A DNA stretch of 64,000 nt. It comes from Candidatus Gastranaerophilales bacterium. GTDB taxonomy: Bacteria > Cyanobacteriota > Vampirovibrionia > Gastranaerophilales > Gastranaerophilaceae. Both the position numbers and the translations under genes were made by a program. The DNA is taken from positions 1-64,000 of the forward strand of contig CALUUK010000007.1 of NCBI GenBank assembly GCA_944323955.1, read 5' to 3'. This document shows, one piece after another, positions 1-64,000 of the stretch (position 1 is the stretch's first letter; the number at the start of each line of letters is the position of its first letter). Below the pieces are notes generated by a model. It saw only the letters and a list, made by a program, of their open reading frames with translations, did not search any database and was not told the origin of the DNA.

Positions 1-149
1 AATATTATAACAAAAATGTGATATAAAATCAATTCTATGCAATTGAATATATTATTTGTATGTGTGTTTAACTCATTAATTAAAAATAATTTAATGGTTA
101 AAGATATTAAAACAAAAAATTTTTTGATAAATAGTATTTTTATGCGGGT

Positions 150-749
150 GTGATAGAAAAAAGCCAAATACAGGTGAAGAAGAAAGAGCCGATACTTTTA
201 GGAGATGCAAAAACATTAAAAGAAGAAGTACTATCGATATCAGATGTTGAAAAAACTTTGTTCAAAGGCGGAATGATGGGAAACCGTCCGTTAGAAAAGA
301 TACAGCCTGTGGCAAAAAACAGAAAACGAGATAGAAACGATGAAGAAGTATCAAATAATAATAAGAAGAACGCAAAAAGTTATTTATGGGATGAGTTAAT
401 AAATGATTTTGAAAAAGATAATCCTTATGGAATTTTTTGGAAAAATTATAACAATATGAAAGAAGCAAATACACGTGGTGCAGATAAATATTTCCATTCT
501 TTGGCTAATTGTCAAGCTGCACAAAAAGGTCAAGTTGTTCCTGCTTTAAAAATTTCAGTTGCCAGAGAAATTCTTGATACTCCAAAAAACTTAATAAAAG
601 GATTATCTTTTAAAGAAAGTATAAATGATAGTAGAGATGATATGGATGCAAATTTGTTTGGTTTAAAATCCGGACTAAAAAACTTCAATACAGAATGTCG
701 ATATTTGGTCGAGAAATATAGACCGGATAGTTTAGATGAAAAATACTAG
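150..749 (+). CDS. Hypothetical protein, Lys/Asn-rich
   Basis: This is an open frame of 199 residues that I do not recognise. It is hydrophilic and rich in Lys, Asn and Asp, with no signal peptide or membrane segment. The longest frame starts at a GTG at 150 with no Shine-Dalgarno sequence ahead of it; a nearby ATG (142) reads only three codons before a stop. An internal Met-Met at residues 41-42 (ATG at 270 and 273) is a possible alternative start. It ends in TAG and overlaps the convergent gene on the other strand by 4 bases (the shared CTAG). Its place beside a phage structural module suggests accessory cargo or the far end of a prophage, but the sequence gives no function. Confidence 0.5.
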   Translation: MIEKSQIQVKKKEPILLGDAKTLKEEVLSISDVEKTLFKGGMMGNRPLEKIQPVAKNRKRDRNDEEVSNNNKKNAKSYLWDELINDFEKDNPYGIFWKNYNNMKEANTRGADKYFHSLANCQAAQKGQVVPALKISVAREILDTPKNLIKGLSFKESINDSRDDMDANLFGLKSGLKNFNTECRYLVEKYRPDSLDEKY

Positions 750-982
750 TCTTTAAAGAAACAAACATTTTTGTTTTCTATCCAAACTCCATTATGCGAA
801 ATACAGGTATCTTTTGTAATTGTAAATTTTTTATCATGTTCATTTAATTCTAGACCTTGTTCACAAAATCCTGTATCTAAACATGTGTCTATAGAAATAG
901 CATATTTAATATTTTCTTTAAGTATTATAAATACTAAAAATAAAGCAAAAAATATTCCAATTAATATAATGTAAGTTTTCAT
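746..982 (-). CDS. Small membrane-anchored Cys-rich protein
   Basis: A 78-residue protein with an N-terminal hydrophobic segment (about residues 3-22) followed by a short extracytoplasmic domain carrying four Cys (a CLDTGFC motif, then two Cys around a HNGVW stretch). The pattern (membrane anchor, paired Cys, Gly-x-Trp) suggests a small periplasmic or lipoprotein-like domain held by disulfides, which is inference. I do not recognise the family. It is convergent with the gene at 150-749 and lies downstream of the LprI-like gene on the same strand, so the two may be co-transcribed envelope genes acting as accessory cargo of the neighbouring prophage. Confidence 0.55.
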   Translation of the reverse strand: MKTYIILIGIFFALFLVFIILKENIKYAISIDTCLDTGFCEQGLELNEHDKKFTITKDTCISHNGVWIENKNVCFFKD

Positions 983-1018
983 TTTTCTATTTCCAATTCT
1001 ATTTTTTATTGATGTTAT

Positions 1019-1141
1019 TTATTGAATATTGCTTATATTATAATTATCAACTTCTTGATCAGTGTGGATATTGTAAATATATTTTAGAAATAAAGCTCTG
1101 TTTTTTAGAATATTATTTATGTCATCTGCGGCAAGTTTACG
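1019..1141 (-). other. In-frame continuation of the LprI-like gene after TAG
   Basis: Beyond the TAG at 1142-1144 the same frame stays open for 40 codons to a TAA at 1019-1021. It begins RKLAADDINNILKNRALF and contains the KNRALFL pattern expected for the last helix of DUF1311 proteins. It has no start codon of its own, so it is best read as the severed or read-through C-terminus. Confidence 0.6.
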
Positions 1142-1573
1142 CTACATAGAACCTCCGTGTTCAGAAATGTAAGATGTTATTATTTTAATATCGCTTTCTT
1201 TTTGCTTTTCCCATATTTGCTGGCTGTTTATAATTAATTTGTAACGTTCGTTCAAGGAAGTTATTTTAAGAAGGTTTAGATATTTTTGTATTTCTTTATT
1301 CCAGGCTACGTTTGCTTTTTCTAAACAAGATAATGAGTCACTTGTTCTGCCTGTTGAATTTGCAAGACAATTAATTTCTTCTTGCTCAATCGGATGGATG
1401 TACTTTTTCATTTGTTCTTCCACATAATCAGTTTTCGGAACAGTAATGTCTTTATTGATATTTATTGTTGTATCTTTAAGATTAGTTTTGTTTTGTAATC
1501 TTTCACTAATGAAGAAGCCAATAAACATACCTAATATAATAAATAAAGCCGGAAATATAAGCTGCTTTTTCAT
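1142..1573 (-). CDS. LprI/DUF1311-like envelope protein, ended early by TAG
   Basis: The 143-residue frame has an N-terminal hydrophobic anchor (about residues 8-24) and a periplasmic part that matches the lysozyme-inhibitor LprI/DUF1311 layout: a Cys near CLANSTGRTSDSLSCL, an Ala-x-x-x-Trp segment, then Q-x-x-W followed by HGGSM. In that family the GGSM stretch is not the end, since another helix with a T/N-x-x-R-x-x-x-L pattern follows. Here a TAG (1142-1144) stops the frame right after GGSM, and the missing helix is encoded in the same frame just downstream. The gene is either a recent nonsense mutant or is read through. It is divergent from the phage module. Confidence 0.65.
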   Translation of the reverse strand: MKKQLIFPALFIILGMFIGFFISERLQNKTNLKDTTININKDITVPKTDYVEEQMKKYIHPIEQEEINCLANSTGRTSDSLSCLEKANVAWNKEIQKYLNLLKITSLNERYKLIINSQQIWEKQKESDIKIITSYISEHGGSM

Positions 1574-1676
1574 TTTTTTGTTCCTTCCATCTATATTTTA
1601 AAACTTTATTATATATAATATCCTAACATATTTTCATATTTAATTACAGCATATTTTAAAAAGAAAGGACTTATTT

Positions 1677-1877
1677 ATGTGCTCAACACCCAAAATGCCT
1701 TCCGTTCAAGAAACGGAAGTAATTAAGACTGCGACACAGGCGGATGCATCGACTCAGAAATCATCTGCAGTGAATAGGCAGGGCGTCAAGGGAATTATTT
1801 CCCAAAACATCAGAACAACCAATAACGGTTTGGATGATGATGTTATTGCTTCTAAGAAAAAATTATTAGGGGAGTAG
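1677..1877 (+). CDS. Small phage protein upstream of portal
   Basis: A 66-residue hydrophilic protein beginning MCSTPKMPSVQETE. A good ribosome binding site (AAAGGA) precedes the ATG. It ends one base before the portal start, so it is translationally linked to it. Short, Pro/Lys/Gln-rich proteins with an MC start occur directly before the portal in several podovirus genomes, which supports its assignment to the virion module, but its role is unknown. The AT-rich gap at 1574-1676 probably carries divergent promoters: a TATAAT lies at 1614-1619, but I see no clear -35. Confidence 0.6.
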   Translation: MCSTPKMPSVQETEVIKTATQADASTQKSSAVNRQGVKGIISQNIRTTNNGLDDDVIASKKKLLGE

Positions 1878-1878
1878 T

Positions 1879-3531
1879 ATGAAAGAATCAAAATATACAA
1901 AAAGATACTTCCATCAAAGGCGTTCGGAGCTTGATATTGCTTATAATGCCTTTAAACCTGATTGGCAGGATTTGGCGGATTATTTCTTACCCCGCTCCGT
2001 TCGCTTTCTTGCCAGAAATGTAAATAAACAGCCGGCAAAAAACAGAAAAATTAAAGATTCGACTCCTCTTATTGCGGTTCGTAATTTCTCTTCGGGAATG
2101 ATGTCAGGTGCAACAAGCCCTGCAACTAACTGGTTTAAGATAAAGATTAGAGATTACGAGCTTGAGAGTAGTTTTGAAGTAAAAAAATGGTGCGGCGATA
2201 TTGAAAATATTTTTAGAAATATATTTAACGCATCAAATTTATATCGTATTTTGCCTTCTGTATACAAGCAAATAGGCGTATTTGGCATTTCCGTTTTTGC
2301 AATGACATCTGATGAAAATTCTATATTGCGCTGCAGGCTCCTTCCTGTCGGGTCATACAGAATTGCTAAAAATCATAACGGTGAAGTAGATACTATTTGC
2401 CGTGTTTATATGGAAACAGCAAGAAATCTGTATGAACAATTCGGAGAAGAAAATGTTTCAAAAAGCGTTCTTAAGGCTATAGAGTCCGAACGGTATGAAG
2501 AAATGTTTGAAGTTGTTCACTTCGTTGAACCTAACAAAGATTATAAACCTGATTCTGTCTGGGCGGAAGATAAAGCGTTTATTTCCGTTTATTACGAAGA
2601 AGATTCAAAGGAAGATAAATTCCTCTCAAAGAGCGGATTTGATAAATTTCCTTATGCGGTTTTTGAATCTGAAGTTAACGGGGAAGATGTTTATCCTTCG
2701 GAATGCCCGGGGGTTAATGCTCTTCCGGATGTAAAACAGCTTATGAGCATGGTTATTGATGAGGGAAAGGCAGTGAAAAAGATGATCAGCCCTACGTACA
2801 AAGGTCCTGCCAGTCTCAAAAATAAAAAAATGATTGATGCACCTGCTGCTTTTATTGAAGAAGATGAAAACGGAAGAGGACTCTCTCCGATTTATGAAGT
2901 CAACCCGAGAGTATTAGAAGTTGACTCAATTATAGAAAAATTGAAAGAGTCGATTAAAGAAATCTTTTATAATGATTTATTTGCAATGATTTTAAATACG
3001 GCAGAGCGTTCACGTACCGCAACAGAGGTTAATGAACTTAAAGAAGAGAAAATGGTTCTTCTGTCACCTTTGCTTCAACAGATACATAACGGGTTAAGCC
3101 AGGTTATGAGCTGGGTTTTTGAAGAATGTGCAAAACTTAAAATTCTGCCTGAACCGCCGGCTGCAATCAGAAACTCAAATCTGGAAATAGAATTTGTCTC
3201 TACGCTTGCTCAGGCCCAAAAAGCAGTAAAAATATCCGCTATGGAAAGATTTACTACTTTTGCGATTAATCTTGCAAATTCAATAGAGCCTTCATTAAAA
3301 ATGAAACTTAATGTTAACAAGATTGTAGATGATTATGCGGAATATGCAAATATATCACCCGAACAGATTGTACCTACCGAGGAAGTGGAGAAATTTAAAA
3401 AACAACAAGAAGAACTGCAATCTCAGCAGCAGGTTATATCACAGGTGAAAGAAGGCTCTGAAATAATAAAAAATATTGCCGGTACAGATGCTTCCGGAAG
3501 TGAATTGTTGTCAAAATTAGGATTACTTTAA
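1879..3531 (+). CDS. Phage portal (head-to-tail connector) protein
   Basis: This 550-residue protein belongs to the podoviral head-to-tail connector family (T7 gp8-like). The N-terminus shows the family signature: an RRSELDIAYNAFKPDW region, DLADYFLP, and a later NFSSGMMSGATSPATNWF segment (about residues 68-87). Length and position fit. It would form the dodecameric ring at the capsid vertex through which DNA is packaged and ejected. The C-terminal 50 residues are Gln/Glu-rich and probably helical. It is followed after 15 bases by the putative scaffold gene. The terminase that normally precedes the portal is not in this window. Confidence 0.9.
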   Translation: MKESKYTKRYFHQRRSELDIAYNAFKPDWQDLADYFLPRSVRFLARNVNKQPAKNRKIKDSTPLIAVRNFSSGMMSGATSPATNWFKIKIRDYELESSFEVKKWCGDIENIFRNIFNASNLYRILPSVYKQIGVFGISVFAMTSDENSILRCRLLPVGSYRIAKNHNGEVDTICRVYMETARNLYEQFGEENVSKSVLKAIESERYEEMFEVVHFVEPNKDYKPDSVWAEDKAFISVYYEEDSKEDKFLSKSGFDKFPYAVFESEVNGEDVYPSECPGVNALPDVKQLMSMVIDEGKAVKKMISPTYKGPASLKNKKMIDAPAAFIEEDENGRGLSPIYEVNPRVLEVDSIIEKLKESIKEIFYNDLFAMILNTAERSRTATEVNELKEEKMVLLSPLLQQIHNGLSQVMSWVFEECAKLKILPEPPAAIRNSNLEIEFVSTLAQAQKAVKISAMERFTTFAINLANSIEPSLKMKLNVNKIVDDYAEYANISPEQIVPTEEVEKFKKQQEELQSQQQVISQVKEGSEIIKNIAGTDASGSELLSKLGLL

Positions 3532-3546
3532 AAAGGAGAATAAAAA

Positions 3547-4146
3547 ATGAACTTTGAAGAACAAACAGAACAACCGTCATTAGAAATCAAAGGCCTTGGT
3601 GAAAGTGCTTATGAAGCACCGAAACAGGCATTACCGCAAGAGGAAGATAATGCCATATATTTTGGCAGACCGGAATATTATGATTATTCCGATATAGAAT
3701 TACCTGAAAATTATGATTACGATCAGGATTTGTTGAATGAGTTTAATGAGCTTGCCGCAAAATACAATCTGTCACAAAAAGGTGCAAACGAATTAATGTC
3801 AATGGCAGTGAGGCTGACAAAGCTGACGGGAGATAATCTCTCACAAGCTATGGCTGAACAAACAAGACAACAACAGGAAAGTTACAGACAAATGCTTAAT
3901 ACGGACAGAGAAATAGGCGGGGTAAGATTATTAAATACAATCAATACCGCTAATATTGCATATTCGGAATTTGCCGATGATGAAGTACAGCGAATACTTA
4001 GTGAAACAGGATTAAATTGTCATCCTAAATTTGTAAAAATGTTCTACAAAATAGGAAAAAGAATGCAAAATGACTCGGTATACGGTATTAATTCCCCTGC
4101 AATATTAAAAGAAAGCAGGGAAGATATTCTCTTCCCCACAATGTAG
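3547..4146 (+). CDS. Putative phage scaffolding/capsid assembly protein
   Basis: A 199-residue acidic protein between portal and major capsid genes, the usual place for a scaffolding protein. The first 60 residues are acidic and Tyr-rich. The middle is predicted helical and Gln-rich (AMAEQTRQQQESYRQ). Near the C-terminus a GLNCHPKFVKMFYKIGK segment resembles the late helix of many phage assembly proteins, in which a Pro-x-hydrophobic-hydrophobic run is followed by an IGK. Assignment rests mainly on position. A good ribosome binding site (AAAGGAG) precedes the ATG. Confidence 0.6.
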   Translation: MNFEEQTEQPSLEIKGLGESAYEAPKQALPQEEDNAIYFGRPEYYDYSDIELPENYDYDQDLLNEFNELAAKYNLSQKGANELMSMAVRLTKLTGDNLSQAMAEQTRQQQESYRQMLNTDREIGGVRLLNTINTANIAYSEFADDEVQRILSETGLNCHPKFVKMFYKIGKRMQNDSVYGINSPAILKESREDILFPTM

Positions 4147-4198
4147 TGAAATCTTTAATGATTTCAAAGATTAATAAGTAAAAGAAAGGAGATTGCCA

Positions 4199-5194
4199 AT
4201 GGCAACATTAAGTGCCGGTTATTTAACACTGGCTGACAGATTTAAAAGAACGGAAAACGGCAAAATTGCCGCTGAAATCATCGAAATGATGACCGAAACA
4301 AACGAAGTACTGCAAGATGCTACCGCTCTTCAATGTAATGACGGTTCAAACCATATTACAACAATAAGAACAGGGCTTCCTTCTGCTGTTTTCAGAAAAT
4401 TGTACGGTTATGTACCGACGTCAAAATCGACAACAGAACAAGTAAAAGATGTTACAGGTATGCTTGAAACATTCTCTATAGTTGATGTTGATTTGGTTGA
4501 TAAATCTGAAAATCCCAAATTATTCAGATTATCCGAGTCATCAGCTTTTATTGAAGCCATGAATCAGAAACTGCAAGAAACAATTTTTTACGGAAGTATT
4601 AAAGAAAATGCTGCTGCTTTTGACGGACTTGCCGTAAGATATTCAAAAAAATCAACAGATACAAAGAAAATAGGCTCCAATATTATTGATGCAGGCTCAA
4701 CAGGTACGGATAATACATCAATATGGTTTGTCACCTGGGGTGATCAACATACTTCTCTTCTTTATCCGCAAGGTTCACAAGCAGGTGTTCAGCATAAAGA
4801 TGACGGTGTTATGACTGAAACAAGCTCTACCGGCGGAAAGAGAAAAGTATATCAGGATCATTTTAAAATGGATGTCGGTCTTTCTGTAAGAGATTGGCGC
4901 TCAACCTGTCGTATTGCAAATATCAGTATTGCTAATCTTGCCGGTGATAATGCGGTTGATTTGGAAGCACTCTTGAATAAGGCTTATTACAAAATAAGAA
5001 GATTTGCCAAAACGGGTAAAACTTGTATTTATTGTAATTCAACCGTCTTAATGTATTTTGAAGCACAATTGAAGGCTAAAACAAATGTTAACTTCACAAT
5101 AAAAGAATATTTGAATGATAATATCCTTCACTATAAAAATATACCTATTCGCGAGTGTGAACAAATTACTTGTGAAGAAGAGTTAGTATCTTAA
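4199..5194 (+). CDS. Phage major capsid protein
   Basis: A 331-residue protein starting MATLSAGYLTLADR. I chose the ATG at 4199 because the AAAGGAG at 4185-4191 is at ideal distance; a TTG at 4193 in the same frame is too close. Content (an N-terminal arm with LADR, a long central beta region, a FKMDVGLSVRDWRSTCRI segment and a late GKTCIYCNSTV) matches the major capsid protein type (GP7-like family) seen in podoviruses with a Bbp16 cement protein. It follows the scaffold and precedes the cement gene, in canonical order. HK97-type fold is inferred from the family. Confidence 0.8.
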   Translation: MATLSAGYLTLADRFKRTENGKIAAEIIEMMTETNEVLQDATALQCNDGSNHITTIRTGLPSAVFRKLYGYVPTSKSTTEQVKDVTGMLETFSIVDVDLVDKSENPKLFRLSESSAFIEAMNQKLQETIFYGSIKENAAAFDGLAVRYSKKSTDTKKIGSNIIDAGSTGTDNTSIWFVTWGDQHTSLLYPQGSQAGVQHKDDGVMTETSSTGGKRKVYQDHFKMDVGLSVRDWRSTCRIANISIANLAGDNAVDLEALLNKAYYKIRRFAKTGKTCIYCNSTVLMYFEAQLKAKTNVNFTIKEYLNDNILHYKNIPIRECEQITCEEELVS

Positions 5195-5214
5195 AAATTA
5201 GATTGGAGAAAAAA

Positions 5215-5613
5215 ATGATATTAGATGAACAAACATTATTTTCTGATAATCAGAAAATTACAGCAAATGGTGCTTCAACAAATATATTGGATTTCGGAAA
5301 GTCCGAAATGTCTTTCGGTACTCCTGTTACATTATTTATACAGGTTACAGAGGATTTTGATAAATTAACAAGTCTTAAAATTACCGTACAGACTTCTGCG
5401 GTTGAAGCATTTACATCACCGGTTGATTTAATCGATCAAACTATTACTTTGGAAAACTTAAAAAAAGGAATGGTTTCCGCAATTAAATTCTTACCTAAAG
5501 GAAATTTAGGATATATGAGATTATACTATACGATTACCGGTACCGCACCATCTAAAGGCGCTGTATTTGCAGGCATTGCTGATTCACTGCAAGAAAGTTT
5601 TCATAATATATAG
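5215..5613 (+). CDS. Bbp16-like capsid cement protein
   Basis: A 132-residue protein starting MILDEQTLFSDNQKI, followed by NGASTNILDFG and a GTPVTLFIQV strand. This layout is that of the Bbp16 family first seen in Bordetella phage BPP-1, a decoration protein that binds the capsid surface and stabilises it. I chose the ATG at 5215 because the GGAG at 5205-5208 serves it; a TTG at 5203 lies within that site. It lies directly after the major capsid gene and is followed by a hairpin terminator, closing the head module. Confidence 0.8.
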   Translation: MILDEQTLFSDNQKITANGASTNILDFGKSEMSFGTPVTLFIQVTEDFDKLTSLKITVQTSAVEAFTSPVDLIDQTITLENLKKGMVSAIKFLPKGNLGYMRLYYTITGTAPSKGAVFAGIADSLQESFHNI

Positions 5614-5628
5614 TACACACCATTTTTT

Positions 5629-5685
5629 GATATCCGGTATTTTCCTTTCCAACATCTTATGCCGGATATCTTTTCTTTTATTTTT
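5629..5685 (+). terminator. Hairpin terminator between head and tail modules
   Basis: Arms at 5629-5640 and 5659-5670 pair over 12 bases (one G-T pair) around an 18-base loop, followed by two T-rich runs. It probably reduces transcription from the head genes into the tail genes. Confidence 0.65.
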
Positions 5686-5702
5686 TTATACGAGGAGTAA
5701 AA

Positions 5703-6293
5703 ATGAATTATACAAAAGCTAAAATCTTTAATATTGCTCTTAAAAATTTAAGAGTCAGTATAAGTATTCAAAATTCAAATCAGTCAGATAAAAATACTAT
5801 AATACTCAATGAATATTATGATATTGCAAAAGAACAGGTATTAAAAGATTTTGATTGGAATTTTGCAAGTTCATACAGAGAATTGACTTTAACGGGAAAT
5901 ATTCCTATGAATCCTAAATTTTTGTATGAATATGACTATCCTAATGATTGTATATTTGCACATGAGTTAATATCATATATGGATGAAGATATATCCGAAT
6001 TTGAAGTTGCGGCAAATTCTTCAGGACAGAAAGTAATTAATGCTAATATTACGCCTGCCGTTTTAAGATATACAAAGGCTGTTGAAAACGAAATATTTTT
6101 CTCAACGGAATTTACAATGGCCTTGTGCTGGTATCTTGCCTTTTTAGCCGCACCTGCAATTACGGGTAATCGCAGTATTCAAAGTGATTGTCTGAATGTA
6201 TATACAAGCATAATAGCAAAAGCAAAATCAATTAATGCTTCTGAAGGTTATATAAAAAATAAAGATAATTGTTCCTGGATAGATATTAGATAA
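5703..6293 (+). CDS. Tail tubular protein A-like (head-tail adaptor)
   Basis: A 196-residue protein resembling T7 gp11 tail tubular protein A: MNYTKAKIFNIALKNL at the start, then a DIAKEQVLKDFDWNFA segment and a central Y-x-Y-P-x-D-C motif (about residue 81), which is typical of this adaptor family. It forms the ring that joins the portal to the nozzle in short-tailed phages. A ribosome binding site (GAGGAG) precedes the ATG. Its place, right before the large tail protein B, is as expected. Confidence 0.8.
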   Translation: MNYTKAKIFNIALKNLRVSISIQNSNQSDKNTIILNEYYDIAKEQVLKDFDWNFASSYRELTLTGNIPMNPKFLYEYDYPNDCIFAHELISYMDEDISEFEVAANSSGQKVINANITPAVLRYTKAVENEIFFSTEFTMALCWYLAFLAAPAITGNRSIQSDCLNVYTSIIAKAKSINASEGYIKNKDNCSWIDIR

Positions 6294-6303
6294 AGAGGTA
6301 GAA

Positions 6304-8355
6304 ATGACTCGTTATACACAAAAATCTTTTACAGGCGGAGAGTTAAGTCCTGCTTTGTATGCAAGAAATGACTTGGCAAAATATTCCGTAGGATTAAAGA
6401 CATTAAAGAACGGTTTCGTAAGAGCTGAAGGCTGTGTGAGTAACAGGGCGGGCCTTGAACTTGTTTGCGAAGTAAAAAATTCCAATTCAAAAGTCAGAAT
6501 AATACCTTTTTCGTTCAATACGGAACAGACATACATAATTGAACTCGGAGATAAATATGCACGATTTATCAAAGACGGCGGTCAAATTATTGATCCGGAG
6601 GAGCTTTCTTTGGTTGAAATTGAAACTCCATATAGTCAAGACGATCTTTTTAATATTAAATTTGCGCAAAATGCGGATGTTCTTACTCTTTGCCATAATA
6701 ATTATGAGGCAGCCGAACTTTCAAGAAATTCTCATTATGACTGGACCCTGGAAACAATAAACTTTAAACCTCAAATACTTCCTCCTGAAGAAGTTACGGG
6801 TTACTGGACGGGCGGCAGTGAAAATCTCAATGTATATAAATATGTTGTTACTGCAGTTAAAAATAATACTTATGAAGAAAGTACCCGCTCTGAAGCTGTA
6901 AGTATAACCGGTGAATATGAAGCGTCCTGGGGTGTTTCCGAATATATAACAATAAATTTTTCCGCAGTTGAAGATGCCGCGGAATATAATGTGTACAGAG
7001 AAGTAAACGGTGTATATGCTTATGTGGGTACAACATCTAATACTACTTTTGTTGATAATAAAATTGAACCTGATTTATCTTCAACGGCACCTGTGTATAA
7101 AAATCCTTTTGAAAACGGAAATAATCCCGCATGTATAAATTATTTTCAGCAAAGAAAAATCTACGGATGTTTAAAAGATAATCCTCAACAGGTTGTTGCT
7201 TCCCAGACTGCCACTAATAATAACTTTAATATTTCAAGACCGTTAGCGGCATCCGATTCAATAAATGTGACACTTTCTGAAAGAGAAGTTAATGAAATAA
7301 GGCATATTATTGCTCTTAATGATTTAATACTGTTAACTTCCGGCGGAGAATGGAAATTAAACGGTTCTGACGGTACTTTTGCCGCTTCTTCTTCCATTGT
7401 TGCTTCTCCGCAAAGTTTTTACGGATGTTCTCATGTCCCGCCGGTTGTATCCGGTAACATGATTCTTTTTGCACAGTCCGGCGGTTCTGTTATAAGAGAT
7501 TTAGGGTATACATATGTATCTGACAGCTATGACGGAGAAGAATTATCAATCTTCGCAAATCACCTTTTTGAGGGTAAACAGGTTGTCGATATGGCATATG
7601 CAAAGGAGCCTTATCGTATTTTATGGTGCGTTATGTCGGACGGCAGTTTGAATGCTTTAACGTATAACAAAAAACAAGAAGTTGCCGGCTGGCACAGGCA
7701 TGAAACAAAAGGAGCATTTGAGTCGGTTGCCGTTGTTCGTGAAAATTTTGAAGATGTTGCTTATTTTGTTGTAAGACGTGAAATTAACGGTGAAACAAAA
7801 CGTTTTATTGAAAGAATGGCAACAAGAATTGTTGATGAAACTCAAAACGGTATATTTCTTGATTGTTCCTTGAAGTATAAAGGTGATCCTATAAAAAAAA
7901 TCACGGGACTTGATCATCTTGAGGGTGAAGTAGTTAATATTTTGGCGGATGCTAATGTGATAACCGGTAAGAAAGTTGAAAACGGCAGCATTGTTTTAGA
8001 TTATCCGGCATCAAAAATAATTGCGGGATTGCCATATGAATTTGAATTGGAAACATTGAATCTTGAAAATGAAAATACTCACGGATTTCGTAAAATAGTT
8101 AATTCCATTTCTGTTCAGGTAGATAAAACACGTGAAGATTTCTTTGTTGTGGGAACAAACGGAAATGTTATGCAAAACCGAAGAAGTATTAAAAGTATAA
8201 ATGATTCTAATTATCTTCATTCCGGAAATATTGATATTTATGCGGTATCCGATTACACGGATACGGCAAGCGTACATCTTAAACAAACTTATCCGTTTCC
8301 TATAACCGTAAATTCAATATCCTTTGATATTACGATGGAGGATACCAATGCTTAA
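6304..8355 (+). CDS. Tail tubular protein B-like (tail nozzle)
   Basis: A 683-residue beta-rich protein. The N-terminus carries the hallmark of the podoviral tail tube/nozzle family: SFTGGELSPALYARNDLAKY followed by a GCVSNRAGLELV segment. A fibronectin-like middle region (about residues 160-255) with YKYVVTAVKNNTYEES and AEYNVYR follows. In short-tailed phages this protein makes the distal tube and is often the attachment base for fibres. Its stop overlaps the start of the next gene by 8 bases, indicating translational coupling. Confidence 0.85.
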   Translation: MTRYTQKSFTGGELSPALYARNDLAKYSVGLKTLKNGFVRAEGCVSNRAGLELVCEVKNSNSKVRIIPFSFNTEQTYIIELGDKYARFIKDGGQIIDPEELSLVEIETPYSQDDLFNIKFAQNADVLTLCHNNYEAAELSRNSHYDWTLETINFKPQILPPEEVTGYWTGGSENLNVYKYVVTAVKNNTYEESTRSEAVSITGEYEASWGVSEYITINFSAVEDAAEYNVYREVNGVYAYVGTTSNTTFVDNKIEPDLSSTAPVYKNPFENGNNPACINYFQQRKIYGCLKDNPQQVVASQTATNNNFNISRPLAASDSINVTLSEREVNEIRHIIALNDLILLTSGGEWKLNGSDGTFAASSSIVASPQSFYGCSHVPPVVSGNMILFAQSGGSVIRDLGYTYVSDSYDGEELSIFANHLFEGKQVVDMAYAKEPYRILWCVMSDGSLNALTYNKKQEVAGWHRHETKGAFESVAVVRENFEDVAYFVVRREINGETKRFIERMATRIVDETQNGIFLDCSLKYKGDPIKKITGLDHLEGEVVNILADANVITGKKVENGSIVLDYPASKIIAGLPYEFELETLNLENENTHGFRKIVNSISVQVDKTREDFFVVGTNGNVMQNRRSIKSINDSNYLHSGNIDIYAVSDYTDTASVHLKQTYPFPITVNSISFDITMEDTNA

Positions 8356-8806
8356 AACGGATAAAAACATTGATGATGTCAATTTTATTCTTGATAATTT
8401 AAGAAAGGAAGACTTAGAAGAGATTATTGAACTATGGGGAAATGATTGGAAAGACAAGTTTATAAAAAATACAATGTCTACCGAATTTTTGATTCTTACA
8501 AATAATAATATTCCAATTGCAATGGGCGGAATTGTTCCTGTCGGTACGGCTGAATCAGGCATTGCCTGTGTATGGCTTATTTGTTCAAAGTATGTTAAAA
8601 ACAATAGAATATTATTATTAAAGACAATAAAAAAACAAATTGATAGTGCATCTTCTGAGTTTAACGTTTTTTATAACTATATTTATAAACTGAATTTTGA
8701 GGCTAAAAAATGGCTTAAAAATCTCGGTTTCAAATTTGATAATCCTTCTCCTCCAAATTTGGAGGTACGGGAAGGATTTGAATTTTTTTATAAATTAAAC
8801 AGATAG
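8348..8806 (+). CDS. T7 gp13-like / acetyltransferase-fold phage protein
   Basis: A 152-residue protein with a GNAT-like pattern: a central strand and turn in IPIAMGGIVPVG, a helix, and a late LGFKF motif ending in GFEFFYKLNR. Proteins of this shape at this place are the T7 gp13 family, which help virion assembly rather than acting as proven acetyltransferases. I chose the ATG at 8348 because GGAGG at 8337-8341 precedes it, although the frame is open to 8324. It overlaps the end of the tail tube B gene. Confidence 0.65.
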   Translation: MLKTDKNIDDVNFILDNLRKEDLEEIIELWGNDWKDKFIKNTMSTEFLILTNNNIPIAMGGIVPVGTAESGIACVWLICSKYVKNNRILLLKTIKKQIDSASSEFNVFYNYIYKLNFEAKKWLKNLGFKFDNPSPPNLEVREGFEFFYKLNR

Positions 8807-8817
8807 AAAGGTTATAT

Positions 8818-9330
8818 ATGTGCGTAGTAACATCTACAGTTGCAGCGACTGTTATACCTGCAATAATTTCTGCTGTTAGTTCGGCAGCAATTGGTATTAA
8901 GCAGGCAATGAATACAAGTGCAATACAAAAATTTCAAGCCGAACAGAATGTTCGGCAAGCTAAAATAGCTGAACGAAATGCAGTATATGAAAGACAAGAG
9001 GGAATAGAAGATGCAAGAGAACAAAAATTAAAATCCATACAAAATATTGGCAGACAAAAAACCTTAATTGCTTCAGGAAATATCATGACTTCTTCTGCAA
9101 CTGCCATAAATGTATTTGAGGATGAAAAATTATCAGGAGAAATTGATGCACTTAAACTTATTGATGCTTCGGAAAAAAGAGCCCGAGCATATACGGATTC
9201 TGCACAGAACCAGTATGCAAATGCAGCGATTAAAAAACAGCAAAGTATTAATACATTAACTACAGAATTAAGTGTACAAGGTGCAAATTTGACAAATTCA
9301 ATGTTTGGTTTGTCTCAGGGATTATCGTAA
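8818..9330 (+). CDS. Internal virion (gp14-like) protein
   Basis: A 170-residue protein with an N-terminal Ala/Ile/Val-rich hydrophobic segment (about residues 3-28, MCVVTSTVAATVIPAIIS) followed by a long charged helix (ARE, KLKS, IQNIGRQK) and an Ala/Gln-rich tail. This is the layout of T7 gp14-like ejection proteins, which are released into the host envelope and form part of the DNA channel. Position after the gp13-like gene matches T7 gene order. Confidence 0.7.
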   Translation: MCVVTSTVAATVIPAIISAVSSAAIGIKQAMNTSAIQKFQAEQNVRQAKIAERNAVYERQEGIEDAREQKLKSIQNIGRQKTLIASGNIMTSSATAINVFEDEKLSGEIDALKLIDASEKRARAYTDSAQNQYANAAIKKQQSINTLTTELSVQGANLTNSMFGLSQGLS

Positions 9331-9350
9331 CGGTAAGAAAGCAGGTAAGA

Positions 9351-10739
9351 ATGACAGAATTAACAGGAAAAAAAGACTCATCTACACAATCATTTTCTTT
9401 AAAGAAAATCCCCGTATCTGATAAGAATGAAACAGTTTTTGACACAGAAGATAATAAATATGCCGATAAAGTAAAATTACTTGAACTCTCTAATTTAATT
9501 GACAGTTGGGAAAAAGAACTTCTTTTTGATGAAAACGGCTTTTTTAACTTAAAAGGAAAAGATGTCCGAAACAAATCAAAAGAGTATATTCAGGAACTTG
9601 AAAAATTTATAAATTCCAAAATGTCTTCTATGACTTTTTCTTTGGAAAATTCTAAACTTGCGGCAAAAGAGCTTAGAAAAATAAAGACAGAAAACATTAA
9701 ATCAAAACTTCTTCAGCATGAACAAAAAGAGTTATATGAATGGGAAATAAGCGTTTATAATAATGCAATCTTAGCCGCACACGATAAAGCTCTTTTATAT
9801 AAACATGATGATGAAACGGTCATGAAATGTATTAAAAACGGAATTAATATTATTTCAATTATGGCCGAAAGAGAAAGTTGGAAACCTAAAGTTCTTAAAG
9901 CAAAAAAAGACAAATTTATATCCGACTGCTGTTTTGATATTATTAAATCTTTTATAGATGAAAAAGATTTAAATTCTTTAAGTTCTTATAATTTGTATTC
10001 TAAATATTTAATTGAAGAACAGCGGCAAGAACTTGATACTGCCATATCCGGTATCAAAAATAATATTATAGCTTATAACTGGGCGGTTGAGCTGTTTTCT
10101 TATAATCTTGATGATAAAGAAAATGAAAAGGAAATAAAAAATCTAAAAGATAGTAATCTGGAAACTCTGGTTCGTAAATATTTGAATATTCTTAAAAAAC
10201 AAAAGCAAAAGAATGAAGATATTTCAGAAAAGGAAAAAATTCGGCAAAGCTGGGATAAGATAGTTTCTTTTCTTGATACGGAACCTGAAAAAGCATTTTT
10301 ATACATTGATTTGACCATGGATAAAGATGTAATAAAAGCACAAAAAGAGTATATAAAACAAATTATCGGCAAAGGCTTTATCGAAACGGATAAAGCCAAA
10401 TTTTGCGAATTGTTTGACGAAATGCTGAATAAATTTAATGAATTTAAAAAACAAATTCTAAGTAAATACAAGCATCAATTGTCAGAGACAGATTTTGATT
10501 TTCTTGAAAAATTACAATCTCAAAACGATACTGATTATCTTAAATTGTCATATGACTATAAATTTTTGCTTGAGAAGCTAAAGAAAAATGCAATAAAAAG
10601 TTCAGATAAAATTTACGATTATATTTTGAATTACCGTTTGGCGGTTGAGGAATATGAATCAGTAAACGAGAAAAAATCTGACCTTGAAAAAAGAAATAAG
10701 ATTATAAATTCAATTCTTGAAAGAAATATAAATAAATAA
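9351..10739 (+). CDS. Large coiled-coil phage protein, probable ejection protein
   Basis: A 462-residue, Lys/Glu/Leu-rich protein predicted to be almost entirely helical, with no Cys-rich, catalytic or membrane motif that I can see. Its position between the gp14-like protein and the tail fibre is where T7-like phages carry the internal core proteins (gp15, gp16), so an ejection or inner-core role is likely. It is much shorter than T7 gp15 or gp16, and no lytic transglycosylase motif is visible. The assignment is positional. Confidence 0.6.
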   Translation: MTELTGKKDSSTQSFSLKKIPVSDKNETVFDTEDNKYADKVKLLELSNLIDSWEKELLFDENGFFNLKGKDVRNKSKEYIQELEKFINSKMSSMTFSLENSKLAAKELRKIKTENIKSKLLQHEQKELYEWEISVYNNAILAAHDKALLYKHDDETVMKCIKNGINIISIMAERESWKPKVLKAKKDKFISDCCFDIIKSFIDEKDLNSLSSYNLYSKYLIEEQRQELDTAISGIKNNIIAYNWAVELFSYNLDDKENEKEIKNLKDSNLETLVRKYLNILKKQKQKNEDISEKEKIRQSWDKIVSFLDTEPEKAFLYIDLTMDKDVIKAQKEYIKQIIGKGFIETDKAKFCELFDEMLNKFNEFKKQILSKYKHQLSETDFDFLEKLQSQNDTDYLKLSYDYKFLLEKLKKNAIKSSDKIYDYILNYRLAVEEYESVNEKKSDLEKRNKIINSILERNINK

Positions 10740-10749
10740 AGGAGTAAAA

Positions 10750-12627
10750 ATGACAGTATCATCAATAATTCCGGTAAATAATTATATTGGCAACAACAGT
10801 ACTACAGTATTTGATTTTGATTTCCTTATAGAAAATGCTGAAGAATTGCTTGTTACTCATACATCGGATAAAGAAATTTCTACAGTATTAAAATACGGTA
10901 TTGATTATTCTATAGAAGAAATCGGGAACAGCAACGGAAGCAGAATTGTTTTTCCGCTGCCGGAGTCAACATTCGGACTGCTTCAAAATAATGAGATTTT
11001 GTCTTTATCTTTAAATTTGGAAATTAAACAGGACAGTAAATTTGAAAATTCTTCTTATTTGGATTTGAGTGTATTAGAGTGGACATTTGATTATATTGTA
11101 AGAATTCTTCAAATATTGAACAGAAAAGTGGACAGATGTTTGAAAACCCGTGAAGGCACGACTGATACACCCGATAATCTGATAAATATGATAGCCCGAT
11201 TACATGCCGAATCTGTAGAAAATGCAAATAAAGCCGAACAATATGCACAAGAAGCTCAAGATGTAATAAAAGAGAATGTATCTTGGGGTAAAATATACGG
11301 AACTGTGTCAAATCAATCCGATCTTCAGAGTGTTTTGGATACAAAAGCCGATATTACTTTATGTAATGAAATAGTAAAAGACAAACTGGCTCAAGGGCTT
11401 GGTATTGAAACAGGAGAGATTTGTTCGGATTCTGATATATATGCCGATGTGTTAAGTTATAGAAATTCAGGCAGTAAAACATTAACTGAAGTTATAAATC
11501 CTGCGAATTACACGGTAACAGGAAGTCCGAATATATCAGATGAGGGTTATCTTGATACATCATCGGGGTATGATTCTTCCAATAGTATTAATACAATAAG
11601 CGGCATAGATTTAAGAGAGGGGAATACAAAAGGGCTAAATATTTCATTTGAATTTAGGCTTAATGAACAAAAAACAGGATTTCTGTTAAATGTGCTGGCT
11701 CAAAGTGAAAGTAATTCAGTATTAAGATTTGGAGTAAATACATCAGGAACAATGTATTGCCAGATGTGGAAAAACGGAAGCCTGCAAGGGCAGGCGATTA
11801 CTACAACCGTTCTCACCGTAAATACCTGGTATAAAGTTATTTTATCAGGTTCTAATAACAGTTTTAAAATTGCTTTATATGAAGATAGTGAAGTCAGTGT
11901 AGACCCAGAACAAATAGAAAATCCGTCTTTTCCTTTGTCACCCGATGAAGAGATAACTTTAATTGCAAACTATTCTCTTGCTGAAAATATTTCAGCAATT
12001 TCGTTTCCGGCTTCAAATATTACAAATTATATCTTAAGTTTGAACGATTTAAAAGTGGAAGTCGGTGGAGAGCTGGTATACAGCCCGTATCTTGCGATAA
12101 ATTATGTCCAAAGTAAAACGGGCAGCAAGATAGCCGATGCATATTACAGATATATAATAAGGCAGATATATGAAGAGAACGGCTATGCACCTTATTATAC
12201 TATTGACATTGTTAATCAAACTTTTACACTTCCTATGGGCGAAGTGTACGGGATGATTCAAAAGAATACTTCAAGGTTTGAGGAAACGCCTCATGTTGTA
12301 GAGACTTATATTAACACGGAACACAGTGATACTTATGGTGCAGACATAACCTCATGGTATCGTATTTGGTCGGACGGCTGGTGCGAGCAGGGACAGGAAG
12401 CAGGCAGTGCTTCTAATTTTACGCAAGATACGACTATAAATCTTCTAAAGCCGTATAAAGATATAAACTACTTTTTGTCAGGAACAGGATTTGTTATAGG
12501 CTCTATTGGAAATCACTTTTTAGCTGCGAAAACTAATTCATCTTTTACGACATCAAGTGATACAAGAAGTGCCGGTACAAATTATTGGATGGCTGCAGGC
12601 TATATTAATTTAGATTCGGAGGTATAG
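10750..12627 (+). CDS. Tail fibre/receptor-binding protein with LamG-like domain
   Basis: A 625-residue protein in three parts. Residues 1-130 resemble the virion-anchoring domain of podoviral fibres (TVFDFDFLIENAEELLV, later TREGTTDTPDNLINMI). A short helical neck (about 150-180) follows. Residues about 250-435 look like a LamG/concanavalin sandwich (GLNISFEFRLNE, NTWYKVILSGSNNSFKIALY), a sugar-binding fold. The C-terminal part has FTLPMGEVYGMI, as in tail-collar proteins, then a tip domain with SWYRIWSDGWCEQG, seen in fibres of gut phages. It probably recognises a surface glycan or pilus of the host. Confidence 0.8.
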   Translation: MTVSSIIPVNNYIGNNSTTVFDFDFLIENAEELLVTHTSDKEISTVLKYGIDYSIEEIGNSNGSRIVFPLPESTFGLLQNNEILSLSLNLEIKQDSKFENSSYLDLSVLEWTFDYIVRILQILNRKVDRCLKTREGTTDTPDNLINMIARLHAESVENANKAEQYAQEAQDVIKENVSWGKIYGTVSNQSDLQSVLDTKADITLCNEIVKDKLAQGLGIETGEICSDSDIYADVLSYRNSGSKTLTEVINPANYTVTGSPNISDEGYLDTSSGYDSSNSINTISGIDLREGNTKGLNISFEFRLNEQKTGFLLNVLAQSESNSVLRFGVNTSGTMYCQMWKNGSLQGQAITTTVLTVNTWYKVILSGSNNSFKIALYEDSEVSVDPEQIENPSFPLSPDEEITLIANYSLAENISAISFPASNITNYILSLNDLKVEVGGELVYSPYLAINYVQSKTGSKIADAYYRYIIRQIYEENGYAPYYTIDIVNQTFTLPMGEVYGMIQKNTSRFEETPHVVETYINTEHSDTYGADITSWYRIWSDGWCEQGQEAGSASNFTQDTTINLLKPYKDINYFLSGTGFVIGSIGNHFLAAKTNSSFTTSSDTRSAGTNYWMAAGYINLDSEV

Positions 12628-12629
12628 AT

Positions 12630-13157
12630 ATGGAAAAATTATTTACGGAAAAAGAATACACACAAAAGGCGCAAGAGGCAAATACTCAGGGACAAAAGCT
12701 GTATATTTATACATATAGTCAGGAAGTTGAAGTTGATGTACCTGTTTATGATGAAAACGGATTTCAGACAGGAACAAAAAAAGAAACGGCAGAAAAAGAA
12801 TTTGCAAAACTTTTAATCGCTCCGTCAAATTATTACATATGCTATAAAGACAATTATACCAATGGCAGTGTAAATCCTGATTATGAAGAGGAAAATGAAC
12901 TTACGCAAAAGATAAGAATATCAAAATTATCTCTTACAAAAAGAGAAGTTTTTCTTGCTCTTTATAATGCAAAAGGTATAACCCCGGAGGAAGTGCGTAA
13001 TCAAATCACGGATACAAAAGCTCTTATAGAATTTGATTATGCAAATGAGTATTACAGGGGAAATCCTTTGATTGACACAATAGGAGCTGTGCTCGGATAT
13101 AGTTCCGACGATTTGGATTATCTTTTTATAAATAAGGAATTACCGAAAAATGAGTAA
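12630..13157 (+). CDS. Fibre-associated phage protein, possible chaperone
   Basis: A 175-residue acidic protein directly after the fibre gene (2-base gap, GGAGG site). The N-terminal half is beta-rich with a VDVPVYDENGFQTGTKK loop. The C-terminal half is helical: LTKREVFLALYNAKGI, then DYANEYYRGNPL and LGYSSDDLDYLF. Genes in this place are often fibre-assembly chaperones or accessory tip proteins. I do not recognise a named family, so the role is inferred from position. Confidence 0.55.
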   Translation: MEKLFTEKEYTQKAQEANTQGQKLYIYTYSQEVEVDVPVYDENGFQTGTKKETAEKEFAKLLIAPSNYYICYKDNYTNGSVNPDYEEENELTQKIRISKLSLTKREVFLALYNAKGITPEEVRNQITDTKALIEFDYANEYYRGNPLIDTIGAVLGYSSDDLDYLFINKELPKNE

Positions 13158-13635
13158 AGAACAAATAAAATCAATTAATTTCAATATTGAACCGGAGGTA
13201 AGGATCAGAGTCATTAATGACTCTGATCCCGTGCCTGTTAAAAAAAGTAAAGTAGAATATCCTTTTGAACTGAATAATACATTGACTGTTTATATTGTTA
13301 CTTCAAAAAGAGAGTTTCAGTTTAATATTTATAACGGATACACATGGAACGGAGCGGATATACCCAGAATGTTCTGGCGGATAATAGGTTCAAGAACGGA
13401 TAACGATTTTTTGATTGCCTCAATGTTGCATGATTATATGCTTGAGTTTAAATCATATATAATTCATGAAGTTTTGGGAAATCAGATTAGTATGAAAGAA
13501 TACAGAAGGTTAACGTCGCTTGTGTTTAGGGAAAAAATAAAAGCACAGGGAACAAATACAATAAAAGCTAATATAATGGCTTGGTGTGTCGATGTTTTCC
13601 AAATGTGTAATATCAGGAGCTGGAAATGTCCATAA
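13150..13635 (+). CDS. DUF1353 family phage protein
   Basis: A 161-residue protein with the DUF1353 signature: a G-x-T-W-N-G-A-D-I-P-R segment (about residues 62-72), FWRIIGS, and SMLHDYM. The family is widespread in phage lysis/tail regions and its biochemical role is unknown. It overlaps both neighbours (8 bases upstream, 10 bases downstream), so the three genes are translated as a coupled set. An unusual 28-base perfect palindrome lies inside its 5' end (13202-13229). Confidence 0.75.
   Translation: MSKEQIKSINFNIEPEVRIRVINDSDPVPVKKSKVEYPFELNNTLTVYIVTSKREFQFNIYNGYTWNGADIPRMFWRIIGSRTDNDFLIASMLHDYMLEFKSYIIHEVLGNQISMKEYRRLTSLVFREKIKAQGTNTIKANIMAWCVDVFQMCNIRSWKCP
13202..13229. repeat. 28-base perfect palindrome inside DUF1353 gene
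   Basis: The two 14-base halves are exact reverse complements with centre TTAA. In RNA this gives a 12-pair stem with a four-base loop. No T-run follows, so it is not a simple terminator. Confidence 0.8.
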
Positions 13636-13850
13636 CATATGAATTGGCTTTTTGTATTGTCGTACAGCTTATAACTGCGGGAATATGCCTGGGAGTATAC
13701 AAATGTACTGTATCTTTTATGCAGCAGGAAATAGCGGAACTTAAGCAGGATATGAAAAAATATAATAATGTTTTGGAAAGACTTATAAGAGTAGAAGATA
13801 GTGCGCAGCTGGCTCATCATCGAATAGATGATATTTATGATAAGACTTAA
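13626..13850 (+). CDS. Small membrane/coiled-coil protein, holin-accessory-like
   Basis: A 74-residue protein with one N-terminal membrane segment (about residues 6-28) and a charged coiled-coil tail (EIAELKQDMKKYNNVLERL). This is the shape of XhlA-like or other lysis-accessory proteins. AGGAG at 13615-13619 serves the ATG, which overlaps the end of the DUF1353 gene. No endolysin follows: the phage module stops here at a strong terminator. The lysis role is inference. Confidence 0.55.
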   Translation: MSITYELAFCIVVQLITAGICLGVYKCTVSFMQQEIAELKQDMKKYNNVLERLIRVEDSAQLAHHRIDDIYDKT

Positions 13851-13885
13851 AAAAGCGAACCCTATATTTAAGGGTTCGCTTTTTT
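13849..13885. terminator. Bidirectional terminator, phage module / lysC operon
   Basis: A 15-base perfect stem (13849-13863 with 13871-13885) around a 7-base loop, with A-run on one side and T-run on the other. It ends the phage module on the plus strand and the lysC operon on the minus strand. Confidence 0.9.
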
Positions 13886-13898
13886 GTGTGTTTTATTG

Positions 13899-15155
13899 TT
13901 ATACATTTGGTAAGTCGCCTTTAACAACGGCCATTTCAGATGTTTCAAGCCCGAATTCTTTACATAATGCTTTAATTGCATCTTTAGCATTATTTTTTTC
14001 CACAAGACAGCTTATCTTAATTTCGCTGGTTGAAATCATTTTAATATTTATTTCATTTTCAGCTAAAGATCTGAACATATCAGCCGCAATACCGGGTCTG
14101 TCAACCATTCCTGCACCGACAATAGAAACTTTAGCAATATCTTTATCAATTAATATTTCACCTGCATTAACTTCTTTTCTTACGAGTTCAAGAATATCAA
14201 TTGCGCTGTTTAGATCATTTTCATCAACTGTGAATGCTATTGAGTTTGTTCCGTTGTTTGCAAGTGATTGAATAATCATATCAACGCTTATATTGTTTTT
14301 TGCAAGTGCACCGAATACTTTTGCTGCGGTACCGGGAATATCCGGTAAGTTAGCTAACAATATTCTTACCTGAGAAGAATCTGCTGCAACTCCTGCGACC
14401 GGTTTATATATTTCCATATTTTCAACTCCTATTATTAATGTACCTAAATTGTCTAATTTGAATGAACTGCGAACACGCAAAGGAACGTGGAATTGTTTTG
14501 CGGTTTCAACAGATCTTGGGTGAAGAACATTTGCACCAACTCTTGCAAGTTCAAGCATTTCTTCATAAGATATAACATCTGCTTTTTTAACATTCGGAAC
14601 TATTCTCGGATCAGTTGCATATACACCTTCTACGTCCGTATATATGTCGCATCTTTCTGCTTTTAGTGCTGCGGCAATTGCAACTGCTGAAGTATCCGAA
14701 CCGCCTCTTCCTAATGTAGTTATTTCTCCATCGGGGGTAACGCCTTGAAATCCCGCAACGACTATTATCTTGCCTTCTTTTATATGGCGCTGTAATTTTT
14801 CTGTTTTTATATCGACAATTCGGGCTTTTGAGTGGACATTTTCGGTTATAATACCAACCTGTTGTCCGTTCATACTTATTGCTTCATAACCGTGTGCTTG
14901 AATTGCCATGGCAAGCAGTGCTATAGAAACCTGTTCTCCGGTTGAAAGAAGCATGTCCATTTCTCTTGAATCCGGATTTAAAGTTACTTCTTTTGCTAAT
15001 TTTATGAGGTAATCTGTTGTATGCCCCATTGCCGAAACTACAACAACAACATCGTTACCATTTTCTTTTTCTTTAATGACGGCGTTTGCTACGTTGTGAA
15101 TTTTTTGCGGATCTGCAACGGATGTTCCGCCGAATTTTTGTACAATTATACCCAA
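13899..15155 (-). CDS. lysC: Aspartate kinase
   Basis: A 418-residue aspartokinase, catalysing ATP-dependent phosphorylation of aspartate, the first step towards lysine, threonine, methionine and diaminopimelate. The N-terminal KFGGTS motif (residues 7-12), the TTLGRGGSDTSA loop and DVEGVYATDPR are all present. Two ACT domains occupy the C-terminal third, with VADSSQVRILL and later SIVGAGM, giving probable feedback control by lysine or threonine. It is the last gene of a kdsC-like / TPR / lysC run, four bases after the TPR gene, and ends at the terminator at 13849-13885. Confidence 0.95.
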   Translation of the reverse strand: MGIIVQKFGGTSVADPQKIHNVANAVIKEKENGNDVVVVVSAMGHTTDYLIKLAKEVTLNPDSREMDMLLSTGEQVSIALLAMAIQAHGYEAISMNGQQVGIITENVHSKARIVDIKTEKLQRHIKEGKIIVVAGFQGVTPDGEITTLGRGGSDTSAVAIAAALKAERCDIYTDVEGVYATDPRIVPNVKKADVISYEEMLELARVGANVLHPRSVETAKQFHVPLRVRSSFKLDNLGTLIIGVENMEIYKPVAGVAADSSQVRILLANLPDIPGTAAKVFGALAKNNISVDMIIQSLANNGTNSIAFTVDENDLNSAIDILELVRKEVNAGEILIDKDIAKVSIVGAGMVDRPGIAADMFRSLAENEINIKMISTSEIKISCLVEKNNAKDAIKALCKEFGLETSEMAVVKGDLPNV

Positions 15156-15159
15156 TTTC

Positions 15160-16866
15160 CTATCCTTTATTAATGTTTAGTGTATGGTTTACATATGCAC
15201 TAACTTTGTTTTCCGATTGATTGTTTGATTTCAACTCATCCAATTTTGCTGCATACAAGTTAAGCATGCTTTCATTATAGTTCGACGGCTCTTCTTCGAC
15301 AAGTGTTCTGTATGCAAGATAGTTTAAATATACGAATAAAACCGAAGACTTTTCTTCTTCGGGGATAGAGCACAACAGATTTATGGCTTCATGAACTTTA
15401 TTAAGATTAATTAAACAATGTGCTTTTATAAGTTTTGCTTCTTTGTTTTCAGGGTCTTTTTTTAAGATGATATCGGTTTTTTCCGCAGCATCGTTAAACA
15501 ACCCTGACTTTAAACATGTAAGAGCGTATATTAATATGACTTTTGTTGACTCCCTGTCTATTTGATAGGCGCTTCTTATTTTTCTTAATGCATCTTTTGT
15601 ATTGTTTATATCAAGAAAACTGACAGCGCAGTTAATATGGGCTTCTATGTGCCGTGGATAGTATTCTATGGTTTTTTCATAATATTCAATACTTCTTTTT
15701 ATGTGATTTTGTTTATAGTGTGAATTTGCTATATAAAAATAAAGATGTGAGTTTTCTGCAGAAAGATTTATTGCACGTTGGAAACAAGAGATTGCTTCAT
15801 CGTATTTTTGAAGATCATAATATAAGATTCCTAGATCTGAATATGCAAGAGAATTTTTGCTGTCTGACTTTATAGCTTTATCATAGTATTTTTTTGCATT
15901 TTCATTATCTCCTTCTTTATATAAACAAACTCCCATTCTATATAAGGCATCAGAATTTTCCGGTTTTATTGATAAGGCTTTATTGATTTTATCTTTTGCA
16001 TTTTTTATATCCTGTAATTTTGTGAGAACAATGCCCCAGGACAAATAAAATCCAAAATCACCAATATTCTTTTTTTGTGCGTTTTCATATACATTTAAGC
16101 ATTCTTGTGTTTTATTTAAGTTCAAATAATTTTGTGCCAATAAGACATAAACAATAGGATTATCAGGGTCTTCCTCAACCGCTCTTTGGGCATATTCCAA
16201 AACTGCCATGTAATTTTTTTCTCTTTTATAACAAATCGCAAGGTAATAGTTTAATTTTTTATAATTAGGATCCAAATTTTCAAGCTGTTTAAATTCACAA
16301 AATGATTCATTTATTTGGTCTGTTTCATAATACATAACCCCGAGTAAAAAATATGAGTGAAAGTTTGCGGGATTTAAAAATTTTGCTTTTTTAAGCATTT
16401 CTATTGCTTTAAACTTTTTTTGCAGTTTTGTGTATAAGATTCCGTAGTTTAAGTATAATTCGGCATTGTTAGGTGAAAGTTTAAGCCCTTTTTTAAGTAT
16501 ATCTTCGGCTTCATTGTATTTGCCCGTTGCAACCAGTACACTGCTTAAAACAGAATAGGTATAAGAGTTTTGAAAATCTTTCTTTATTGCCAGATTAAGT
16601 ATATCCTCTGCTTTTTCATATTCTCTTATCTTTGCATATATAACACCTAAAATGATGCAGGGTTTCGGATTTTGCCCCGACATCAAGATGGCGGTTTCCA
16701 GCTTTTCTATGGCGGCATTATAATCTTCAAGCTCAGCTAAATGGACAGCCCAGTTAGTATAGGCCAATGCCGGAATTTCAATATTATGGGAATACTTGAT
16801 GTATGAAGAAGTATAATTATCAAGTTTTTCTATTTTATTAAATATTTGCTGCAAAAAAGTTTTCAT
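15160..16866 (-). CDS. Large TPR-repeat protein
   Basis: A 568-residue protein composed almost wholly of tetratricopeptide repeats: 34-residue units with the W/Y-A-x-x-G and A-x-x-x-x-P patterns recur from about residue 30 to 520 (such as LAYSDLGILYYDLQKYDEAI). No signal peptide or enzyme domain is visible, so it is a cytoplasmic scaffold or binding protein of unknown partner. Its ATG overlaps the kdsC-like stop codon (ATGA), so the two are translationally coupled. The genetic link to an LPS-type phosphatase and aspartokinase does not identify its role. Confidence 0.85.
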   Translation of the reverse strand: MKTFLQQIFNKIEKLDNYTSSYIKYSHNIEIPALAYTNWAVHLAELEDYNAAIEKLETAILMSGQNPKPCIILGVIYAKIREYEKAEDILNLAIKKDFQNSYTYSVLSSVLVATGKYNEAEDILKKGLKLSPNNAELYLNYGILYTKLQKKFKAIEMLKKAKFLNPANFHSYFLLGVMYYETDQINESFCEFKQLENLDPNYKKLNYYLAICYKREKNYMAVLEYAQRAVEEDPDNPIVYVLLAQNYLNLNKTQECLNVYENAQKKNIGDFGFYLSWGIVLTKLQDIKNAKDKINKALSIKPENSDALYRMGVCLYKEGDNENAKKYYDKAIKSDSKNSLAYSDLGILYYDLQKYDEAISCFQRAINLSAENSHLYFYIANSHYKQNHIKRSIEYYEKTIEYYPRHIEAHINCAVSFLDINNTKDALRKIRSAYQIDRESTKVILIYALTCLKSGLFNDAAEKTDIILKKDPENKEAKLIKAHCLINLNKVHEAINLLCSIPEEEKSSVLFVYLNYLAYRTLVEEEPSNYNESMLNLYAAKLDELKSNNQSENKVSAYVNHTLNINKG

Positions 16867-17333
16867 ATTAATAAATCTGCAACTTCCCTTACTGCACCGT
16901 TTCCGCCGCAGGTTTCCGTAATACTAATGTTTTCAATTGATTTTACCGAGATATGGGCATTCGGAACGGTAACGGGATTAGCGACAAATTGCAGACATTC
17001 AATATCGTTAATATCATCGCCTATATATATAACATCTTCTTTTTTGACGTTGTACTTTTCCATTAAGGATAATAAAACATTTATTTTTTTTCTTTCGTTT
17101 TGAAAAACATCGATAGACGGAAAATTTTTTTTCAAAATATCAATTGCCATAGAAGTCTCACCTGATAATACGGCGAATCTAATTCCTTTTTTAAGAATTA
17201 CCGCTACTGCCATTATATCTTTATAATCTATAACCTTTGAAGTTTTACCGTCCGAATATACCGTAAGTTTTCCGTCGGTAAATATTCCGTCAAAGTCACT
17301 TACAATTAGTTTTATATTATTAAATGATTTCAT
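16863..17333 (-). CDS. KdsC-type HAD phosphatase
   Basis: A 156-residue HAD-family phosphatase of the KDO-8-phosphate phosphatase type. Motif I is DFDGIFTDG (D13 and D15 as catalytic Asp pair), motif II is in LSGETS, motif IV is IGDDINDI, and the GGNGAVREVADLLI tail is typical of KdsC. In the family it removes phosphate from 3-deoxy-manno-octulosonate 8-phosphate in LPS core synthesis. Related enzymes act on other 3-deoxy-sugar or N-acylneuraminate 9-phosphates, so the exact substrate is open. Its presence supports an outer membrane. Confidence 0.85.
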   Translation of the reverse strand: MKSFNNIKLIVSDFDGIFTDGKLTVYSDGKTSKVIDYKDIMAVAVILKKGIRFAVLSGETSMAIDILKKNFPSIDVFQNERKKINVLLSLMEKYNVKKEDVIYIGDDINDIECLQFVANPVTVPNAHISVKSIENISITETCGGNGAVREVADLLI

Positions 17334-17543
17334 TTTATAAAGTCCCTATAAAAATTATAACATATATTGAAAAATGTTTTTTAAGTAAAGTTACAAAAAA
17401 ATAATAACAGCTATTGATTATTTATTTTGCTTATGTTTTTATAGAAATGAGCATGGCAGTTATCCTCTTTTAAACTACAGGCTCAACGGCTGCAACGCTA
17501 TAAGAATAGCAAGATGCACATGAAATGGAGAGTAGATACCGAT

Positions 17544-17924
17544 ATGGTTAAAATAAGATTAAAAAGATTAGGTTATAAAAAGAACCCCGTATACAGAATT
17601 GTTGTATTAAATTCAACAACAAAAAGAGAAGCTGCTCCTATACAACAGCTGGGTTTCTATAATCCTAAAACTAAAGAAATGCAATTAGACAAAAAATCAG
17701 CTTTAGATTGGATTCAAAAAGGTGCGCAACCTACACAAACGGTTAAATTCTTAATTGACAACTGCACGGAAGAAGGAAAGTTGAATTATGTTAAGAAAGA
17801 AACCGAAAAACTTTCGAAAAAAGCTCAAGCTAAATTAAAAGCTGAACAAGAAGCGGCGCAAAAAGCAGCAGAAGAAGCTGCAGCTGCTCAAAAAGCAGAA
17901 ACAACAGAAGAAGTTTCGGCTTAA
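17544..17924 (+). CDS. rpsP: 30S ribosomal protein S16
   Basis: This is bS16 of the small ribosomal subunit, 126 residues from MVKIRLKRLGYKKNPVYRIV. The conserved core ends near residue 80 and is followed by a Lys/Ala/Glu-rich helical tail (about 45 residues) ending TTEEVSA, which is longer than in E. coli. I chose the ATG at 17544 because it matches the family start. The frame is open 10 codons upstream (ATG 17514), and the GGAG at 17527-17530 is rather far from 17544. It stands alone, without the usual rimM-trmD-rplS neighbours, and ends at a terminator. Confidence 0.95.
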   Translation: MVKIRLKRLGYKKNPVYRIVVLNSTTKREAAPIQQLGFYNPKTKEMQLDKKSALDWIQKGAQPTQTVKFLIDNCTEEGKLNYVKKETEKLSKKAQAKLKAEQEAAQKAAEEAAAAQKAETTEEVSA

Positions 17925-17959
17925 TAAATATATTTTACAGGGAAAGAGAACACTTATTT

Positions 17960-17988
17960 ACCGCTTTTTGTAAAAAGCGGTTTTTTTT
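17960..17988 (+). terminator. Terminator of rpsP
   Basis: A 9-base GC-containing stem (17960-17968 with 17973-17981) with a TGTA loop, followed by a run of eight T. Confidence 0.85.
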
Positions 17989-18070
17989 ATGACTTTTTAA
18001 TTGAGAATAATGTATCCTGCCGTTTTCTATATTCATTGCATCGTTAAAATGTGTATGATACCATTTCTTT

Positions 18071-18613
18071 ATGACAATATTTGAAATTATAATACTGGCA
18101 CTGGCTTTATCTTTAGATGCAATGATAGTATGTTTTTCATACGGACTTATTATTAATGCGAATAAAGTTAAAAATTCATTGACTTTGTCTTTATCTTTTG
18201 GTTTTTTCCAGTTTCTTATGCCTGTTATAGGTTTCTATTTGTCCGCGCTTGTGTATAATCAATTAAAATCTTTTTCTAAGTGGATAGTGTTTACAGTATT
18301 TGTTTATTTGGCACTTAAATTTTTAAAAAGCGCATTTGGAGAAAAAGAGGAAACCTGTAGAAGTTGTGTTTCTTTTTTGTGTTTACTGGGGTTATCCGTT
18401 GCAACCAGTATAGATGCGCTTGGGGCCGGAATATCAATTAAATTTTCGGGTGAAGAAATTTTAAAACCTGCTGTTTGTACAGGTGTGATAACTTTTTTGT
18501 GTTCTATGGCGGGTTTTTGGTTTGCGTGTTTGTTTAAAAAATTTCCGACTAAATATATAGAAATAACAGGCGCGGTGTTATTGCTGTATTTAGCTGTATC
18601 TTCAATAATTTAA
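18071..18613 (+). CDS. mntP: Putative manganese efflux pump MntP
   Basis: A 180-residue, six-segment membrane protein of the MntP (DUF204) family, which exports Mn2+. The two inverted halves each carry the key Asp: LSLDAM (D16) in the first segment and ATSIDALGAG (D115) in the fourth, as in E. coli MntP. There is no Shine-Dalgarno site; a -10-like TATGAT ends 11 bases before the ATG, so the leader may be very short. I see no yybP-ykoY manganese riboswitch upstream, as the space to the rpsP terminator is under 90 bases. Confidence 0.85.
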   Translation: MTIFEIIILALALSLDAMIVCFSYGLIINANKVKNSLTLSLSFGFFQFLMPVIGFYLSALVYNQLKSFSKWIVFTVFVYLALKFLKSAFGEKEETCRSCVSFLCLLGLSVATSIDALGAGISIKFSGEEILKPAVCTGVITFLCSMAGFWFACLFKKFPTKYIEITGAVLLLYLAVSSII

Positions 18614-18690
18614 AAAAATCTGTTGCGAAATAAAAATGTTTCGGTTAGTATATAGCTAAGCAAAATTTAAGACAGCGAATTCTAAAAAAT

Positions 18691-18763
18691 GCGGAAGTAG
18701 CTCAGTTGGTAGAGCATCTGCCTTCCAAGCAGAATGTCGCGGGTCCGAGTCCCGTCTTCCGCT
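18691..18763 (+). tRNA. tRNA-Gly (anticodon TCC)
   Basis: A complete 73-base cloverleaf: acceptor GCGGAAG with CTTCCGC, D arm GCTC/GAGC, anticodon stem TCTGC/GCAGA with loop CTTCCAA (anticodon TCC), and T stem GCGGG/CCCGT. CCA is not encoded. The T loop reads TCCGAGT, with C where nearly all tRNAs have U55 (pseudouridine). Confidence 0.95.
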
Positions 18764-18777
18764 ATCTTATTTTTTTC

Positions 18778-18848
18778 GGCGGCATGGCCAAGTGGTAAGG
18801 CAGGAGCCTGCAAAGCTTTCATCCCCAGTTCGAATCTGGGTGCCGCCT
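18778..18848 (+). tRNA. tRNA-Cys (anticodon GCA)
   Basis: A 71-base cloverleaf: acceptor GGCGGCA with TGCCGCC, anticodon loop CTGCAAA (anticodon GCA), T arm CCCAG-TTCGAAT-CTGGG. CCA is not encoded. It follows tRNA-Gly by 14 bases and is probably co-transcribed with it. Confidence 0.95.
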
Positions 18849-18969
18849 TTTGTTTTTCAATTGTAAAGTTGTTGTTTACAAAAATTCCTGCATTTGATTG
18901 ACGTAAATACGCCGAAAAGCGTTTAAACTGGAAAAGTATTGGTTTATCATTAATTATATAAAAATTTAT

Positions 18970-18998
18970 TTGCCCATTTTGGCTAATACGTGTAAAAT
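18970..18998 (+). promoter_or_regulatory. Putative sigma70 promoter of the pilus operon
   Basis: TTGCCC (18970-18975) and TAAAAT (18993-18998) are 17 bases apart. An AAGGA site and the TTG start at 19016 follow. Confidence 0.55.
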
Positions 18999-19015
18999 GG
19001 AAAAAAGGAAATATA

Positions 19016-20185
19016 TTGAAAAAGAGTGAGAGTATGGTAGATAAAGAAAACCGGTGGGATGATATAGAATATACTGATGATCAGAACATTGAAGATTTTG
19101 ATGATTTTGATGCTTCTGATTTCAATGAAGGAAAAAGTGCTGGTTCAGCTGAATCAGGGCCTGATGAACAAAATTATGAAGAGCAAGAATATTCCGAACA
19201 AGATTATGATGACGATTATGAAGATGATGAAGACTATGATGATGCTTCTCATTCTGATTCAGGTGCAAAGAAAAAGAATTTGTTTCCTTTATTAATACTT
19301 GTTCTCCTTCTTCTCGGTCTTTTAGCATATTTCTTTATATCGAAACAATCAAATAATGCAGCGCAAGATACAGTCGATAATAATACTGTCAATATTGAAC
19401 AACCTGCAGATGACAGTGTATCGTTCGAAGGCGGTGTCTCGGGAGAAGAACAATTCTTCAGTGAAGATTCAACTGATATGGTTGCTGTAAATTTTGATGA
19501 AAATACGGCTTCTTCCGCAGACGGAACAGCTGCAGTAAATAATACCGCCCCTGCCGATCAGGTAACGGGAAGCGAAACTATCAGTTTTGGTGATTCCGCT
19601 GAACCTTCCGTTTCAAACGCCGGTTCAGACGCTGATTTGTTTATGCAGTCAGAAACCCCCGTTGATAAAAATACTTCTAATGAAAATAACGATATTATAA
19701 TTTCATATGATAAAGTTGCAAGGTTAAATCCTTTTAAACCGCCTGTATCAGATGCTGATAAAGCTAAAAATCTTGCTAAGTCATCATTGGCTCTCAATAA
19801 TACGGGCTTTGAAATTGTTGAACCGCCTGTTTCTTCCGTTCCGGATGAAAATCTTACAAGGCTTCTGCAAACACAGGTATCAGGGATTTTATATGACGAA
19901 GAAAGTCCTTCCGCTATAGTAAGTTTAAACGGAGTAGACACATTTGTTAAAGAAGGAGATTCTATCTCAGGATATAAAATACAAACAATCACCCGAGAAA
20001 AGGTACAAATAAACTATAAAAATAACAGTTATGTTGCTTCTGTCGGGGCTTTGTTTGTAAGAGGTATGTTGGAATCCAGACCTGCAGTAGCAAATCTGGA
20101 GAAGAAATTTGCCGGCAGATATAAAGATGAACAAGAAGAACAACAAGAAGAACAACAAGAAGAAGAAAAAAAGCTAGAGGAGTAA
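19016..20185 (+). CDS. Acidic bitopic pilus protein with PilP/GspC-like domain
   Basis: A 389-residue protein with a very acidic N-terminal cytoplasmic part (Asp/Glu/Tyr-rich, residues 15-80), one membrane segment (about 89-108), a low-complexity periplasmic linker, and a folded domain (about 285-350) with VSGILYDEESPSAIVSLNG. This pattern matches the homology region of GspC and PilP, which bind the secretin. The tail is a Glu/Gln repeat. It is the first gene before PilQ, PilB and PilC. The TTG at 19016 is favoured by an AAAGGA site; an in-frame ATG at 19034 is the alternative. It probably links the inner-membrane platform to PilQ. Confidence 0.65.
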   Translation: MKKSESMVDKENRWDDIEYTDDQNIEDFDDFDASDFNEGKSAGSAESGPDEQNYEEQEYSEQDYDDDYEDDEDYDDASHSDSGAKKKNLFPLLILVLLLLGLLAYFFISKQSNNAAQDTVDNNTVNIEQPADDSVSFEGGVSGEEQFFSEDSTDMVAVNFDENTASSADGTAAVNNTAPADQVTGSETISFGDSAEPSVSNAGSDADLFMQSETPVDKNTSNENNDIIISYDKVARLNPFKPPVSDADKAKNLAKSSLALNNTGFEIVEPPVSSVPDENLTRLLQTQVSGILYDEESPSAIVSLNGVDTFVKEGDSISGYKIQTITREKVQINYKNNSYVASVGALFVRGMLESRPAVANLEKKFAGRYKDEQEEQQEEQQEEEKKLEE

Positions 20186-20195
20186 AATATATATT

Positions 20196-21983
20196 ATGAA
20201 AAAGAGTTTAAAAAACATATCAAAGCTACTGTTGATAACCGGGTGTGTGTCTGTACTTGCAAGTAATATAGCAACTGCCGCTCCTCAGACCTATGATTTG
20301 GAAACTTCGGAGCTGAGATCTGATTATGCACTTCCGAATAAAATAAGATTGGAAGGTGATATCAGTTTTGATGATCACGGTCAAATGATTAATTTAAGTT
20401 TAAGACAAACCGATGTACAGCAGGTTTTAAGAATGTTTGCCGATAAAGCCGGTTTAAATATTGTTTTCCATGAATCGGCAAGAGGTACAATAACTCTTGA
20501 TTTGGTTGATGTTTCTCTTGAAGATGCTTTTAAAATTGTAATGAAAATGTGTAATTTAACATATGTTATAAAAGATAAAACAATGCTTGTTGTAGGTACA
20601 AGTGATGCGGAAAAGGTAAATTTAACAAAAGATAATATTACGGTATTACCTGTAAAATATGTAGATGCTGCATATTTGGCAAATTTTCTTAATGCAAATG
20701 TTTTTTCTTTAAATGCTCCGGGTATATCATTCGGCCCTATTGTAACAACTAATGCCGATAAAAATGAACTTCTTATATTCGGTACGGAAAATGACTATAT
20801 ATTAGCAAAGAAAATTGTAGACAGATTTGATAAAAAGCCTGCTACTACTACATACAGAGTTAACCATACAACGCCTTTTGAAATGGCAAAAATGATTTGT
20901 GAAACACTTTTTCAACTTCCGTTCAGCGGTTCTCTGTCAAAAGAAGGTGCAGGGGGCGGTACTTTCCATACCCAGCTGAATGCTAATTTTAAAATGCAAG
21001 GCGGATTAAATGCGGTTCCGGAAGGTGCTCTTGGCGGCGGTACAATTGCTTGTACCGTATCCAGTGGTGTTAAAACTTCAAATCTTGACTCTTTCCAGGC
21101 AAAACCGAGCATAACAATTTATGTGCAGCCCGAATTAGGTACAATTACAATGATTGGCGGCAGTGAACAGCAAATTGAGATGGTAAACGAATTTATAGTT
21201 GAAAATGACAGAAAACAACCGCAGGCATATTTGGAAATTACTATTGTTGCGTTAACCGAAGAAGGTTCAAGAACATTTAATAATACCTGGGCATATGAAG
21301 GAAAACATATAAACATTTCTTTTAATCCCGACAACTCAACAAATATTGGTCCTTACAGATGGCATGGTCCAAGCGCGGGCTCAGGAGCAAAAACATTAAC
21401 ACAAACTATTTCATATCTGATTGAAAATAAAAAAGCAAGAATGTTAGCAAATCCGAAAATAGTTCTTACAAACGGTAAAACCTCAGTAATTGATTTGACG
21501 CAGGATTATATTGAATCAACTACTGTTCAGATATTGCAAAACCAATCAGTCGGTACAATGAGTAATTCTTCAGTCCAGAAGACATATAATATAGAAGAAG
21601 ATAACGGTATCAAAGTCGAAATTTTACCGTTTATCAGCCCTGACGGATATGTTTCTTTGACGATGAAACCGCAATATGCGTCAATATATCAAACGATTAT
21701 GGATTCATATATGGGTGAACCATACATTGCTGCTACACTTCTTCAAAGACATAATTTGGATTTATCAAATGTCAGAATTAAAGACGAAGAAACTTTATTG
21801 ATAGGCGGATTGCTGCAGGAAGAACAATCAAACAATGCCGGTAAAATCCCGATTCTCGGTGATATTCCGTTCTTAGGATTCTTCTTTAGAAACCAGGATA
21901 AAACAATGAAAAAATCAGAATTATTGTTTATCCTTACCCCGAGAATCATTAAAGATACAGAAGATTTGTATGACGAGGTTTAG
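20196..21983 (+). CDS. pilQ: Type IV pilus/type II secretin
   Basis: A 595-residue secretin. A signal peptide (about residues 1-29, ending ATAA) precedes an STN-type N0 domain (SLRQTDVQQVLRMFADKAGLNIVF) and N1/N2 domains (TVLPVKYVDAAYLANFL). A Gly-rich insertion follows (about 245-285), then the C-terminal pore domain with LIGGLLQEEQ, IPILGDIPFLGFFF and a SELLFILTPRII end. It would form the outer-membrane gate for a pilus or secreted protein. It is the second gene of the PilP-like / PilQ / PilB / PilC run. The presence of a secretin is good evidence for a diderm cell. Confidence 0.92.
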   Translation: MKKSLKNISKLLLITGCVSVLASNIATAAPQTYDLETSELRSDYALPNKIRLEGDISFDDHGQMINLSLRQTDVQQVLRMFADKAGLNIVFHESARGTITLDLVDVSLEDAFKIVMKMCNLTYVIKDKTMLVVGTSDAEKVNLTKDNITVLPVKYVDAAYLANFLNANVFSLNAPGISFGPIVTTNADKNELLIFGTENDYILAKKIVDRFDKKPATTTYRVNHTTPFEMAKMICETLFQLPFSGSLSKEGAGGGTFHTQLNANFKMQGGLNAVPEGALGGGTIACTVSSGVKTSNLDSFQAKPSITIYVQPELGTITMIGGSEQQIEMVNEFIVENDRKQPQAYLEITIVALTEEGSRTFNNTWAYEGKHINISFNPDNSTNIGPYRWHGPSAGSGAKTLTQTISYLIENKKARMLANPKIVLTNGKTSVIDLTQDYIESTTVQILQNQSVGTMSNSSVQKTYNIEEDNGIKVEILPFISPDGYVSLTMKPQYASIYQTIMDSYMGEPYIAATLLQRHNLDLSNVRIKDEETLLIGGLLQEEQSNNAGKIPILGDIPFLGFFFRNQDKTMKKSELLFILTPRIIKDTEDLYDEV

Positions 21984-21992
21984 ATATATTAA

Positions 21993-24206
21993 ATGGCAAG
22001 TCCGGTTTTTGAAAAACTGAAAGCGGTAATAGATTTATCCGTATTATCTGATTTTGATATTAAGGATTTAACGGCAGATTTATATATACCTGTATGTGTT
22101 TCAAAGGGTATGGTGTATGTCGTAGTTACCGCTGCAACAAAACAGGATGTTATAAGACCGGTTATAGAAAGTAAATTATGTACAAACAGAATCTCGTTTA
22201 AAGTTTGTTCTGATGAAGATTTTAATGAAATCCTGAATTATGTCCGCGAAAATCATGTTTTTGAAGATGACTCTGATAAGATAGAAGTAATCGAAGATAT
22301 AGAAGATATAGAAAATATAGAAGATGATGATGTTCCTGAAGTACGTTTGAAATATGAAAACGACGATATGGAAGAAATGCTGCCGATTGATGAAATAGCT
22401 GAAAATGAACTTGTTCAGATTAATGAGCAAGATGAACATGATAGTACGGATGAGTCGGATGCTCCTTCAAACCTGAAATTTCAAGCGATAGAAATAGGTC
22501 AAATCCTTGTTCAAATGGGAGTTGCAACCCAGGAACAAATTTTTAACGCTCTGGTTGAAGCAAAAAAACAAAAACTGCCTTTAGGAACAATGCTTGTTCA
22601 AATGGGTACAATTACCCTTGATGAATTGAAACAGGCTTTATCTCTCCAGCAGGGATATGATGCTGTAACGGCAGAACAGTTAAAAATTTCCGATGAAGTA
22701 TTGGGAATGCTTCCTGAAGATTTTATAAAATTAAATAAAGTTTTGCCAATAAGCTATGATGACAAAGTTCTTGTTGTTGCGATGGTAAATCCCCATGATA
22801 AAAAAGTTATAAATGATATCATCTTTTTAACGGGATTAAAACCCAGTATTTTATTGATTACACATTATGAATTTTCAATGTGCGTTCAAAATCTGTTAAA
22901 CGAACAAAAGAAAACCACAAGTAAAATTCTTAAAAAAATTGAAAAACAGGCATCTGCTTTTTATCAGGAAGAAACACTGTTTGAACAAGCGCAAAAAGAA
23001 TTAAAAGATGATTCAAATATTGTCGTAAAATTTGTAAATAAAATCATATCCGACGGTATTGATATGAAAGCGAGTGATATTCATATTGAGCCGAGATTAG
23101 ACGGATATTCCGTAAGATACAGAAAAGACGGTATTCTGCGTCAAGTGTTAAAACTGCCTTCAAAGACTGAATCTGCAATTTTGACTCGTTTAAAAGTAAT
23201 ATCAAAAATGAATATTGCCGAGCACAGAAGACCTCAGGACGGATCTTTTTCAATAACTTATAAAGATAATGATTATGACTTCAGAATAAATACACTTCCC
23301 GTAGGTGAGCAGGAAAAGATGGTAATAAGAATTCTTGCTCCGGCGGTTTCCATGTCATCAAATAAAGATGAGATGGTACTTGTGGGTGCTTCAAAAGCAG
23401 AAATAGAGCTTATAAAAAAAATGGAGAGTGTCCCTAACGGAATTATTCTGGCAACAGGTCCTACGGGTTCAGGTAAAACAACAACATTATATACATTGTT
23501 AAAAGCAATAAACGATGAAAAAATAAATATTACAACAATTGAAGACCCTATAGAAATCAGAATTGACGGGATTAACCAATCGCAGATTAATGCCAAAGCG
23601 GGTATAACATTTGCATCTTGTATGCGTGCGATATTAAGACAGGACCCTGATGTTATTCTGGTCGGTGAAATCCGTGATATTGAAACTTTAGAAACAGCTA
23701 TCTCGGCTGCTTTAACGGGTCACCTTGTGTTATCAACACTCCACACAAACTCGGCTGCTTCAACAATTACCAGGTTGATAGATATGGGAGCAAAAGATTA
23801 TCTGGTATCTTCTACATTGGTCGGTATTATTGCACAGCGTTTGGTGAGAGGTTTGTGTCCGCATTGCAAGACTCAGTATTTCCCTACAAGAGAAGAAGCC
23901 GAACTTGTTATAGCCGGCGGAGAAAAAGAAATTCAGGAATTTATGAAAACACCCGTTTATAAACCTAACGGATGCGAAAAATGTAACTTTGAAGGTTATA
24001 CAGGTCGTATGGGTGTTTATGAAATAATGCCTATTACAAAAGAAATCAAAAGATTAATAGCGCAAGGTGCACATGATATACAAATTGAAGAAGCGGCGAT
24101 AGGAGCAGGTATGAAAACGCTTCATCAGGCATGTTTGCATCACATTGTTGAAGGAAGAACTACTATTTCCGAGTTCTTACGTGTATTAGGACCTGTTAAG
24201 GAGTGA
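21993..24206 (+). CDS. pilB: PilB/GspE assembly ATPase
   Basis: A 737-residue motor ATPase. It has a divergent N-terminal region with an acidic repeat (EDIEDIENIED, around residue 105), an MshEN-type N domain (about 165-310, IGQILVQMGVATQEQI), and the catalytic domain. The latter has SDIHIEPR, Walker A GPTGSGKTT (G489-T496), Walker B region DPDVILVGEIRD, and the LSTLHTN motif. A CPHC and CEKC pair forms the usual zinc site. It powers pilin polymerisation. No PilT-like retraction ATPase is in the window, so type IV pilus versus type II secretion cannot be settled here. Confidence 0.92.
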   Translation: MASPVFEKLKAVIDLSVLSDFDIKDLTADLYIPVCVSKGMVYVVVTAATKQDVIRPVIESKLCTNRISFKVCSDEDFNEILNYVRENHVFEDDSDKIEVIEDIEDIENIEDDDVPEVRLKYENDDMEEMLPIDEIAENELVQINEQDEHDSTDESDAPSNLKFQAIEIGQILVQMGVATQEQIFNALVEAKKQKLPLGTMLVQMGTITLDELKQALSLQQGYDAVTAEQLKISDEVLGMLPEDFIKLNKVLPISYDDKVLVVAMVNPHDKKVINDIIFLTGLKPSILLITHYEFSMCVQNLLNEQKKTTSKILKKIEKQASAFYQEETLFEQAQKELKDDSNIVVKFVNKIISDGIDMKASDIHIEPRLDGYSVRYRKDGILRQVLKLPSKTESAILTRLKVISKMNIAEHRRPQDGSFSITYKDNDYDFRINTLPVGEQEKMVIRILAPAVSMSSNKDEMVLVGASKAEIELIKKMESVPNGIILATGPTGSGKTTTLYTLLKAINDEKINITTIEDPIEIRIDGINQSQINAKAGITFASCMRAILRQDPDVILVGEIRDIETLETAISAALTGHLVLSTLHTNSAASTITRLIDMGAKDYLVSSTLVGIIAQRLVRGLCPHCKTQYFPTREEAELVIAGGEKEIQEFMKTPVYKPNGCEKCNFEGYTGRMGVYEIMPITKEIKRLIAQGAHDIQIEEAAIGAGMKTLHQACLHHIVEGRTTISEFLRVLGPVKE

Positions 24207-24218
24207 GGCTAGAGAATT

Positions 24219-25421
24219 ATGACCAAGTATGAATACGAAGCCGAAAAATGGAACGGTGCACGTGTAAAAGGAAGAATAGAGGCAAAATCTCAGGTTGAGG
24301 TTCGTGTTAAAGTCAAAAACATGGGCTATAAATGTCTTTCCGTGTCTGAAGCAACAGGTGACGGATTTGGTAAAGCTGCCGGCATACAAAATCTTTCTTT
24401 AAAAGAAAAAATAGACTTTACCCAAACATTCCTCACATTGAATAAAGCCGGTTTGCCTATTATTGAAAGTTTAATTTTTATTGAAAAAGACGGCGCTTCG
24501 AGGCCTGTAAGAATGCTTGCTCAGGAAATCAAAAAGCAGATTATTGCCGGATATACTTTGTCCGATACTATTTCAAAATATCCTCAAATTTTCGGTCATG
24601 TATATATCGGTCTTGCTAAAGCAGGTGAAGATTCCGGTGAAATTGATAAAACATTTGAACGTTTAATATCACTTTTACAAAAGCAAGGGAATATTAAAGG
24701 TAAAGTTATATCAGCATTAACGTATCCTGCATTTGTAGTCCTTCTTGCAATTGCGGTAGTACTTGTTATGTTAATGTTCGTATTTCCTGCATTTAAAGAA
24801 ATGTTTGATCAACAAGGTAAGGCACTTCCCGGAATTACTCAGTTTTGTATTGACACAGGTGAGTTTTTAAAAGATAAATGGATGTTGATTCCTTTGATAA
24901 TAGCAACCATAGTTGTTTCATTTATATATCTTTTGAGATGGGAACCGTCAAGAAGAAAATTTGATGAAATTCTTCTTCAAATACCATTGATTGCCGATCT
25001 GGTAAAAGCAGCATCTTTCTCAAACTTTATGACAGTACTTCAAATTGCATATGATGCGGGTATACCGATATTGGAGTGCTTGTATCTTTCAAAGACTACA
25101 CTTTCAAATGCAGTATTACAAGATGCGATAAATGTATCAATAAAGAAAATGCAGGCAGGTGCAAGGCTTTCCGAGGCACTAAAAGCGGCAAATATATTTC
25201 CTAAAATGATATTATTTATGGTATCAACAGGGGAACATTCAGGCCGGCTGGGTGAATTAATGACGCAAAGTGTTATGTATATAGACCAGCAGTTAGACTT
25301 AATAATTGATACTCTGGGTAAATTGGTAGAACCTGTTTTGTTAATATTTATAGGTTTTATTGTTTGCTTCCTGGCATTGTCATTATATTTACCGTTGTTC
25401 CAATCATACTCAATATCATAA
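24219..25421 (+). CDS. pilC: PilC/GspF inner-membrane platform protein
   Basis: A 400-residue GspF-family protein with the duplicated cytoplasmic helical domain. The first copy has FTQTFLTLNKAGLPIIESL, the second has FMTVLQIAYDAGIPILECL. Three membrane segments are visible (about 165-190, 220-240 and 370-395). It starts MTKYEYEAEKWNGARVKGRI, the standard N-terminus. It is the inner-membrane base on which PilB acts and lies 12 bases after pilB. Confidence 0.92.
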   Translation: MTKYEYEAEKWNGARVKGRIEAKSQVEVRVKVKNMGYKCLSVSEATGDGFGKAAGIQNLSLKEKIDFTQTFLTLNKAGLPIIESLIFIEKDGASRPVRMLAQEIKKQIIAGYTLSDTISKYPQIFGHVYIGLAKAGEDSGEIDKTFERLISLLQKQGNIKGKVISALTYPAFVVLLAIAVVLVMLMFVFPAFKEMFDQQGKALPGITQFCIDTGEFLKDKWMLIPLIIATIVVSFIYLLRWEPSRRKFDEILLQIPLIADLVKAASFSNFMTVLQIAYDAGIPILECLYLSKTTLSNAVLQDAINVSIKKMQAGARLSEALKAANIFPKMILFMVSTGEHSGRLGELMTQSVMYIDQQLDLIIDTLGKLVEPVLLIFIGFIVCFLALSLYLPLFQSYSIS

Positions 25422-25449
25422 GACCATTATTACAGAAAGGTACCAGTAT

Positions 25450-25746
25450 ATGTACGAAGAAGAAAATAATTTAGATGATAATAACAGTTTTATAACCGGT
25501 ATTTGGTCTGAACGTGTATTGGTTGTTACAAAGGATTACCAAATAAAAGGAAATGTTTTTATGCCCAAAACAGGCAGAAAAAACAGAGTGCTTTCTGATA
25601 TATTAAACGGGGCAAAAAGATTTGTTGCTATAAAGAATTGCGAATTAATCCACAGAGAGTTCCCGAACAGAAAAGCAGAAACTCATGATTTCTTACAATT
25701 AAACTTAAATTCAATCATATTATTAAGACCATTAAGTGAAGAATAG
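25450..25746 (+). CDS. DUF6812-like small protein
   Basis: A 98-residue protein whose core (RVLVVTKDYQIKGNVFMPK, then LSDILNG and RFVAIKNCEL) matches a small beta-rich family I take to be DUF6812, often found beside pilus or TPR genes. The ATG at 25450 is served by AGAAAGG at 25433-25439; upstream codons in this frame overlap the PilC gene in another frame and are not part of it. It is the last gene of the pilus operon. Function is unknown, and the family name is given from memory. Confidence 0.6.
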   Translation: MYEEENNLDDNNSFITGIWSERVLVVTKDYQIKGNVFMPKTGRKNRVLSDILNGAKRFVAIKNCELIHREFPNRKAETHDFLQLNLNSIILLRPLSEE

Positions 25747-25789
25747 TGCTTGATTTTTAAATTTGTTTATGTGAGTATATTGAAAGTAA

Positions 25790-25866
25790 GGGCTATTAGC
25801 TCAGGTGGTTAGAGCGTACGCCTGATAAGCGTAAGGTCCCTGGTTCGAGTCCAGGATGGCCCACCA
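25790..25866 (+). tRNA. tRNA-Ile (anticodon GAT)
   Basis: A 77-base tRNA with the CCA end encoded: acceptor GGGCTAT with ATGGCCC, anticodon stem TACGC/GCGTA with loop CTGATAA (anticodon GAT), T arm CCTGG-TTCGAGT-CCAGG. It is alone, not in an rRNA spacer. Unlike the Gly and Cys tRNAs here, it encodes CCA. Confidence 0.97.
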
Positions 25867-25872
25867 TTTATT

Positions 25873-25900
25873 AAAGAGGTATTTAAACCTCTTTTTTTAT
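25873..25900 (+). terminator. Terminator after tRNA-Ile
   Basis: Stem 25873-25880 with 25887-25894 (8 bases, 6-base loop), followed by a T-rich run. Confidence 0.8.
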
Positions 25901-25996
25901 TTTTCTTTTTAAAAGTTTTTTGTAAGTAAATGTTTAAAGTGTCAGGGATAATAATATAATAAATTTATTACAAATTAATTTTCAAAAAAATTGCTA

Positions 25997-26026
25997 TTGA
26001 CATACTTCATAAAAAAAAACTATAAT
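25997..26026 (+). promoter_or_regulatory. Consensus sigma70 promoter of pflB
   Basis: A perfect TTGACA (25997-26002) and a perfect TATAAT (26021-26026) are 18 bases apart. The predicted transcript starts near 26033, about 65 bases before the pflB start. It is the strongest promoter sequence I found in the window, in keeping with a major fermentative enzyme. Confidence 0.85.
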
Positions 26027-26098
26027 ATGTTAGGTGAGGCTAACAAAATAAGGCATGTGAAAAATGCTATAATATTAAAAACTAAAGAGGAGAATATA

Positions 26099-28351
26099 AT
26101 GCAAAATACAATAGAAAAGATACAGTCACCTTGGGATAATTTCCTACCCGGTAAATGGCAGGAACATATTGATGTAGTTGATTTCATACAAAAGAACTAT
26201 ACTCCGTATGAAGGCAGTGATGAATTTCTTGAAAATACAACCGAAAGAACTGACATAATTTGGGATAAAGTCAGTGCTTTAATGAAAGAAGAACATGCAA
26301 ATAACGGGCTTTTATGTGCTGATACATCTACACCGTCCGCCATAGATGCATTTGATGCCGGGTATATAGATAAAGACAGAGAATTAATAGTAGGATTGCA
26401 GACAGATTACCCGCTGAAAAGAGCAATTATGCCCTATGGCGGCTACAGAATGGTAGAAGCGTCCTGCAGGGCATACGGACTTAAAGAAGACGAAAAAGTA
26501 AAAGAAATTTTTACAAAATATAGAAAAACTCATAATGAAGGAGTATTTCAGGCATATACTCCCGAAATTAGAGCATGCAGAAAAAGCGGTATAATTACAG
26601 GGCTTCCCGATGCATACGGAAGAGGCAGAATAATTGGTGACTACAGGCGTGTGGCTTTATATGGTATAGACAGACTCATTGAAGATAAGCTGAGCCAAAA
26701 AGCCTTTACTGATAATACAAATATGACAGCTGATATAATAAGAGAAAGAGAAGAGTTATCCGAACAAATTCAGGCGCTTGAGGCTATGAAGCGGATGGCT
26801 CATCGTTACGGTTATGATATTTCAAAACCCGCATCAAATTTTAGAGAAGCTGTTCAGTGGACTTATTTCGGCTATCTTGCCGCAATAAAGGATCAAAATG
26901 GGGCAGCAATGTCTCTTGGAAGAGTCTCAACATTTCTTGATATATATTCGGAAAGAGACTTGAAACTGGGATTTATAACTGAAAAAGAAGCCCAGGAAAT
27001 TATGGATGATTTTGTTATAAAATTGAGATTGGTTCGTTTTTTAAGAACTCCCGAATATAATGAATTATTCAGCGGCGATCCTGTCTGGGTTACGGAATCT
27101 ATCGGCGGAATGGGGCTGGACGGAAGAACTCTCGTAACAAAAAATTGTTACAGAATGCTGCATACATTAACTAATTTAGGACCTGCTCCGGAGCCTAATA
27201 TGACTGTTCTCTGGTCAAAAGATATGCCTGAAAATTTCAAGAAGTTTTGTTCAAAACTTTCAATAAATACATCGTCAATACAATATGAAAACGATGATTT
27301 AATGAGACCGTTATTCGGTGATGATTACGGAATTGCCTGCTGCGTATCTCCGATGACAATAGGAAAGGAAATGCAATTTTTCGGAGCAAGAGCAAATCTC
27401 GCAAAAGCGCTTTTATATTCGATAAACGGCGGAGTTGATGAAAAATCTTTTGCAAAAGTTGCAGATGGTTTTGATGCCATTACTTCGGAATATTTGAATT
27501 ATGATGAGGTAATTGAAAAGTTTGATGCAATGATGGAGTGGCTTGCAAAAACTTATGTAAATGCACTGAATATTATACATTTTATGCACGATAAATATTA
27601 TTATGAAAAAGCCCAGCTTGCTTTGATGGATAAAGATGTTGTCAGAAAACTCGGCTGCGGAATTGCGGGCTTTTCCGTTACTGTAGATTCTCTTTCGGCA
27701 ATAAAATATGCAAAGGTAAAACCGATTAGAAATGAACAGGGAATAGCTGTTGATTTTGAAATAGAAGGAGATTTCCCCAAATTCGGCAATAATGATGACA
27801 GAGTGGATTCTATTGCAACTACATTGATAGAAAAGTTTATGGAAAAAATCGAAAAACTTCCGACATACAGAAATGCGATTCCGACACAATCCATACTGAC
27901 AATTACATCTAATGTTGTTTATGGAAAGAAAACAGGAAACACTCCCGACGGAAGAAAAGCAGGAGTGCCGTTTGCCCCCGGAGCAAATCCTTTGCATGGC
28001 AGGGATGAATGCGGTGCTTTAGCCTCATTATGTTCGGTTGCGAAATTGCCTTTTAAACATGCAAAAGACGGTATTTCCAATACATTTTCAATAATCCCGT
28101 CTTCGCTCGGAAAATCCGAAGAAGACAGAATAAATAACCTAAAAGGACTTTTGGACGGTTATATGGAACAAAATGGCCAGCATATTAACGTTAATGTTCT
28201 TGACAGAGAAACTCTTAAGGATGCAATGGAACATCCTGAAAAATATCCCCAGTTGACAATCAGGGTGTCCGGATATGCTGTTAACTTCATAAAACTTACA
28301 AGAGCACAGCAGGAAGATGTAATTTCAAGAACTTTCCATTCAAAGTTTTAA
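26099..28351 (+). CDS. pflB: Formate C-acetyltransferase (pyruvate formate-lyase)
   Basis: A 750-residue glycyl radical enzyme converting pyruvate and CoA to acetyl-CoA and formate. The thiyl pair GIACCVSPM (C414, C415) and the glycyl radical loop RVSGYAVNF (G725) are intact. The sequence resembles true pyruvate formate-lyase rather than glycerol dehydratase, with [17 protein letters not shown] near the C-terminus. I chose the ATG at 26099 because AGGAG at 26088-26092 precedes it. It is followed by a strong terminator and then its activase. It marks the organism as an oxygen-sensitive mixed-acid fermenter. Confidence 0.96.
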
Positions 28352-28370
28352 ATTTATATTTTTTAATATA

Positions 28371-28406
28371 AAAAAGAGGATATAAGTATTTATATCCTCT
28401 TTTTTT
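28371..28406 (+). terminator. Terminator of pflB
   Basis: A 15-base perfect stem (28371-28385 with 28390-28404) with a GTAT loop and a T-run. It lies only about 20 bases before the pflA start, so pflA likely has its own initiation. Confidence 0.9.
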
Positions 28407-28424
28407 GTGTAATAATTTTTAAAT

Positions 28425-29174
28425 ATGAATAATGGGGAAAAGGGATATATACATTCGGTAATAACGGGCGGAACAGTTGACGGCCCCGGTATCCGGTATG
28501 TAATTTTTATGCAGATGTGTCCGTTAAGATGCAAGTTTTGCCATAATCCTGATACCTGGCAGCTTCAGGAAGACAGACAAAAATCAGTTGAAGAAATTCT
28601 TTTTGACATAAAAAAATATAAAAACTTTTTTACCCTTTCCAATGGCGGAGTGACTGTCTCAGGCGGAGAACCTTTATTACAGGCAAAGTTTGTTTTAAAT
28701 CTCTTTAAGCATTTAAAAAAAGAAAATATTCATACTGCAATTGACACTTGCGGATATATTAATATTGATGAAACAATTTTAGAATTATTTCAATATACGG
28801 ATTTATTTCTATTTGATATCAAACATCTTAATAATGAAAAACATATTGAACTTACGGGAAAAGATAATAAAAGAATTAAGAATTTTTTAGATGAGTTAAA
28901 AAGAAATAATAAAAATGTATGGATTAGACAGGTTTTAATTCCAAATCTGACAATGGATACGGAATATATTAACGAACTGATAAAATACCTTGATAAGTAT
29001 AGACCAATAATAAAAAAGATAGAGCTTTTACCATACCATAAAATGGGTAAAGAAAAATGGAAGAAATTGGGAATGGAATATAAATTAAGTGCGGATACTC
29101 CTCAAAAAAAAGACTTATCGGAAATAAAAAGAAAATTTGAAAATAACGGTTACGATGTTCTTCTGTCTTCATAA
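28425..29174 (+). CDS. pflA: Pyruvate formate-lyase-activating enzyme
   Basis: A 249-residue radical SAM enzyme that places the glycyl radical on PFL. The 4Fe-4S motif CPLRCKFC (C32, C36, C39) and the SAM-binding SGGEPLLQ segment are present, and the N-terminal TVDGPGIRYVIFMQ is diagnostic of activases. There is no Shine-Dalgarno site; an AT-rich TAATAAT lies 8 bases before the ATG and may be a -10 element of a leaderless transcript, downstream of the pflB terminator. Confidence 0.95.
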   Translation: MNNGEKGYIHSVITGGTVDGPGIRYVIFMQMCPLRCKFCHNPDTWQLQEDRQKSVEEILFDIKKYKNFFTLSNGGVTVSGGEPLLQAKFVLNLFKHLKKENIHTAIDTCGYINIDETILELFQYTDLFLFDIKHLNNEKHIELTGKDNKRIKNFLDELKRNNKNVWIRQVLIPNLTMDTEYINELIKYLDKYRPIIKKIELLPYHKMGKEKWKKLGMEYKLSADTPQKKDLSEIKRKFENNGYDVLLSS

Positions 29175-29214
29175 TATTTATTTATGTTTATAGTCTTAAA
29201 TAATTTAAAATTAT

Positions 29215-29580
29215 TTAATCTTGTATCCTTACTAATTCTTCTGTCATTCCTTCAGAAATAACCGTAGGTTTTGCAAAATATGTTTCCTGTTGAAATAATT
29301 CAGGCAAAATTGACGGTTTTTCTTTTAGAATACTTTCAATATGTATGTTATGTCCTCTGTCTTGTCCTGATTTCATATATTCAATGGCTTTTTCTCTGGC
29401 ATTAAGTGCTAGATATATTATTCCTTTTACATATATGAAAATATTTATTTCAGGCTGAATTTTAATTAGTTCGTTACATATTCTCAATGCTTCTTTGTAA
29501 TTTTTGTCCTGTTCATATAAGATTTTGAGGTATTGGTATTTAAAATCCGGGTTATATTTATCGAAATTTTTTCTAATTCC
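29215..29580 (-). pseudogene. TPR-like 3' gene remnant
   Basis: An open frame encoding one or two TPR-like helices (KYQYLKILYEQDKNYKEALR, then CNELIKIQPEINIFIYVKG) and a C-terminal tail. No ATG, GTG or well-placed TTG with ribosome binding site opens it: a TTG at 29485-29487 falls in the middle of a TPR helix, and upstream the frame hits TAG at 29581-29583. Ten more sense codons precede that TAG up to a TAA. It starts just past the Hsp20 terminator. It looks like the severed end of a larger TPR gene. Confidence 0.55.
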
Positions 29581-29615
29581 CTATCTGCAATATTTTAATA
29601 TTGTAAGAAAAAGTT

Positions 29616-29655
29616 AAACGAAAAGGCACTCAATTGAGTGCCTTTTCGTTTTTTT
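29616..29655. terminator. Perfect 36-base palindromic terminator after hsp20
   Basis: Positions 29616-29633 and 29634-29651 are exact reverse complements, flanked by A- and T-runs. It overlaps the hsp20 stop region by a few bases and can terminate in both directions. Confidence 0.85.
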
Positions 29656-30115
29656 AGTTAACCGTTAATTTTCTTTTTGATTCTTTTTCCGGTGCATGTT
29701 TTGGAACTTTTATTTCAAGAATTCCGTTTTCAAGTTTTGCCTCTGTTTTTTCCGTATCTATTTCTTCGGGGAAATATACAGTTCTTGAAAATTCTCCGTA
29801 ACGGAATTCTGATTTTTTATAAGAATGTTCATCCTTTTCTTCTTTGTGTTCTTCTTCTTTTTTTGCATTTATACATATACAATTTTTATCTATTTCAATA
29901 TCTAAATCTTCTTTTTTTATACCCGGAATTTCAGCTTTTATTATGAACTCTTTGCCTTTATCTTCTATTTCAACGGGCATGGATAATTTATCCATATTTT
30001 CCCAGTATGCTGCTTCAGGGAAATAGCTGTCAAAATGTCTGTTTAATAGTGAGCTTATTTCATCATTGACCGTTCTGATAAAGTTATCTGGTGTTTTTTT
30101 AATTAGGAATCTCAT
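29654..30115 (-). CDS. Small heat shock protein, Hsp20 family
   Basis: A 153-residue alpha-crystallin-type chaperone that holds unfolding proteins in soluble form. The alpha-crystallin domain spans about residues 45-145, with EIPGIKKEDLDIEI, a GEFSRTVYFPEEID segment and the late ENGILEIKVPK, followed by a short ESKRKLTVN tail. It is preceded by a strong ribosome binding site (GAAAGGAGA) and ends in a perfect palindromic terminator. I see no CIRCE or ROSE-type element upstream, so its heat regulation is not evident. Confidence 0.92.
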   Translation of the reverse strand: MRFLIKKTPDNFIRTVNDEISSLLNRHFDSYFPEAAYWENMDKLSMPVEIEDKGKEFIIKAEIPGIKKEDLDIEIDKNCICINAKKEEEHKEEKDEHSYKKSEFRYGEFSRTVYFPEEIDTEKTEAKLENGILEIKVPKHAPEKESKRKLTVN

Positions 30116-30253
30116 AATTTGTCTCCTTTCAAATGTTTTACTTCTTACAATTTTATTATTTCTCTGTTTTGCAAAAATTCCGTATTTTTAACAAAAAAAT
30201 AACAATTAAAAGTATTATGAAATAAAATTCCGATGGAAAAAAGCGACAAAAGA

Positions 30254-30847
30254 CTAATTTATAAGTTTTTGGACTGATTCTGACATAAATTTTGCATGGC
30301 TTGAACTTTTGTTAATTTTAAGTGCTTGTGCGTAGTCATCAATTGCACTTTGATATTTTTTATTTTGGAACTTATAAAATGCTCTTTGTTCATATAATTT
30401 GTAATTCTTAGGATACCAAGATATAGCTGTTGTCAAATCATTTATTGCGCCCTGGATGTCATTAATATAATATTTAATTTGAGCGCGCATTTTATAATAT
30501 TCGATGTTTGAATAGTCAATCTTTATGGCTTGATTGTAATTTTCAATTGCTTCATTATAGTTTTTAACTCTTCTGTATAAATCGGCTCTCATTGCGTATA
30601 ATTCAGCATTTTTCGGAAATTGTTCTATAGCTTTTGAATAAAAATCTATAGCATAACAATACTGTATATTTTTTCTTGAGACACGGGCAATGGCTTTATA
30701 ACAATCAAGAGATTGCGGGTTCATTGAAAGCGCCAAGAACAAATAATGCAGAGAATCTTTGTATTCGGCAAGATTTTCATAAGTTATACCTTTTCTGTAT
30801 AAACTTTTAAAAATTATGTAATTTCTTAATTTCCCGAGATAAAACAA
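30254..30847 (-). CDS. TPR-repeat protein
   Basis: A 197-residue protein with about five TPR units (for example YNEAIENYNQAIKIDYSNIE and YQSAIDDYAQALKINKSSSH). The TTG at 30845-30847 is favoured as start because AGGAG (30854-30858, minus strand) stands at the right distance; this site overlaps the UPF0210 stop codon. It is the last gene of the hydG / ACT / UPF0210 run. The partner is unknown. Confidence 0.75.
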   Translation of the reverse strand: MFYLGKLRNYIIFKSLYRKGITYENLAEYKDSLHYLFLALSMNPQSLDCYKAIARVSRKNIQYCYAIDFYSKAIEQFPKNAELYAMRADLYRRVKNYNEAIENYNQAIKIDYSNIEYYKMRAQIKYYINDIQGAINDLTTAISWYPKNYKLYEQRAFYKFQNKKYQSAIDDYAQALKINKSSSHAKFMSESVQKLIN

Positions 30848-30856
30848 TATATTCTC

Positions 30857-32224
30857 CTAGTTATTAAGACTGTGAATCGGCGCAGGAATTCTTCCTCCGC
30901 GGTTAATAAAAGTTTCCGAAGAAAGTTTATTAACTGCCATTATAGGTGCTTCGCCAAGCAATCCGCCGTATACTGCTTTATCTCCTACGTTTTTATTGGG
31001 AACCGGAATAATTCTTACTGCAGTGGTTTTTTTATTAATCATACCGATTGCCATTTCATCCGCTATCATGCCTGAAATTGTACTGTCCGGAGTGCTGCCG
31101 GGTATGGCAATCATATCAAGACCAACGGAACAAACGCAGGTCATTGCTTCAAGTTTATCAAAGGTTAAGACACCTTTTTGCGCAGCTTCTATCATCCCGG
31201 CATCTTCCGAAACCGGAATAAAAGCACCTGATAATCCGCCGACATAGGAACTTGCCATAATTCCGCCTTTTTTCACTGCGTCATTAAGCATTGCAAGTGC
31301 TGCGGTTGTTCCGTGAGCGCCTGCATGTTCAAGCCCCATTGCCTGAAATATTCCTGCAACAGAATCACCTATTGCGGGGGTAGGTGCAAGAGAAAGATCG
31401 ATAATTCCAAAAGGAATATTCATTTTTTCTGCCATTCTTCTGCCTATAAGTTCGCCTGTTGAAGTGATTTTAAAAGCAATTTGTTTTATTTTATTTGCAA
31501 GGGTGCCGAAATCAGCATCTTTAGGAAGATGTTCAACTGCCGCGCGAACAACACCGGGCCCTGAAACTCCGACATTTAAAGCACATTCCGGTTCCCCATA
31601 TCCGTGAAAAGCTCCTGCCATAAAAGGATTATCCCCGGGTACATTACAAAAACACACAAGTTTTGCGGCACCGATACCGTCAGCGTCAGCTGTTAAATTT
31701 GCAGCTTGTTTTATTATCGAGCCCATTTTTTTTACGGCATTCATATTTATTCCTGCTTTTGTCGAGGCAAGATTTATGGATGAACAAACGCGCTGAGTTT
31801 GTTTTAGTGCTTCAGGAATACTTTCAATTAATGCGGCATCACCTTTTGTACAGCCCTTTTCAACAAGTGCCGAAAAACCGCCTATAAAATTAACGTTAAC
31901 TTCTTTTGCAGCTTCATCCAGCACTTTTGCCAGATATACATAATCATATTCTTTGCAGGATTCACCTATAAGAGAAATCGGAGTAACGGCTATTCTTTTA
32001 TTTATAATGGGAATAGAGTATTCTTCTTCGAGCTCGGAGGCATAACAGTATAAATTTTTAGCGTATTTTACTATTTTATTATATACTTTATCGCCGACTT
32101 CTTTTATATCTTCACCGCAGCAATCACGAAGACTTAATGCAAGAGTTACCGTTCTTATATCCAGATTGTGGACTTTTATCATATTTATTGTTTCAATAAT
32201 CGATTTCTCATTAAAAAATGACAT
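30857..32224 (-). CDS. UPF0210/DUF711 family protein
   Basis: A 455-residue member of the UPF0210 (PFL-like, DUF711) family, which is structurally related to the glycyl radical enzyme barrel but has no confirmed reaction. Key stretches include [11 protein letters not shown] near residue 29, the Gly-rich [17 protein letters not shown], and [12 protein letters not shown]. It is usually encoded beside a small ACT protein (UPF0237), as here, where the ACT gene ends 9 bases upstream. The pair probably works together in amino acid sensing or one-carbon metabolism, which is inference. Confidence 0.9.
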
Positions 32225-32233
32225 GTTATTTCC

Positions 32234-32512
32234 TTAAATTGTGTGCATATTATCAAAGATTTCTTTTTTTTGTATCCAAATTTCCATACCTAATTTTTGT
32301 CCGGAAACGGTCAGAGCTTCTTTTATTTCTTTAAATGAATATTTTGACTTGCTTATATCAGCCAGAAGAAACATCATAAAACATCCTTGCATAATTGTTT
32401 GTTTAATATCTTCAATATTAACTTCATATTTTGCCAGTACCGATGAAATTTCAGCTACAATACCTATTCCGTCTTTACCTGATATGGTTACTATTATCTT
32501 ATCTTTGCTCAT
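32234..32512 (-). CDS. ACT domain protein, UPF0237 family
   Basis: A 92-residue protein consisting of one ACT domain plus a short extension: KIIVTISGKDGIGIVAEIS, then a VNIEDIKQTIMQGCFMMFLLAD segment. The family pairs with UPF0210 in many anaerobes and probably binds a small ligand such as an amino acid. The ATG at 32510-32512 is served by GGAG; the upstream in-frame ATG at 32563 starts a segment with no family match. It lies between hydG and the UPF0210 gene in one operon. Confidence 0.85.
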   Translation of the reverse strand: MSKDKIIVTISGKDGIGIVAEISSVLAKYEVNIEDIKQTIMQGCFMMFLLADISKSKYSFKEIKEALTVSGQKLGMEIWIQKKEIFDNMHTI

Positions 32513-32563
32513 ATTATCTCCAATCATAATATTAATTTTAACGGTAATTATGTAATAAGGCAA

Positions 32564-33982
32564 TCAGAACCTGAAATTGCGCAATCCCGAGTGAATTTTT
32601 TCAAGATTTGTCATGACGATATTTTTTCTTTCATCATCAGTTATTGTTTTAAGTTCTTTTTCAATAATTCTTTCACCGTTTTGTTTTGTTTCTTTTGATG
32701 CATAATCTTCTAAATATTCTTTTAATGTCATAATTGCATTTGGATGGCAAAAATTATGAATTTGTTCGTTTTTGCAAATTGACATAAATCTTTCACCCGT
32801 TCTTCCGCTTCCGTAACAAGCAGTGCAAAAGCTCGGTAAATATCCCAGTTCCATAAGCCAGTTTACAACTTCATCAAGAGTTCTGTTATCATTTACTTCA
32901 AATTGGCTGGAATCTTCATTTTCGGGCTCCGGTTCATAATATCCGCCGACGCTTGTTTTTGAACCTCCGGAAATTTGAGAAATGCCAAGAGCAAGAACTT
33001 CTTTTCTTACTTCTTTACTTTCTCTTGTTGAAACAATCATTCCGGTATAAGGAACTGCGATTCTGATTACTGCAACAATTTTTTTAAAAATTTCATCGTC
33101 AATCCCGTTTTTAAAATTGTCAGGATTAATATCATCGGCTTTTCTTATTCTCGGCACACTGATTGTATGGGGCCCGACTCCGTAAAGGGCTTCCAGATGC
33201 TCTGCGTGCATTAAAATGCCGATAAACTCGTATAAATAATTTTCAAGCCCGAAAAGAACACCGAGCCCGACATCTTCAATACCGGCCTGCATTGCTCTGT
33301 CCATTGCTTCCGTATGGTAGTCATAATTGTGTTTTGGACCTGTCGGGTGAAGTTTTTCATATTTCCGTTTATTATATGTTTCCTGAAAAAGGATGTATGT
33401 TCCAATACCGGCTTCGTGTAATTTACGGTAATTTTCAACTGTTGTTGCCGCAATATTAACATTTACGCGTCTTATGGCGCCATTTTTATGTTTAATTGAA
33501 TAAATTGTTTTTATTGATTCGAGGATGTATTCAATAGGGTTATTTACAGGGTCTTCTCCGGATTCTATTGCTAAACGCTTATGCCCCATATCCTGAAGTG
33601 CTATAACTTCATTTTTAATTTCTTCCTGTGTCATCTTCTTTCTTGGAATATGTTGATTTTTTGCATGATAAGGACAGTATACGCATCCGTTTATACAATA
33701 ATTCGAGAGGTACAGCGGCGCAAATAAAACAATTCTGTTTCCGTAAAAGTCTTCTTTTATGTGCTTTGCGAGTGAGAAAATTTCATTGTTTTTTAATTCA
33801 TCGCTGCACATTAATAACACGGCGGCTTCTCTGTGGTTGAGCCCCTTTTTTAGTTTTGCTTTTTCAATAATCTCATTTATGAGCAAGATATTATTTTTAT
33901 TATCTTTTGCAAACTCAACAGAATCAAGTATCTCTTGATGATTTATAAATTCTTCTGCTTTAGAGGATTTCGGATTATACAT
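32564..33982 (-). CDS. hydG: [FeFe]-hydrogenase maturase HydG
   Basis: A 472-residue radical SAM tyrosine lyase that makes the CO and cyanide ligands of the H-cluster. The N-terminal motif is NYCINGCVYCPYH (C96, C100, C103). The HydG-specific C-terminal site fits CX2CX22C exactly (CTAC, then the final Cys in IHNFC), binding the second iron-sulfur cluster that distinguishes HydG from ThiH. The substrate region with GVGPHTISVPR is conserved. No hydE, hydF or hydrogenase gene is nearby, which is notable. It opens an operon with ACT and UPF0210 genes. Confidence 0.93.
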   Translation of the reverse strand: MYNPKSSKAEEFINHQEILDSVEFAKDNKNNILLINEIIEKAKLKKGLNHREAAVLLMCSDELKNNEIFSLAKHIKEDFYGNRIVLFAPLYLSNYCINGCVYCPYHAKNQHIPRKKMTQEEIKNEVIALQDMGHKRLAIESGEDPVNNPIEYILESIKTIYSIKHKNGAIRRVNVNIAATTVENYRKLHEAGIGTYILFQETYNKRKYEKLHPTGPKHNYDYHTEAMDRAMQAGIEDVGLGVLFGLENYLYEFIGILMHAEHLEALYGVGPHTISVPRIRKADDINPDNFKNGIDDEIFKKIVAVIRIAVPYTGMIVSTRESKEVRKEVLALGISQISGGSKTSVGGYYEPEPENEDSSQFEVNDNRTLDEVVNWLMELGYLPSFCTACYGSGRTGERFMSICKNEQIHNFCHPNAIMTLKEYLEDYASKETKQNGERIIEKELKTITDDERKNIVMTNLEKIHSGLRNFRF

Positions 33983-34150
33983 TACAGCGCCTTTTTCTAA
34001 TTATAAGTATAGCGCAAACACAAATTTTAAGTATGACGTTGAATGAAATATCTTGAAAGAGAAAAATGTTCATGTTATAAAAAAATTACTGCGGGAGTTT
34101 CCTGCTAGTTCAATGAATGGAAGACCAAGACACTGAAAAAAAGTATAAAA

Positions 34151-34999
34151 TTGGCTCAAAGCGCAGGTTTTTGTTACGGAGTTAAACGCGCAGTCGAAAC
34201 AACAAAGAAAGTTAAACTGGAAAACGGTTCTAAAAATGTATGGGTTTTAGGTGAACTTATACATAATTCTCACGTGATAAAAGAACTTGAAGAACTTGGA
34301 ATTATGACGGTTGATAAGCTGCCTGATAAAGAAGAAGGTATTTGTATTGTCAGGAGTCATGGAATGCCGCCTCAAAATATAGATGAAATGATTTCAAAAG
34401 GTTTTGAAGTCGTTGATTTAACATGTCTTGATGTTAAAAAAGTACAGCAAAAAGCTGTTCAGCTTGCTAAAGAAGGTTTTTTTGTTTTGATTTTGGGTAA
34501 ACCTTCTCATCCTGAAGTGGTTGCAATTAACGCAAATGCAAAATTGCATTCTGATGATGTATATGTAATTCCGGATATTGAGACATTAAAAACATTAAAA
34601 GATAAAATAAAACAGCATAAAAGAGTCGGAGTTGTTATTCAAACCACACAAAAACTGGAGTTTTTGGAAGAAGTTGTAACATATCTGGTTCCGCTTGCCC
34701 TTGAATTGAAAGTATTTAATACTATATGCCAATCAACCTCTAAAAGGCAGGAAGAGGCAAAAGAACTTGCTAAAAATTCAGATTTAATGGTTGTTGTGGG
34801 CAGCAAAAAAAGTGCTAATACGACGCATCTTGCTGAAATTCTGACAGGTATTACAAATACCGTTCATATAGAAACATCAGATGATTTAGATGAATATAAG
34901 GAATTAATAGAAAAATCTCAAAATATAGGAGTTACGGCAGGTGCTTCGACTCCCGATAACATTATAAAAAATGTAATTACAAAACTTGAAAAATATTAA
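34151..34999 (+). CDS. ispH: 4-hydroxy-3-methylbut-2-enyl diphosphate reductase
   Basis: A 282-residue IspH (LytB), the last step of the MEP isoprenoid route. The three cluster cysteines are present: C8 in AGFCYGVKRA, C92 in DLTCLDV and C193 in NTICQST. RSHGMPP and PSHPEVV are also conserved. The start is unclear: the usual MKI-like beginning is not preceded by ATG here. The frame is open from 34109, the only standard codon near the family start is TTG at 34151, and no good ribosome binding site is next to it. It lies 15 bases before rpsA. In many Clostridia these two are fused into one protein. Confidence 0.93.
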   Translation: MAQSAGFCYGVKRAVETTKKVKLENGSKNVWVLGELIHNSHVIKELEELGIMTVDKLPDKEEGICIVRSHGMPPQNIDEMISKGFEVVDLTCLDVKKVQQKAVQLAKEGFFVLILGKPSHPEVVAINANAKLHSDDVYVIPDIETLKTLKDKIKQHKRVGVVIQTTQKLEFLEEVVTYLVPLALELKVFNTICQSTSKRQEEAKELAKNSDLMVVVGSKKSANTTHLAEILTGITNTVHIETSDDLDEYKELIEKSQNIGVTAGASTPDNIIKNVITKLEKY

Positions 35000-35014
35000 G
35001 AAAGGACAAATAAA

Positions 35015-36091
35015 ATGACAAAAACAATGAATGATCAGGACGAATTCGTCAGATTGCTTGAAGAAAGCTACAATTACAAATTTTCTGTAGCAGATGTAGT
35101 TAAAGGTATCGTTATTAAAAGAGAAAACGACGGCTTTCTTGTTGATATCGGTGCTAAAACGGAAGCATTTCTTCCTAACAGAGAAATTTCAAATAATGCA
35201 GATAAAGATGTTTCCGAAGAACTTGCCATCAATGATGTAAAGGAATTCTACATCTTAAAAGAAGAAAGTGATGATGAAAACGGCAGAATACTTTTATCAT
35301 TAAAGAAATTATCCTGTGCAAAAGCATGGCAGGAACTTCAAAATGCTAAATACAATAATGAAACAATCTCGGCAAAAGTTGTTCTTATTGTAAGAGGCGG
35401 TGTAATTGTTGAAGTTTCAGACTTGAGAGGATTTGTTCCCGCAAGCCAATTAAGGACGGGGGCCCCCTTCGACGGTTTAATCGGACAGGAAATTGAAGTT
35501 AAAGTTCTTGAAGCGGATGCAAAGAAAAACAAATTAATATTGTCTCAACGACAGGCAGTAGCAGAACAAAGAGAACAAGTTGTTGATGAAATTATATCTA
35601 ACCTCGAAATAGGTTCGGTTGTTAAAGGTGAAGTTGTAAGAATTGCCGATTTTGGTGCATTTATTGACATTAACGGTGTAGACGGACTTCTTCCCATCTC
35701 TGAAATTTCATGGCAAAGAATTAAACATCCTTCAGATGTTATTTCTTTGGGTCAAGAAATTGAAGTTAAAATCTTAAAAATAGATACAGATATGAAACGT
35801 ATCAGCTTAAGTTTAAAGAGAATGGGTGATAACCCCTGGGAATCTATTGAAAATGAATTTCAAGAAGGTCAAATAATAAAAGGAACTGTTAATAAAGTAA
35901 CTTCTTTCGGTGCATTTATTAATATTTATCCGGGTGTTGAAGCATTATTGCCGTCTGCCGAAATGGAAGGCGAAAATGTAAATCCGTTTAATGTATATAA
36001 TGTTGGTGATGAAGTTGAAGTTTTAATTAAAAAATTCACTCCGCAAGAACACAGAATCGCATTAAGCGTAAGAGATATTAAAAAAGATTAG
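35015..36091 (+). CDS. rpsA: 30S ribosomal protein S1
   Basis: A 358-residue protein with four S1 RNA-binding domains (about residues 22-92, 108-175, 192-262 and 277-347), shorter than the six-domain E. coli S1 and like the short form of cyanobacteria and Firmicutes. The third repeat shows the best match, with GSVVKGEVVRIADFGAFIDI, and the fourth has KGTVNKVTSFGAFINI. An AAAGGA ribosome binding site precedes the ATG. It follows ispH in the same direction and ends at a terminator. Confidence 0.92.
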   Translation: MTKTMNDQDEFVRLLEESYNYKFSVADVVKGIVIKRENDGFLVDIGAKTEAFLPNREISNNADKDVSEELAINDVKEFYILKEESDDENGRILLSLKKLSCAKAWQELQNAKYNNETISAKVVLIVRGGVIVEVSDLRGFVPASQLRTGAPFDGLIGQEIEVKVLEADAKKNKLILSQRQAVAEQREQVVDEIISNLEIGSVVKGEVVRIADFGAFIDINGVDGLLPISEISWQRIKHPSDVISLGQEIEVKILKIDTDMKRISLSLKRMGDNPWESIENEFQEGQIIKGTVNKVTSFGAFINIYPGVEALLPSAEMEGENVNPFNVYNVGDEVEVLIKKFTPQEHRIALSVRDIKKD

Positions 36092-36110
36092 TATTTAATC
36101 AGCTAAATTT

Positions 36111-36146
36111 AAAGGAGAATCCGGTTTTAGGGGTTCTCCTTTTTTG
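36111..36146 (+). terminator. Terminator of rpsA
   Basis: A 12-pair stem (36111-36122 with 36131-36142) with an 8-base loop, followed by a T-run. Confidence 0.85.
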
Positions 36147-36230
36147 TTAATAATCCGTAATATTGCTTTTTATAATAACAATTTTTTCGTTTTATGTGTT
36201 TTAATGATTGCAAGAAAAGGAAAAATAAGT

Positions 36231-36677
36231 ATGAGAACTGAATGCGTAACTGTAAATCAACCTTCTAAACATAATAAAGGTAAAATTTTAATAATTTTGC
36301 ATGAGTTAGGGCAGGATGTAAATCAACCTTCTAAACATAATAAAGGTAAAATGATAGGTGCCGGTATAGGTACAGCGGCAGGTGTTGCATACAATGTATA
36401 TGACAGTAAACAACTGTTAGGATATATCAATAGAAATCTTGAAAAAATTCAGTTAAAACATCCGAATATAACAGGAACACCTAAAGATGTTTTCCAATCA
36501 TACTTAAAAACTCATTCCGAAACCGGAAAAAAAGGTATTGTATTCTTAAAAAATAAAGCACAGGTTCTTAAAAGAACAGGTTTGATGGCCGGTCTGGTTG
36601 CGGCATGTGCTGCTGCCGGTATTGCCGTAGGTGCGGTAATTGATAAAATAGCGGCATCTAAAAATAAACAGATTTAG
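36231..36677 (+). CDS. Small membrane-associated hypothetical protein with repeated N-terminus
   Basis: A 148-residue protein with two Gly/Ala-rich hydrophobic helices: MIGAGIGTAAGVAYN near residue 41 and GLMAGLVAACAAAGIAVGAV near the end. The ATG at 36231 is served by AAAAGGA. The N-terminal stretch VNQPSKHNKGK occurs twice, 22 residues apart, from a 36-base exact DNA repeat. An alternative short form would start at the ATG at 36351, right after the second repeat, with AAAGG at good distance. I do not recognise the family. It stands alone between rpsA and uvrA. Confidence 0.6.
   Translation: MRTECVTVNQPSKHNKGKILIILHELGQDVNQPSKHNKGKMIGAGIGTAAGVAYNVYDSKQLLGYINRNLEKIQLKHPNITGTPKDVFQSYLKTHSETGKKGIVFLKNKAQVLKRTGLMAGLVAACAAAGIAVGAVIDKIAASKNKQI
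36251..36352. repeat. 36-bp exact direct repeat, two copies
   Basis: Copies at 36251-36286 and 36317-36352 are identical and separated by 30 bases, so the period is 66 bases (22 codons) and the reading frame is kept. Confidence 0.85.
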
Positions 36678-36683
36678 AAAATA

Positions 36684-39509
36684 TTAAAGCATTTTTTTAA
36701 GGTATTGCCCCGTAAATGAATTTTTGCATTTCGCAACTTCTTCGGGGCTTCCTTGTGCAATAATTTCCCCGCCTTCATTTCCGCCTTTTGGACCTAAATC
36801 TATAATATGGTCTGCGGTTTTTATTAAATCAAGATTATGTTCAATAATTAAAATAGTATTGCCGCTATCTGCGAGTTTATTTATTATTTTTATGAGTTTA
36901 TCAAGATCATACCAGTGAAGTCCTACAGTGGGTTCGTCAAGCAGATATAGTGTTTTACCGGTTGCCCGTTTATTTAATTCGGCTGCCAGTTTTATTCTCT
37001 GTGCTTCACCTCCCGAAAGTGTTGTTGAACTTTGTCCGAGTTTCATATATCCCAAGCCGACATCATTTAAAGTTTGAAGTCTTGATTTGATTTTAGGAAT
37101 ATTTTCAAAAAAGTCTAAGGCTTCGGAGATGCTCATATCAAGTACCTCAGATATGTTCTTTCCTCTGTATTTGACTTCAAGTGTTTCCCTGTTATAGCGC
37201 TGTCCCTTGCAAACATTACATTTGATGTATACATCGGATAAGAAATTCATTTCAATTCTGGTTAATCCGTCGCCTTTGCAGGCTTCACATCTTCCGCCTT
37301 TAACGTTGAAACTGAATCTGCCTTGAGAGTACCCTCTTACTTTTGCTTCGGGCGTTTTTGCAAATAGTTCTCTTATATGTGTAAAAACATCTGTATAAGT
37401 TGCAGGATTTGATCTTGGAGTTCTTCCTATGGGCGATTGGTCAATACAAATAACTTTATCAATATTTTCAAATCCTGAAATGGTGTCAATTCCTTGCGGT
37501 TTAGGTTTATTTGCATTTAATTTATGCAGAGAATACTGATATATTAAATCATTCATTAAGGTTGATTTTCCGCTGCCTGAAAGACCTGTTATCGCAACGA
37601 CTTTTCCCAGGGGGATTTTGACATCGATGTTTTTCAGGTTATTTTTTCTTGCATTTTTAACTTCAAGAAAAAGGCCGTTGCCCTCGCGTCTTTTTTTAGG
37701 AACGGGAATTGTTTTTTCGCCGCTTAAATATTGTCCCGTAATTGATTTTTTTGCTTTTATAATGTCTTCTACGGAACCTTGAGCTATGATTTTTCCGCCG
37801 TTTACTCCCGCATAAGGCCCAATATCAACGATATGGTCAGCGCTTCTTATTGTGTCTTCATCATGTTCGACTACAATTAAAGTATTTCCGAGATTACGCA
37901 ATCTTATAAGTGTTTTTATTAGCATATCGTTGTTGTACTGGTGCAGTCCGATAGAAGGTTCATCAAGAACATATAAAACTCCTGACAGTCCGCTTCCTAT
38001 TTGTGTTGCAAGACGGATTCTCTGTGCTTCTCCGCCTGATAATGTTGCTGATGCTCTTGCCAGATCAAGGTAATTTAAACCTACATCGAGCATAAATTTT
38101 AGTCTTGATCTTATTTCTTCCAGAATTTGTTTTGCTATTGTTAATTTATAATCGTCAAGTTCCAGATAAAGATCCGAGAAAAATTTATATGCGTCTTTTA
38201 TTGATAATTTTGTAACTTCATATATATTTTTACCTCCTACCGTAACAGCAAGAGAAAATGGTTTTAATCTGGCGCCTTTACAATCACTGCAGGGGATTTG
38301 CGACATGTAATCTTGTATTTGTTCTCTGACTTCATCTGAATTTGATTCATTGTATTTGTTCATAAAATACGGAATAACGCCCATGAACGGCATTTTTCTC
38401 GTAATATATCTTGAACCGCCGAATTCTTTATATCTTAAAGCCACATGCTCTTTTCCGCTTCCGTAAAGTATTATGTTTTGATGATTTTCGGGAAGTTCTT
38501 CAAACGGTGTATCCATGTCTATTCCAAAGTGGGATGCGACGGAAGAAAGTACATCAAGATAATATGGATTTCCTGTTTTTGCCCACGGGTAAACGGCACC
38601 GTTTTTTAATGTTTTTGTCCTGTCCGGAATGATTAAATCGGCATCGGGTTCATAATGTGCGCCGAGCCCTCCGCATGTCGGGCATGCACCGTAGGGATTA
38701 TTAAAGCTGAATATTCTCGGTGCAAGTTCTTCAAAACTTAAATTACAATTGGGACATGCAAGTTTTTCGGAAAAAATCATTTCACTTCCGCCAACCACAT
38801 CAACGATTAAAAGCCCGTCTGATTTTTGCAGCGCAATTTGCGCGCTGTCTGTTAATCTTGCTCTTGCACTTTCTCTTACTACAAGTCTGTCTACAACAAT
38901 TTCAATTGTATGTTTTTGAGTTTTATTTATTTCAATTTCATCTTCATCAAGATTATATATTTTTTTATCAATGCGAAATCTTATAAATCCTTCTTGTTTT
39001 AATTCGTCGAGTAAATTAACAAACTCTCCTTTCTTGCCTCTAACAACGGGAGATAAAAGCTGGATTTTTGTGCCTTCCGGTAATGTATAAATTTTATCAA
39101 TGATTTCATCAATGGATTGAGGAGCAATTTCACATCCGCATTCGGGGCAGTGCGGGGTTCCTATCCGTGCAAACAAAAGTCTTAAATAATCGTATATTTC
39201 CGTAACCGTTCCGACCGTGGAACGCGGATTGTTGCTTGTGGATTTTTGATCGATTGATATGGCGGGTGATAATCCTTCAATGCTCTCGACATCAGGTTTA
39301 TCAAGCTGGCCCAAAAATTGTCTTGCATAGTTTGAAAGGCTTTCCACATACCTTCTTTGCCCTTCGGCGAATATTGTATCAAAAGCAAGAGAACTTTTTC
39401 CGGAACCCGAAATACCCGTAAAAACTATAAGTTCGTTTTTCGGAAGTTCCAAACTTACGTTTCTTAAGTTATGTTGATTTGCTTTTCTGATAATAATCTT
39501 ATCGCTCAT
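36684..39509 (-). CDS. uvrA: Excinuclease ABC subunit A
   Basis: A 941-residue UvrA, the damage-sensing ATPase of nucleotide excision repair. Two ABC modules are visible: Walker A FTGISGSGKSSLA (near residue 31) and AITGLSGSGKSTL (near 645), each with its LSGGEAQRI signature. Zinc-finger Cys pairs (CPNC, CPTC; CEAC, CNVC) are present. It is divergent from the lipoate-ligase gene: a TGTCATAAT-type extended -10 ends 6 bases before the ATG with no Shine-Dalgarno site, which implies a leaderless mRNA. Its stop is 6 bases from the convergent gene at 36231-36677. Confidence 0.97.
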   Translation of the reverse strand: MSDKIIIRKANQHNLRNVSLELPKNELIVFTGISGSGKSSLAFDTIFAEGQRRYVESLSNYARQFLGQLDKPDVESIEGLSPAISIDQKSTSNNPRSTVGTVTEIYDYLRLLFARIGTPHCPECGCEIAPQSIDEIIDKIYTLPEGTKIQLLSPVVRGKKGEFVNLLDELKQEGFIRFRIDKKIYNLDEDEIEINKTQKHTIEIVVDRLVVRESARARLTDSAQIALQKSDGLLIVDVVGGSEMIFSEKLACPNCNLSFEELAPRIFSFNNPYGACPTCGGLGAHYEPDADLIIPDRTKTLKNGAVYPWAKTGNPYYLDVLSSVASHFGIDMDTPFEELPENHQNIILYGSGKEHVALRYKEFGGSRYITRKMPFMGVIPYFMNKYNESNSDEVREQIQDYMSQIPCSDCKGARLKPFSLAVTVGGKNIYEVTKLSIKDAYKFFSDLYLELDDYKLTIAKQILEEIRSRLKFMLDVGLNYLDLARASATLSGGEAQRIRLATQIGSGLSGVLYVLDEPSIGLHQYNNDMLIKTLIRLRNLGNTLIVVEHDEDTIRSADHIVDIGPYAGVNGGKIIAQGSVEDIIKAKKSITGQYLSGEKTIPVPKKRREGNGLFLEVKNARKNNLKNIDVKIPLGKVVAITGLSGSGKSTLMNDLIYQYSLHKLNANKPKPQGIDTISGFENIDKVICIDQSPIGRTPRSNPATYTDVFTHIRELFAKTPEAKVRGYSQGRFSFNVKGGRCEACKGDGLTRIEMNFLSDVYIKCNVCKGQRYNRETLEVKYRGKNISEVLDMSISEALDFFENIPKIKSRLQTLNDVGLGYMKLGQSSTTLSGGEAQRIKLAAELNKRATGKTLYLLDEPTVGLHWYDLDKLIKIINKLADSGNTILIIEHNLDLIKTADHIIDLGPKGGNEGGEIIAQGSPEEVAKCKNSFTGQYLKKML

Positions 39510-39515
39510 ACCGAT

Positions 39516-39521
39516 ATTATG
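39516..39521 (-). promoter_or_regulatory. -10 element of uvrA
   Basis: CATAAT preceded by TGT (minus strand), six bases before the uvrA ATG. Transcription would start at or within a base of the ATG. Confidence 0.5.
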
Positions 39522-39541
39522 ACATGAATATAATTTTATTG

Positions 39542-39547
39542 TATAAT
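39542..39547 (+). promoter_or_regulatory. -10 element of the lipoate-ligase-type gene
   Basis: A perfect TATAAT six bases before the ATG at 39554, so the predicted start site falls on the start codon. Confidence 0.5.
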
Positions 39548-39553
39548 CCCTTT

Positions 39554-40231
39554 ATGGTTGAATTTATTGAATATCAGGTCAATACGGGCGAAATCAACAT
39601 GGCTGTTGATTCTGAAATTCTGGATGTTTGTATTAAAGAGAAAAAAAAGGAACCTGTTATAAGATTTTATGCCTGGAGTCCAAAATGTGTATCTTTGGGG
39701 AGAAACCAGAGTCCGGACAGTATTAATATTGAATATTGCAAAAAAAATAATATTGATATTGTAAGACGGATAACGGGAGGAAGAGGACTTTTGCACGATA
39801 ATGAACTTACATATTCATTTGTATGTCCTTTTGAATTTTTAAAAAGCGGTGAAAGTGTAATAGCCTCATATAAAGAAATTTCTTCTGCAATTATTGAAGG
39901 GTTTAAACTTCTCGGTATTGAACTTGAAATCGGTGCCAAAAAAAAGGTAAATACTTCATTTGATTATTGTATGTCTTTAACTACAGGAGCTGATCTTTGT
40001 TGCAATGGTAAAAAACTCATTGGTTCGGCTCAGTTCAGAAAACAAAACTATATTCTTCAGCATGGTTCAATACTGTTTGATTTGGATTATGAATGCATAA
40101 ACAGTATTTTTAACGAAATAACTGACATCGAATCTATTATTACGCTAAAAAGACTCAATGAGGGGATTACAAGAAGAGATGTCATTGAGTCTTTAAAAAC
40201 GGGATTTAAAAATTATTTTAATTTTACATAA
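39554..40231 (+). CDS. Lipoate-protein ligase A / octanoyltransferase family protein
   Basis: A 225-residue member of the biotin/lipoate ligase fold. VRRITGGRGLLHDNELTYSF is the substrate-binding region and GKKLIGSAQFRKQNYILQHG holds the catalytic Lys. The protein could ligate free lipoate (LplA) or transfer octanoate (LipM): a Cys pair (LCCNGKK) is near the Lys, but which reaction is made cannot be decided from sequence. I prefer the ATG at 39554; the frame is open to 39524, but a TATAAT at 39542-39547 sits between the two. It overlaps the convergent gene by 8 bases. Confidence 0.8.
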   Translation: MVEFIEYQVNTGEINMAVDSEILDVCIKEKKKEPVIRFYAWSPKCVSLGRNQSPDSINIEYCKKNNIDIVRRITGGRGLLHDNELTYSFVCPFEFLKSGESVIASYKEISSAIIEGFKLLGIELEIGAKKKVNTSFDYCMSLTTGADLCCNGKKLIGSAQFRKQNYILQHGSILFDLDYECINSIFNEITDIESIITLKRLNEGITRRDVIESLKTGFKNYFNFT

Positions 40232-40613
40232 ATTTTGCTACGTATAAAGTCGAACCTTTGCTTAAAATTTTTAATAAAGCAGCTTCTTCTTCTCTCGTTG
40301 ACGCGGTTAAGAAATAACGGGTTTCGGTTTTTCTGGGGCTTACGGAAAATTCAGCCTGCGTTAAATTTACCTGTTTTGGTTTGATATCTTTTGCATATCT
40401 TTGATCCAGCGTTATTGCAAAGTTCTTTGCTGCGTTATGAACGGTTCCGTCTATTTCATCTTCGTATTTATATCCTTCTTTTAGTTCATAACCTTTTAAT
40501 TGTTCGTTATTTTTAAATGCTGTTCTGACATATGTCGGTACATCTGCTTTCGGTTTTCCGTCTTTTAAAGTGAAAACCATTAAAGAACCAAAAGAAACAG
40601 GTCTGATTGCCAT
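40224..40613 (-). CDS. Hypothetical protein, MAIxPVSFGSL-type
   Basis: A 129-residue protein starting MAIRPVSFGSLMVF, then a beta-rich body with RYFLTASTREEEAALLKIL near the C-terminus. The N-terminal SFGS stretch recurs in small proteins I associate with Gastranaerophilales, from memory. No membrane segment or catalytic motif is visible. An AAGGGA site precedes the ATG. Its 3' end overlaps that of the lipoate-ligase gene by 8 bases. Function unknown. Confidence 0.65.
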   Translation of the reverse strand: MAIRPVSFGSLMVFTLKDGKPKADVPTYVRTAFKNNEQLKGYELKEGYKYEDEIDGTVHNAAKNFAITLDQRYAKDIKPKQVNLTQAEFSVSPRKTETRYFLTASTREEEAALLKILSKGSTLYVAKFM

Positions 40614-40730
40614 TGTTTATTCCCTTTTACCTTTTTACCATGCTGATTATACTCATTTAAAAACTGCGCAAAAAAAAAATTGCGCATTGAATTATGAAAA
40701 TTGTTAAAAATCTGATACAATGTGAAAAGT

Positions 40731-40739
40731 TGATATAAT
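40731..40739 (+). promoter_or_regulatory. Extended -10 of the M16 peptidase pair
   Basis: TGATATAAT (TG, one base, TATAAT) ends 12 bases before the ATG at 40752. There is no clear -35. Confidence 0.45.
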
Positions 40740-40751
40740 AGAGGTTTTACA

Positions 40752-42101
40752 ATGGAAAATATAAAGAAAAGTCTTGTCAGGTATCCGTTTCTTGAAAGAC
40801 CCGTAGAAATATATGAAAGAGAATGCGGACACAAGATTATCTGGGCATATAAAGAAGGTTCTTTGCTTAATATAAGCAGCTGGGTGAAAACAGGTTCAAT
40901 CAACGAAAATGATGAAAATAACGGAATTTCTCATTTTCTGGAACATCTTATGTTTAAAGGTACATCAAAACATAAAGCCGGTTATTTTGACAGAACACTT
41001 GAAGCCAAAGGTGCTATTGTTAATGCTGCTACCTGGAAAGATTATACTTTTTATTATGTTACCGTACCAAAAGGAAATGATGATAAAAATTTGCAAGAAA
41101 CAATCGAACTTCATGCAGATATGATGCTTAATCCGGTCATTCCGCCCGAAGAGATAGGCGAGCCTTTTGATTTGAATCAACCCGTAACAACAAAAAGAGA
41201 ACGACATGTTGTAATTGAAGAAATCAGAATGCGTAAAGATCAGCCGTGGACAAAGGTTTATAATTCCGTGAATGCAAATTTATATTCAAACCATCCTTAT
41301 AAACGCGATGTTATAGGTAACGAGCAGATAATATCAACAATTAAGAGAGAAACAATTCTTGATTATTACGAAAAGTTTTATACTCCGGATAATATTACAA
41401 CAATTATAGCAGGAGATATCAATCCTGATTATGTGATTGCAAAAATAGCGAAAGAATTTGATTTTAAAGGCAGAAAAAATCATCCGAAACAGGAATATAA
41501 AATAGATTTGCAGCCAACCGGCGGGAAATATACAGAAGAATATTCCAAGATAAATACAGGTTTTGTAATGTTTGGATATTTAGGTGCCAAGGCAAATGAC
41601 ATAAGAACTTCTCTTGTTTTGGAGATGATATGCTCTGTTCTTGGCGACGGGTTAAGTTCAAGATTGCAGCAGGAACTTATTGAAAAAGCATCGGAGCAAA
41701 TATTTAACGGAGTAGGTGCTTATTACTATCCTTTTAGAGACGGCGGGAATATTTTTGTACAGGCAAATTTTAAGCCTGAAGCTAAAAATACCGTGTTGGA
41801 AAAATTAAAACAACAAATAGAAATTTTATATACAAACGGCATTTCAGAACAGGAATTAAAAAAAGCAAAGAAAAAGATTAAAGCAGGTTTTGCGTCAAAT
41901 TCTGAAAGCGTTACGGATATAGCCGATACTATCGGTTATTATATAACCGTACCCGGCGGACTTAATTATGTTGAAGAATATGCGGATACGATAGATAAAA
42001 TAACTGCGGAAGAAATAAAAGAAACAGCCGCAGAATATATGGATATTAACAATGTTGTTATTTCCGTATTAATGCCCGAAGAATATAAAAATGAAGGATA
42101 A
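40752..42101 (+). CDS. M16 family zinc peptidase, catalytic subunit
   Basis: A 449-residue pitrilysin/processing-peptidase-type protease. The inverted zinc motif HFLEH (H61, E64, H65) is intact, and the third ligand is probably E156 or E157 in HVVIEEIRM. Two M16 domains are visible. It is followed after 3 bases by a second M16 protein lacking the motif. In the bacterial M16B group such a pair forms a heterodimer with one active subunit. It degrades or processes unfolded peptides, probably in the cytoplasm, since no signal peptide is seen. Confidence 0.9.
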   Translation: MENIKKSLVRYPFLERPVEIYERECGHKIIWAYKEGSLLNISSWVKTGSINENDENNGISHFLEHLMFKGTSKHKAGYFDRTLEAKGAIVNAATWKDYTFYYVTVPKGNDDKNLQETIELHADMMLNPVIPPEEIGEPFDLNQPVTTKRERHVVIEEIRMRKDQPWTKVYNSVNANLYSNHPYKRDVIGNEQIISTIKRETILDYYEKFYTPDNITTIIAGDINPDYVIAKIAKEFDFKGRKNHPKQEYKIDLQPTGGKYTEEYSKINTGFVMFGYLGAKANDIRTSLVLEMICSVLGDGLSSRLQQELIEKASEQIFNGVGAYYYPFRDGGNIFVQANFKPEAKNTVLEKLKQQIEILYTNGISEQELKKAKKKIKAGFASNSESVTDIADTIGYYITVPGGLNYVEEYADTIDKITAEEIKETAAEYMDINNVVISVLMPEEYKNEG

Positions 42102-42104
42102 ATA

Positions 42105-43346
42105 ATGGATAAAATGATTTTGAAAAACGGAATAAAAGTTGATATAAAAACAAATAAAAATACGCCGAGAACCGCTATTGTTATGCATATAAGATATAAT
42201 AAAAACAATACCGGCAAAAAGAGTATATACTCTCTTCTTTCATCACTCTTATTTCAGGGAACAAAAAGCAGAAGTGCGGAGCAGCTTGCTCAAGAACTGG
42301 ATGAAAATGCAATAGATATTTATTATGATCTCAAAGCGGATTATATGAGATTTAAAATTCTTTGTCTTAATGAGGATGTTAATCTTGCGCTTAATATTTT
42401 TCAGGATATGTTTGAAAATTCAACCCTTGATAATTATGAAAAGGAAATACAAAAAATAAAAGGGGATCTTATCTCCGAGCTGGATTCCGCAAAAGCTCAG
42501 GCAAAAGATGAATATCTTAAAACGGTTTATAAAAATCATCAATATGCATTTTCAAGAAAAGATGCGATAGAAGAACTTGAAACGGTAACAAAAGAAGATT
42601 TGTTTGAGGTATTCGAACAGCTCAAATATATAATGGCAAAAAATATTTTTGTTGTAAGTGATAAAACAAAAGAAGAAATTCTCCCTCTTATAGAAAAGCA
42701 TTTTGAGAAACTTGGCGTCAAGGAAACCGAATATGATACAAATTTGATTGAAGAAATAAAAGAAAACAGGGTCTCAACAATAATAAAAGATGATGCAAAT
42801 CAGGCTCAAATATATATGGGCTGGGCAATTCCAATTATAAGTTTTGAAGAGTGGCCGATTATTAATTTGGTTAATACGATTTTGGGTTCGGCCGGTCTTT
42901 CATCAAGATTGTTTTTAGAATTACGGGAAAAGAAAGGACTTGCATATACTGTCAGAAGTTCTTATGCAATCAATAAACTCGGCAGTGATTTTTATGTTTA
43001 TATTGCAACGGAGCCAAAAAATATTAAAACATCTATAGAAGGCTTCCAAGTTGAAATAAATAAAATTATGACCGAGCCGATGTCAAGTGAAGAACTTGAA
43101 AATGCCAAGAATAATGCCATAGGAAAAAGGCAGTTTCTGTTTGAAACAAATATGTCTGAAGCAATAATACGCGGACTTTATAAATACTGGGGTGTCGATT
43201 ATGACTATGAACAGAAATTTATTGAGTCTGTCAAAGAAATTACAAAAGAAGACATAATGAATTTTTCCAAAAAATATTTTTCAGCTCCGACAGCACTGTG
43301 TGTTCTGGCTCCTGAAAAATATTTAAAGGAGGCCGGGTTGATTTAA
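42105..43346 (+). CDS. M16 family peptidase, non-catalytic subunit
   Basis: A 413-residue M16 protein in which the zinc motif is replaced: where the partner has HFLEHLMFKGT this one has LLSSLLFQGT, so no zinc ligands remain. The C-terminal substrate loop with FLELREKKGLAYTVRSSY, carrying the conserved Arg and Tyr, is kept. It therefore fits the regulatory half of an M16B heterodimer with the gene upstream. The gap of 3 bases shows co-transcription. Confidence 0.9.
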   Translation: MDKMILKNGIKVDIKTNKNTPRTAIVMHIRYNKNNTGKKSIYSLLSSLLFQGTKSRSAEQLAQELDENAIDIYYDLKADYMRFKILCLNEDVNLALNIFQDMFENSTLDNYEKEIQKIKGDLISELDSAKAQAKDEYLKTVYKNHQYAFSRKDAIEELETVTKEDLFEVFEQLKYIMAKNIFVVSDKTKEEILPLIEKHFEKLGVKETEYDTNLIEEIKENRVSTIIKDDANQAQIYMGWAIPIISFEEWPIINLVNTILGSAGLSSRLFLELREKKGLAYTVRSSYAINKLGSDFYVYIATEPKNIKTSIEGFQVEINKIMTEPMSSEELENAKNNAIGKRQFLFETNMSEAIIRGLYKYWGVDYDYEQKFIESVKEITKEDIMNFSKKYFSAPTALCVLAPEKYLKEAGLI

Positions 43347-43370
43347 CCCTTGTTTCTGCAAGGTAAATTA

Positions 43371-43379
43371 TGGTAAAAT
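43371..43379 (+). promoter_or_regulatory. Extended -10 of the TPR gene at 43393
   Basis: TGGTAAAAT (TG, one base, TAAAAT) ends 13 bases before the ATG, which has no Shine-Dalgarno site. Confidence 0.45.
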
Positions 43380-43392
43380 CTACAACATAGAT

Positions 43393-44991
43393 ATGAGTAC
43401 TACGAAAATCCAGAACAAAAAAATAAAAAAAGAAATTGATAAATTTCAAAAATCCGGCAATATCCAGAAGGCAATAGATACGTGCAGAGGGGCTTTAGCT
43501 CTTGATGAAAATAATGCCGAGCTTCATGTCAAACTGGGTGATTTGTATATGGAGTGGCATCTTGATATTCATCAGGTAAAACAGTATGCCGATGAAGCTA
43601 TAACGGAATATCAAATTGCACTTGAAACATGTGTTGATTCATCGGAAATATATTTTAAAATAGCAATGGCTTTTTATTATAAACGCGAGCTTGATAAATC
43701 AATCAACTATTTTAAACTGGTTCTGGAACATAATACAAAAATGTCCGAAGCAAATTTTATGCTTGCGGAAATTTTTATGAGAAAAGGTGATTTTATTGAA
43801 GCGGTAGAATATGCTGATAAAGCAATAAAATCGGCTCCTTTCTCATCTTCAAGGGCGTATTTCTTAAAATATTGTATACAGTCGCTTTCTGATAAAACAT
43901 CCCGGTTTCAGAGAGCAAAAAATTTAATTGCATCTTTTTTGTCTCTTCCGTTTGATAAATATGCGATGAAAGAAGTTGGAAGAAATTTATCATATTTAAA
44001 ATTTGCACCGGACATAATAAAAATATCAATAAAGATATTAAAAGACGGATTCAGTGATAAGATTATTGATATGTACAGAGAACTTTTGGACAAGGCGCCC
44101 GGATTTGTCGAATTGTATTTGTGTATAGGTAAAGTTTATTACGAATTGAAACGTTATGAAGATGCCATTTGTGAATATAAAATGGCTATATGGCTTGACA
44201 GCTTGAATATAAGAGCGTACTGCTATTTATGCCAGCTTTATGAGGAACAAAGAGATTTTGAAAATGCAATATTAACTTGCGAAAAATTAATAGAACTTCA
44301 GCCTCATGTTGCTGATTATCATTGTACGCTGGCTCAATATAAATATATGCAGGGTGAAGTAAAAGAAGCTGTAGATCATTATCAAACGGCAATTACAATA
44401 AATCCTAATCCTCAATGGACAAGTGTTGTTGCCCAAACTCTCGGTTATATTTTCCAGGAGAATACAAAAGATTTGGATGCGGCAATTTCCTCGTATCAGA
44501 ATGCTTATAATTTGAACCCGAATGATTTCGATATTTATATAAATCTCGGCAATGTATTTTTTGAAAAAGGTTCGTATGATAATGCGCTTGTTGTATATAA
44601 AAAAGCATTGGAAGCAAATCCTCACAATTCGAGATTACATTGTAATTTAGGATATTTGTACTGGGGAAAAGGAAATATTGAAGAAGCCGTTAAAGAATAT
44701 GAGAAGGCTATTAAATATGATAATACATATGATATAGCGTATAATAATCTCGGAGTTATTTATCTTGATGATTACGGCAAGGTCCAAAAAGCAATAGAAT
44801 TGTTTGAAGAGGCAAGAAAATATAACCCGAATTATGCGCTTGCAAATTATAATCTGGCACGTTCTATAGCTATAACCGGTGATAAAATAGAAGCCGCTAA
44901 GTTATATCAGATAGCTTTGGATATAAACAATTATACTCAGGAACTTGATCCTGCAGAAATTGAAGACAAAATTCAGGATTTATTCTCGTAA
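43393..44991 (+). CDS. TPR-repeat protein
   Basis: A 532-residue protein with about eleven TPR units through its length; the C-terminal ones are near consensus (YINLGNVFFEKGSYDNALVV, LHCNLGYLYWGKGNIEEAVK, AYNNLGVIYLDDYGKVQKAI). The middle third (residues about 170-215) is less regular. No signal peptide or enzyme domain. It lies between the M16 pair and a thioesterase gene 11 bases downstream. Its partner is unknown. Confidence 0.85.
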   Translation: MSTTKIQNKKIKKEIDKFQKSGNIQKAIDTCRGALALDENNAELHVKLGDLYMEWHLDIHQVKQYADEAITEYQIALETCVDSSEIYFKIAMAFYYKRELDKSINYFKLVLEHNTKMSEANFMLAEIFMRKGDFIEAVEYADKAIKSAPFSSSRAYFLKYCIQSLSDKTSRFQRAKNLIASFLSLPFDKYAMKEVGRNLSYLKFAPDIIKISIKILKDGFSDKIIDMYRELLDKAPGFVELYLCIGKVYYELKRYEDAICEYKMAIWLDSLNIRAYCYLCQLYEEQRDFENAILTCEKLIELQPHVADYHCTLAQYKYMQGEVKEAVDHYQTAITINPNPQWTSVVAQTLGYIFQENTKDLDAAISSYQNAYNLNPNDFDIYINLGNVFFEKGSYDNALVVYKKALEANPHNSRLHCNLGYLYWGKGNIEEAVKEYEKAIKYDNTYDIAYNNLGVIYLDDYGKVQKAIELFEEARKYNPNYALANYNLARSIAITGDKIEAAKLYQIALDINNYTQELDPAEIEDKIQDLFS

Positions 44992-45002
44992 AGGATTTTA
45001 TT

Positions 45003-45410
45003 TTGGAATATATACAGGAAATAAGAGTTTTATATAGTGATACTGATTCATACGGGGTTGTATGGCACGGATCATATACAAAATGGTTTGAAGCTGCAAG
45101 GGTTGGTGTTGTTGAACAGCTGGGGCTGGAACTTGAGACGCTTGAAAGCCGCAATATCCTTTTTCCCGTTGTAGAAATGAATATAAGATATAAATCTTCC
45201 GCCAAAATGAATGAAAGAATTATCATTAAAACTCATATTAAAGAAGTTAAACCCGTCAGTATTACTTTTGAGCATAATGTATATGAAAAGAAAACGGGTG
45301 TGTTAAGAGTAAATGCCTGTACAACAATTGTTGTTATAAATTCTGAAACGGGTAAAATGTACAGAAGAATCCCTGAAGAATTATACTCAAAATTTCTGGA
45401 AGCTCAATAG
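45003..45410 (+). CDS. YbgC-like acyl-CoA thioesterase
   Basis: A 135-residue hot-dog fold thioesterase. The signature YSDTDSYGVVWHGSYTKWFE, with the catalytic Asp and the GVVxHxxY pattern, is that of the YbgC/4-hydroxybenzoyl-CoA thioesterase family, which hydrolyses acyl-CoA or acyl-ACP thioesters. The TTG start at 45003 is supported by AAAGGA about 8 bases before it. Substrate unknown. Confidence 0.9.
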   Translation: MEYIQEIRVLYSDTDSYGVVWHGSYTKWFEAARVGVVEQLGLELETLESRNILFPVVEMNIRYKSSAKMNERIIIKTHIKEVKPVSITFEHNVYEKKTGVLRVNACTTIVVINSETGKMYRRIPEELYSKFLEAQ

Positions 45411-45421
45411 CTGAATACGAT

Positions 45422-45439
45422 ATTGACCTTTCGGTCAAT
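45422..45439. repeat. Small inverted repeat after thioesterase gene
   Basis: Seven-base arms (ATTGACC and GGTCAAT) with a TTTC loop and no T-run. It may be an mRNA end structure or a protein site. Confidence 0.4.
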
Positions 45440-45515
45440 GAATTTAAATCTTTAGGCTATATCCCGCAGCAAAAATATTCCCTAAAATTAATAAAGATAT
45501 AAGGGAGTATCAGCT

Positions 45516-46292
45516 TTGGGGATAAGTACGTATAAACAACCCGGAAAAATTGAAAATATTGAACAGAATATAACTTCTGTCAAAGAAGCTGCTCAAAGAT
45601 ACTTTAACCTGGCCGAAAAGCAGAGAAATAATTTTAAATATAAAGAATCGGTTGAGAATTATTTAACCTCTATATTAATAGACAGAAATAATGTTGTTTC
45701 ATATATGGGTGCGGCACTTTCATATAAGAATTTGAGAATTTATACGAAAGCCGTAGAATATTTTAAAAAGGCGGAAACCATAAGTCCATATAATGCTGCC
45801 ATTCAAAAAGAGCTTGCAATTTGTAATATTATACTCGGAGAATTTGCTCTGGGGCTTAATTATCTTATAAAAGCTATAAGTTTGGAGCCTGATAATCTTG
45901 ACTTGCAAATGCAGCTTGCTCTGGTGCATGAAATGATTGACGAAGATGACATGGCTCTTAAAATATATCAAAAAATTATAGAAACTGACGAAACATATGT
46001 AAGAGCGTATATTCAAAAAGCAACTTTGTATATGCACAAGAATGATTATGTTAATTCTGCTTTAATGTTTAAAAAAATAACGGAAATAAAACCCGATTAT
46101 TACAGAGCATTTTTGGCGCTTGGTATTTGTTATGAAAAATTATCAAATATAGGTGCAGCCAGAAGATATTATAAAAAATATCTTAAAAGAAACCCTTTGG
46201 CAAAGGATTATTTTGATATTAAACAAAGACTTACCGAAATATCCGCATTAAAAACCGAAAACAGCTGCGGATTAAGAATTGTACATACATGA
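45516..46292 (+). CDS. TPR-repeat protein
   Basis: A 258-residue protein with about six TPR units (such as AALSYKNLRIYTKAVEYFKK and ALGICYEKLSNIGAARRYYK). The TTG start at 45516 is supported by AGGGAG at good distance. No signal peptide. It is the third TPR gene in this plus-strand region, and the partner is unknown. Confidence 0.8.
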   Translation: MGISTYKQPGKIENIEQNITSVKEAAQRYFNLAEKQRNNFKYKESVENYLTSILIDRNNVVSYMGAALSYKNLRIYTKAVEYFKKAETISPYNAAIQKELAICNIILGEFALGLNYLIKAISLEPDNLDLQMQLALVHEMIDEDDMALKIYQKIIETDETYVRAYIQKATLYMHKNDYVNSALMFKKITEIKPDYYRAFLALGICYEKLSNIGAARRYYKKYLKRNPLAKDYFDIKQRLTEISALKTENSCGLRIVHT

Positions 46293-46313
46293 TTTGATTA
46301 TTGGAAACATTTT

Positions 46314-46322
46314 TGATACACT
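46314..46322 (+). promoter_or_regulatory. Extended -10 of the PfkB kinase gene
   Basis: TGATACACT (TG, one base, TACACT) ends 9 bases before the ATG at 46332, leaving almost no leader. Confidence 0.4.
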
Positions 46323-46331
46323 GCAAATATT

Positions 46332-47279
46332 ATGAGCGAGAAACTTGATATAATAGCAATCGGCGAAAGTCTTATAGAACTTTCAACTGATGAAAATCTT
46401 TCGGATGCTTCTACATTAAATAAATATTATGGAGGAGACAGTTTAACTACCGCAATTTCTGCGCTCAGACTCGGGTCTAAAGTCGGATATATCTCAAGAA
46501 TAGGTATGGATTCTTTCAAAAATTATTTGCTGGAAAGCTGGCAGGAAGAAGGTCTTGATATATCTCATGTTAAGCCTGTACAGGGTGTTAACGGTTTATA
46601 TCTTGTTTCTAAAGAGCAGGGCTGCTCAAATAAAGAATTTGCATTCTACAGAAAAAAAACAGCCGCTACAAACCTTTCCATAGAAGATATTTCGGCTGAT
46701 TATATACAAAATTCTTCGCTTGTCTATACGACGGGTATTACGCAGTCATTGTCTATTTCGGCACGTGAGGCTATAAAACAGGCATTTAAGATAGCAAAAG
46801 AAAATAATGTTTTAACCGCGTATGATCCTAATTATACCCGGCTTATATGGACGGAAGAAGAAGCCAGAGAGGCGTTTGACGAAATTGAAGAATATATTGA
46901 CATTATATTTCTGAATATAAAACATGATTCTAAACCGATAGCGGAATATTCTTCCGTTGATAATATAATAAAAAGACTTTGGGATAAGGGCATATCTACC
47001 GTAGTTGTGAAATCAACAGAAGAAAAAGGTTATTATACGGGATATCAAGGTAAAATAGAATTTATTAAATTTATAAATGAAGATGTAATTGATGATACAG
47101 GTGCAGGTGATGCGTTTAACGGCGGAGTTTTACATGGAATTACATCAGGCATGTCTCCGTTTAAAGCGGTAACTTTAGGTTCTGTTGTTGCGGGATTGCA
47201 AATTAAAAAGTTCGGAGCAATAAAATCTATACCTGATAAAGATGAAGTTTATAGAATCTTTAAAGGTCAAAATGACTAA
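46332..47279 (+). CDS. PfkB-family sugar kinase, KdgK-like
   Basis: A 315-residue ribokinase-fold enzyme. The start IIAIGESLIELST and the active-site DDTGAGDAFNGG with catalytic Asp are conserved. EFAFYRKKTAAT resembles 2-keto-3-deoxygluconate kinases, which phosphorylate KDG in sugar acid breakdown, but fructokinase or a nucleoside-type substrate cannot be excluded. Its stop overlaps the csaB-like start by 8 bases. Confidence 0.85.
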   Translation: MSEKLDIIAIGESLIELSTDENLSDASTLNKYYGGDSLTTAISALRLGSKVGYISRIGMDSFKNYLLESWQEEGLDISHVKPVQGVNGLYLVSKEQGCSNKEFAFYRKKTAATNLSIEDISADYIQNSSLVYTTGITQSLSISAREAIKQAFKIAKENNVLTAYDPNYTRLIWTEEEAREAFDEIEEYIDIIFLNIKHDSKPIAEYSSVDNIIKRLWDKGISTVVVKSTEEKGYYTGYQGKIEFIKFINEDVIDDTGAGDAFNGGVLHGITSGMSPFKAVTLGSVVAGLQIKKFGAIKSIPDKDEVYRIFKGQND

Positions 47280-48291
47280 GAAAATATGTATTTCCGGATA
47301 TTACGGATTTGATAATTTCGGTGATGAAACTATATTAAAAATTCTTGTTGAGAATATAAAAAAATACTGCGATGATGCCGTAATCACGGTTTTTTCTTCC
47401 AATCCGCACAAAACCGCAAAAGAACTCGGTGTTAATAGTATTCATACTTTTAATATAAAGGCATTGATAAATTCTGTTATGCATTGTGATTGCTTGATAT
47501 CGGGCGGCGGCAGCCTGCTTCAGGATGCAACAAGTAAAAAAAGTCTTATTTATTATCTTTTTGTTCTGTTTTCCGCTCAATTTTTCCGTAAAAGAACAAT
47601 AATTTTTGCTCAGGGTATAGGTCCTGTTAATGACAAATTTCTGAGAAGATTAACTGCAAATGTTATAAAAAAAGCAAAGTATGTAACATTGAGAGATATA
47701 AAAAGCGTTAATCTTGTGAAACAATGGGGTATTGATGCTTTTTTGTGCAATGATCCCGTTTGGAATATTGAAATAAATAATATTCAAAAGCAGAAGAAAA
47801 CGGGTATTCAACTGAGGGCGTATTCTTTCTTGACCGATGAATTTCTCTCGGAGCTTGCCCGATTAGTTAATAAATATTATTCCGATAAAGAAATTAATAT
47901 ATTTTCTCTGCAAAATAATATAGATTTAAAAGTATGTGAAGATTTTAAGCAACGATTGTCGGCGCTTAACCCGAAATTAAATGTAAAAGTAATTAAAAAT
48001 TGTTCAAATGAGAAATTGATTGAAGATGTTTCTTCTTTAGATGACTTAATTGCAATGCGCTATCATGCCTGTCTTATCGGAATAAAAGCAGGGGTAAAAG
48101 TTTTGCCGTTGAGCTATGATATAAAAGTTGAAACGCTTGCAAAAGAATTTGATATGGAATATGTGGATTTGAAATCAACAGGTTCCTTTTCAGATATTTT
48201 TGAAAGATTTTTTAACAGTACAAAACAACTTGACAGAAAGAAAATTGAATCATTGTTTTTTGATTTTAAAACTCTTTGTGAAAAAATATGA
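47272..48291 (+). CDS. csaB: CsaB-type polysaccharide pyruvyl transferase
   Basis: A 339-residue protein of the CsaB/WcaK family, which adds pyruvate ketals to cell-wall or surface polysaccharide. The N-terminal ISGYYGFDNFGDETIL, the LISGGGSLLQDATS loop and the late AMRYHACLIGIKAGVKVLPLSYD are hallmarks. I chose the ATG at 47272, with AAAGG nearby. In Firmicutes and cyanobacterial relatives CsaB modifies the wall polymer that anchors SLH proteins. It overlaps the kinase gene and abuts the convergent sigma factor gene with no gap. Confidence 0.88.
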   Translation: MTKKICISGYYGFDNFGDETILKILVENIKKYCDDAVITVFSSNPHKTAKELGVNSIHTFNIKALINSVMHCDCLISGGGSLLQDATSKKSLIYYLFVLFSAQFFRKRTIIFAQGIGPVNDKFLRRLTANVIKKAKYVTLRDIKSVNLVKQWGIDAFLCNDPVWNIEINNIQKQKKTGIQLRAYSFLTDEFLSELARLVNKYYSDKEINIFSLQNNIDLKVCEDFKQRLSALNPKLNVKVIKNCSNEKLIEDVSSLDDLIAMRYHACLIGIKAGVKVLPLSYDIKVETLAKEFDMEYVDLKSTGSFSDIFERFFNSTKQLDRKKIESLFFDFKTLCEKI

Positions 48292-49116
48292 TTATTTTTT
48301 CACGGCGGCAATTTTTCCGCTGCGATTTTCATTAAGAATATTTCTTAATTTCATAATAGCCTGAGCGTGTATTTGACATACTCTTGACTCAGAAACTTCT
48401 ATGCTTTCTCCTATGGCTTTTAATGTCATGTTTTCGTGATAGTAAAGAACCATAACCATACGCTCGCGCTCAGGAAGTTTTTTTAATGCTGCCTGAAGTT
48501 CGTTTCTTACATCTTTTTCTTCAAGTCTTTCAAGCGGGCTTACGGAGTTTGTATCTTCAATTGTATCAATAAGCTCAATGCCTTCTGTTCCGGAATATTT
48601 TTTGTCGTATAGAGAACCGACCGACGTATCTTCCGCTAGCGTAGAAGCAATTTTTTCTTTATTAGTTCCGAGATATTCGGCTATTTCTTCGTTTGTAGCT
48701 GCTCTTCCAAGTTGTTGTTTAAGCGTTTCAGCAGCCTGCTTTATATCTTTAATTTTCTTTCTTGTACTTCTCGGCATCCAGTCCTGAGAACGAATTTTAT
48801 CAATTATTGTACCGCGGATTCTCATTATTGCATATGTTTCAAAATGAGCACCTTTATCGGGTGAAAATTTCTCTACGGCATTTATTAAACCTTCCACTCC
48901 GAAACTTGTTATGTCTTCAACTGCAAAATTGGGAGGAAGATTAAGTTTTATTCTTCCTATAACATATTTTGTCAGATATATATATTGGACAATAATTTCA
49001 TCGCGGAGCTTTTTATTTGTTCTGTCTTGAAGATATTCCATCCATAATTTTTCAAGCTCACTGTCAGAAAGTCTTTTTATATGATTGTATGAATTAAATT
49101 CAATATTATCGCTCAT
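48292..49116 (-). CDS. FliA/WhiG-type RNA polymerase sigma factor
   Basis: A 274-residue sigma70-family factor with regions 2, 3 and 4. Region 2 has DITSFGVEGLINAVEKF and TYAIMRIRGTIIDKIRSQDWMPR, region 3 has EIAEYLGT, and region 4 has LPERERMVMVLYYHENMTLKAIGESIEVSE with its helix-turn-helix. The RSQDWMPRS segment is typical of the FliA/WhiG/SigF group. No flagellar or sporulation gene is in the window, so its regulon is unknown. Confidence 0.92.
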   Translation of the reverse strand: MSDNIEFNSYNHIKRLSDSELEKLWMEYLQDRTNKKLRDEIIVQYIYLTKYVIGRIKLNLPPNFAVEDITSFGVEGLINAVEKFSPDKGAHFETYAIMRIRGTIIDKIRSQDWMPRSTRKKIKDIKQAAETLKQQLGRAATNEEIAEYLGTNKEKIASTLAEDTSVGSLYDKKYSGTEGIELIDTIEDTNSVSPLERLEEKDVRNELQAALKKLPERERMVMVLYYHENMTLKAIGESIEVSESRVCQIHAQAIMKLRNILNENRSGKIAAVKK

Positions 49117-49211
49117 TACATTATCCGAGAATATGTTATAAAATTACCTCTTTCAATTGTAGCTTTACGACAATAATATCAAATCGTACATATATATGAA
49201 GTTTCTGAAAT

Positions 49212-49787
49212 TTACTTATTAATAAGTATATGCATTTGTTTTATTTTTTTCTGCCAGAAACCCGAAGCTGCGGCATCCAGAGTATATATTTCTCCGAACA
49301 TTTCTTTTTCATAACTGCTCTGGTTATCAGGAGTATAAAAATCTTCTTTTAATAATATCTTCTTAATTTTATTATTGACAGAGGAGGAAAACTCAAGATT
49401 AATGTTTAATTTTTTATTTGTTGTATTATAAAGAGCCTTTTCAACCGCTGTTTGAAGCATAATATTTAATGCACCCGAAAATACCGAATTTGCGGAAACA
49501 TTTAGGTTGATAATATAAACACAATCTTTGTATACTCTTAAATCAACACTTGCAAGAACATTATTGTTATTATCTTTTAAGCAGTATTTTTCAATATTGT
49601 TTTTTGATGAAAACTTCCTGAACAATTGAGAATTTATTAATTGAACGGGCATTAAAAATCTTTTTTTGAAAAGAACAATATTCTTTATCTTTTCCCACTT
49701 CGGAAGAAGATAAACGCCATCTAACATTGATTCAATTGATAATAAATCAGAATTCTTTTTATCTGTTTTTAATATTGTATTTATCAT
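49212..49787 (-). CDS. Hypothetical protein, GNAT-like fold
   Basis: A 191-residue protein with a possible acetyltransferase pattern: VLASVDLRVYKDCVYIINLNV, a helix with LQTAVEKALYN, NKKLNINLEF, and a late KILLKEDFYTPDNQSSYEKEM. The acetyl-CoA-binding loop is not recognisable, so activity is doubtful. It lies downstream of the radical SAM gene in the same direction, 116 bases away. Function unknown. Confidence 0.55.
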   Translation of the reverse strand: MINTILKTDKKNSDLLSIESMLDGVYLLPKWEKIKNIVLFKKRFLMPVQLINSQLFRKFSSKNNIEKYCLKDNNNNVLASVDLRVYKDCVYIINLNVSANSVFSGALNIMLQTAVEKALYNTTNKKLNINLEFSSSVNNKIKKILLKEDFYTPDNQSSYEKEMFGEIYTLDAAASGFWQKKIKQMHILINK

Positions 49788-49903
49788 ATCATTATGTCTT
49801 TCATAAGAAAGAGAATCTTTTTTTTCGATTCCGGCAACCTCTCTATAGTTCCAAGATTTACCTTATTTTATATTCTATATACGAATAAGTCAACCATATA
49901 TTA

Positions 49904-50944
49904 CTAATACATTACATACGAATAATTCTTGTCTTTTTCGATATGTTTATTTAAATACCAAACATACAGAAATTTGTTATTTATAAGTGATGATTTTTTT
50001 ATTTGCCTGTTTCTTAATACATATGTCATAAAACTGTATGTCAGTAAATGCATTTTAAAAATAGCAGCTTTATGTTCAAAATAATCATACAAAAGATAAA
50101 TATGAGGGGAAATATCCTTATTACTATATTTTCTGGCGTATTGAACTTCTATGTCAATTGCAACATTTTTAATTCCCATTTTTTGCATCAATTTAAAGAA
50201 TTTATCAATTTCCCGTATATTATCATTGTATCCCGGAACAATTACATATTTTATAATGATGTTATCAGGATTTTTTATAGCTGCTTCCGCATAGCATTGA
50301 ATGTTCTTACAAACAGTATCAAAAGCATCAACTCTTTTTATTTTTTTATAAGTACTTCTGCTTGCGGAATCTAAAGATATAACAATGGTTCCTTTATTTT
50401 CTTTAAGCGCCGATTCAACAGTGCTGCTGTATTTTATACCGTTTGAGTGAACTCTGACTTTTGTTCCGTTTTGTATGAATATATGGATAAGTTCATTAAA
50501 ACTCTGCATTAAAGTTGGTTCACCGCCCTGAAAAGTTGCTTCACCGCCCGGGCAATAGTATCCTTTTTCAATTAAGTCTTTGATTACGGGATATGTATTA
50601 TAATTTAACGGTCCGCAGCTGTAGTCTTTTGAACAATAAATACATTTTGCATTGCAGCTGCGGCAATGGGAAAAATGAAATTCTGATATTTTTCTCGGTT
50701 CGGTAAACTCATATTCGCTTAAACGATAGCAATTTTCGCAGTCATATAGTGTTGATTCTTTTTGTTGTTTAATTCTTTGCGATTTTTTATCGAAGAGTTT
50801 TTCCCAGTCGATGATTTCTCCCGAGTAATTCTCGATTAAGACGGGTAATCCCCTGCCGTCGTTATGTGAAATACAACAATCACAAACAGTGTTTAAATCG
50901 AAATTTATACAATTTTCAAGAAAACTGCAGCCAAGTTTATTCAT
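49904..50944 (-). CDS. Radical SAM protein with Cys-rich N-terminus
   Basis: A 346-residue radical SAM enzyme. The cluster motif CNAKCIYC (C97, C101, C104) and the SAM-binding FQGGEPTL are intact. Ahead of it lies a Cys-rich segment: C6, C12, C21, C23, C24, then C69, C72 and C94. Auxiliary clusters in this family usually sit in a C-terminal SPASM domain; here the extra Cys are N-terminal and the C-terminus is Lys/Tyr-rich. A GGAG site precedes the ATG. Substrate unknown. Confidence 0.85.
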   Translation of the reverse strand: MNKLGCSFLENCINFDLNTVCDCCISHNDGRGLPVLIENYSGEIIDWEKLFDKKSQRIKQQKESTLYDCENCYRLSEYEFTEPRKISEFHFSHCRSCNAKCIYCSKDYSCGPLNYNTYPVIKDLIEKGYYCPGGEATFQGGEPTLMQSFNELIHIFIQNGTKVRVHSNGIKYSSTVESALKENKGTIVISLDSASRSTYKKIKRVDAFDTVCKNIQCYAEAAIKNPDNIIIKYVIVPGYNDNIREIDKFFKLMQKMGIKNVAIDIEVQYARKYSNKDISPHIYLLYDYFEHKAAIFKMHLLTYSFMTYVLRNRQIKKSSLINNKFLYVWYLNKHIEKDKNYSYVMY

Positions 50945-50960
50945 TTAATGTTCTCCAAAC

Positions 50961-51005
50961 AAAAAAATAAAAGAACAACTGACAGCTGTTCTTTTATTTT
51001 TTTTT
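50961..51005. terminator. Terminator of rplU-rpmA operon
   Basis: A 17-base perfect stem (50961-50977 with 50987-51003) with a 9-base loop, with A/T runs on both sides. It lies between rpmA and the radical SAM gene. Confidence 0.85.
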
Positions 51006-51013
51006 AACTGATT

Positions 51014-51268
51014 TTATTCAGCGTAGACACTGACTTGCTGTCTGTCACGTCTGTGAGGTTCAAATTTAACAACACCGTCAACTAAAGCGAACAAAGTATA
51101 ATCACTTCCCATTCCTACGTTGTTACCGGGATGAAATTTTGTACCTTTTTGACGAACGATAATGTTACCTGTTTTAACAGCTTCGCCGCCGAATTTTTTT
51201 ACGCCTAATCGCTTACTTTCACTGTCACGACCGTTTTTACTCGATCCGACACCTTTCTTATGTGCCAT
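51014..51268 (-). CDS. rpmA: 50S ribosomal protein L27
   Basis: An 84-residue bL27 starting directly with [19 protein letters not shown]. This mature-type N-terminus needs no cleavage, unlike the extended form of Firmicutes that requires the Prp protease, and no prp gene lies between rplU and rpmA. The remaining [21 protein letters not shown] is fully typical. It is 18 bases after rplU and ends at a strong terminator. Confidence 0.97.
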
Positions 51269-51286
51269 TGTTATATTCTCCTTAAA

Positions 51287-51637
51287 TTATTCTTCAACTG
51301 TTGTTTCTGTTTTCGCTTTTGCAGCCGTGGTTCTGATTTTGCTAATCATAACTCTCGTAAAGTTTTGTCTGTGACCTTTTTTTCTTCTGTAGCCTTTTTT
51401 GGCTCTTTGTTTGTAAACTAAAACTTTCTTTGTTTTGTCATGTTTAACAATGCTTCCTTCAACGCTTGCATTTTTAACATATGGCTGGCCTACTTTTGAT
51501 TTTTTACCGTTTACAAGCATAACTACATTTTCAAAAACAACTTTTGAATCTGCTTCATTGTCAAGTAATTCAATATCAACGTAACGACCTTCGGTAACCT
51601 GATATTGTTTTCCGCCTGTTTCAATAATTGCGAACAT
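51287..51637 (-). CDS. rplU: 50S ribosomal protein L21
   Basis: A 116-residue bL21 of the large subunit: [19 protein letters not shown] at the start and [19 protein letters not shown] near the end. A short acidic tail (TETTVEE) extends it past the usual end. It is the first gene of the rplU-rpmA operon. Upstream lies a 250-base gap with several inverted repeats. Confidence 0.97.
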
Positions 51638-51705
51638 AATTAATTCCTTTCACTTGAGGCAATCGCAGCATACGCATTTAAAAGCGATTTTGCCTGTCTA
51701 AATAC

Positions 51706-51848
51706 ATGTACACCCTGTACATTCTGAAATTAGTTTATCCCGCACAAAAGATATTGTCAACAAATCCGTTGATTTTGTTTAAGAAAACATTAATACATTA
51801 AATGATGTATTTTAAAAATCGGCTAAAAAGTACATACTTAAGTATGTA
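51706..51848. promoter_or_regulatory. Cluster of three inverted repeats in divergent intergenic region
   Basis: The repeats are ATGTACA-CCC-TGTACAT (51706-51722), AATACAT-N6-ATGTATT (51792-51811) and an 18-base perfect palindrome (51831-51848). All contain TACAT and ATGTA half-sites. They lie between rplU (minus) and the TPR gene (plus), so they may be operators. Confidence 0.5.
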
Positions 51849-51889
51849 GAATTAGAATCGGATTAAGGTGTAAATATAAGGCGGCAGAT

Positions 51890-53305
51890 TTGTATAATTC
51901 AATATACCCGGGATATGGAAATTACTATTCGGGTTTGAATAACAGGCAAATAACGAGAAAAAAAGATGATGAAAAAAATTCACATCAATCTCAAAGTGCC
52001 CAAAACACGGAACAAGAAGAAAGAAGAGTTTCTCAAAATACACAGCTTCAACAAACTTCCCAAAATTCAACATCTGTGTTTCAGACTCAAATTCAGCAAA
52101 ATAATATAGTTTTTCCCAACGGTGAAAAATCGGCAATTGATTATACAAAAAAGCATATTAATATCACACAGGTTGTTAAAGATTTCAAAAATACTGCAAA
52201 TGCAATAGGTGCACCTGACGATATCAAAGCGGAAGTTCAATCGTATTTATCGCTTGTAGAAAGCCAGTCTCAAAAAGAATCTCCCAATCAGCAAATAATA
52301 CAGTCAAATTTGAAAAATGCCTCACAAATTCTTGATGCATATATAACGGATACGCTGAAAAAACCTTCAACCGTAGTAGAAAACTGGGTAGATGCTTTAT
52401 TCCTTCAGCAGATTGATTATAAAGCTCCAAATCAGGCTCCGAAAGAAACATTGCAAACTGACTTCGTTGCGGCTGAAGAAATTCCTTCTTCTTCGGATAT
52501 TTCAGCAGAAGAACAAACGGCGGAAAAGAAGAATGATTTTTATATCCCGGGGGATAAACAATTAAAAAATATGTTTATCCGGGCAAAAAAATATGCTGCT
52601 GTTGATAATAAAGAAAAAGCTCTGCACGCATTTCAGCAGGTGGCGGATTATGCGGAAGAAACGGGTGATATTCAAACTGCCGCGATTGCGTATTATGAAC
52701 AAGGTCTGATTTATGATGATTTTAACAGAACAGAAGATGCTCTGTATAATCTTGACAGAGCTTCTAAACAATCAGATGATAATAATATCAAAGCAAGAGC
52801 ACATCTTTCGATGGGTAAAATATATGATGATTACGTGAATTTTGAACCTGCCGTAGATCACTACTGTGCTGCGGTTTCTTTTGCCGGAGAGTCGGATAAT
52901 CTTAATCTTCAAACAAAAGCATTATCTGATTTAACGAAGATACACGCCGCAAGATATGATAAAGAAAATACATTTATGTTTATGAATATGACAGATACTA
53001 TAGCGGAAGAAACCCGCAGTGGCAAAATTAAAGGTATAACATTTGCTTCAAATGCCGACTGCTGCGAAAAACTTAATGAAAAAGCAAGAGCGCTTAAATA
53101 TTACGGAAAATCCGCACGGTTATATACTCAAGAAGGGTATTATGAGGGATTGGCAAAGGATTATTCAAAGGCTGCCGATATTATGGTTCAATACGGAAAT
53201 GCGGCAAAAGCAAAGAAACTGCTTTCAAAAGCCTATATTGCCATACAAAAATGTGATAATCCCGAATTAAAACAGGAAATAGTTGATAAAATAACATCAT
53301 TGTAA
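51890..53305 (+). CDS. TPR-like protein with Gln/Ser-rich N-terminus
   Basis: A 471-residue protein. The first 75 residues are low-complexity and rich in Gln, Ser and Asn after a MYNSIYPGYGNYYSG start. Residues 80-170 are helical. From about 225 to 465 TPR-like units follow (AAIAYYEQGLIYDDFNRTED, KAKKLLSKAYIAIQKCDNPE). No signal peptide is visible. The TTG start at 51890 has AAGG about 10 bases upstream. It is divergent from rplU behind the inverted-repeat cluster. I do not know its role. Confidence 0.75.
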   Translation: MYNSIYPGYGNYYSGLNNRQITRKKDDEKNSHQSQSAQNTEQEERRVSQNTQLQQTSQNSTSVFQTQIQQNNIVFPNGEKSAIDYTKKHINITQVVKDFKNTANAIGAPDDIKAEVQSYLSLVESQSQKESPNQQIIQSNLKNASQILDAYITDTLKKPSTVVENWVDALFLQQIDYKAPNQAPKETLQTDFVAAEEIPSSSDISAEEQTAEKKNDFYIPGDKQLKNMFIRAKKYAAVDNKEKALHAFQQVADYAEETGDIQTAAIAYYEQGLIYDDFNRTEDALYNLDRASKQSDDNNIKARAHLSMGKIYDDYVNFEPAVDHYCAAVSFAGESDNLNLQTKALSDLTKIHAARYDKENTFMFMNMTDTIAEETRSGKIKGITFASNADCCEKLNEKARALKYYGKSARLYTQEGYYEGLAKDYSKAADIMVQYGNAAKAKKLLSKAYIAIQKCDNPELKQEIVDKITSL

Positions 53306-53365
53306 CAATATTAGACAAAAAGGTCTTTTTGTTTTATAAAATAGTCATAATATAAAGGCAGTTGC

Positions 53366-54706
53366 ATGAAAATAGTTATATATGGCGCAAATGAACTTGC
53401 CGGTATCATTGCGGCGAAGTTGTTTGAAGATCACGATATTATAATAATAGATGAAGATACATCCAAGCGTCATTCGTTTGAAAAATTAGACCTTGAATTT
53501 GTTATTGGTTCCGGAGCGAATATTAATGTTCTGGAATCGGTCGGTATTAAAACGGCTGATATATTTATAGCATGCACAGATAATGATGAGGCAAATATTG
53601 TTGCCTGCCTCACCGTTACAAATATGGCGAAATTGAAAACACTTTGTGTTGTGAGCAAAAAAGACAATGTAGAATCGCTTTCACTTGTGAGAGGGTCAAA
53701 ATATCAAAAAGAACTGCTTATTGATTATGTCCTTTGGCCGGAAGAACTTATGACGCAGGAGATATTTCGTATAATCACGGTACCGAATGCTATAGATGTT
53801 GAAAATTTTGCAAACGGCAAAGCAAGATTGCTTGAGTATAGAATTGATGACGAGACAAAATTTATAAATAAAAAAGTTAAAGATTGCAGTTTCCCCGATG
53901 AAACGCTTATTGTCGGAATAACCCGTGAAAATAAACTTTTTATTCCGAACGGTGAAACGGAATTGCTTTTAAACGATAAAGTTATTTTTATGGGATCTTC
54001 ATATTCTCTGGATATTCTTGCAAACAGGTTCTTTCAGGATACAAGCGGCGTGAAGCAGGTTACAATAATAGGCGGAGGAAATGTAGGATTAATGCTTGCG
54101 CAGAATCTTGAAAAAGCCAATATGAAAATTAAACTTATAGAAAATGATTATAAAAGATGTGTCGAATTGACGGAAAATCTTAAACATACTCTTGTTTTAA
54201 ACGGGGACGGGGCAAATTATGACCTTCTGGAATCGGAGAGAATAGGAGAGTCAGATGTTGTTGTGAGTGTAACCAATAATGACGAGAAAAATCTTTTATG
54301 TTCATTGCTTGCAAAGCATTTAGGGGTTCCTAAAGTAATAAGCAGAGTTTATAAAAATGCAAATTCAAGTTTGTTTGAAAAAGTGGGTATAGATGTTGCG
54401 ATTTCTCAGAACGGAGCGGCAATTGACGATATAGAAAACCATCTTATAAAAACGGATATAGAGATTCTTGCAACAGTTGAACGCGGACAGGGAGAAGTGC
54501 TTGAAATTTCCGTTCCTTTTAACTTTAAAACCGAAATGATAATGAATTTAAAACTTCCAGTAAAAGCGATTATTGCTATTATACAAAGAAGAAACAGGGT
54601 TATAATACCGCGGGGAACAACCCAGGTAATGCCGTCAGATAATCTCATAATATTTACCACACAGGAAAATTCAGACAGTATAAAAGAATATTTTAAAAGG
54701 TGTTAG
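53366..54706 (+). CDS. trkA: Trk potassium uptake regulator TrkA
   Basis: A 446-residue peripheral protein with two RCK units, each of an NAD-binding TrkA-N and a TrkA-C domain. The first begins KIVIYGANELAGIIAAKL, the second has TIIGGGNVGLMLAQNL (about residues 230-245). It gates the TrkH potassium channel, encoded 7 bases downstream. The pair is a complete Trk/Ktr-type uptake system. Confidence 0.95.
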   Translation: MKIVIYGANELAGIIAAKLFEDHDIIIIDEDTSKRHSFEKLDLEFVIGSGANINVLESVGIKTADIFIACTDNDEANIVACLTVTNMAKLKTLCVVSKKDNVESLSLVRGSKYQKELLIDYVLWPEELMTQEIFRIITVPNAIDVENFANGKARLLEYRIDDETKFINKKVKDCSFPDETLIVGITRENKLFIPNGETELLLNDKVIFMGSSYSLDILANRFFQDTSGVKQVTIIGGGNVGLMLAQNLEKANMKIKLIENDYKRCVELTENLKHTLVLNGDGANYDLLESERIGESDVVVSVTNNDEKNLLCSLLAKHLGVPKVISRVYKNANSSLFEKVGIDVAISQNGAAIDDIENHLIKTDIEILATVERGQGEVLEISVPFNFKTEMIMNLKLPVKAIIAIIQRRNRVIIPRGTTQVMPSDNLIIFTTQENSDSIKEYFKRC

Positions 54707-54713
54707 GATTCAT

Positions 54714-56189
54714 ATGAATATAACTTCCGTATTGAGCATTATAAGTATTATATTAAGATTTTTTTCCGTTATGATTCTGGTGCCTTGTGTATGTGCAATA
54801 ATGTTCAAGGACTATAATTCAATAGTACCTTTTGTCATAGCATCACTTTTGGCTCTTATTGCGTCACTTTTACTAAGGAATAAAAATAACGGTGAAGATG
54901 AATTAAATAAGATTAACAGAACGGAAATATTTTGCGTAATGCTTTTGGCGTGGGGGTCATTGTGTCTTCTGGGCGCAATCCCGTTTTTTTATTTTGGTTT
55001 AAGTCCTGTGGATGCAATATTTGAAAGTGTATCGGGAATAACAGCGACGGGAGCAACCATTCTTTCTGATTTTTCAAAATATCCCGAGACTATGTTTTTC
55101 TGGCGGTCTTTCAGCCAATGGCTTGGCGGTATGGGAATACTTGTTTTGTTTACGGTTATTCTTCCTCAGTTCTCAATTGCCGGCAGGCAGATGTTCTTTA
55201 CGGAAGTGCCCGGTTCCAAAGATAATAACCTTACTCCGAGAATAAGGCAGACGGCAGCTTGGCTTTGGGGCATATATTTTACGTTGACAGTTGCGGAAAT
55301 AATAGTTTTAACATACTTGAAAATGCCTTTATTTGATGCTGTTTGTACTTCTTTTTCGACAATATCCGGCGGGGGTTTCTCTCCGAAAGAAGAAAGTCTT
55401 ATAGCATACGGACAGGTAAAATATATTTGGGCTGTTGCTATCTTTTTATTTTTTGCGGGATTTAACTTTGCGCTTCAGTTTAAAGCATTTGTCAGAGGAA
55501 AAATTGTTTCTCTGTTTAAAGATGAAGAATTTAGGCTTTATTTCTTTATTGTAGCAGGATTTACAATATTAATCGCTCTTACTCTGACATCTCATCACAT
55601 ATATGATTTTTCACGTTCCGTCAGAGAAGCGTTTTTTCAAGTCTTATCAGTAATTACAACGGCGGGATTTGCGTCGGTGGATTATGCACAATGGAATTTA
55701 AGAGCTAAACTTTTCCTTTTTATATTAATGTTTACAGGTGCATCAATAGGTTCCGCATCAGGCGGTATCAAATTATTCAGGCTTATCGTTATATTTAAAT
55801 ATTTAAAAAGACAAATTTCTAAAATTCATCATCCGAACGGTGTTTATCCCATTAAAATAAACAGAGCAATAATGAAAGAAGATGCCATAAAACAGGTTGT
55901 TTCTTTTGTGCTTTTTTATTATGGTATTTTCGTTTTAAGTGCAATATTGCTGATATTTATTGAGCAAAATGCTATAACGGGGGTATCTGCTTCCATAGCT
56001 ACTTTGGGTAATGTCGGGCCGGGATTTGGTGAAGTTATCGGTCCGATGGGAAGTTACGGGACTCTTCATATTTCATCCAAAATAATCTGTACATTTAATA
56101 TGCTGATAGGCAGACTTGAATTGATTCCGTTTCTGGCCTTGCTGCATCCCGACTTCTGGAATTTCAAAAGAGCACTTGCACAAAAATAA
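54714..56189 (+). CDS. trkH: Trk potassium uptake channel TrkH
   Basis: A 491-residue membrane protein of the TrkH/KtrB family, with about ten membrane segments and four selectivity-loop glycines: SGITATGAT, STISGGGFS, ITTAGFAS and LGNVGPGFG. It imports potassium with TrkA. It lies directly downstream of trkA with 7 bases between. Confidence 0.95.
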   Translation: MNITSVLSIISIILRFFSVMILVPCVCAIMFKDYNSIVPFVIASLLALIASLLLRNKNNGEDELNKINRTEIFCVMLLAWGSLCLLGAIPFFYFGLSPVDAIFESVSGITATGATILSDFSKYPETMFFWRSFSQWLGGMGILVLFTVILPQFSIAGRQMFFTEVPGSKDNNLTPRIRQTAAWLWGIYFTLTVAEIIVLTYLKMPLFDAVCTSFSTISGGGFSPKEESLIAYGQVKYIWAVAIFLFFAGFNFALQFKAFVRGKIVSLFKDEEFRLYFFIVAGFTILIALTLTSHHIYDFSRSVREAFFQVLSVITTAGFASVDYAQWNLRAKLFLFILMFTGASIGSASGGIKLFRLIVIFKYLKRQISKIHHPNGVYPIKINRAIMKEDAIKQVVSFVLFYYGIFVLSAILLIFIEQNAITGVSASIATLGNVGPGFGEVIGPMGSYGTLHISSKIICTFNMLIGRLELIPFLALLHPDFWNFKRALAQK

Positions 56190-56237
56190 TAAAATATGAT
56201 AGAATTTAGTTGTTAGTTGAGGTAGTTTGAGTGAATT

Positions 56238-56906
56238 ATGTTTAGAAAAGCAATAATTTTGGGATTGATTATCCCTCTGGCAGTGTATATAGGTAAGTTG
56301 TTAGCAGTTGGTATAAGTAAAATCCAACCTACGGAGTTTAAGCCGGTTTTCGGTATATTTCTGCTTGATATATCAGCATCAAGCAGAGCACTTTTGGATG
56401 AAGAACAGGAATGTATAGTCAGAATTGCTAAAAAACTTGATTCTGATGATCATGTAAAAATATATGTTGTTACTCAGGATGCTTACGAAGTATATGACGG
56501 AAGTCCTCATAAAGGTTCTTTAATGAGAGCTGCTATGAAGAAACGTTCAGTTTTTGATTCAACCGCATTCGGTACCGCATATGGCAGTGCGCTGAAAAAA
56601 GCTGTGGGAGATGCCCTCAGATATAAAGCAGAAGGTTATACTCCCGCAATTATTGTCCTTGGCGATTTGGAAAATGAAGGTGCCGTTGATAAACAGATTA
56701 ACTGGAATACTTTGCCAAAGAACATTGAAAATACTTTAAAATATATCCCTGAATTGTCATTAACATTCTTATATGCTCATCCTCAAAAACTTGATGATGC
56801 AAAACAGGCGCTTATTTCTGTTTTAAAAGAAGATAAACTTATTATTGCGTCAGAAGAAAATATTGAAATGGCTTTAAGAAAATTTTCAAAAGCAGTAGGA
56901 AGATAG
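56238..56906 (+). CDS. VWA-like protein with N-terminal membrane anchor
   Basis: A 222-residue protein with an N-terminal hydrophobic segment (about residues 6-25) and a domain that looks like von Willebrand factor A. A metal-site motif LDISASS (D44, S46, S48) fits DxSxS. A later TAFGTAYGSAL helix and IIVLGDLENEG (around residue 140) match the Thr and Asp positions of the fold. It would act as a metal-dependent protein-binding domain outside or at the membrane. It starts a three-gene set with an FHA-like membrane protein and a zinc-ribbon protein. I do not recognise a named system. Confidence 0.65.
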   Translation: MFRKAIILGLIIPLAVYIGKLLAVGISKIQPTEFKPVFGIFLLDISASSRALLDEEQECIVRIAKKLDSDDHVKIYVVTQDAYEVYDGSPHKGSLMRAAMKKRSVFDSTAFGTAYGSALKKAVGDALRYKAEGYTPAIIVLGDLENEGAVDKQINWNTLPKNIENTLKYIPELSLTFLYAHPQKLDDAKQALISVLKEDKLIIASEENIEMALRKFSKAVGR

Positions 56907-56915
56907 AGGTTATAA

Positions 56916-58595
56916 ATGAAATTAGTTATTGCGTCAAAAGATAAGGAACAGGTATTTAGCAATGCCGATATAATAAATATAGGTACGGCTTCCAGCTGTG
57001 ATTTTAAGTTGAATAAAGCCGATCTGGGGTTTGATTTGATATTTTCAATTCAGTCTCAACCGGATGGTAAATGCCTTGTTGTAAATACTTTTAACAGTGA
57101 TAAATTGCTGTTTAAAGGGCAGCCGATGGGAAAATCTCTGGAAATAGGTTCTCTTTGTAAATTAATGATTGCAGGTACGGATGATTTTATCAGTATAAAA
57201 GCAACGGTTGCAGGAACTATGCCTAAAGTTGTTCCCGGTTCTCTGGAACTTGCAAATAAACGTGGTGCAAAAATTCTTAGACCTGAAAAGAAAACCATGT
57301 CAACTATTGAAGTTGAAGATATAAATGAACAGGATATTGAAAATTTATACGGAAGAGGTATTGGCGCTCAAACGAAACTTAAAATAGACAAAAGAAAAGC
57401 AGACCTTGAAAAAAGAAGAAGTTTTATTCAAAAGGAAATTTCTTTTAAATCTAACTATTTAAAAGATAAACTGGCTCAAAATGAAATTGTTCTGGCTGTT
57501 TTAAATTTCCTTATTGTTTTTACTCCGCTTGCCATAGTATTTATTTTGAAAGATGTTTATAAAGTTCATGCCGGCGCAAGTAATCAGGAAATTCAGACTC
57601 AAATAATGTTTTTGATTTCACTTGTATTTATAATTATTACATTCCTTTTGAAATTAGGTCAGTTCCTTACATTACAAATGAAAAATAATCCGAGAGTAGC
57701 TGAGTCTACAAAACAGATTAAGAACCTCAGTATGGTCTCATCTTGCGGCGTATTTTCAGTTGTAATTGTTTTCAGTATTGCGGAATTATTTACAAGAACT
57801 TATGATGTACCTCCGTTTGCTTGTCAAATGTTGTTATTATGTTCTTGTCTATGTATTTTCCTCGGTGCATTTGCAGGATTTATTAAAAATACAAATACAG
57901 AAACAGGCGAAGAATATGATTCTTATCAAAACAGAGAAGATTTCCAGACATTGATTAAAGATTATCAGCAGTGGATTGTTTTATTTGTAAATAATATTTC
58001 AAAGAAAAAATTAAAAGATACTGATAACCAGATATTCAGCTTACAAATAAAAGCGGGGTTGGAATATTTAATGGGTATTATAACGGCTCCATTCTTGGCA
58101 TACGGTGTTTCTCAAACACTGGCGGAATGTTTTTCGGAAGCTGCAGCGTGGATAAGACTTTCTGCCGGGTTTAAATTCTCTCCGATATTCCTTACTCTTG
58201 CTACATTGATGATTGTATTTGCATTCCACTGTTTTGCAACTTCTTTTGCTACGACAAAAAGAATTTACGCCTCAAATGTAATGAAAGAAGACGGCTTTAG
58301 TGACTATAATGTACATGGTGTTAACATCTATGGTGTTGAAGCCACAAAGAACCTTAAAAAAGAAGCTAAAAAATTCTTATTGATTGCGTTAAGCGTAGTT
58401 GCTATAGAAATGACAATGAACGTTTCTTATTTCGTAGGTGAAATGGGAAGAGATATACAGGGTATGGTTTTAAGTATGATTGCCGCAATGGTTCCTACTG
58501 CTATTTTGATAATGGAAACAACAATGCTCGGTAATACAAAATTTGAAATTATAGCAAAAGAAGAATTGTTACAAAAAGTTGATAAAAGTTATTAA
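56916..58595 (+). CDS. Polytopic membrane protein with FHA-like N-terminal domain
   Basis: A 559-residue protein in two parts. Residues 1-100 look FHA-like: IINIGTASSCDFKLNKADLG near the start, where Gly and Ser fall at the phosphopeptide loop positions. A linker (100-190) is charged. Membrane segments follow at about 191-211, 229-249, 272-292, 301-322, and four more between 385 and 540. The domain and the membrane part suggest a sensor or scaffold complex. A GAGG site precedes the ATG; it lies 9 bases after the VWA gene. The family is unknown to me, and the FHA call is tentative. Confidence 0.55.
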   Translation: MKLVIASKDKEQVFSNADIINIGTASSCDFKLNKADLGFDLIFSIQSQPDGKCLVVNTFNSDKLLFKGQPMGKSLEIGSLCKLMIAGTDDFISIKATVAGTMPKVVPGSLELANKRGAKILRPEKKTMSTIEVEDINEQDIENLYGRGIGAQTKLKIDKRKADLEKRRSFIQKEISFKSNYLKDKLAQNEIVLAVLNFLIVFTPLAIVFILKDVYKVHAGASNQEIQTQIMFLISLVFIIITFLLKLGQFLTLQMKNNPRVAESTKQIKNLSMVSSCGVFSVVIVFSIAELFTRTYDVPPFACQMLLLCSCLCIFLGAFAGFIKNTNTETGEEYDSYQNREDFQTLIKDYQQWIVLFVNNISKKKLKDTDNQIFSLQIKAGLEYLMGIITAPFLAYGVSQTLAECFSEAAAWIRLSAGFKFSPIFLTLATLMIVFAFHCFATSFATTKRIYASNVMKEDGFSDYNVHGVNIYGVEATKNLKKEAKKFLLIALSVVAIEMTMNVSYFVGEMGRDIQGMVLSMIAAMVPTAILIMETTMLGNTKFEIIAKEELLQKVDKSY

Positions 58596-58608
58596 AGGAA
58601 AATAAGTG

Positions 58609-59337
58609 ATGTTTAGATGCACTGAATGTAATGCAGAATATACACAATGTCCCGATTTTTGTGATTGCGGAAATGATACTTTTGAAGAATTTTATGATGA
58701 AGAATTTGATGAAAGACCGGCTCCAAGACAAAAAAGGAAAGAGCCTGAATTGTCTCCGGAAGAAATTGCAGAGCTTGAAGAAGAAAAACGCGACAGGAAA
58801 AAAGCTCTTATTACAATCGGGGCTTCATTATTGCTTTCAATAATTATTCTGTTTTGTCCTCCTTATATGGAAAAGAGAACAGAAAAAGTTAAACAGCAGG
58901 CAATTGCTGCCAATATAAAAGTTCCGGATGTTAATTCATACTGGGATAATACACTTCCTTATCCGACGAGAAAAACTGATTCTTATTATAAACTTCCTTT
59001 ATTAAACAATCAGTTCGGCTCGATTTCAGTGAAACTAAAGAAGTATTTGGGAAAAGTAGGGAATCAGTTTAACAGATATTGGGAACCGTCTTTGGTTAAA
59101 GGTTCGGGTGAATGCCGTGTTACTTTTACCATTGATAAAGAAGGAAATCTTGACCAAAAATATACAAGAATAACAGACAGGTCTAATAATGAATCTTTAG
59201 ATGATTCAGTACTTTTACTATTATCCAAGTTAAATTCTTTTGATATACCTCCGTCAGATTATAAAGGCGAACGTATTATAATTGCTTTCAAAAAAGATGA
59301 AAGCGGTATAAGTAAAGTATATTATCCGTCTAATTGA
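58609..59337 (+). CDS. Zinc-ribbon membrane protein with TonB-C-like domain
   Basis: A 242-residue protein with an N-terminal zinc ribbon (CTEC and CPDFCDC, Cys at 4, 7, 14, 18 and 20), an acidic-charged linker, one membrane segment (about residues 66-84), and a periplasmic C-terminal domain (about 150-235). The last resembles a TonB C-terminal fold: GECRVTFTIDKEGNLDQ, then a SLDDSVLLLLSKL helix and a late strand. The gene has its ATG at 58609 (a GTG at 58606 is an alternative). It is the last of the VWA / FHA-like / this protein set and overlaps the convergent aroA stop by 8 bases. Function unknown. Confidence 0.6.
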   Translation: MFRCTECNAEYTQCPDFCDCGNDTFEEFYDEEFDERPAPRQKRKEPELSPEEIAELEEEKRDRKKALITIGASLLLSIIILFCPPYMEKRTEKVKQQAIAANIKVPDVNSYWDNTLPYPTRKTDSYYKLPLLNNQFGSISVKLKKYLGKVGNQFNRYWEPSLVKGSGECRVTFTIDKEGNLDQKYTRITDRSNNESLDDSVLLLLSKLNSFDIPPSDYKGERIIIAFKKDESGISKVYYPSN

Positions 59338-60607
59338 TAGTTAACTTTGAATGAAGAGCTAAGAACTCGGGAAAAGAAATATCAACCCATTGAAATTCAT
59401 TAATTTTGATGGGTTTTTTGCATATTAAGCCTGCGGTGTATGCGCTCATTGCAATACGGTGGTCGTGGAAACATTCTATTTCACAATCGCCTTCAAGTAT
59501 AGTTTTTCCGTTAATAATAAATCCGTCGGAGGTTTCTGTTATATCTGCTCCGAGTTTTTTAAATTCGCCTGCTACGGCAGAAATTCTGTCTGCTTCTTTA
59601 TTTCGTAAATCTTGGGCATCTTTTATAATTGTAGTACCTTCCGCTTGCGTTGCGGCAATAACAAGTGCGGGAATTTCATCTATAAGTCTCGGTATAATTG
59701 CTCCTTCAACCGCAGCTGCTTTTAAATTTGAATATCTGACCTTTATGTCTGCAACTTTCTCATTTGAAATAATTCTTTCATTTATAATTTCTATATCCCC
59801 GTTCATTTCTTTTAAAACATCAAGAATTCCGGAGCGGGTTATATTAATACCTGCATTTTTTATTGTTATGTCAGAATCAGGCGTAATCAATGCCGCTACA
59901 ATAAAAAATGCTGCCGATGAAATATCTCCGCAGATGGTTATATCTGTCGGATTAAGTGTTGATTTTTTGACTGAGACGGTATTATTTTCTATGTTAATAT
60001 CAGCACCCATATATTCAAACATAAGTTCTGTGTGATTGCGTGATTTATATGGTTCTGTAAAATATGTTGTTCCGTCGGCATATAATCCTGCAAGAAGCAG
60101 ACATGATTTTACCTGCGCCGATGCCAGCGGCGAATTATAAGTAATTCCGTGTAAATCAGCCCCTTCTATTTCTATGGGGAGCTTATAATCGTTGTGAATA
60201 AATTTTGCTCCCATTTCTTCAAGCGGAACAATAACACGTTTCATTGGTCTTTTGGAAAGACTTATATCTCCGAACAATTTTGAATTGAATTTTTGTCCTG
60301 ATAAAATTCCCATCATAAGTCTTGTTGTTGTTCCGGAATTCCCGCAGTCCAAAGGCGCTGTTGATGGCTTTATTGCATTTTTTGCATTTATGAGAACTTG
60401 TTTTTCGTTAATAAAATTAACTTCGCAGCCTAAATTTTGAATTATTTTCAAAGTGGACATACAATCTGCGCCTCTGGAATAATTTGAAACGAGCATTTTA
60501 CCTTTAGTTAAGGCAGAGAACATAAAAGCCCTGTGCGTAATGGATTTATCCGCAGGTATTTCTATTGTTCCCTTTAGCGGTTTTGATTTTTCTACTGTTA
60601 TGTCCAT
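59330..60607 (-). CDS. aroA: 3-phosphoshikimate 1-carboxyvinyltransferase
   Basis: A 425-residue EPSP synthase, the sixth step of the shikimate route to aromatic amino acids. PADKSITHRAFMFSAL near the N-terminus, LDCGNSGTTTRLMMG and the late DHRIAMSAYTAG are the conserved motifs. I chose the ATG at 60607, where the family begins (MDITVEKSKPLKGTIEIP); the frame is open to 60697 but the extra 30 residues match nothing. The gene is isolated from other shikimate genes here and ends overlapping the convergent gene. Confidence 0.94.
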   Translation of the reverse strand: MDITVEKSKPLKGTIEIPADKSITHRAFMFSALTKGKMLVSNYSRGADCMSTLKIIQNLGCEVNFINEKQVLINAKNAIKPSTAPLDCGNSGTTTRLMMGILSGQKFNSKLFGDISLSKRPMKRVIVPLEEMGAKFIHNDYKLPIEIEGADLHGITYNSPLASAQVKSCLLLAGLYADGTTYFTEPYKSRNHTELMFEYMGADINIENNTVSVKKSTLNPTDITICGDISSAAFFIVAALITPDSDITIKNAGINITRSGILDVLKEMNGDIEIINERIISNEKVADIKVRYSNLKAAAVEGAIIPRLIDEIPALVIAATQAEGTTIIKDAQDLRNKEADRISAVAGEFKKLGADITETSDGFIINGKTILEGDCEIECFHDHRIAMSAYTAGLICKKPIKINEFQWVDISFPEFLALHSKLTIN

Positions 60608-60710
60608 ACTTTTATTAGACAATAAATCTGATATAAATGCAAATTTCAAAAATATTTGTATCTTTTTGTCTGTATAAAGCAATTTTTTATTGACCATTTT
60701 GGGATATAAT

Positions 60711-60893
60711 ATGATAGTTTTAAATTCAAAAATAAATTACTCGATCTCTTTCTCGGGGAAACTTTTTGACAATGCACCTTTCGAAGCTCAAATTTCAACT
60801 GCTGTTCCCTTAAAAGATATTTCAAGCAATACGATCAGTGAATATAAACATATGCCGCATTTTCATATTGTTCCTGCATTATATTGTTTATAA
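60711..60893 (+). CDS. Possible small protein with ISFSGK-like stretch
   Basis: A 60-residue frame starting MIVLNSKINYSISFSGKLFD. Its N-terminal part resembles small proteins I associate with this lineage (SFSGK or SFGS stretches). There is no Shine-Dalgarno site, and a TATAAT at 60705-60710 directly abuts the ATG, which argues against transcription from that element. It is followed by a hairpin (60895-60925). It may be real, but evidence is thin. Confidence 0.35.
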   Translation: MIVLNSKINYSISFSGKLFDNAPFEAQISTAVPLKDISSNTISEYKHMPHFHIVPALYCL

Positions 60894-60894
60894 C

Positions 60895-60925
60895 TTGAAA
60901 GAGAAAGTACCATTTTCTCTTTCAA
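60895..60925. repeat. Hairpin without T-run between small ORF and carB region
   Basis: Arms at 60895-60906 and 60914-60925 pair over 12 bases around a 7-base loop. No T-run follows on either strand, so its role as terminator is weak. Confidence 0.5.
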
Positions 60926-61034
60926 TAAAAATATCGAATAAATATATACGGAATTTGACAATTTTTCAAGACCGCTAGGAAGGGCGTTTTCCCTTTGTAC
61001 TTTTAATGAAATACAAAAGTTAAACGCCGGTTCT

Positions 61035-61181
61035 TTATAATTTATTAAAATATTCCGGATGATTGGAGTTTGAAAGAACAATCTCTCTGTATTCGTTCTT
61101 ATCTATATCCACACCCATATTTTTAATATTAATTTTGAATTTTGTTTTTTTATTGTGTTTTTTCTTGCTGTGTTCTTGCAT
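61035..61181 (-). CDS. Small basic protein directly downstream of carB
   Basis: A 48-residue frame reading MQEHSKKKHNKKTKFKIN at its start: very basic N-terminus, then a more acidic KNMGVDIDKNEYREIVLS and a C-terminal HPEYFNKL. Its ATG begins one base after the carB stop, and GAGG inside the carB end could serve it, so it would be translated by coupling with carB. It is too short for family recognition. Coding is suggested by the placement and the ribosome site. Confidence 0.45.
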   Translation of the reverse strand: MQEHSKKKHNKKTKFKINIKNMGVDIDKNEYREIVLSNSNHPEYFNKL

Positions 61182-61182
61182 A

Positions 61183-64000
61183 TTACCTCAAAACAGAGAC
61201 GGTTCTGTATTTTTCTATACTGTCATAGGTCATATCGGGGTTATCCATATGGTATTTAAGTGCGGTTAAGTACGCTTTTGCCGTATCAAGTACCGTGAAA
61301 CACGGAGTTGAGTACATTTCCGCAATTGTTCTTATTAAAAATCCTCTGTCTTCTGACCCGTAACGAACGGAATTATTGTTTGTTGTGGGTGTATTAATTA
61401 TGAAGCAAAGTTCCTTATTTTTCATATTGCGCTGCATTTTTTTAATATCAAATTTTTCAATTTCCTTTGATTCTATATTATGCAGCTTTAAGAATTTGTG
61501 GGTACCTGTTGTTGCAATAAGATTGTATCCTAAATCAACCAGAGTTTTTGCTATTTCCACCGAATCTTTTTTATAATGGTCATTTATTGAAATTAATACG
61601 TTGCCCCGTTTTGTTGAAAGTTTATAGCCGGCCGCTAAAAATCCTTTCACGAGTGCTCTTTCATATGATGTGTCAATACCTAGAACTTCACCTGTTGATT
61701 TCATTTCAGGTGCTAAAGCCGGATCTATTCTGTTAAGTTTTTGGAATGAGAAAATAGGCACTTTAGCGCATACAAGGTCGGTTTTTGGTGCAAGTCCAAC
61801 GTTATATCCTTGTTCTTTGATTGATTTTCCTAAAATAGCATCAATTGCAATTTTTACCATGGGTATGTTGGTTACTTTGCTTAAAATCGGTACTGTTCTT
61901 GAAGCGCGAGGATTGACTTCTATTATATATGCTTTATTATCTTTCATAACAAACTGAATATTCATTAAACCTTTGATTTTTAGTGCTCTTGCAATTTTTT
62001 CGGTGTATGAAATAAGATTTTTTATTACTTCTTCGGGAATTGTTTGAGTCGGATAAATTGCAATGGAGTCACCGGAGTGGATACCGGCTCTTTCAACGTG
62101 TTCCGTAATTGCCGGAATTAATACATTTTCTCCGTCAGAAATTGCATCAAGTTCAAGTTCGGTTCCTTCAATATATTGGTCAATAAGTATAGGATGTTCG
62201 TCAGAGAATTTCATTGCACTTTCAATATAAGAAAGAAGTTCATCTTTGTTATAAACAACCTGCATACCGCGGCCGCCGATTACATAAGACGGGCGAACCA
62301 ATAGAGGATAGCCGATTTCTTTTGCAGCTTCAAGTGCTTCCGATTGCTTTCTGATTGCGCATCCTTTCGGCTGAGGGATATTAAGCTCTCGAAGCAGTTG
62401 TTCAAAAAGTTTTCTGTCTTCTGCTATATTTATGGACTCAAGTGAAGTGCCTAGAATCTTTATCCCGCGTTCATTAAGTTTCGGCGCTAAATTAATAGCT
62501 GTTTGTCCGCCGAATTGAACCATAACTCCTTCCGGATTTTCTTTCTCAATTATATTCATTATATTTTCGATATGCATAGGTTCAAAAAATAATTTATCCG
62601 CAACATCAAAATCAGTTGAAAGCGTTTCGGGATTGGAGTTTACTATTAATGATTTATAATTGTTATTTCTGACCTCCCAAGCCGCATGTACGGAACAGTA
62701 GTCAAACTCAATACCTTGTCCTATTCTTATAGGACCCGAACCTAATATTAATATCTTTTTGTCATTTGTATTAGCATTTGTTTCATCAACTTCATTATAG
62801 GTTGAGTAATAATAAGGAGTATATGCTTTAAATTCTGCCGCACAGGTATCAACTATTTTAAATGATGCACTTATTGAATTATCATGGCGGATTTTCTCTA
62901 TTTCTTCAAGCGGAAGCCGGCTGTATTTTGCGATTTCTTCATCGAGAAATCCTTTTTCTTTTGCTTCAAGATACATTTCTGCCGTTAAGGATTCGTTTTT
63001 AAGTTTATTTTCAAAATCTACAAGATTTTTAATTTTATATATAAACCATTTATCGATTTTTGTTATTTTATTTATTTCATCAATACTAATACCGCGGTTT
63101 ATTGCTTCTGCTACTCGGAAAATTCTTCTGTCATCCTGAACATGTAAAAGTGCTTTTAATTCTTCTTCGCTGCTGTCAAGATGCCTGCCTCTTAATAGAC
63201 CTGTATATTTTGATTCTATTGATGTTATAGCTTTCTTAAAAGAACTTTCAAAAGTTCTGCCTATTGCCATAACTTCTCCCGTTGCTTTCATTTTTGTTCC
63301 GAGAATTCTGTCGCCGTGTTTAAATTTATCGAACGGCCATTTCGGAATTTTTGTTACAACATAGTCGATTGCAGGTTCAAATGCTGCAACTGTTTTCTTT
63401 GTTATTGAGTTTGGAATTTCTTCAAGATTATAGCCTATGGCTATTTTTGTTGTAATTTTAGCTATAGGATAACCGGTTGCCTTTGATGCCAATGCAGAAG
63501 AACGGCTTACTCTGGGGTTTACCTCAATAACATAATAATTGCTGCTTACGGTATCAAGTGCAAATTGTACATTGCAGCCGCCTTCTATTTCAAGGGCTTT
63601 TATAATTTTTAATGCTGCATTTCTGAGCATCTGGCATTCTTTATTTGTGAGCGTTTGTGTCGGAGCTACAACAAAACTGTCGCCTGTATGTATACCAATC
63701 GGGTCTATGTTTTCCATATTACATATTGCTATAGAGGTGTTGTTTGCGTCACGTATTACTTCATATTCTATTTCTTTATAGCCTGCAATACTTTTTTCAA
63801 CAAGCACCTGAGAAATCGGGCTTAGAGAGAGACCTGTGTGAACAATATCCTCATATTCATTATAGTTATTAGCAATACCTCCGCCTGTACCTCCCAGTGT
63901 ATATGCAGGACGTACAATAATAGGGAAACCTATTTTTTGTGCGAATTTTTGAGCGTCTTCATAATTAGATACTATATCACTTTCAGGAATCGGTTCATTT
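61183..64000 (-). CDS. carB: Carbamoyl-phosphate synthase large subunit, 5' end cut by window
   Basis: The C-terminal 938 or so residues of CarB, which makes carbamoyl phosphate for pyrimidine and arginine synthesis. The frame runs open to the window edge, and the first codons encode the first ATP-grasp domain (PIIVRPAYTLGGTGGG). The oligomerisation domain follows (LLHVQDDRRIFRVAEAI), then GPIRIGQGIEFDYCSVHAAW, the second ATP-grasp domain (LLVRPSYVIGGRGMQ), and the MGS-like allosteric domain (ALVKGFLAAGYKL, IATTGTHKFL). The true start lies beyond the right edge. No carA is visible in the window. Confidence 0.96.
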   Translation of the reverse strand, partial: NEPIPESDIVSNYEDAQKFAQKIGFPIIVRPAYTLGGTGGGIANNYNEYEDIVHTGLSLSPISQVLVEKSIAGYKEIEYEVIRDANNTSIAICNMENIDPIGIHTGDSFVVAPTQTLTNKECQMLRNAALKIIKALEIEGGCNVQFALDTVSSNYYVIEVNPRVSRSSALASKATGYPIAKITTKIAIGYNLEEIPNSITKKTVAAFEPAIDYVVTKIPKWPFDKFKHGDRILGTKMKATGEVMAIGRTFESSFKKAITSIESKYTGLLRGRHLDSSEEELKALLHVQDDRRIFRVAEAINRGISIDEINKITKIDKWFIYKIKNLVDFENKLKNESLTAEMYLEAKEKGFLDEEIAKYSRLPLEEIEKIRHDNSISASFKIVDTCAAEFKAYTPYYYSTYNEVDETNANTNDKKILILGSGPIRIGQGIEFDYCSVHAAWEVRNNNYKSLIVNSNPETLSTDFDVADKLFFEPMHIENIMNIIEKENPEGVMVQFGGQTAINLAPKLNERGIKILGTSLESINIAEDRKLFEQLLRELNIPQPKGCAIRKQSEALEAAKEIGYPLLVRPSYVIGGRGMQVVYNKDELLSYIESAMKFSDEHPILIDQYIEGTELELDAISDGENVLIPAITEHVERAGIHSGDSIAIYPTQTIPEEVIKNLISYTEKIARALKIKGLMNIQFVMKDNKAYIIEVNPRASRTVPILSKVTNIPMVKIAIDAILGKSIKEQGYNVGLAPKTDLVCAKVPIFSFQKLNRIDPALAPEMKSTGEVLGIDTSYERALVKGFLAAGYKLSTKRGNVLISINDHYKKDSVEIAKTLVDLGYNLIATTGTHKFLKLHNIESKEIEKFDIKKMQRNMKNKELCFIINTPTTNNNSVRYGSEDRGFLIRTIAEMYSTPCFTVLDTAKAYLTALKYHMDNPDMTYDSIEKYRTVSVLR

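Follow-up and report, generated by a model that had tools for sequence, protein, structure and literature searches.

The Glt/Agl gliding machinery of Myxococcus provides the closest described parallels to the locus analyzed here. One of its components, GltJ, carries a zinc ribbon. In the available text of the respective papers, GltJ is described as an effector of MglA (PMC12288465) whose C-terminus is TonB-like (PMC8262864), and GltG as a protein that joins FHA and TonB domains and binds the motor protein AglR (PMC3169522); the available part of the last source also states that conservation of this machine does not extend to Cyanobacteria. Further points of comparison are the TonB and TolA proteins of the ExbBD-TonB and TolQRA systems, the inner-membrane-tethered vWA families, for which a link to PMF motors was proposed (PMC12204202, available text), and SjdR of Anabaena, which is considered not to extend as far as the outer membrane (PMC8262864, available text).

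The window is the whole 64,000-nucleotide stretch of DNA that was analyzed, derived from a Candidatus Gastranaerophilales genome. Gastranaerophilales, non-photosynthetic members of the cyanobacterial line, are common in the gut. A first-pass annotation had singled out three genes of the window, vwa, fha and zt (Table 1), as its best candidate for an undescribed membrane system. As a plausible but tentative reading, we propose that the trio encodes the inner-membrane core of a trans-envelope complex that is conserved, narrowly distributed and apparently undescribed. No description of the trio or of the five-gene system reported below was found in the literature searched, which agrees with the earlier statement that no named system is known to have this set of domains; the larger five-gene family operon had been missed.

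Genomic Organization and Conservation of the Locus

Open reading frames confirmed the three closely spaced genes, with gaps of 9 bases between vwa and fha and 13 bases between fha and zt (counted to the zt ATG). The end of trkH lies 48 bases upstream of vwa. The convergent gene downstream is presumably aroA-like. A TPR gene is located upstream of trkA (51890-53305). All three trio products are predicted membrane proteins, as previously suggested, with one transmembrane helix in VWA, seven in the FHA protein (eight in relative L036) and one in ZT.

Table 1. Features of the trio locus and its immediate context in the window.
Feature	Position	Strand	Description
trkA (context)	53366-54706	+	Genus-level neighbor, judged outside the system
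trkH (context)	54714-56189	+	Genus-level neighbor, judged outside the system
vwa	56238..56906	+	222 aa, inner-membrane-tethered VWA protein; VWA domain (predicted periplasmic) behind an N-terminal TM
VWA TM helix, residues 6-24	56253..56309	+	Includes Lys20
MIDAS DxSxS, residues 44-48	56367..56381	+	D44, S46, S48; completed by T113, D143
fha	56916..58595	+	559 aa, polytopic; FHA-fold domain at N-terminus; 7-8 predicted TM helices
FHA-fold domain, residues 1-98	56916..57209	+	Predicted cytoplasmic; without canonical GR...SxxH...NG
Polytopic membrane half, residues 191-532	57486..58511	+	Hydrophobic helices
zt	58609..59337	+	Zinc ribbon/TM/TonB-C protein; 242 aa from ATG; GTG at 58606 possible start
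Short zinc ribbon CxxC...CxC	58609..58692	+	Predicted cytoplasmic
TonB_2 C-terminal domain	59038..59274	+	Predicted periplasmic; preceded by ~56-residue linker
aroA-like gene (context)	59330..60697	-	Convergent; 8-base overlap with zt end

Terminator-like sites exceeded the shuffle level (15 versus 4.8 in shuffles), and one of them lies on the + strand just past zt, within the aroA-like gene (59384-59415). Promoter-like sites were at the shuffle level (32 versus a shuffle mean of 30.6).

Among the best 80 of 143 relative loci, the nearest informatively named relatives were Candidatus Gastranaerophilales (Melainabacteria) MAGs of animal guts; a few relative loci are annotated as 'uncultured Acinetobacter' and were taken as mislabelled. 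The nearest named relative within these best 80 of 143 was the goat-colon MAG RGIG2002 (L076), with an FHA protein 82% identical to that of the window. Against this reference, dN/dS was 0.09, 0.09 and 0.11 for vwa, fha and zt, respectively, compared to 0.07 for trkH and 0.04 for trkA. These ratios show that vwa, fha and zt are genuine genes that evolve under purifying selection.

As a unit, the trio forms a conserved and coherent membrane operon. The order trkH-VWA-FHA-ZT and its strand were kept in all 31 same-genus relatives in which the locus was examined, so that the co-occurrence check proposed in the first-pass annotation found the trio unscattered. The convergent aroA gene followed in 29 of these 31 loci, one contig ending at this point and L181 having other genes. 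The initial search for relatives covered 35 same-genus genomes, own genome included, and detected the FHA protein in 33 of them; in G018, outside the 31-locus set, the gene is split across two contigs. Several of the sets of relative loci contain overlaps, as one contig may count both as a genome-handle locus and as a named contig, and 'distinct' counts refer to removal of identical sequences only.

No relative was confirmed when viral contigs were scanned with the VWA protein, and PADLOC gave no match for any trio protein. PHROGs yielded a single weak match, to an entry of unknown function, for the FHA protein (E 0.0045) and nothing for VWA or ZT. No NCBIfam match was above cut-off, the best relevant one being TonB_Cterm (E 0.0012).

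Domain Architecture of the Three Proteins

The VWA protein is modelled as a VWA fold with a MIDAS metal site. Its AlphaFold2 model (pLDDT 87.1) matched VWA domains by VIA (Z 18.4, rmsd 2.6, 173 residues aligned) and by Foldseek (E 3.9e-8). At the sequence level, the window copy remained below the Pfam threshold (VWA_2, E 4e-4), relative L036 passed it (Pfam VWA, 28.5 bits versus a cut-off of 27), and a PDB search with the VWA profile matched nothing. The five MIDAS residues are complete in the window and kept in 98 of 107 distinct relatives; the remaining 9 carry altered sites, and the site is degraded in two same-genus genomes (L043 and L044, the latter being the same record as L088). The earlier assignment of a metal-site VWA thus holds by model and by residues. 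Within the transmembrane helix, position 20 is Lys in 104 and Arg in 2 of 107 distinct relatives.

For the FHA protein, modelling supports an FHA beta-sandwich fold in residues 1-98 (mean pLDDT 81.0). By VIA, this domain aligned with Rv1747 FHA-1 (Z 12.2, rmsd 2.3, 93 residues), and nearly all of the 50 structural matches listed for it were FHA domains; the best Foldseek E was only 1.7e-3. None of 46 family members matched Pfam FHA. The residue after the IG step is Thr, Ser or Asn in all 46. A PDB sequence search with the FHA-protein profile matched nothing, and the polytopic half, compared within the whole-protein model, gave no convincing PDB match. The hhalign comparison of the FHA protein with ExbB of the window's genome (G000) indicated no relation; this is a weak test, with a single sequence on one side.

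Seven residues of the FHA protein (E383, T390, P392, E498, N502, T528 and E534) are identical in 121 of 121 distinct relatives. Loci without VWA weakened the proposal that the Glu are invariant because they pair with the Lys of VWA: 14 FHA loci without a full-length VWA match, some of them at contig ends, still keep E383, E498 and E534. The three Glu are therefore not explained by VWA docking alone.

Sequence comparison indicates that ZT carries a TonB C-terminal domain, Pfam TonB_2 being matched above the cut-off (E 9.9e-8, 32.4 bits versus 22). At the other end of the protein, CxxC...CxC is present in the 12 patterns listed, which account for 139 of 140 aligned ZT loci in a redundant set. 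Both the zinc ribbon and the TonB-C-like domain named previously are thereby supported, as are the VWA and FHA folds, whose absence from predicted structures would have counted against the first-pass annotation. The median ZT linker, among sequences caught by the pattern, was 56 residues in trk-linked (type I) loci (n = 25) and 150 in the second locus type (type II, n = 27).

A Related Five-Gene Operon and Its Distribution

Type II has the order GZ-VWA-FHA-TC-ZT and was found in at least 65 loci of named MAGs. Clustering of these recovered FHA in 65, TC in 63, VWA in 60, ZT in 58 and GZ in 56, with the next most frequent neighbor family in 27. Among 50 type II loci with sufficient flank, GZ was present in 44, VWA in 46, TC in 50 and ZT in 46, and the order was kept in 49; in several type II loci, VWA is missing and FHA comes immediately after GZ.

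GZ is a predicted secreted protein with a glycine zipper. One of two tested GZ sequences showed a weak likeness to TrbI/VirB10 (E 0.005, below cut-off), and of 15 genomes searched, the 4 with type II were the only ones to give a full-length GZ match. In TC, a single helix is followed by a Lys/Pro/Gln-rich linker and a C-terminal domain, which hhalign related to part of the ZT TonB-C domain with 88% probability over 42 columns; TC matched neither a TonB family of Pfam nor the Exb-cluster TonB. No GZ or TC gene adjoins the trkAH-linked form in the window, and a TC search of the window's genome, run without a positive control, gave no match.

Trio and type II copies are paralogous, and some same-genus genomes have both. 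An unrooted tree was built from 50 FHA proteins picked among the collected loci, and one branch with support 100/100 separated its 14 type I from its 36 type II members. From gene content, and not from this tree, we infer that the window trio is a genus-level, reduced relative of the five-gene operon.

The FHA protein was matched in three overlapping genome samples: order, 193 of 286; class, 138 of 289; phylum, 115 of 339. With the exception of G050, which is a 66%-complete MAG from a different family, all matches listed belong to a single family (f1). The system is apparently narrow and spread through one family.

Comparison with Described Systems

Like the Glt/Agl machinery, the locus encodes an inner-membrane FHA protein (compare GltG) and a membrane protein with a TonB-like C-terminus (compare GltJ), type II has long-linker TonB-like proteins, and the genome has one TolQ and two TolR homologs (L160: ExbB, ExbD, ExbD), unlinked to the trio. 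However, GltG is a one-helix protein with both FHA and TonB domains, whereas here the FHA domain lies on a protein with 7-8 helices and no TonB-C. The FHA domain here also lacks the canonical motif, the operon has no motor gene, the GltD/E TPR core proteins were not found in it, and the lineage is Cyanobacteriota.

With the vWA families proposed as force transducers, as far as the available text of PMC12204202 describes them, the VWA protein shares the layout of a single helix at the N-terminus and a VWA domain on the periplasmic side, as predicted here. It differs from them in the absence of SHLS, of a long linker before VWA and of adjoining tolQ/tolR, with an FHA-polytopic partner present instead. 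ZT resembles TonB and TolA in its TonB_2 match and one-helix layout; in contrast, it has an N-terminal zinc ribbon, a short linker and no SHLS, and its family is nearly without TonB-dependent receptors. Similarly to ZT, SjdR is a short TonB-like inner-membrane protein from the same phylum. However, the available text of PMC8262864 states that its periplasmic part does not align to TonB-C, and reports no VWA or FHA partners for it.

The trio lacks defining features of the Glt and TonB systems and should not be filed as a member of either; it perhaps works like parts of them.

Energy Coupling and Alternative Explanations

The alternative that fares best, possible but unlikely in our estimate, is a PMF-driven force transducer, in which ZT (with TC and VWA) would be TonB-like outputs of a single ExbB/TolQ-ExbD-ExbD motor and exert force on targets in the outer membrane or cell wall, in the manner of GltG/AglRQS in Myxococcus gliding. 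A candidate motor exists: MotA_ExbB was found in all 60 genomes of the order (at least one gene each) and as exactly one gene in each of 38 sampled f1 genomes. In the window's genome, this sole gene lies in the separate L160 cluster together with the two ExbD, a TonB and a shorter GZ paralogue, so that two envelope loci have GZ together with a TonB-like protein. The available text of PMC3169522 likewise gives AglRQS as one TolQ and two TolR, beside a GltG that joins FHA and TonB, and inner-membrane-tethered vWA proteins have been proposed as force transducers (PMC12204202, available text).

Receptor content is also in line with this alternative. TonB-dependent receptors were detected in 8 of 60 genomes of the order and in only 2 of 38 from f1, and a TonB-like protein here must therefore mostly do something else. 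The window's genome is one of these two; its receptor adjoins ABC-transporter-like genes (named by reading the ORFs), away from the trio. Against force transduction, the SHLS motor-binding motif, present in the Exb-cluster TonB of the same genome, was found in 0 of 108 VWA, 0 of 119 ZT and 0 of 72 TC sequences, which counts against direct motor coupling. Moreover, the type I ZT linker is short, and no Exb gene was present in the operons examined.

A Bat-like or other periplasmic VWA quality-control or stress complex, in which VWA would do the work and the FHA protein would serve as a membrane platform, appears improbable. The membrane tether and widely kept metal site of VWA would suit it, and BatB of Bacteroides is among the Foldseek matches. 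However, that match is at the level of fold only, tied with integrins, Rpn10 and others, and neither a MoxR-type ATPase nor a second Bat gene appeared among the recurrent neighbors, sorted by clustering and start sequence.

We regard it as similarly doubtful that the FHA protein is itself energized or ion-conducting, with E383, E498, E534 and the invariant Thr, Pro and Asn forming a route for protons or ions, so that the VWA and TonB-like partners would be driven with no ExbB-type motor involved. The three Glu are placed intramembrane or at the membrane edge in such an arrangement. If true, energy would be coupled across the envelope in a way that is new and specific to this lineage.

Still less probable is a role for the trio in assisting or regulating the TrkAH potassium system, which takes up the ion-linked signalling raised as possible in the first-pass annotation. 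The adjacency to trkAH that it described was confirmed, the trio lying directly 3' of trkH in all 31 same-genus loci that carry it, but a general tie to Trk was not. Three same-genus genomes without a match in the FHA-protein search (G008, G032 and G237) retain trkAH and have no trio at the trkH-aroA junction: trkH directly abuts aroA in G008 and G237, and two small genes lie between them in G032. In three other genera (G058, G104 and G107), trkAH has other neighbors and the FHA family is located elsewhere in the genome.

Finally, reading of Ser/Thr-kinase products by the FHA domain is very improbable: although the fold itself stood up, the canonical GR...SxxH...NG residues occur in 0 of 46 members by a motif check in sequence, whereas canonical FHA matches elsewhere in the order do show them; Pfam FHA was found in 5 of 60 genomes of the order and not in the window's genome; and Pkinase matched in 9 of those 60 (5 over cut-off), with the expected Ser/Thr (Hanks) kinase missing from the Pkinase search of the window's genome, while the control matched in 11 of 14 genomes. 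Signalling, through phosphothreonine or ions, is thus not supported.

Proposed Model

The preferred reading remains a trans-envelope complex with the trio as its inner-membrane core and with components resembling those of the Myxococcus Glt machine; its topology, contacts, formation and role in envelope or surface assembly are what we infer from the data above. The polytopic FHA protein would be the hub of the assembly. Its FHA-fold domain may bind a cytoplasmic protein partner without phosphothreonine, and its membrane half, with the three invariant Glu, would hold the assembly together. The VWA protein could dock from the periplasmic side via its single helix, with the near-invariant Lys, while its metal site might bind a periplasmic or cell-wall ligand. 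ZT would relay a cytoplasmic zinc-ribbon contact to its periplasmic TonB-C-like domain.

In the full type II operon, TC as a second TonB-like protein, the long-linkered ZT and the secreted GZ may extend the complex towards the outer membrane. As the trkAH-linked form of the window has neither GZ nor TC adjoining and its ZT linker is short, it probably acts at the inner membrane and cell wall.

Biological Significance

The proposed membrane complex would lie outside the known gliding systems and unite three elements: FHA fold, VWA domain and zinc ribbon. The findings place a dedicated envelope operon, with an unclassified polytopic FHA protein as its core, across one family of gut bacteria. With two TonB-like partners in genomes almost without TonB-dependent receptors, this operon may offer a handle on roles of TonB-like proteins besides nutrient uptake.

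The Exb cluster and TonB-dependent receptor

The only MotA_ExbB gene in the genome that contains the window lies inside the Exb cluster of locus L160 (table). The TonB of this cluster carries an SHLS motif, and a glycine zipper is present in its paralogue of GZ, the secreted glycine-zipper protein of type II operons. The 182-aa secreted protein appeared TrbI-like by inspection and gave no Pfam match. No TonB gene was adjacent to the genome's TonB-dependent receptor (L183), and a receptor match was absent from 36 of 38 sampled family genomes.

Features outside the trio and the five-gene operon
Feature	Position	Remarks
Exb cluster	L160:6084-10345 (G000:C3:31000-46000)	182-aa secreted protein, GZ paralogue, TonB, ExbB, two ExbD
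TonB-dependent receptor	L183:3728-8284	single one in G000; adjoins ABC-uptake-like genes
TPR-repeat protein	window 51890-53305	upstream of trkA
2869-aa ORF	L181 (reverse complement) 7977-16586	adhesin-like by look; downstream of trio in G009
~300-aa secreted protein	L034:10360-11277 (-)	example locus
~300-aa secreted protein	L037:11231-12130 (-)	example locus
Third-group FHA protein	G155:C5:193519-195060	example, genus g23

Further FHA proteins

A third, more distant group of FHA proteins was found in genus g23 (E about 1e-130); in genome G155, a member of this group and the type II gene are ~5.5 kb apart. Genus g22 gave a still weaker match (E about 1e-22). In four family genomes (loci L163-L166), the ORFs that contain canonical FHA domains are very long, at 1182-2822 aa; despite these domains, kinase matches were scarce in the family.

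Neighbours of the trio and the type II operon

Many loci from the same genus retain the TPR-repeat gene next to trkA, among them two without the trio. In G009 (L181), aroA does not adjoin the trio. Downstream of the five-gene operon and convergent with it, a secreted ~300-aa protein is encoded in 27 of 65 type II loci; a DxSxS VWA-like motif was read in it by eye. A small one-helix protein (median 92 aa) was present in 19 of the 65, and both its helix and its KPxMHK stretch are similar to the N-terminal part of TC, the second TonB-like protein of the operon.
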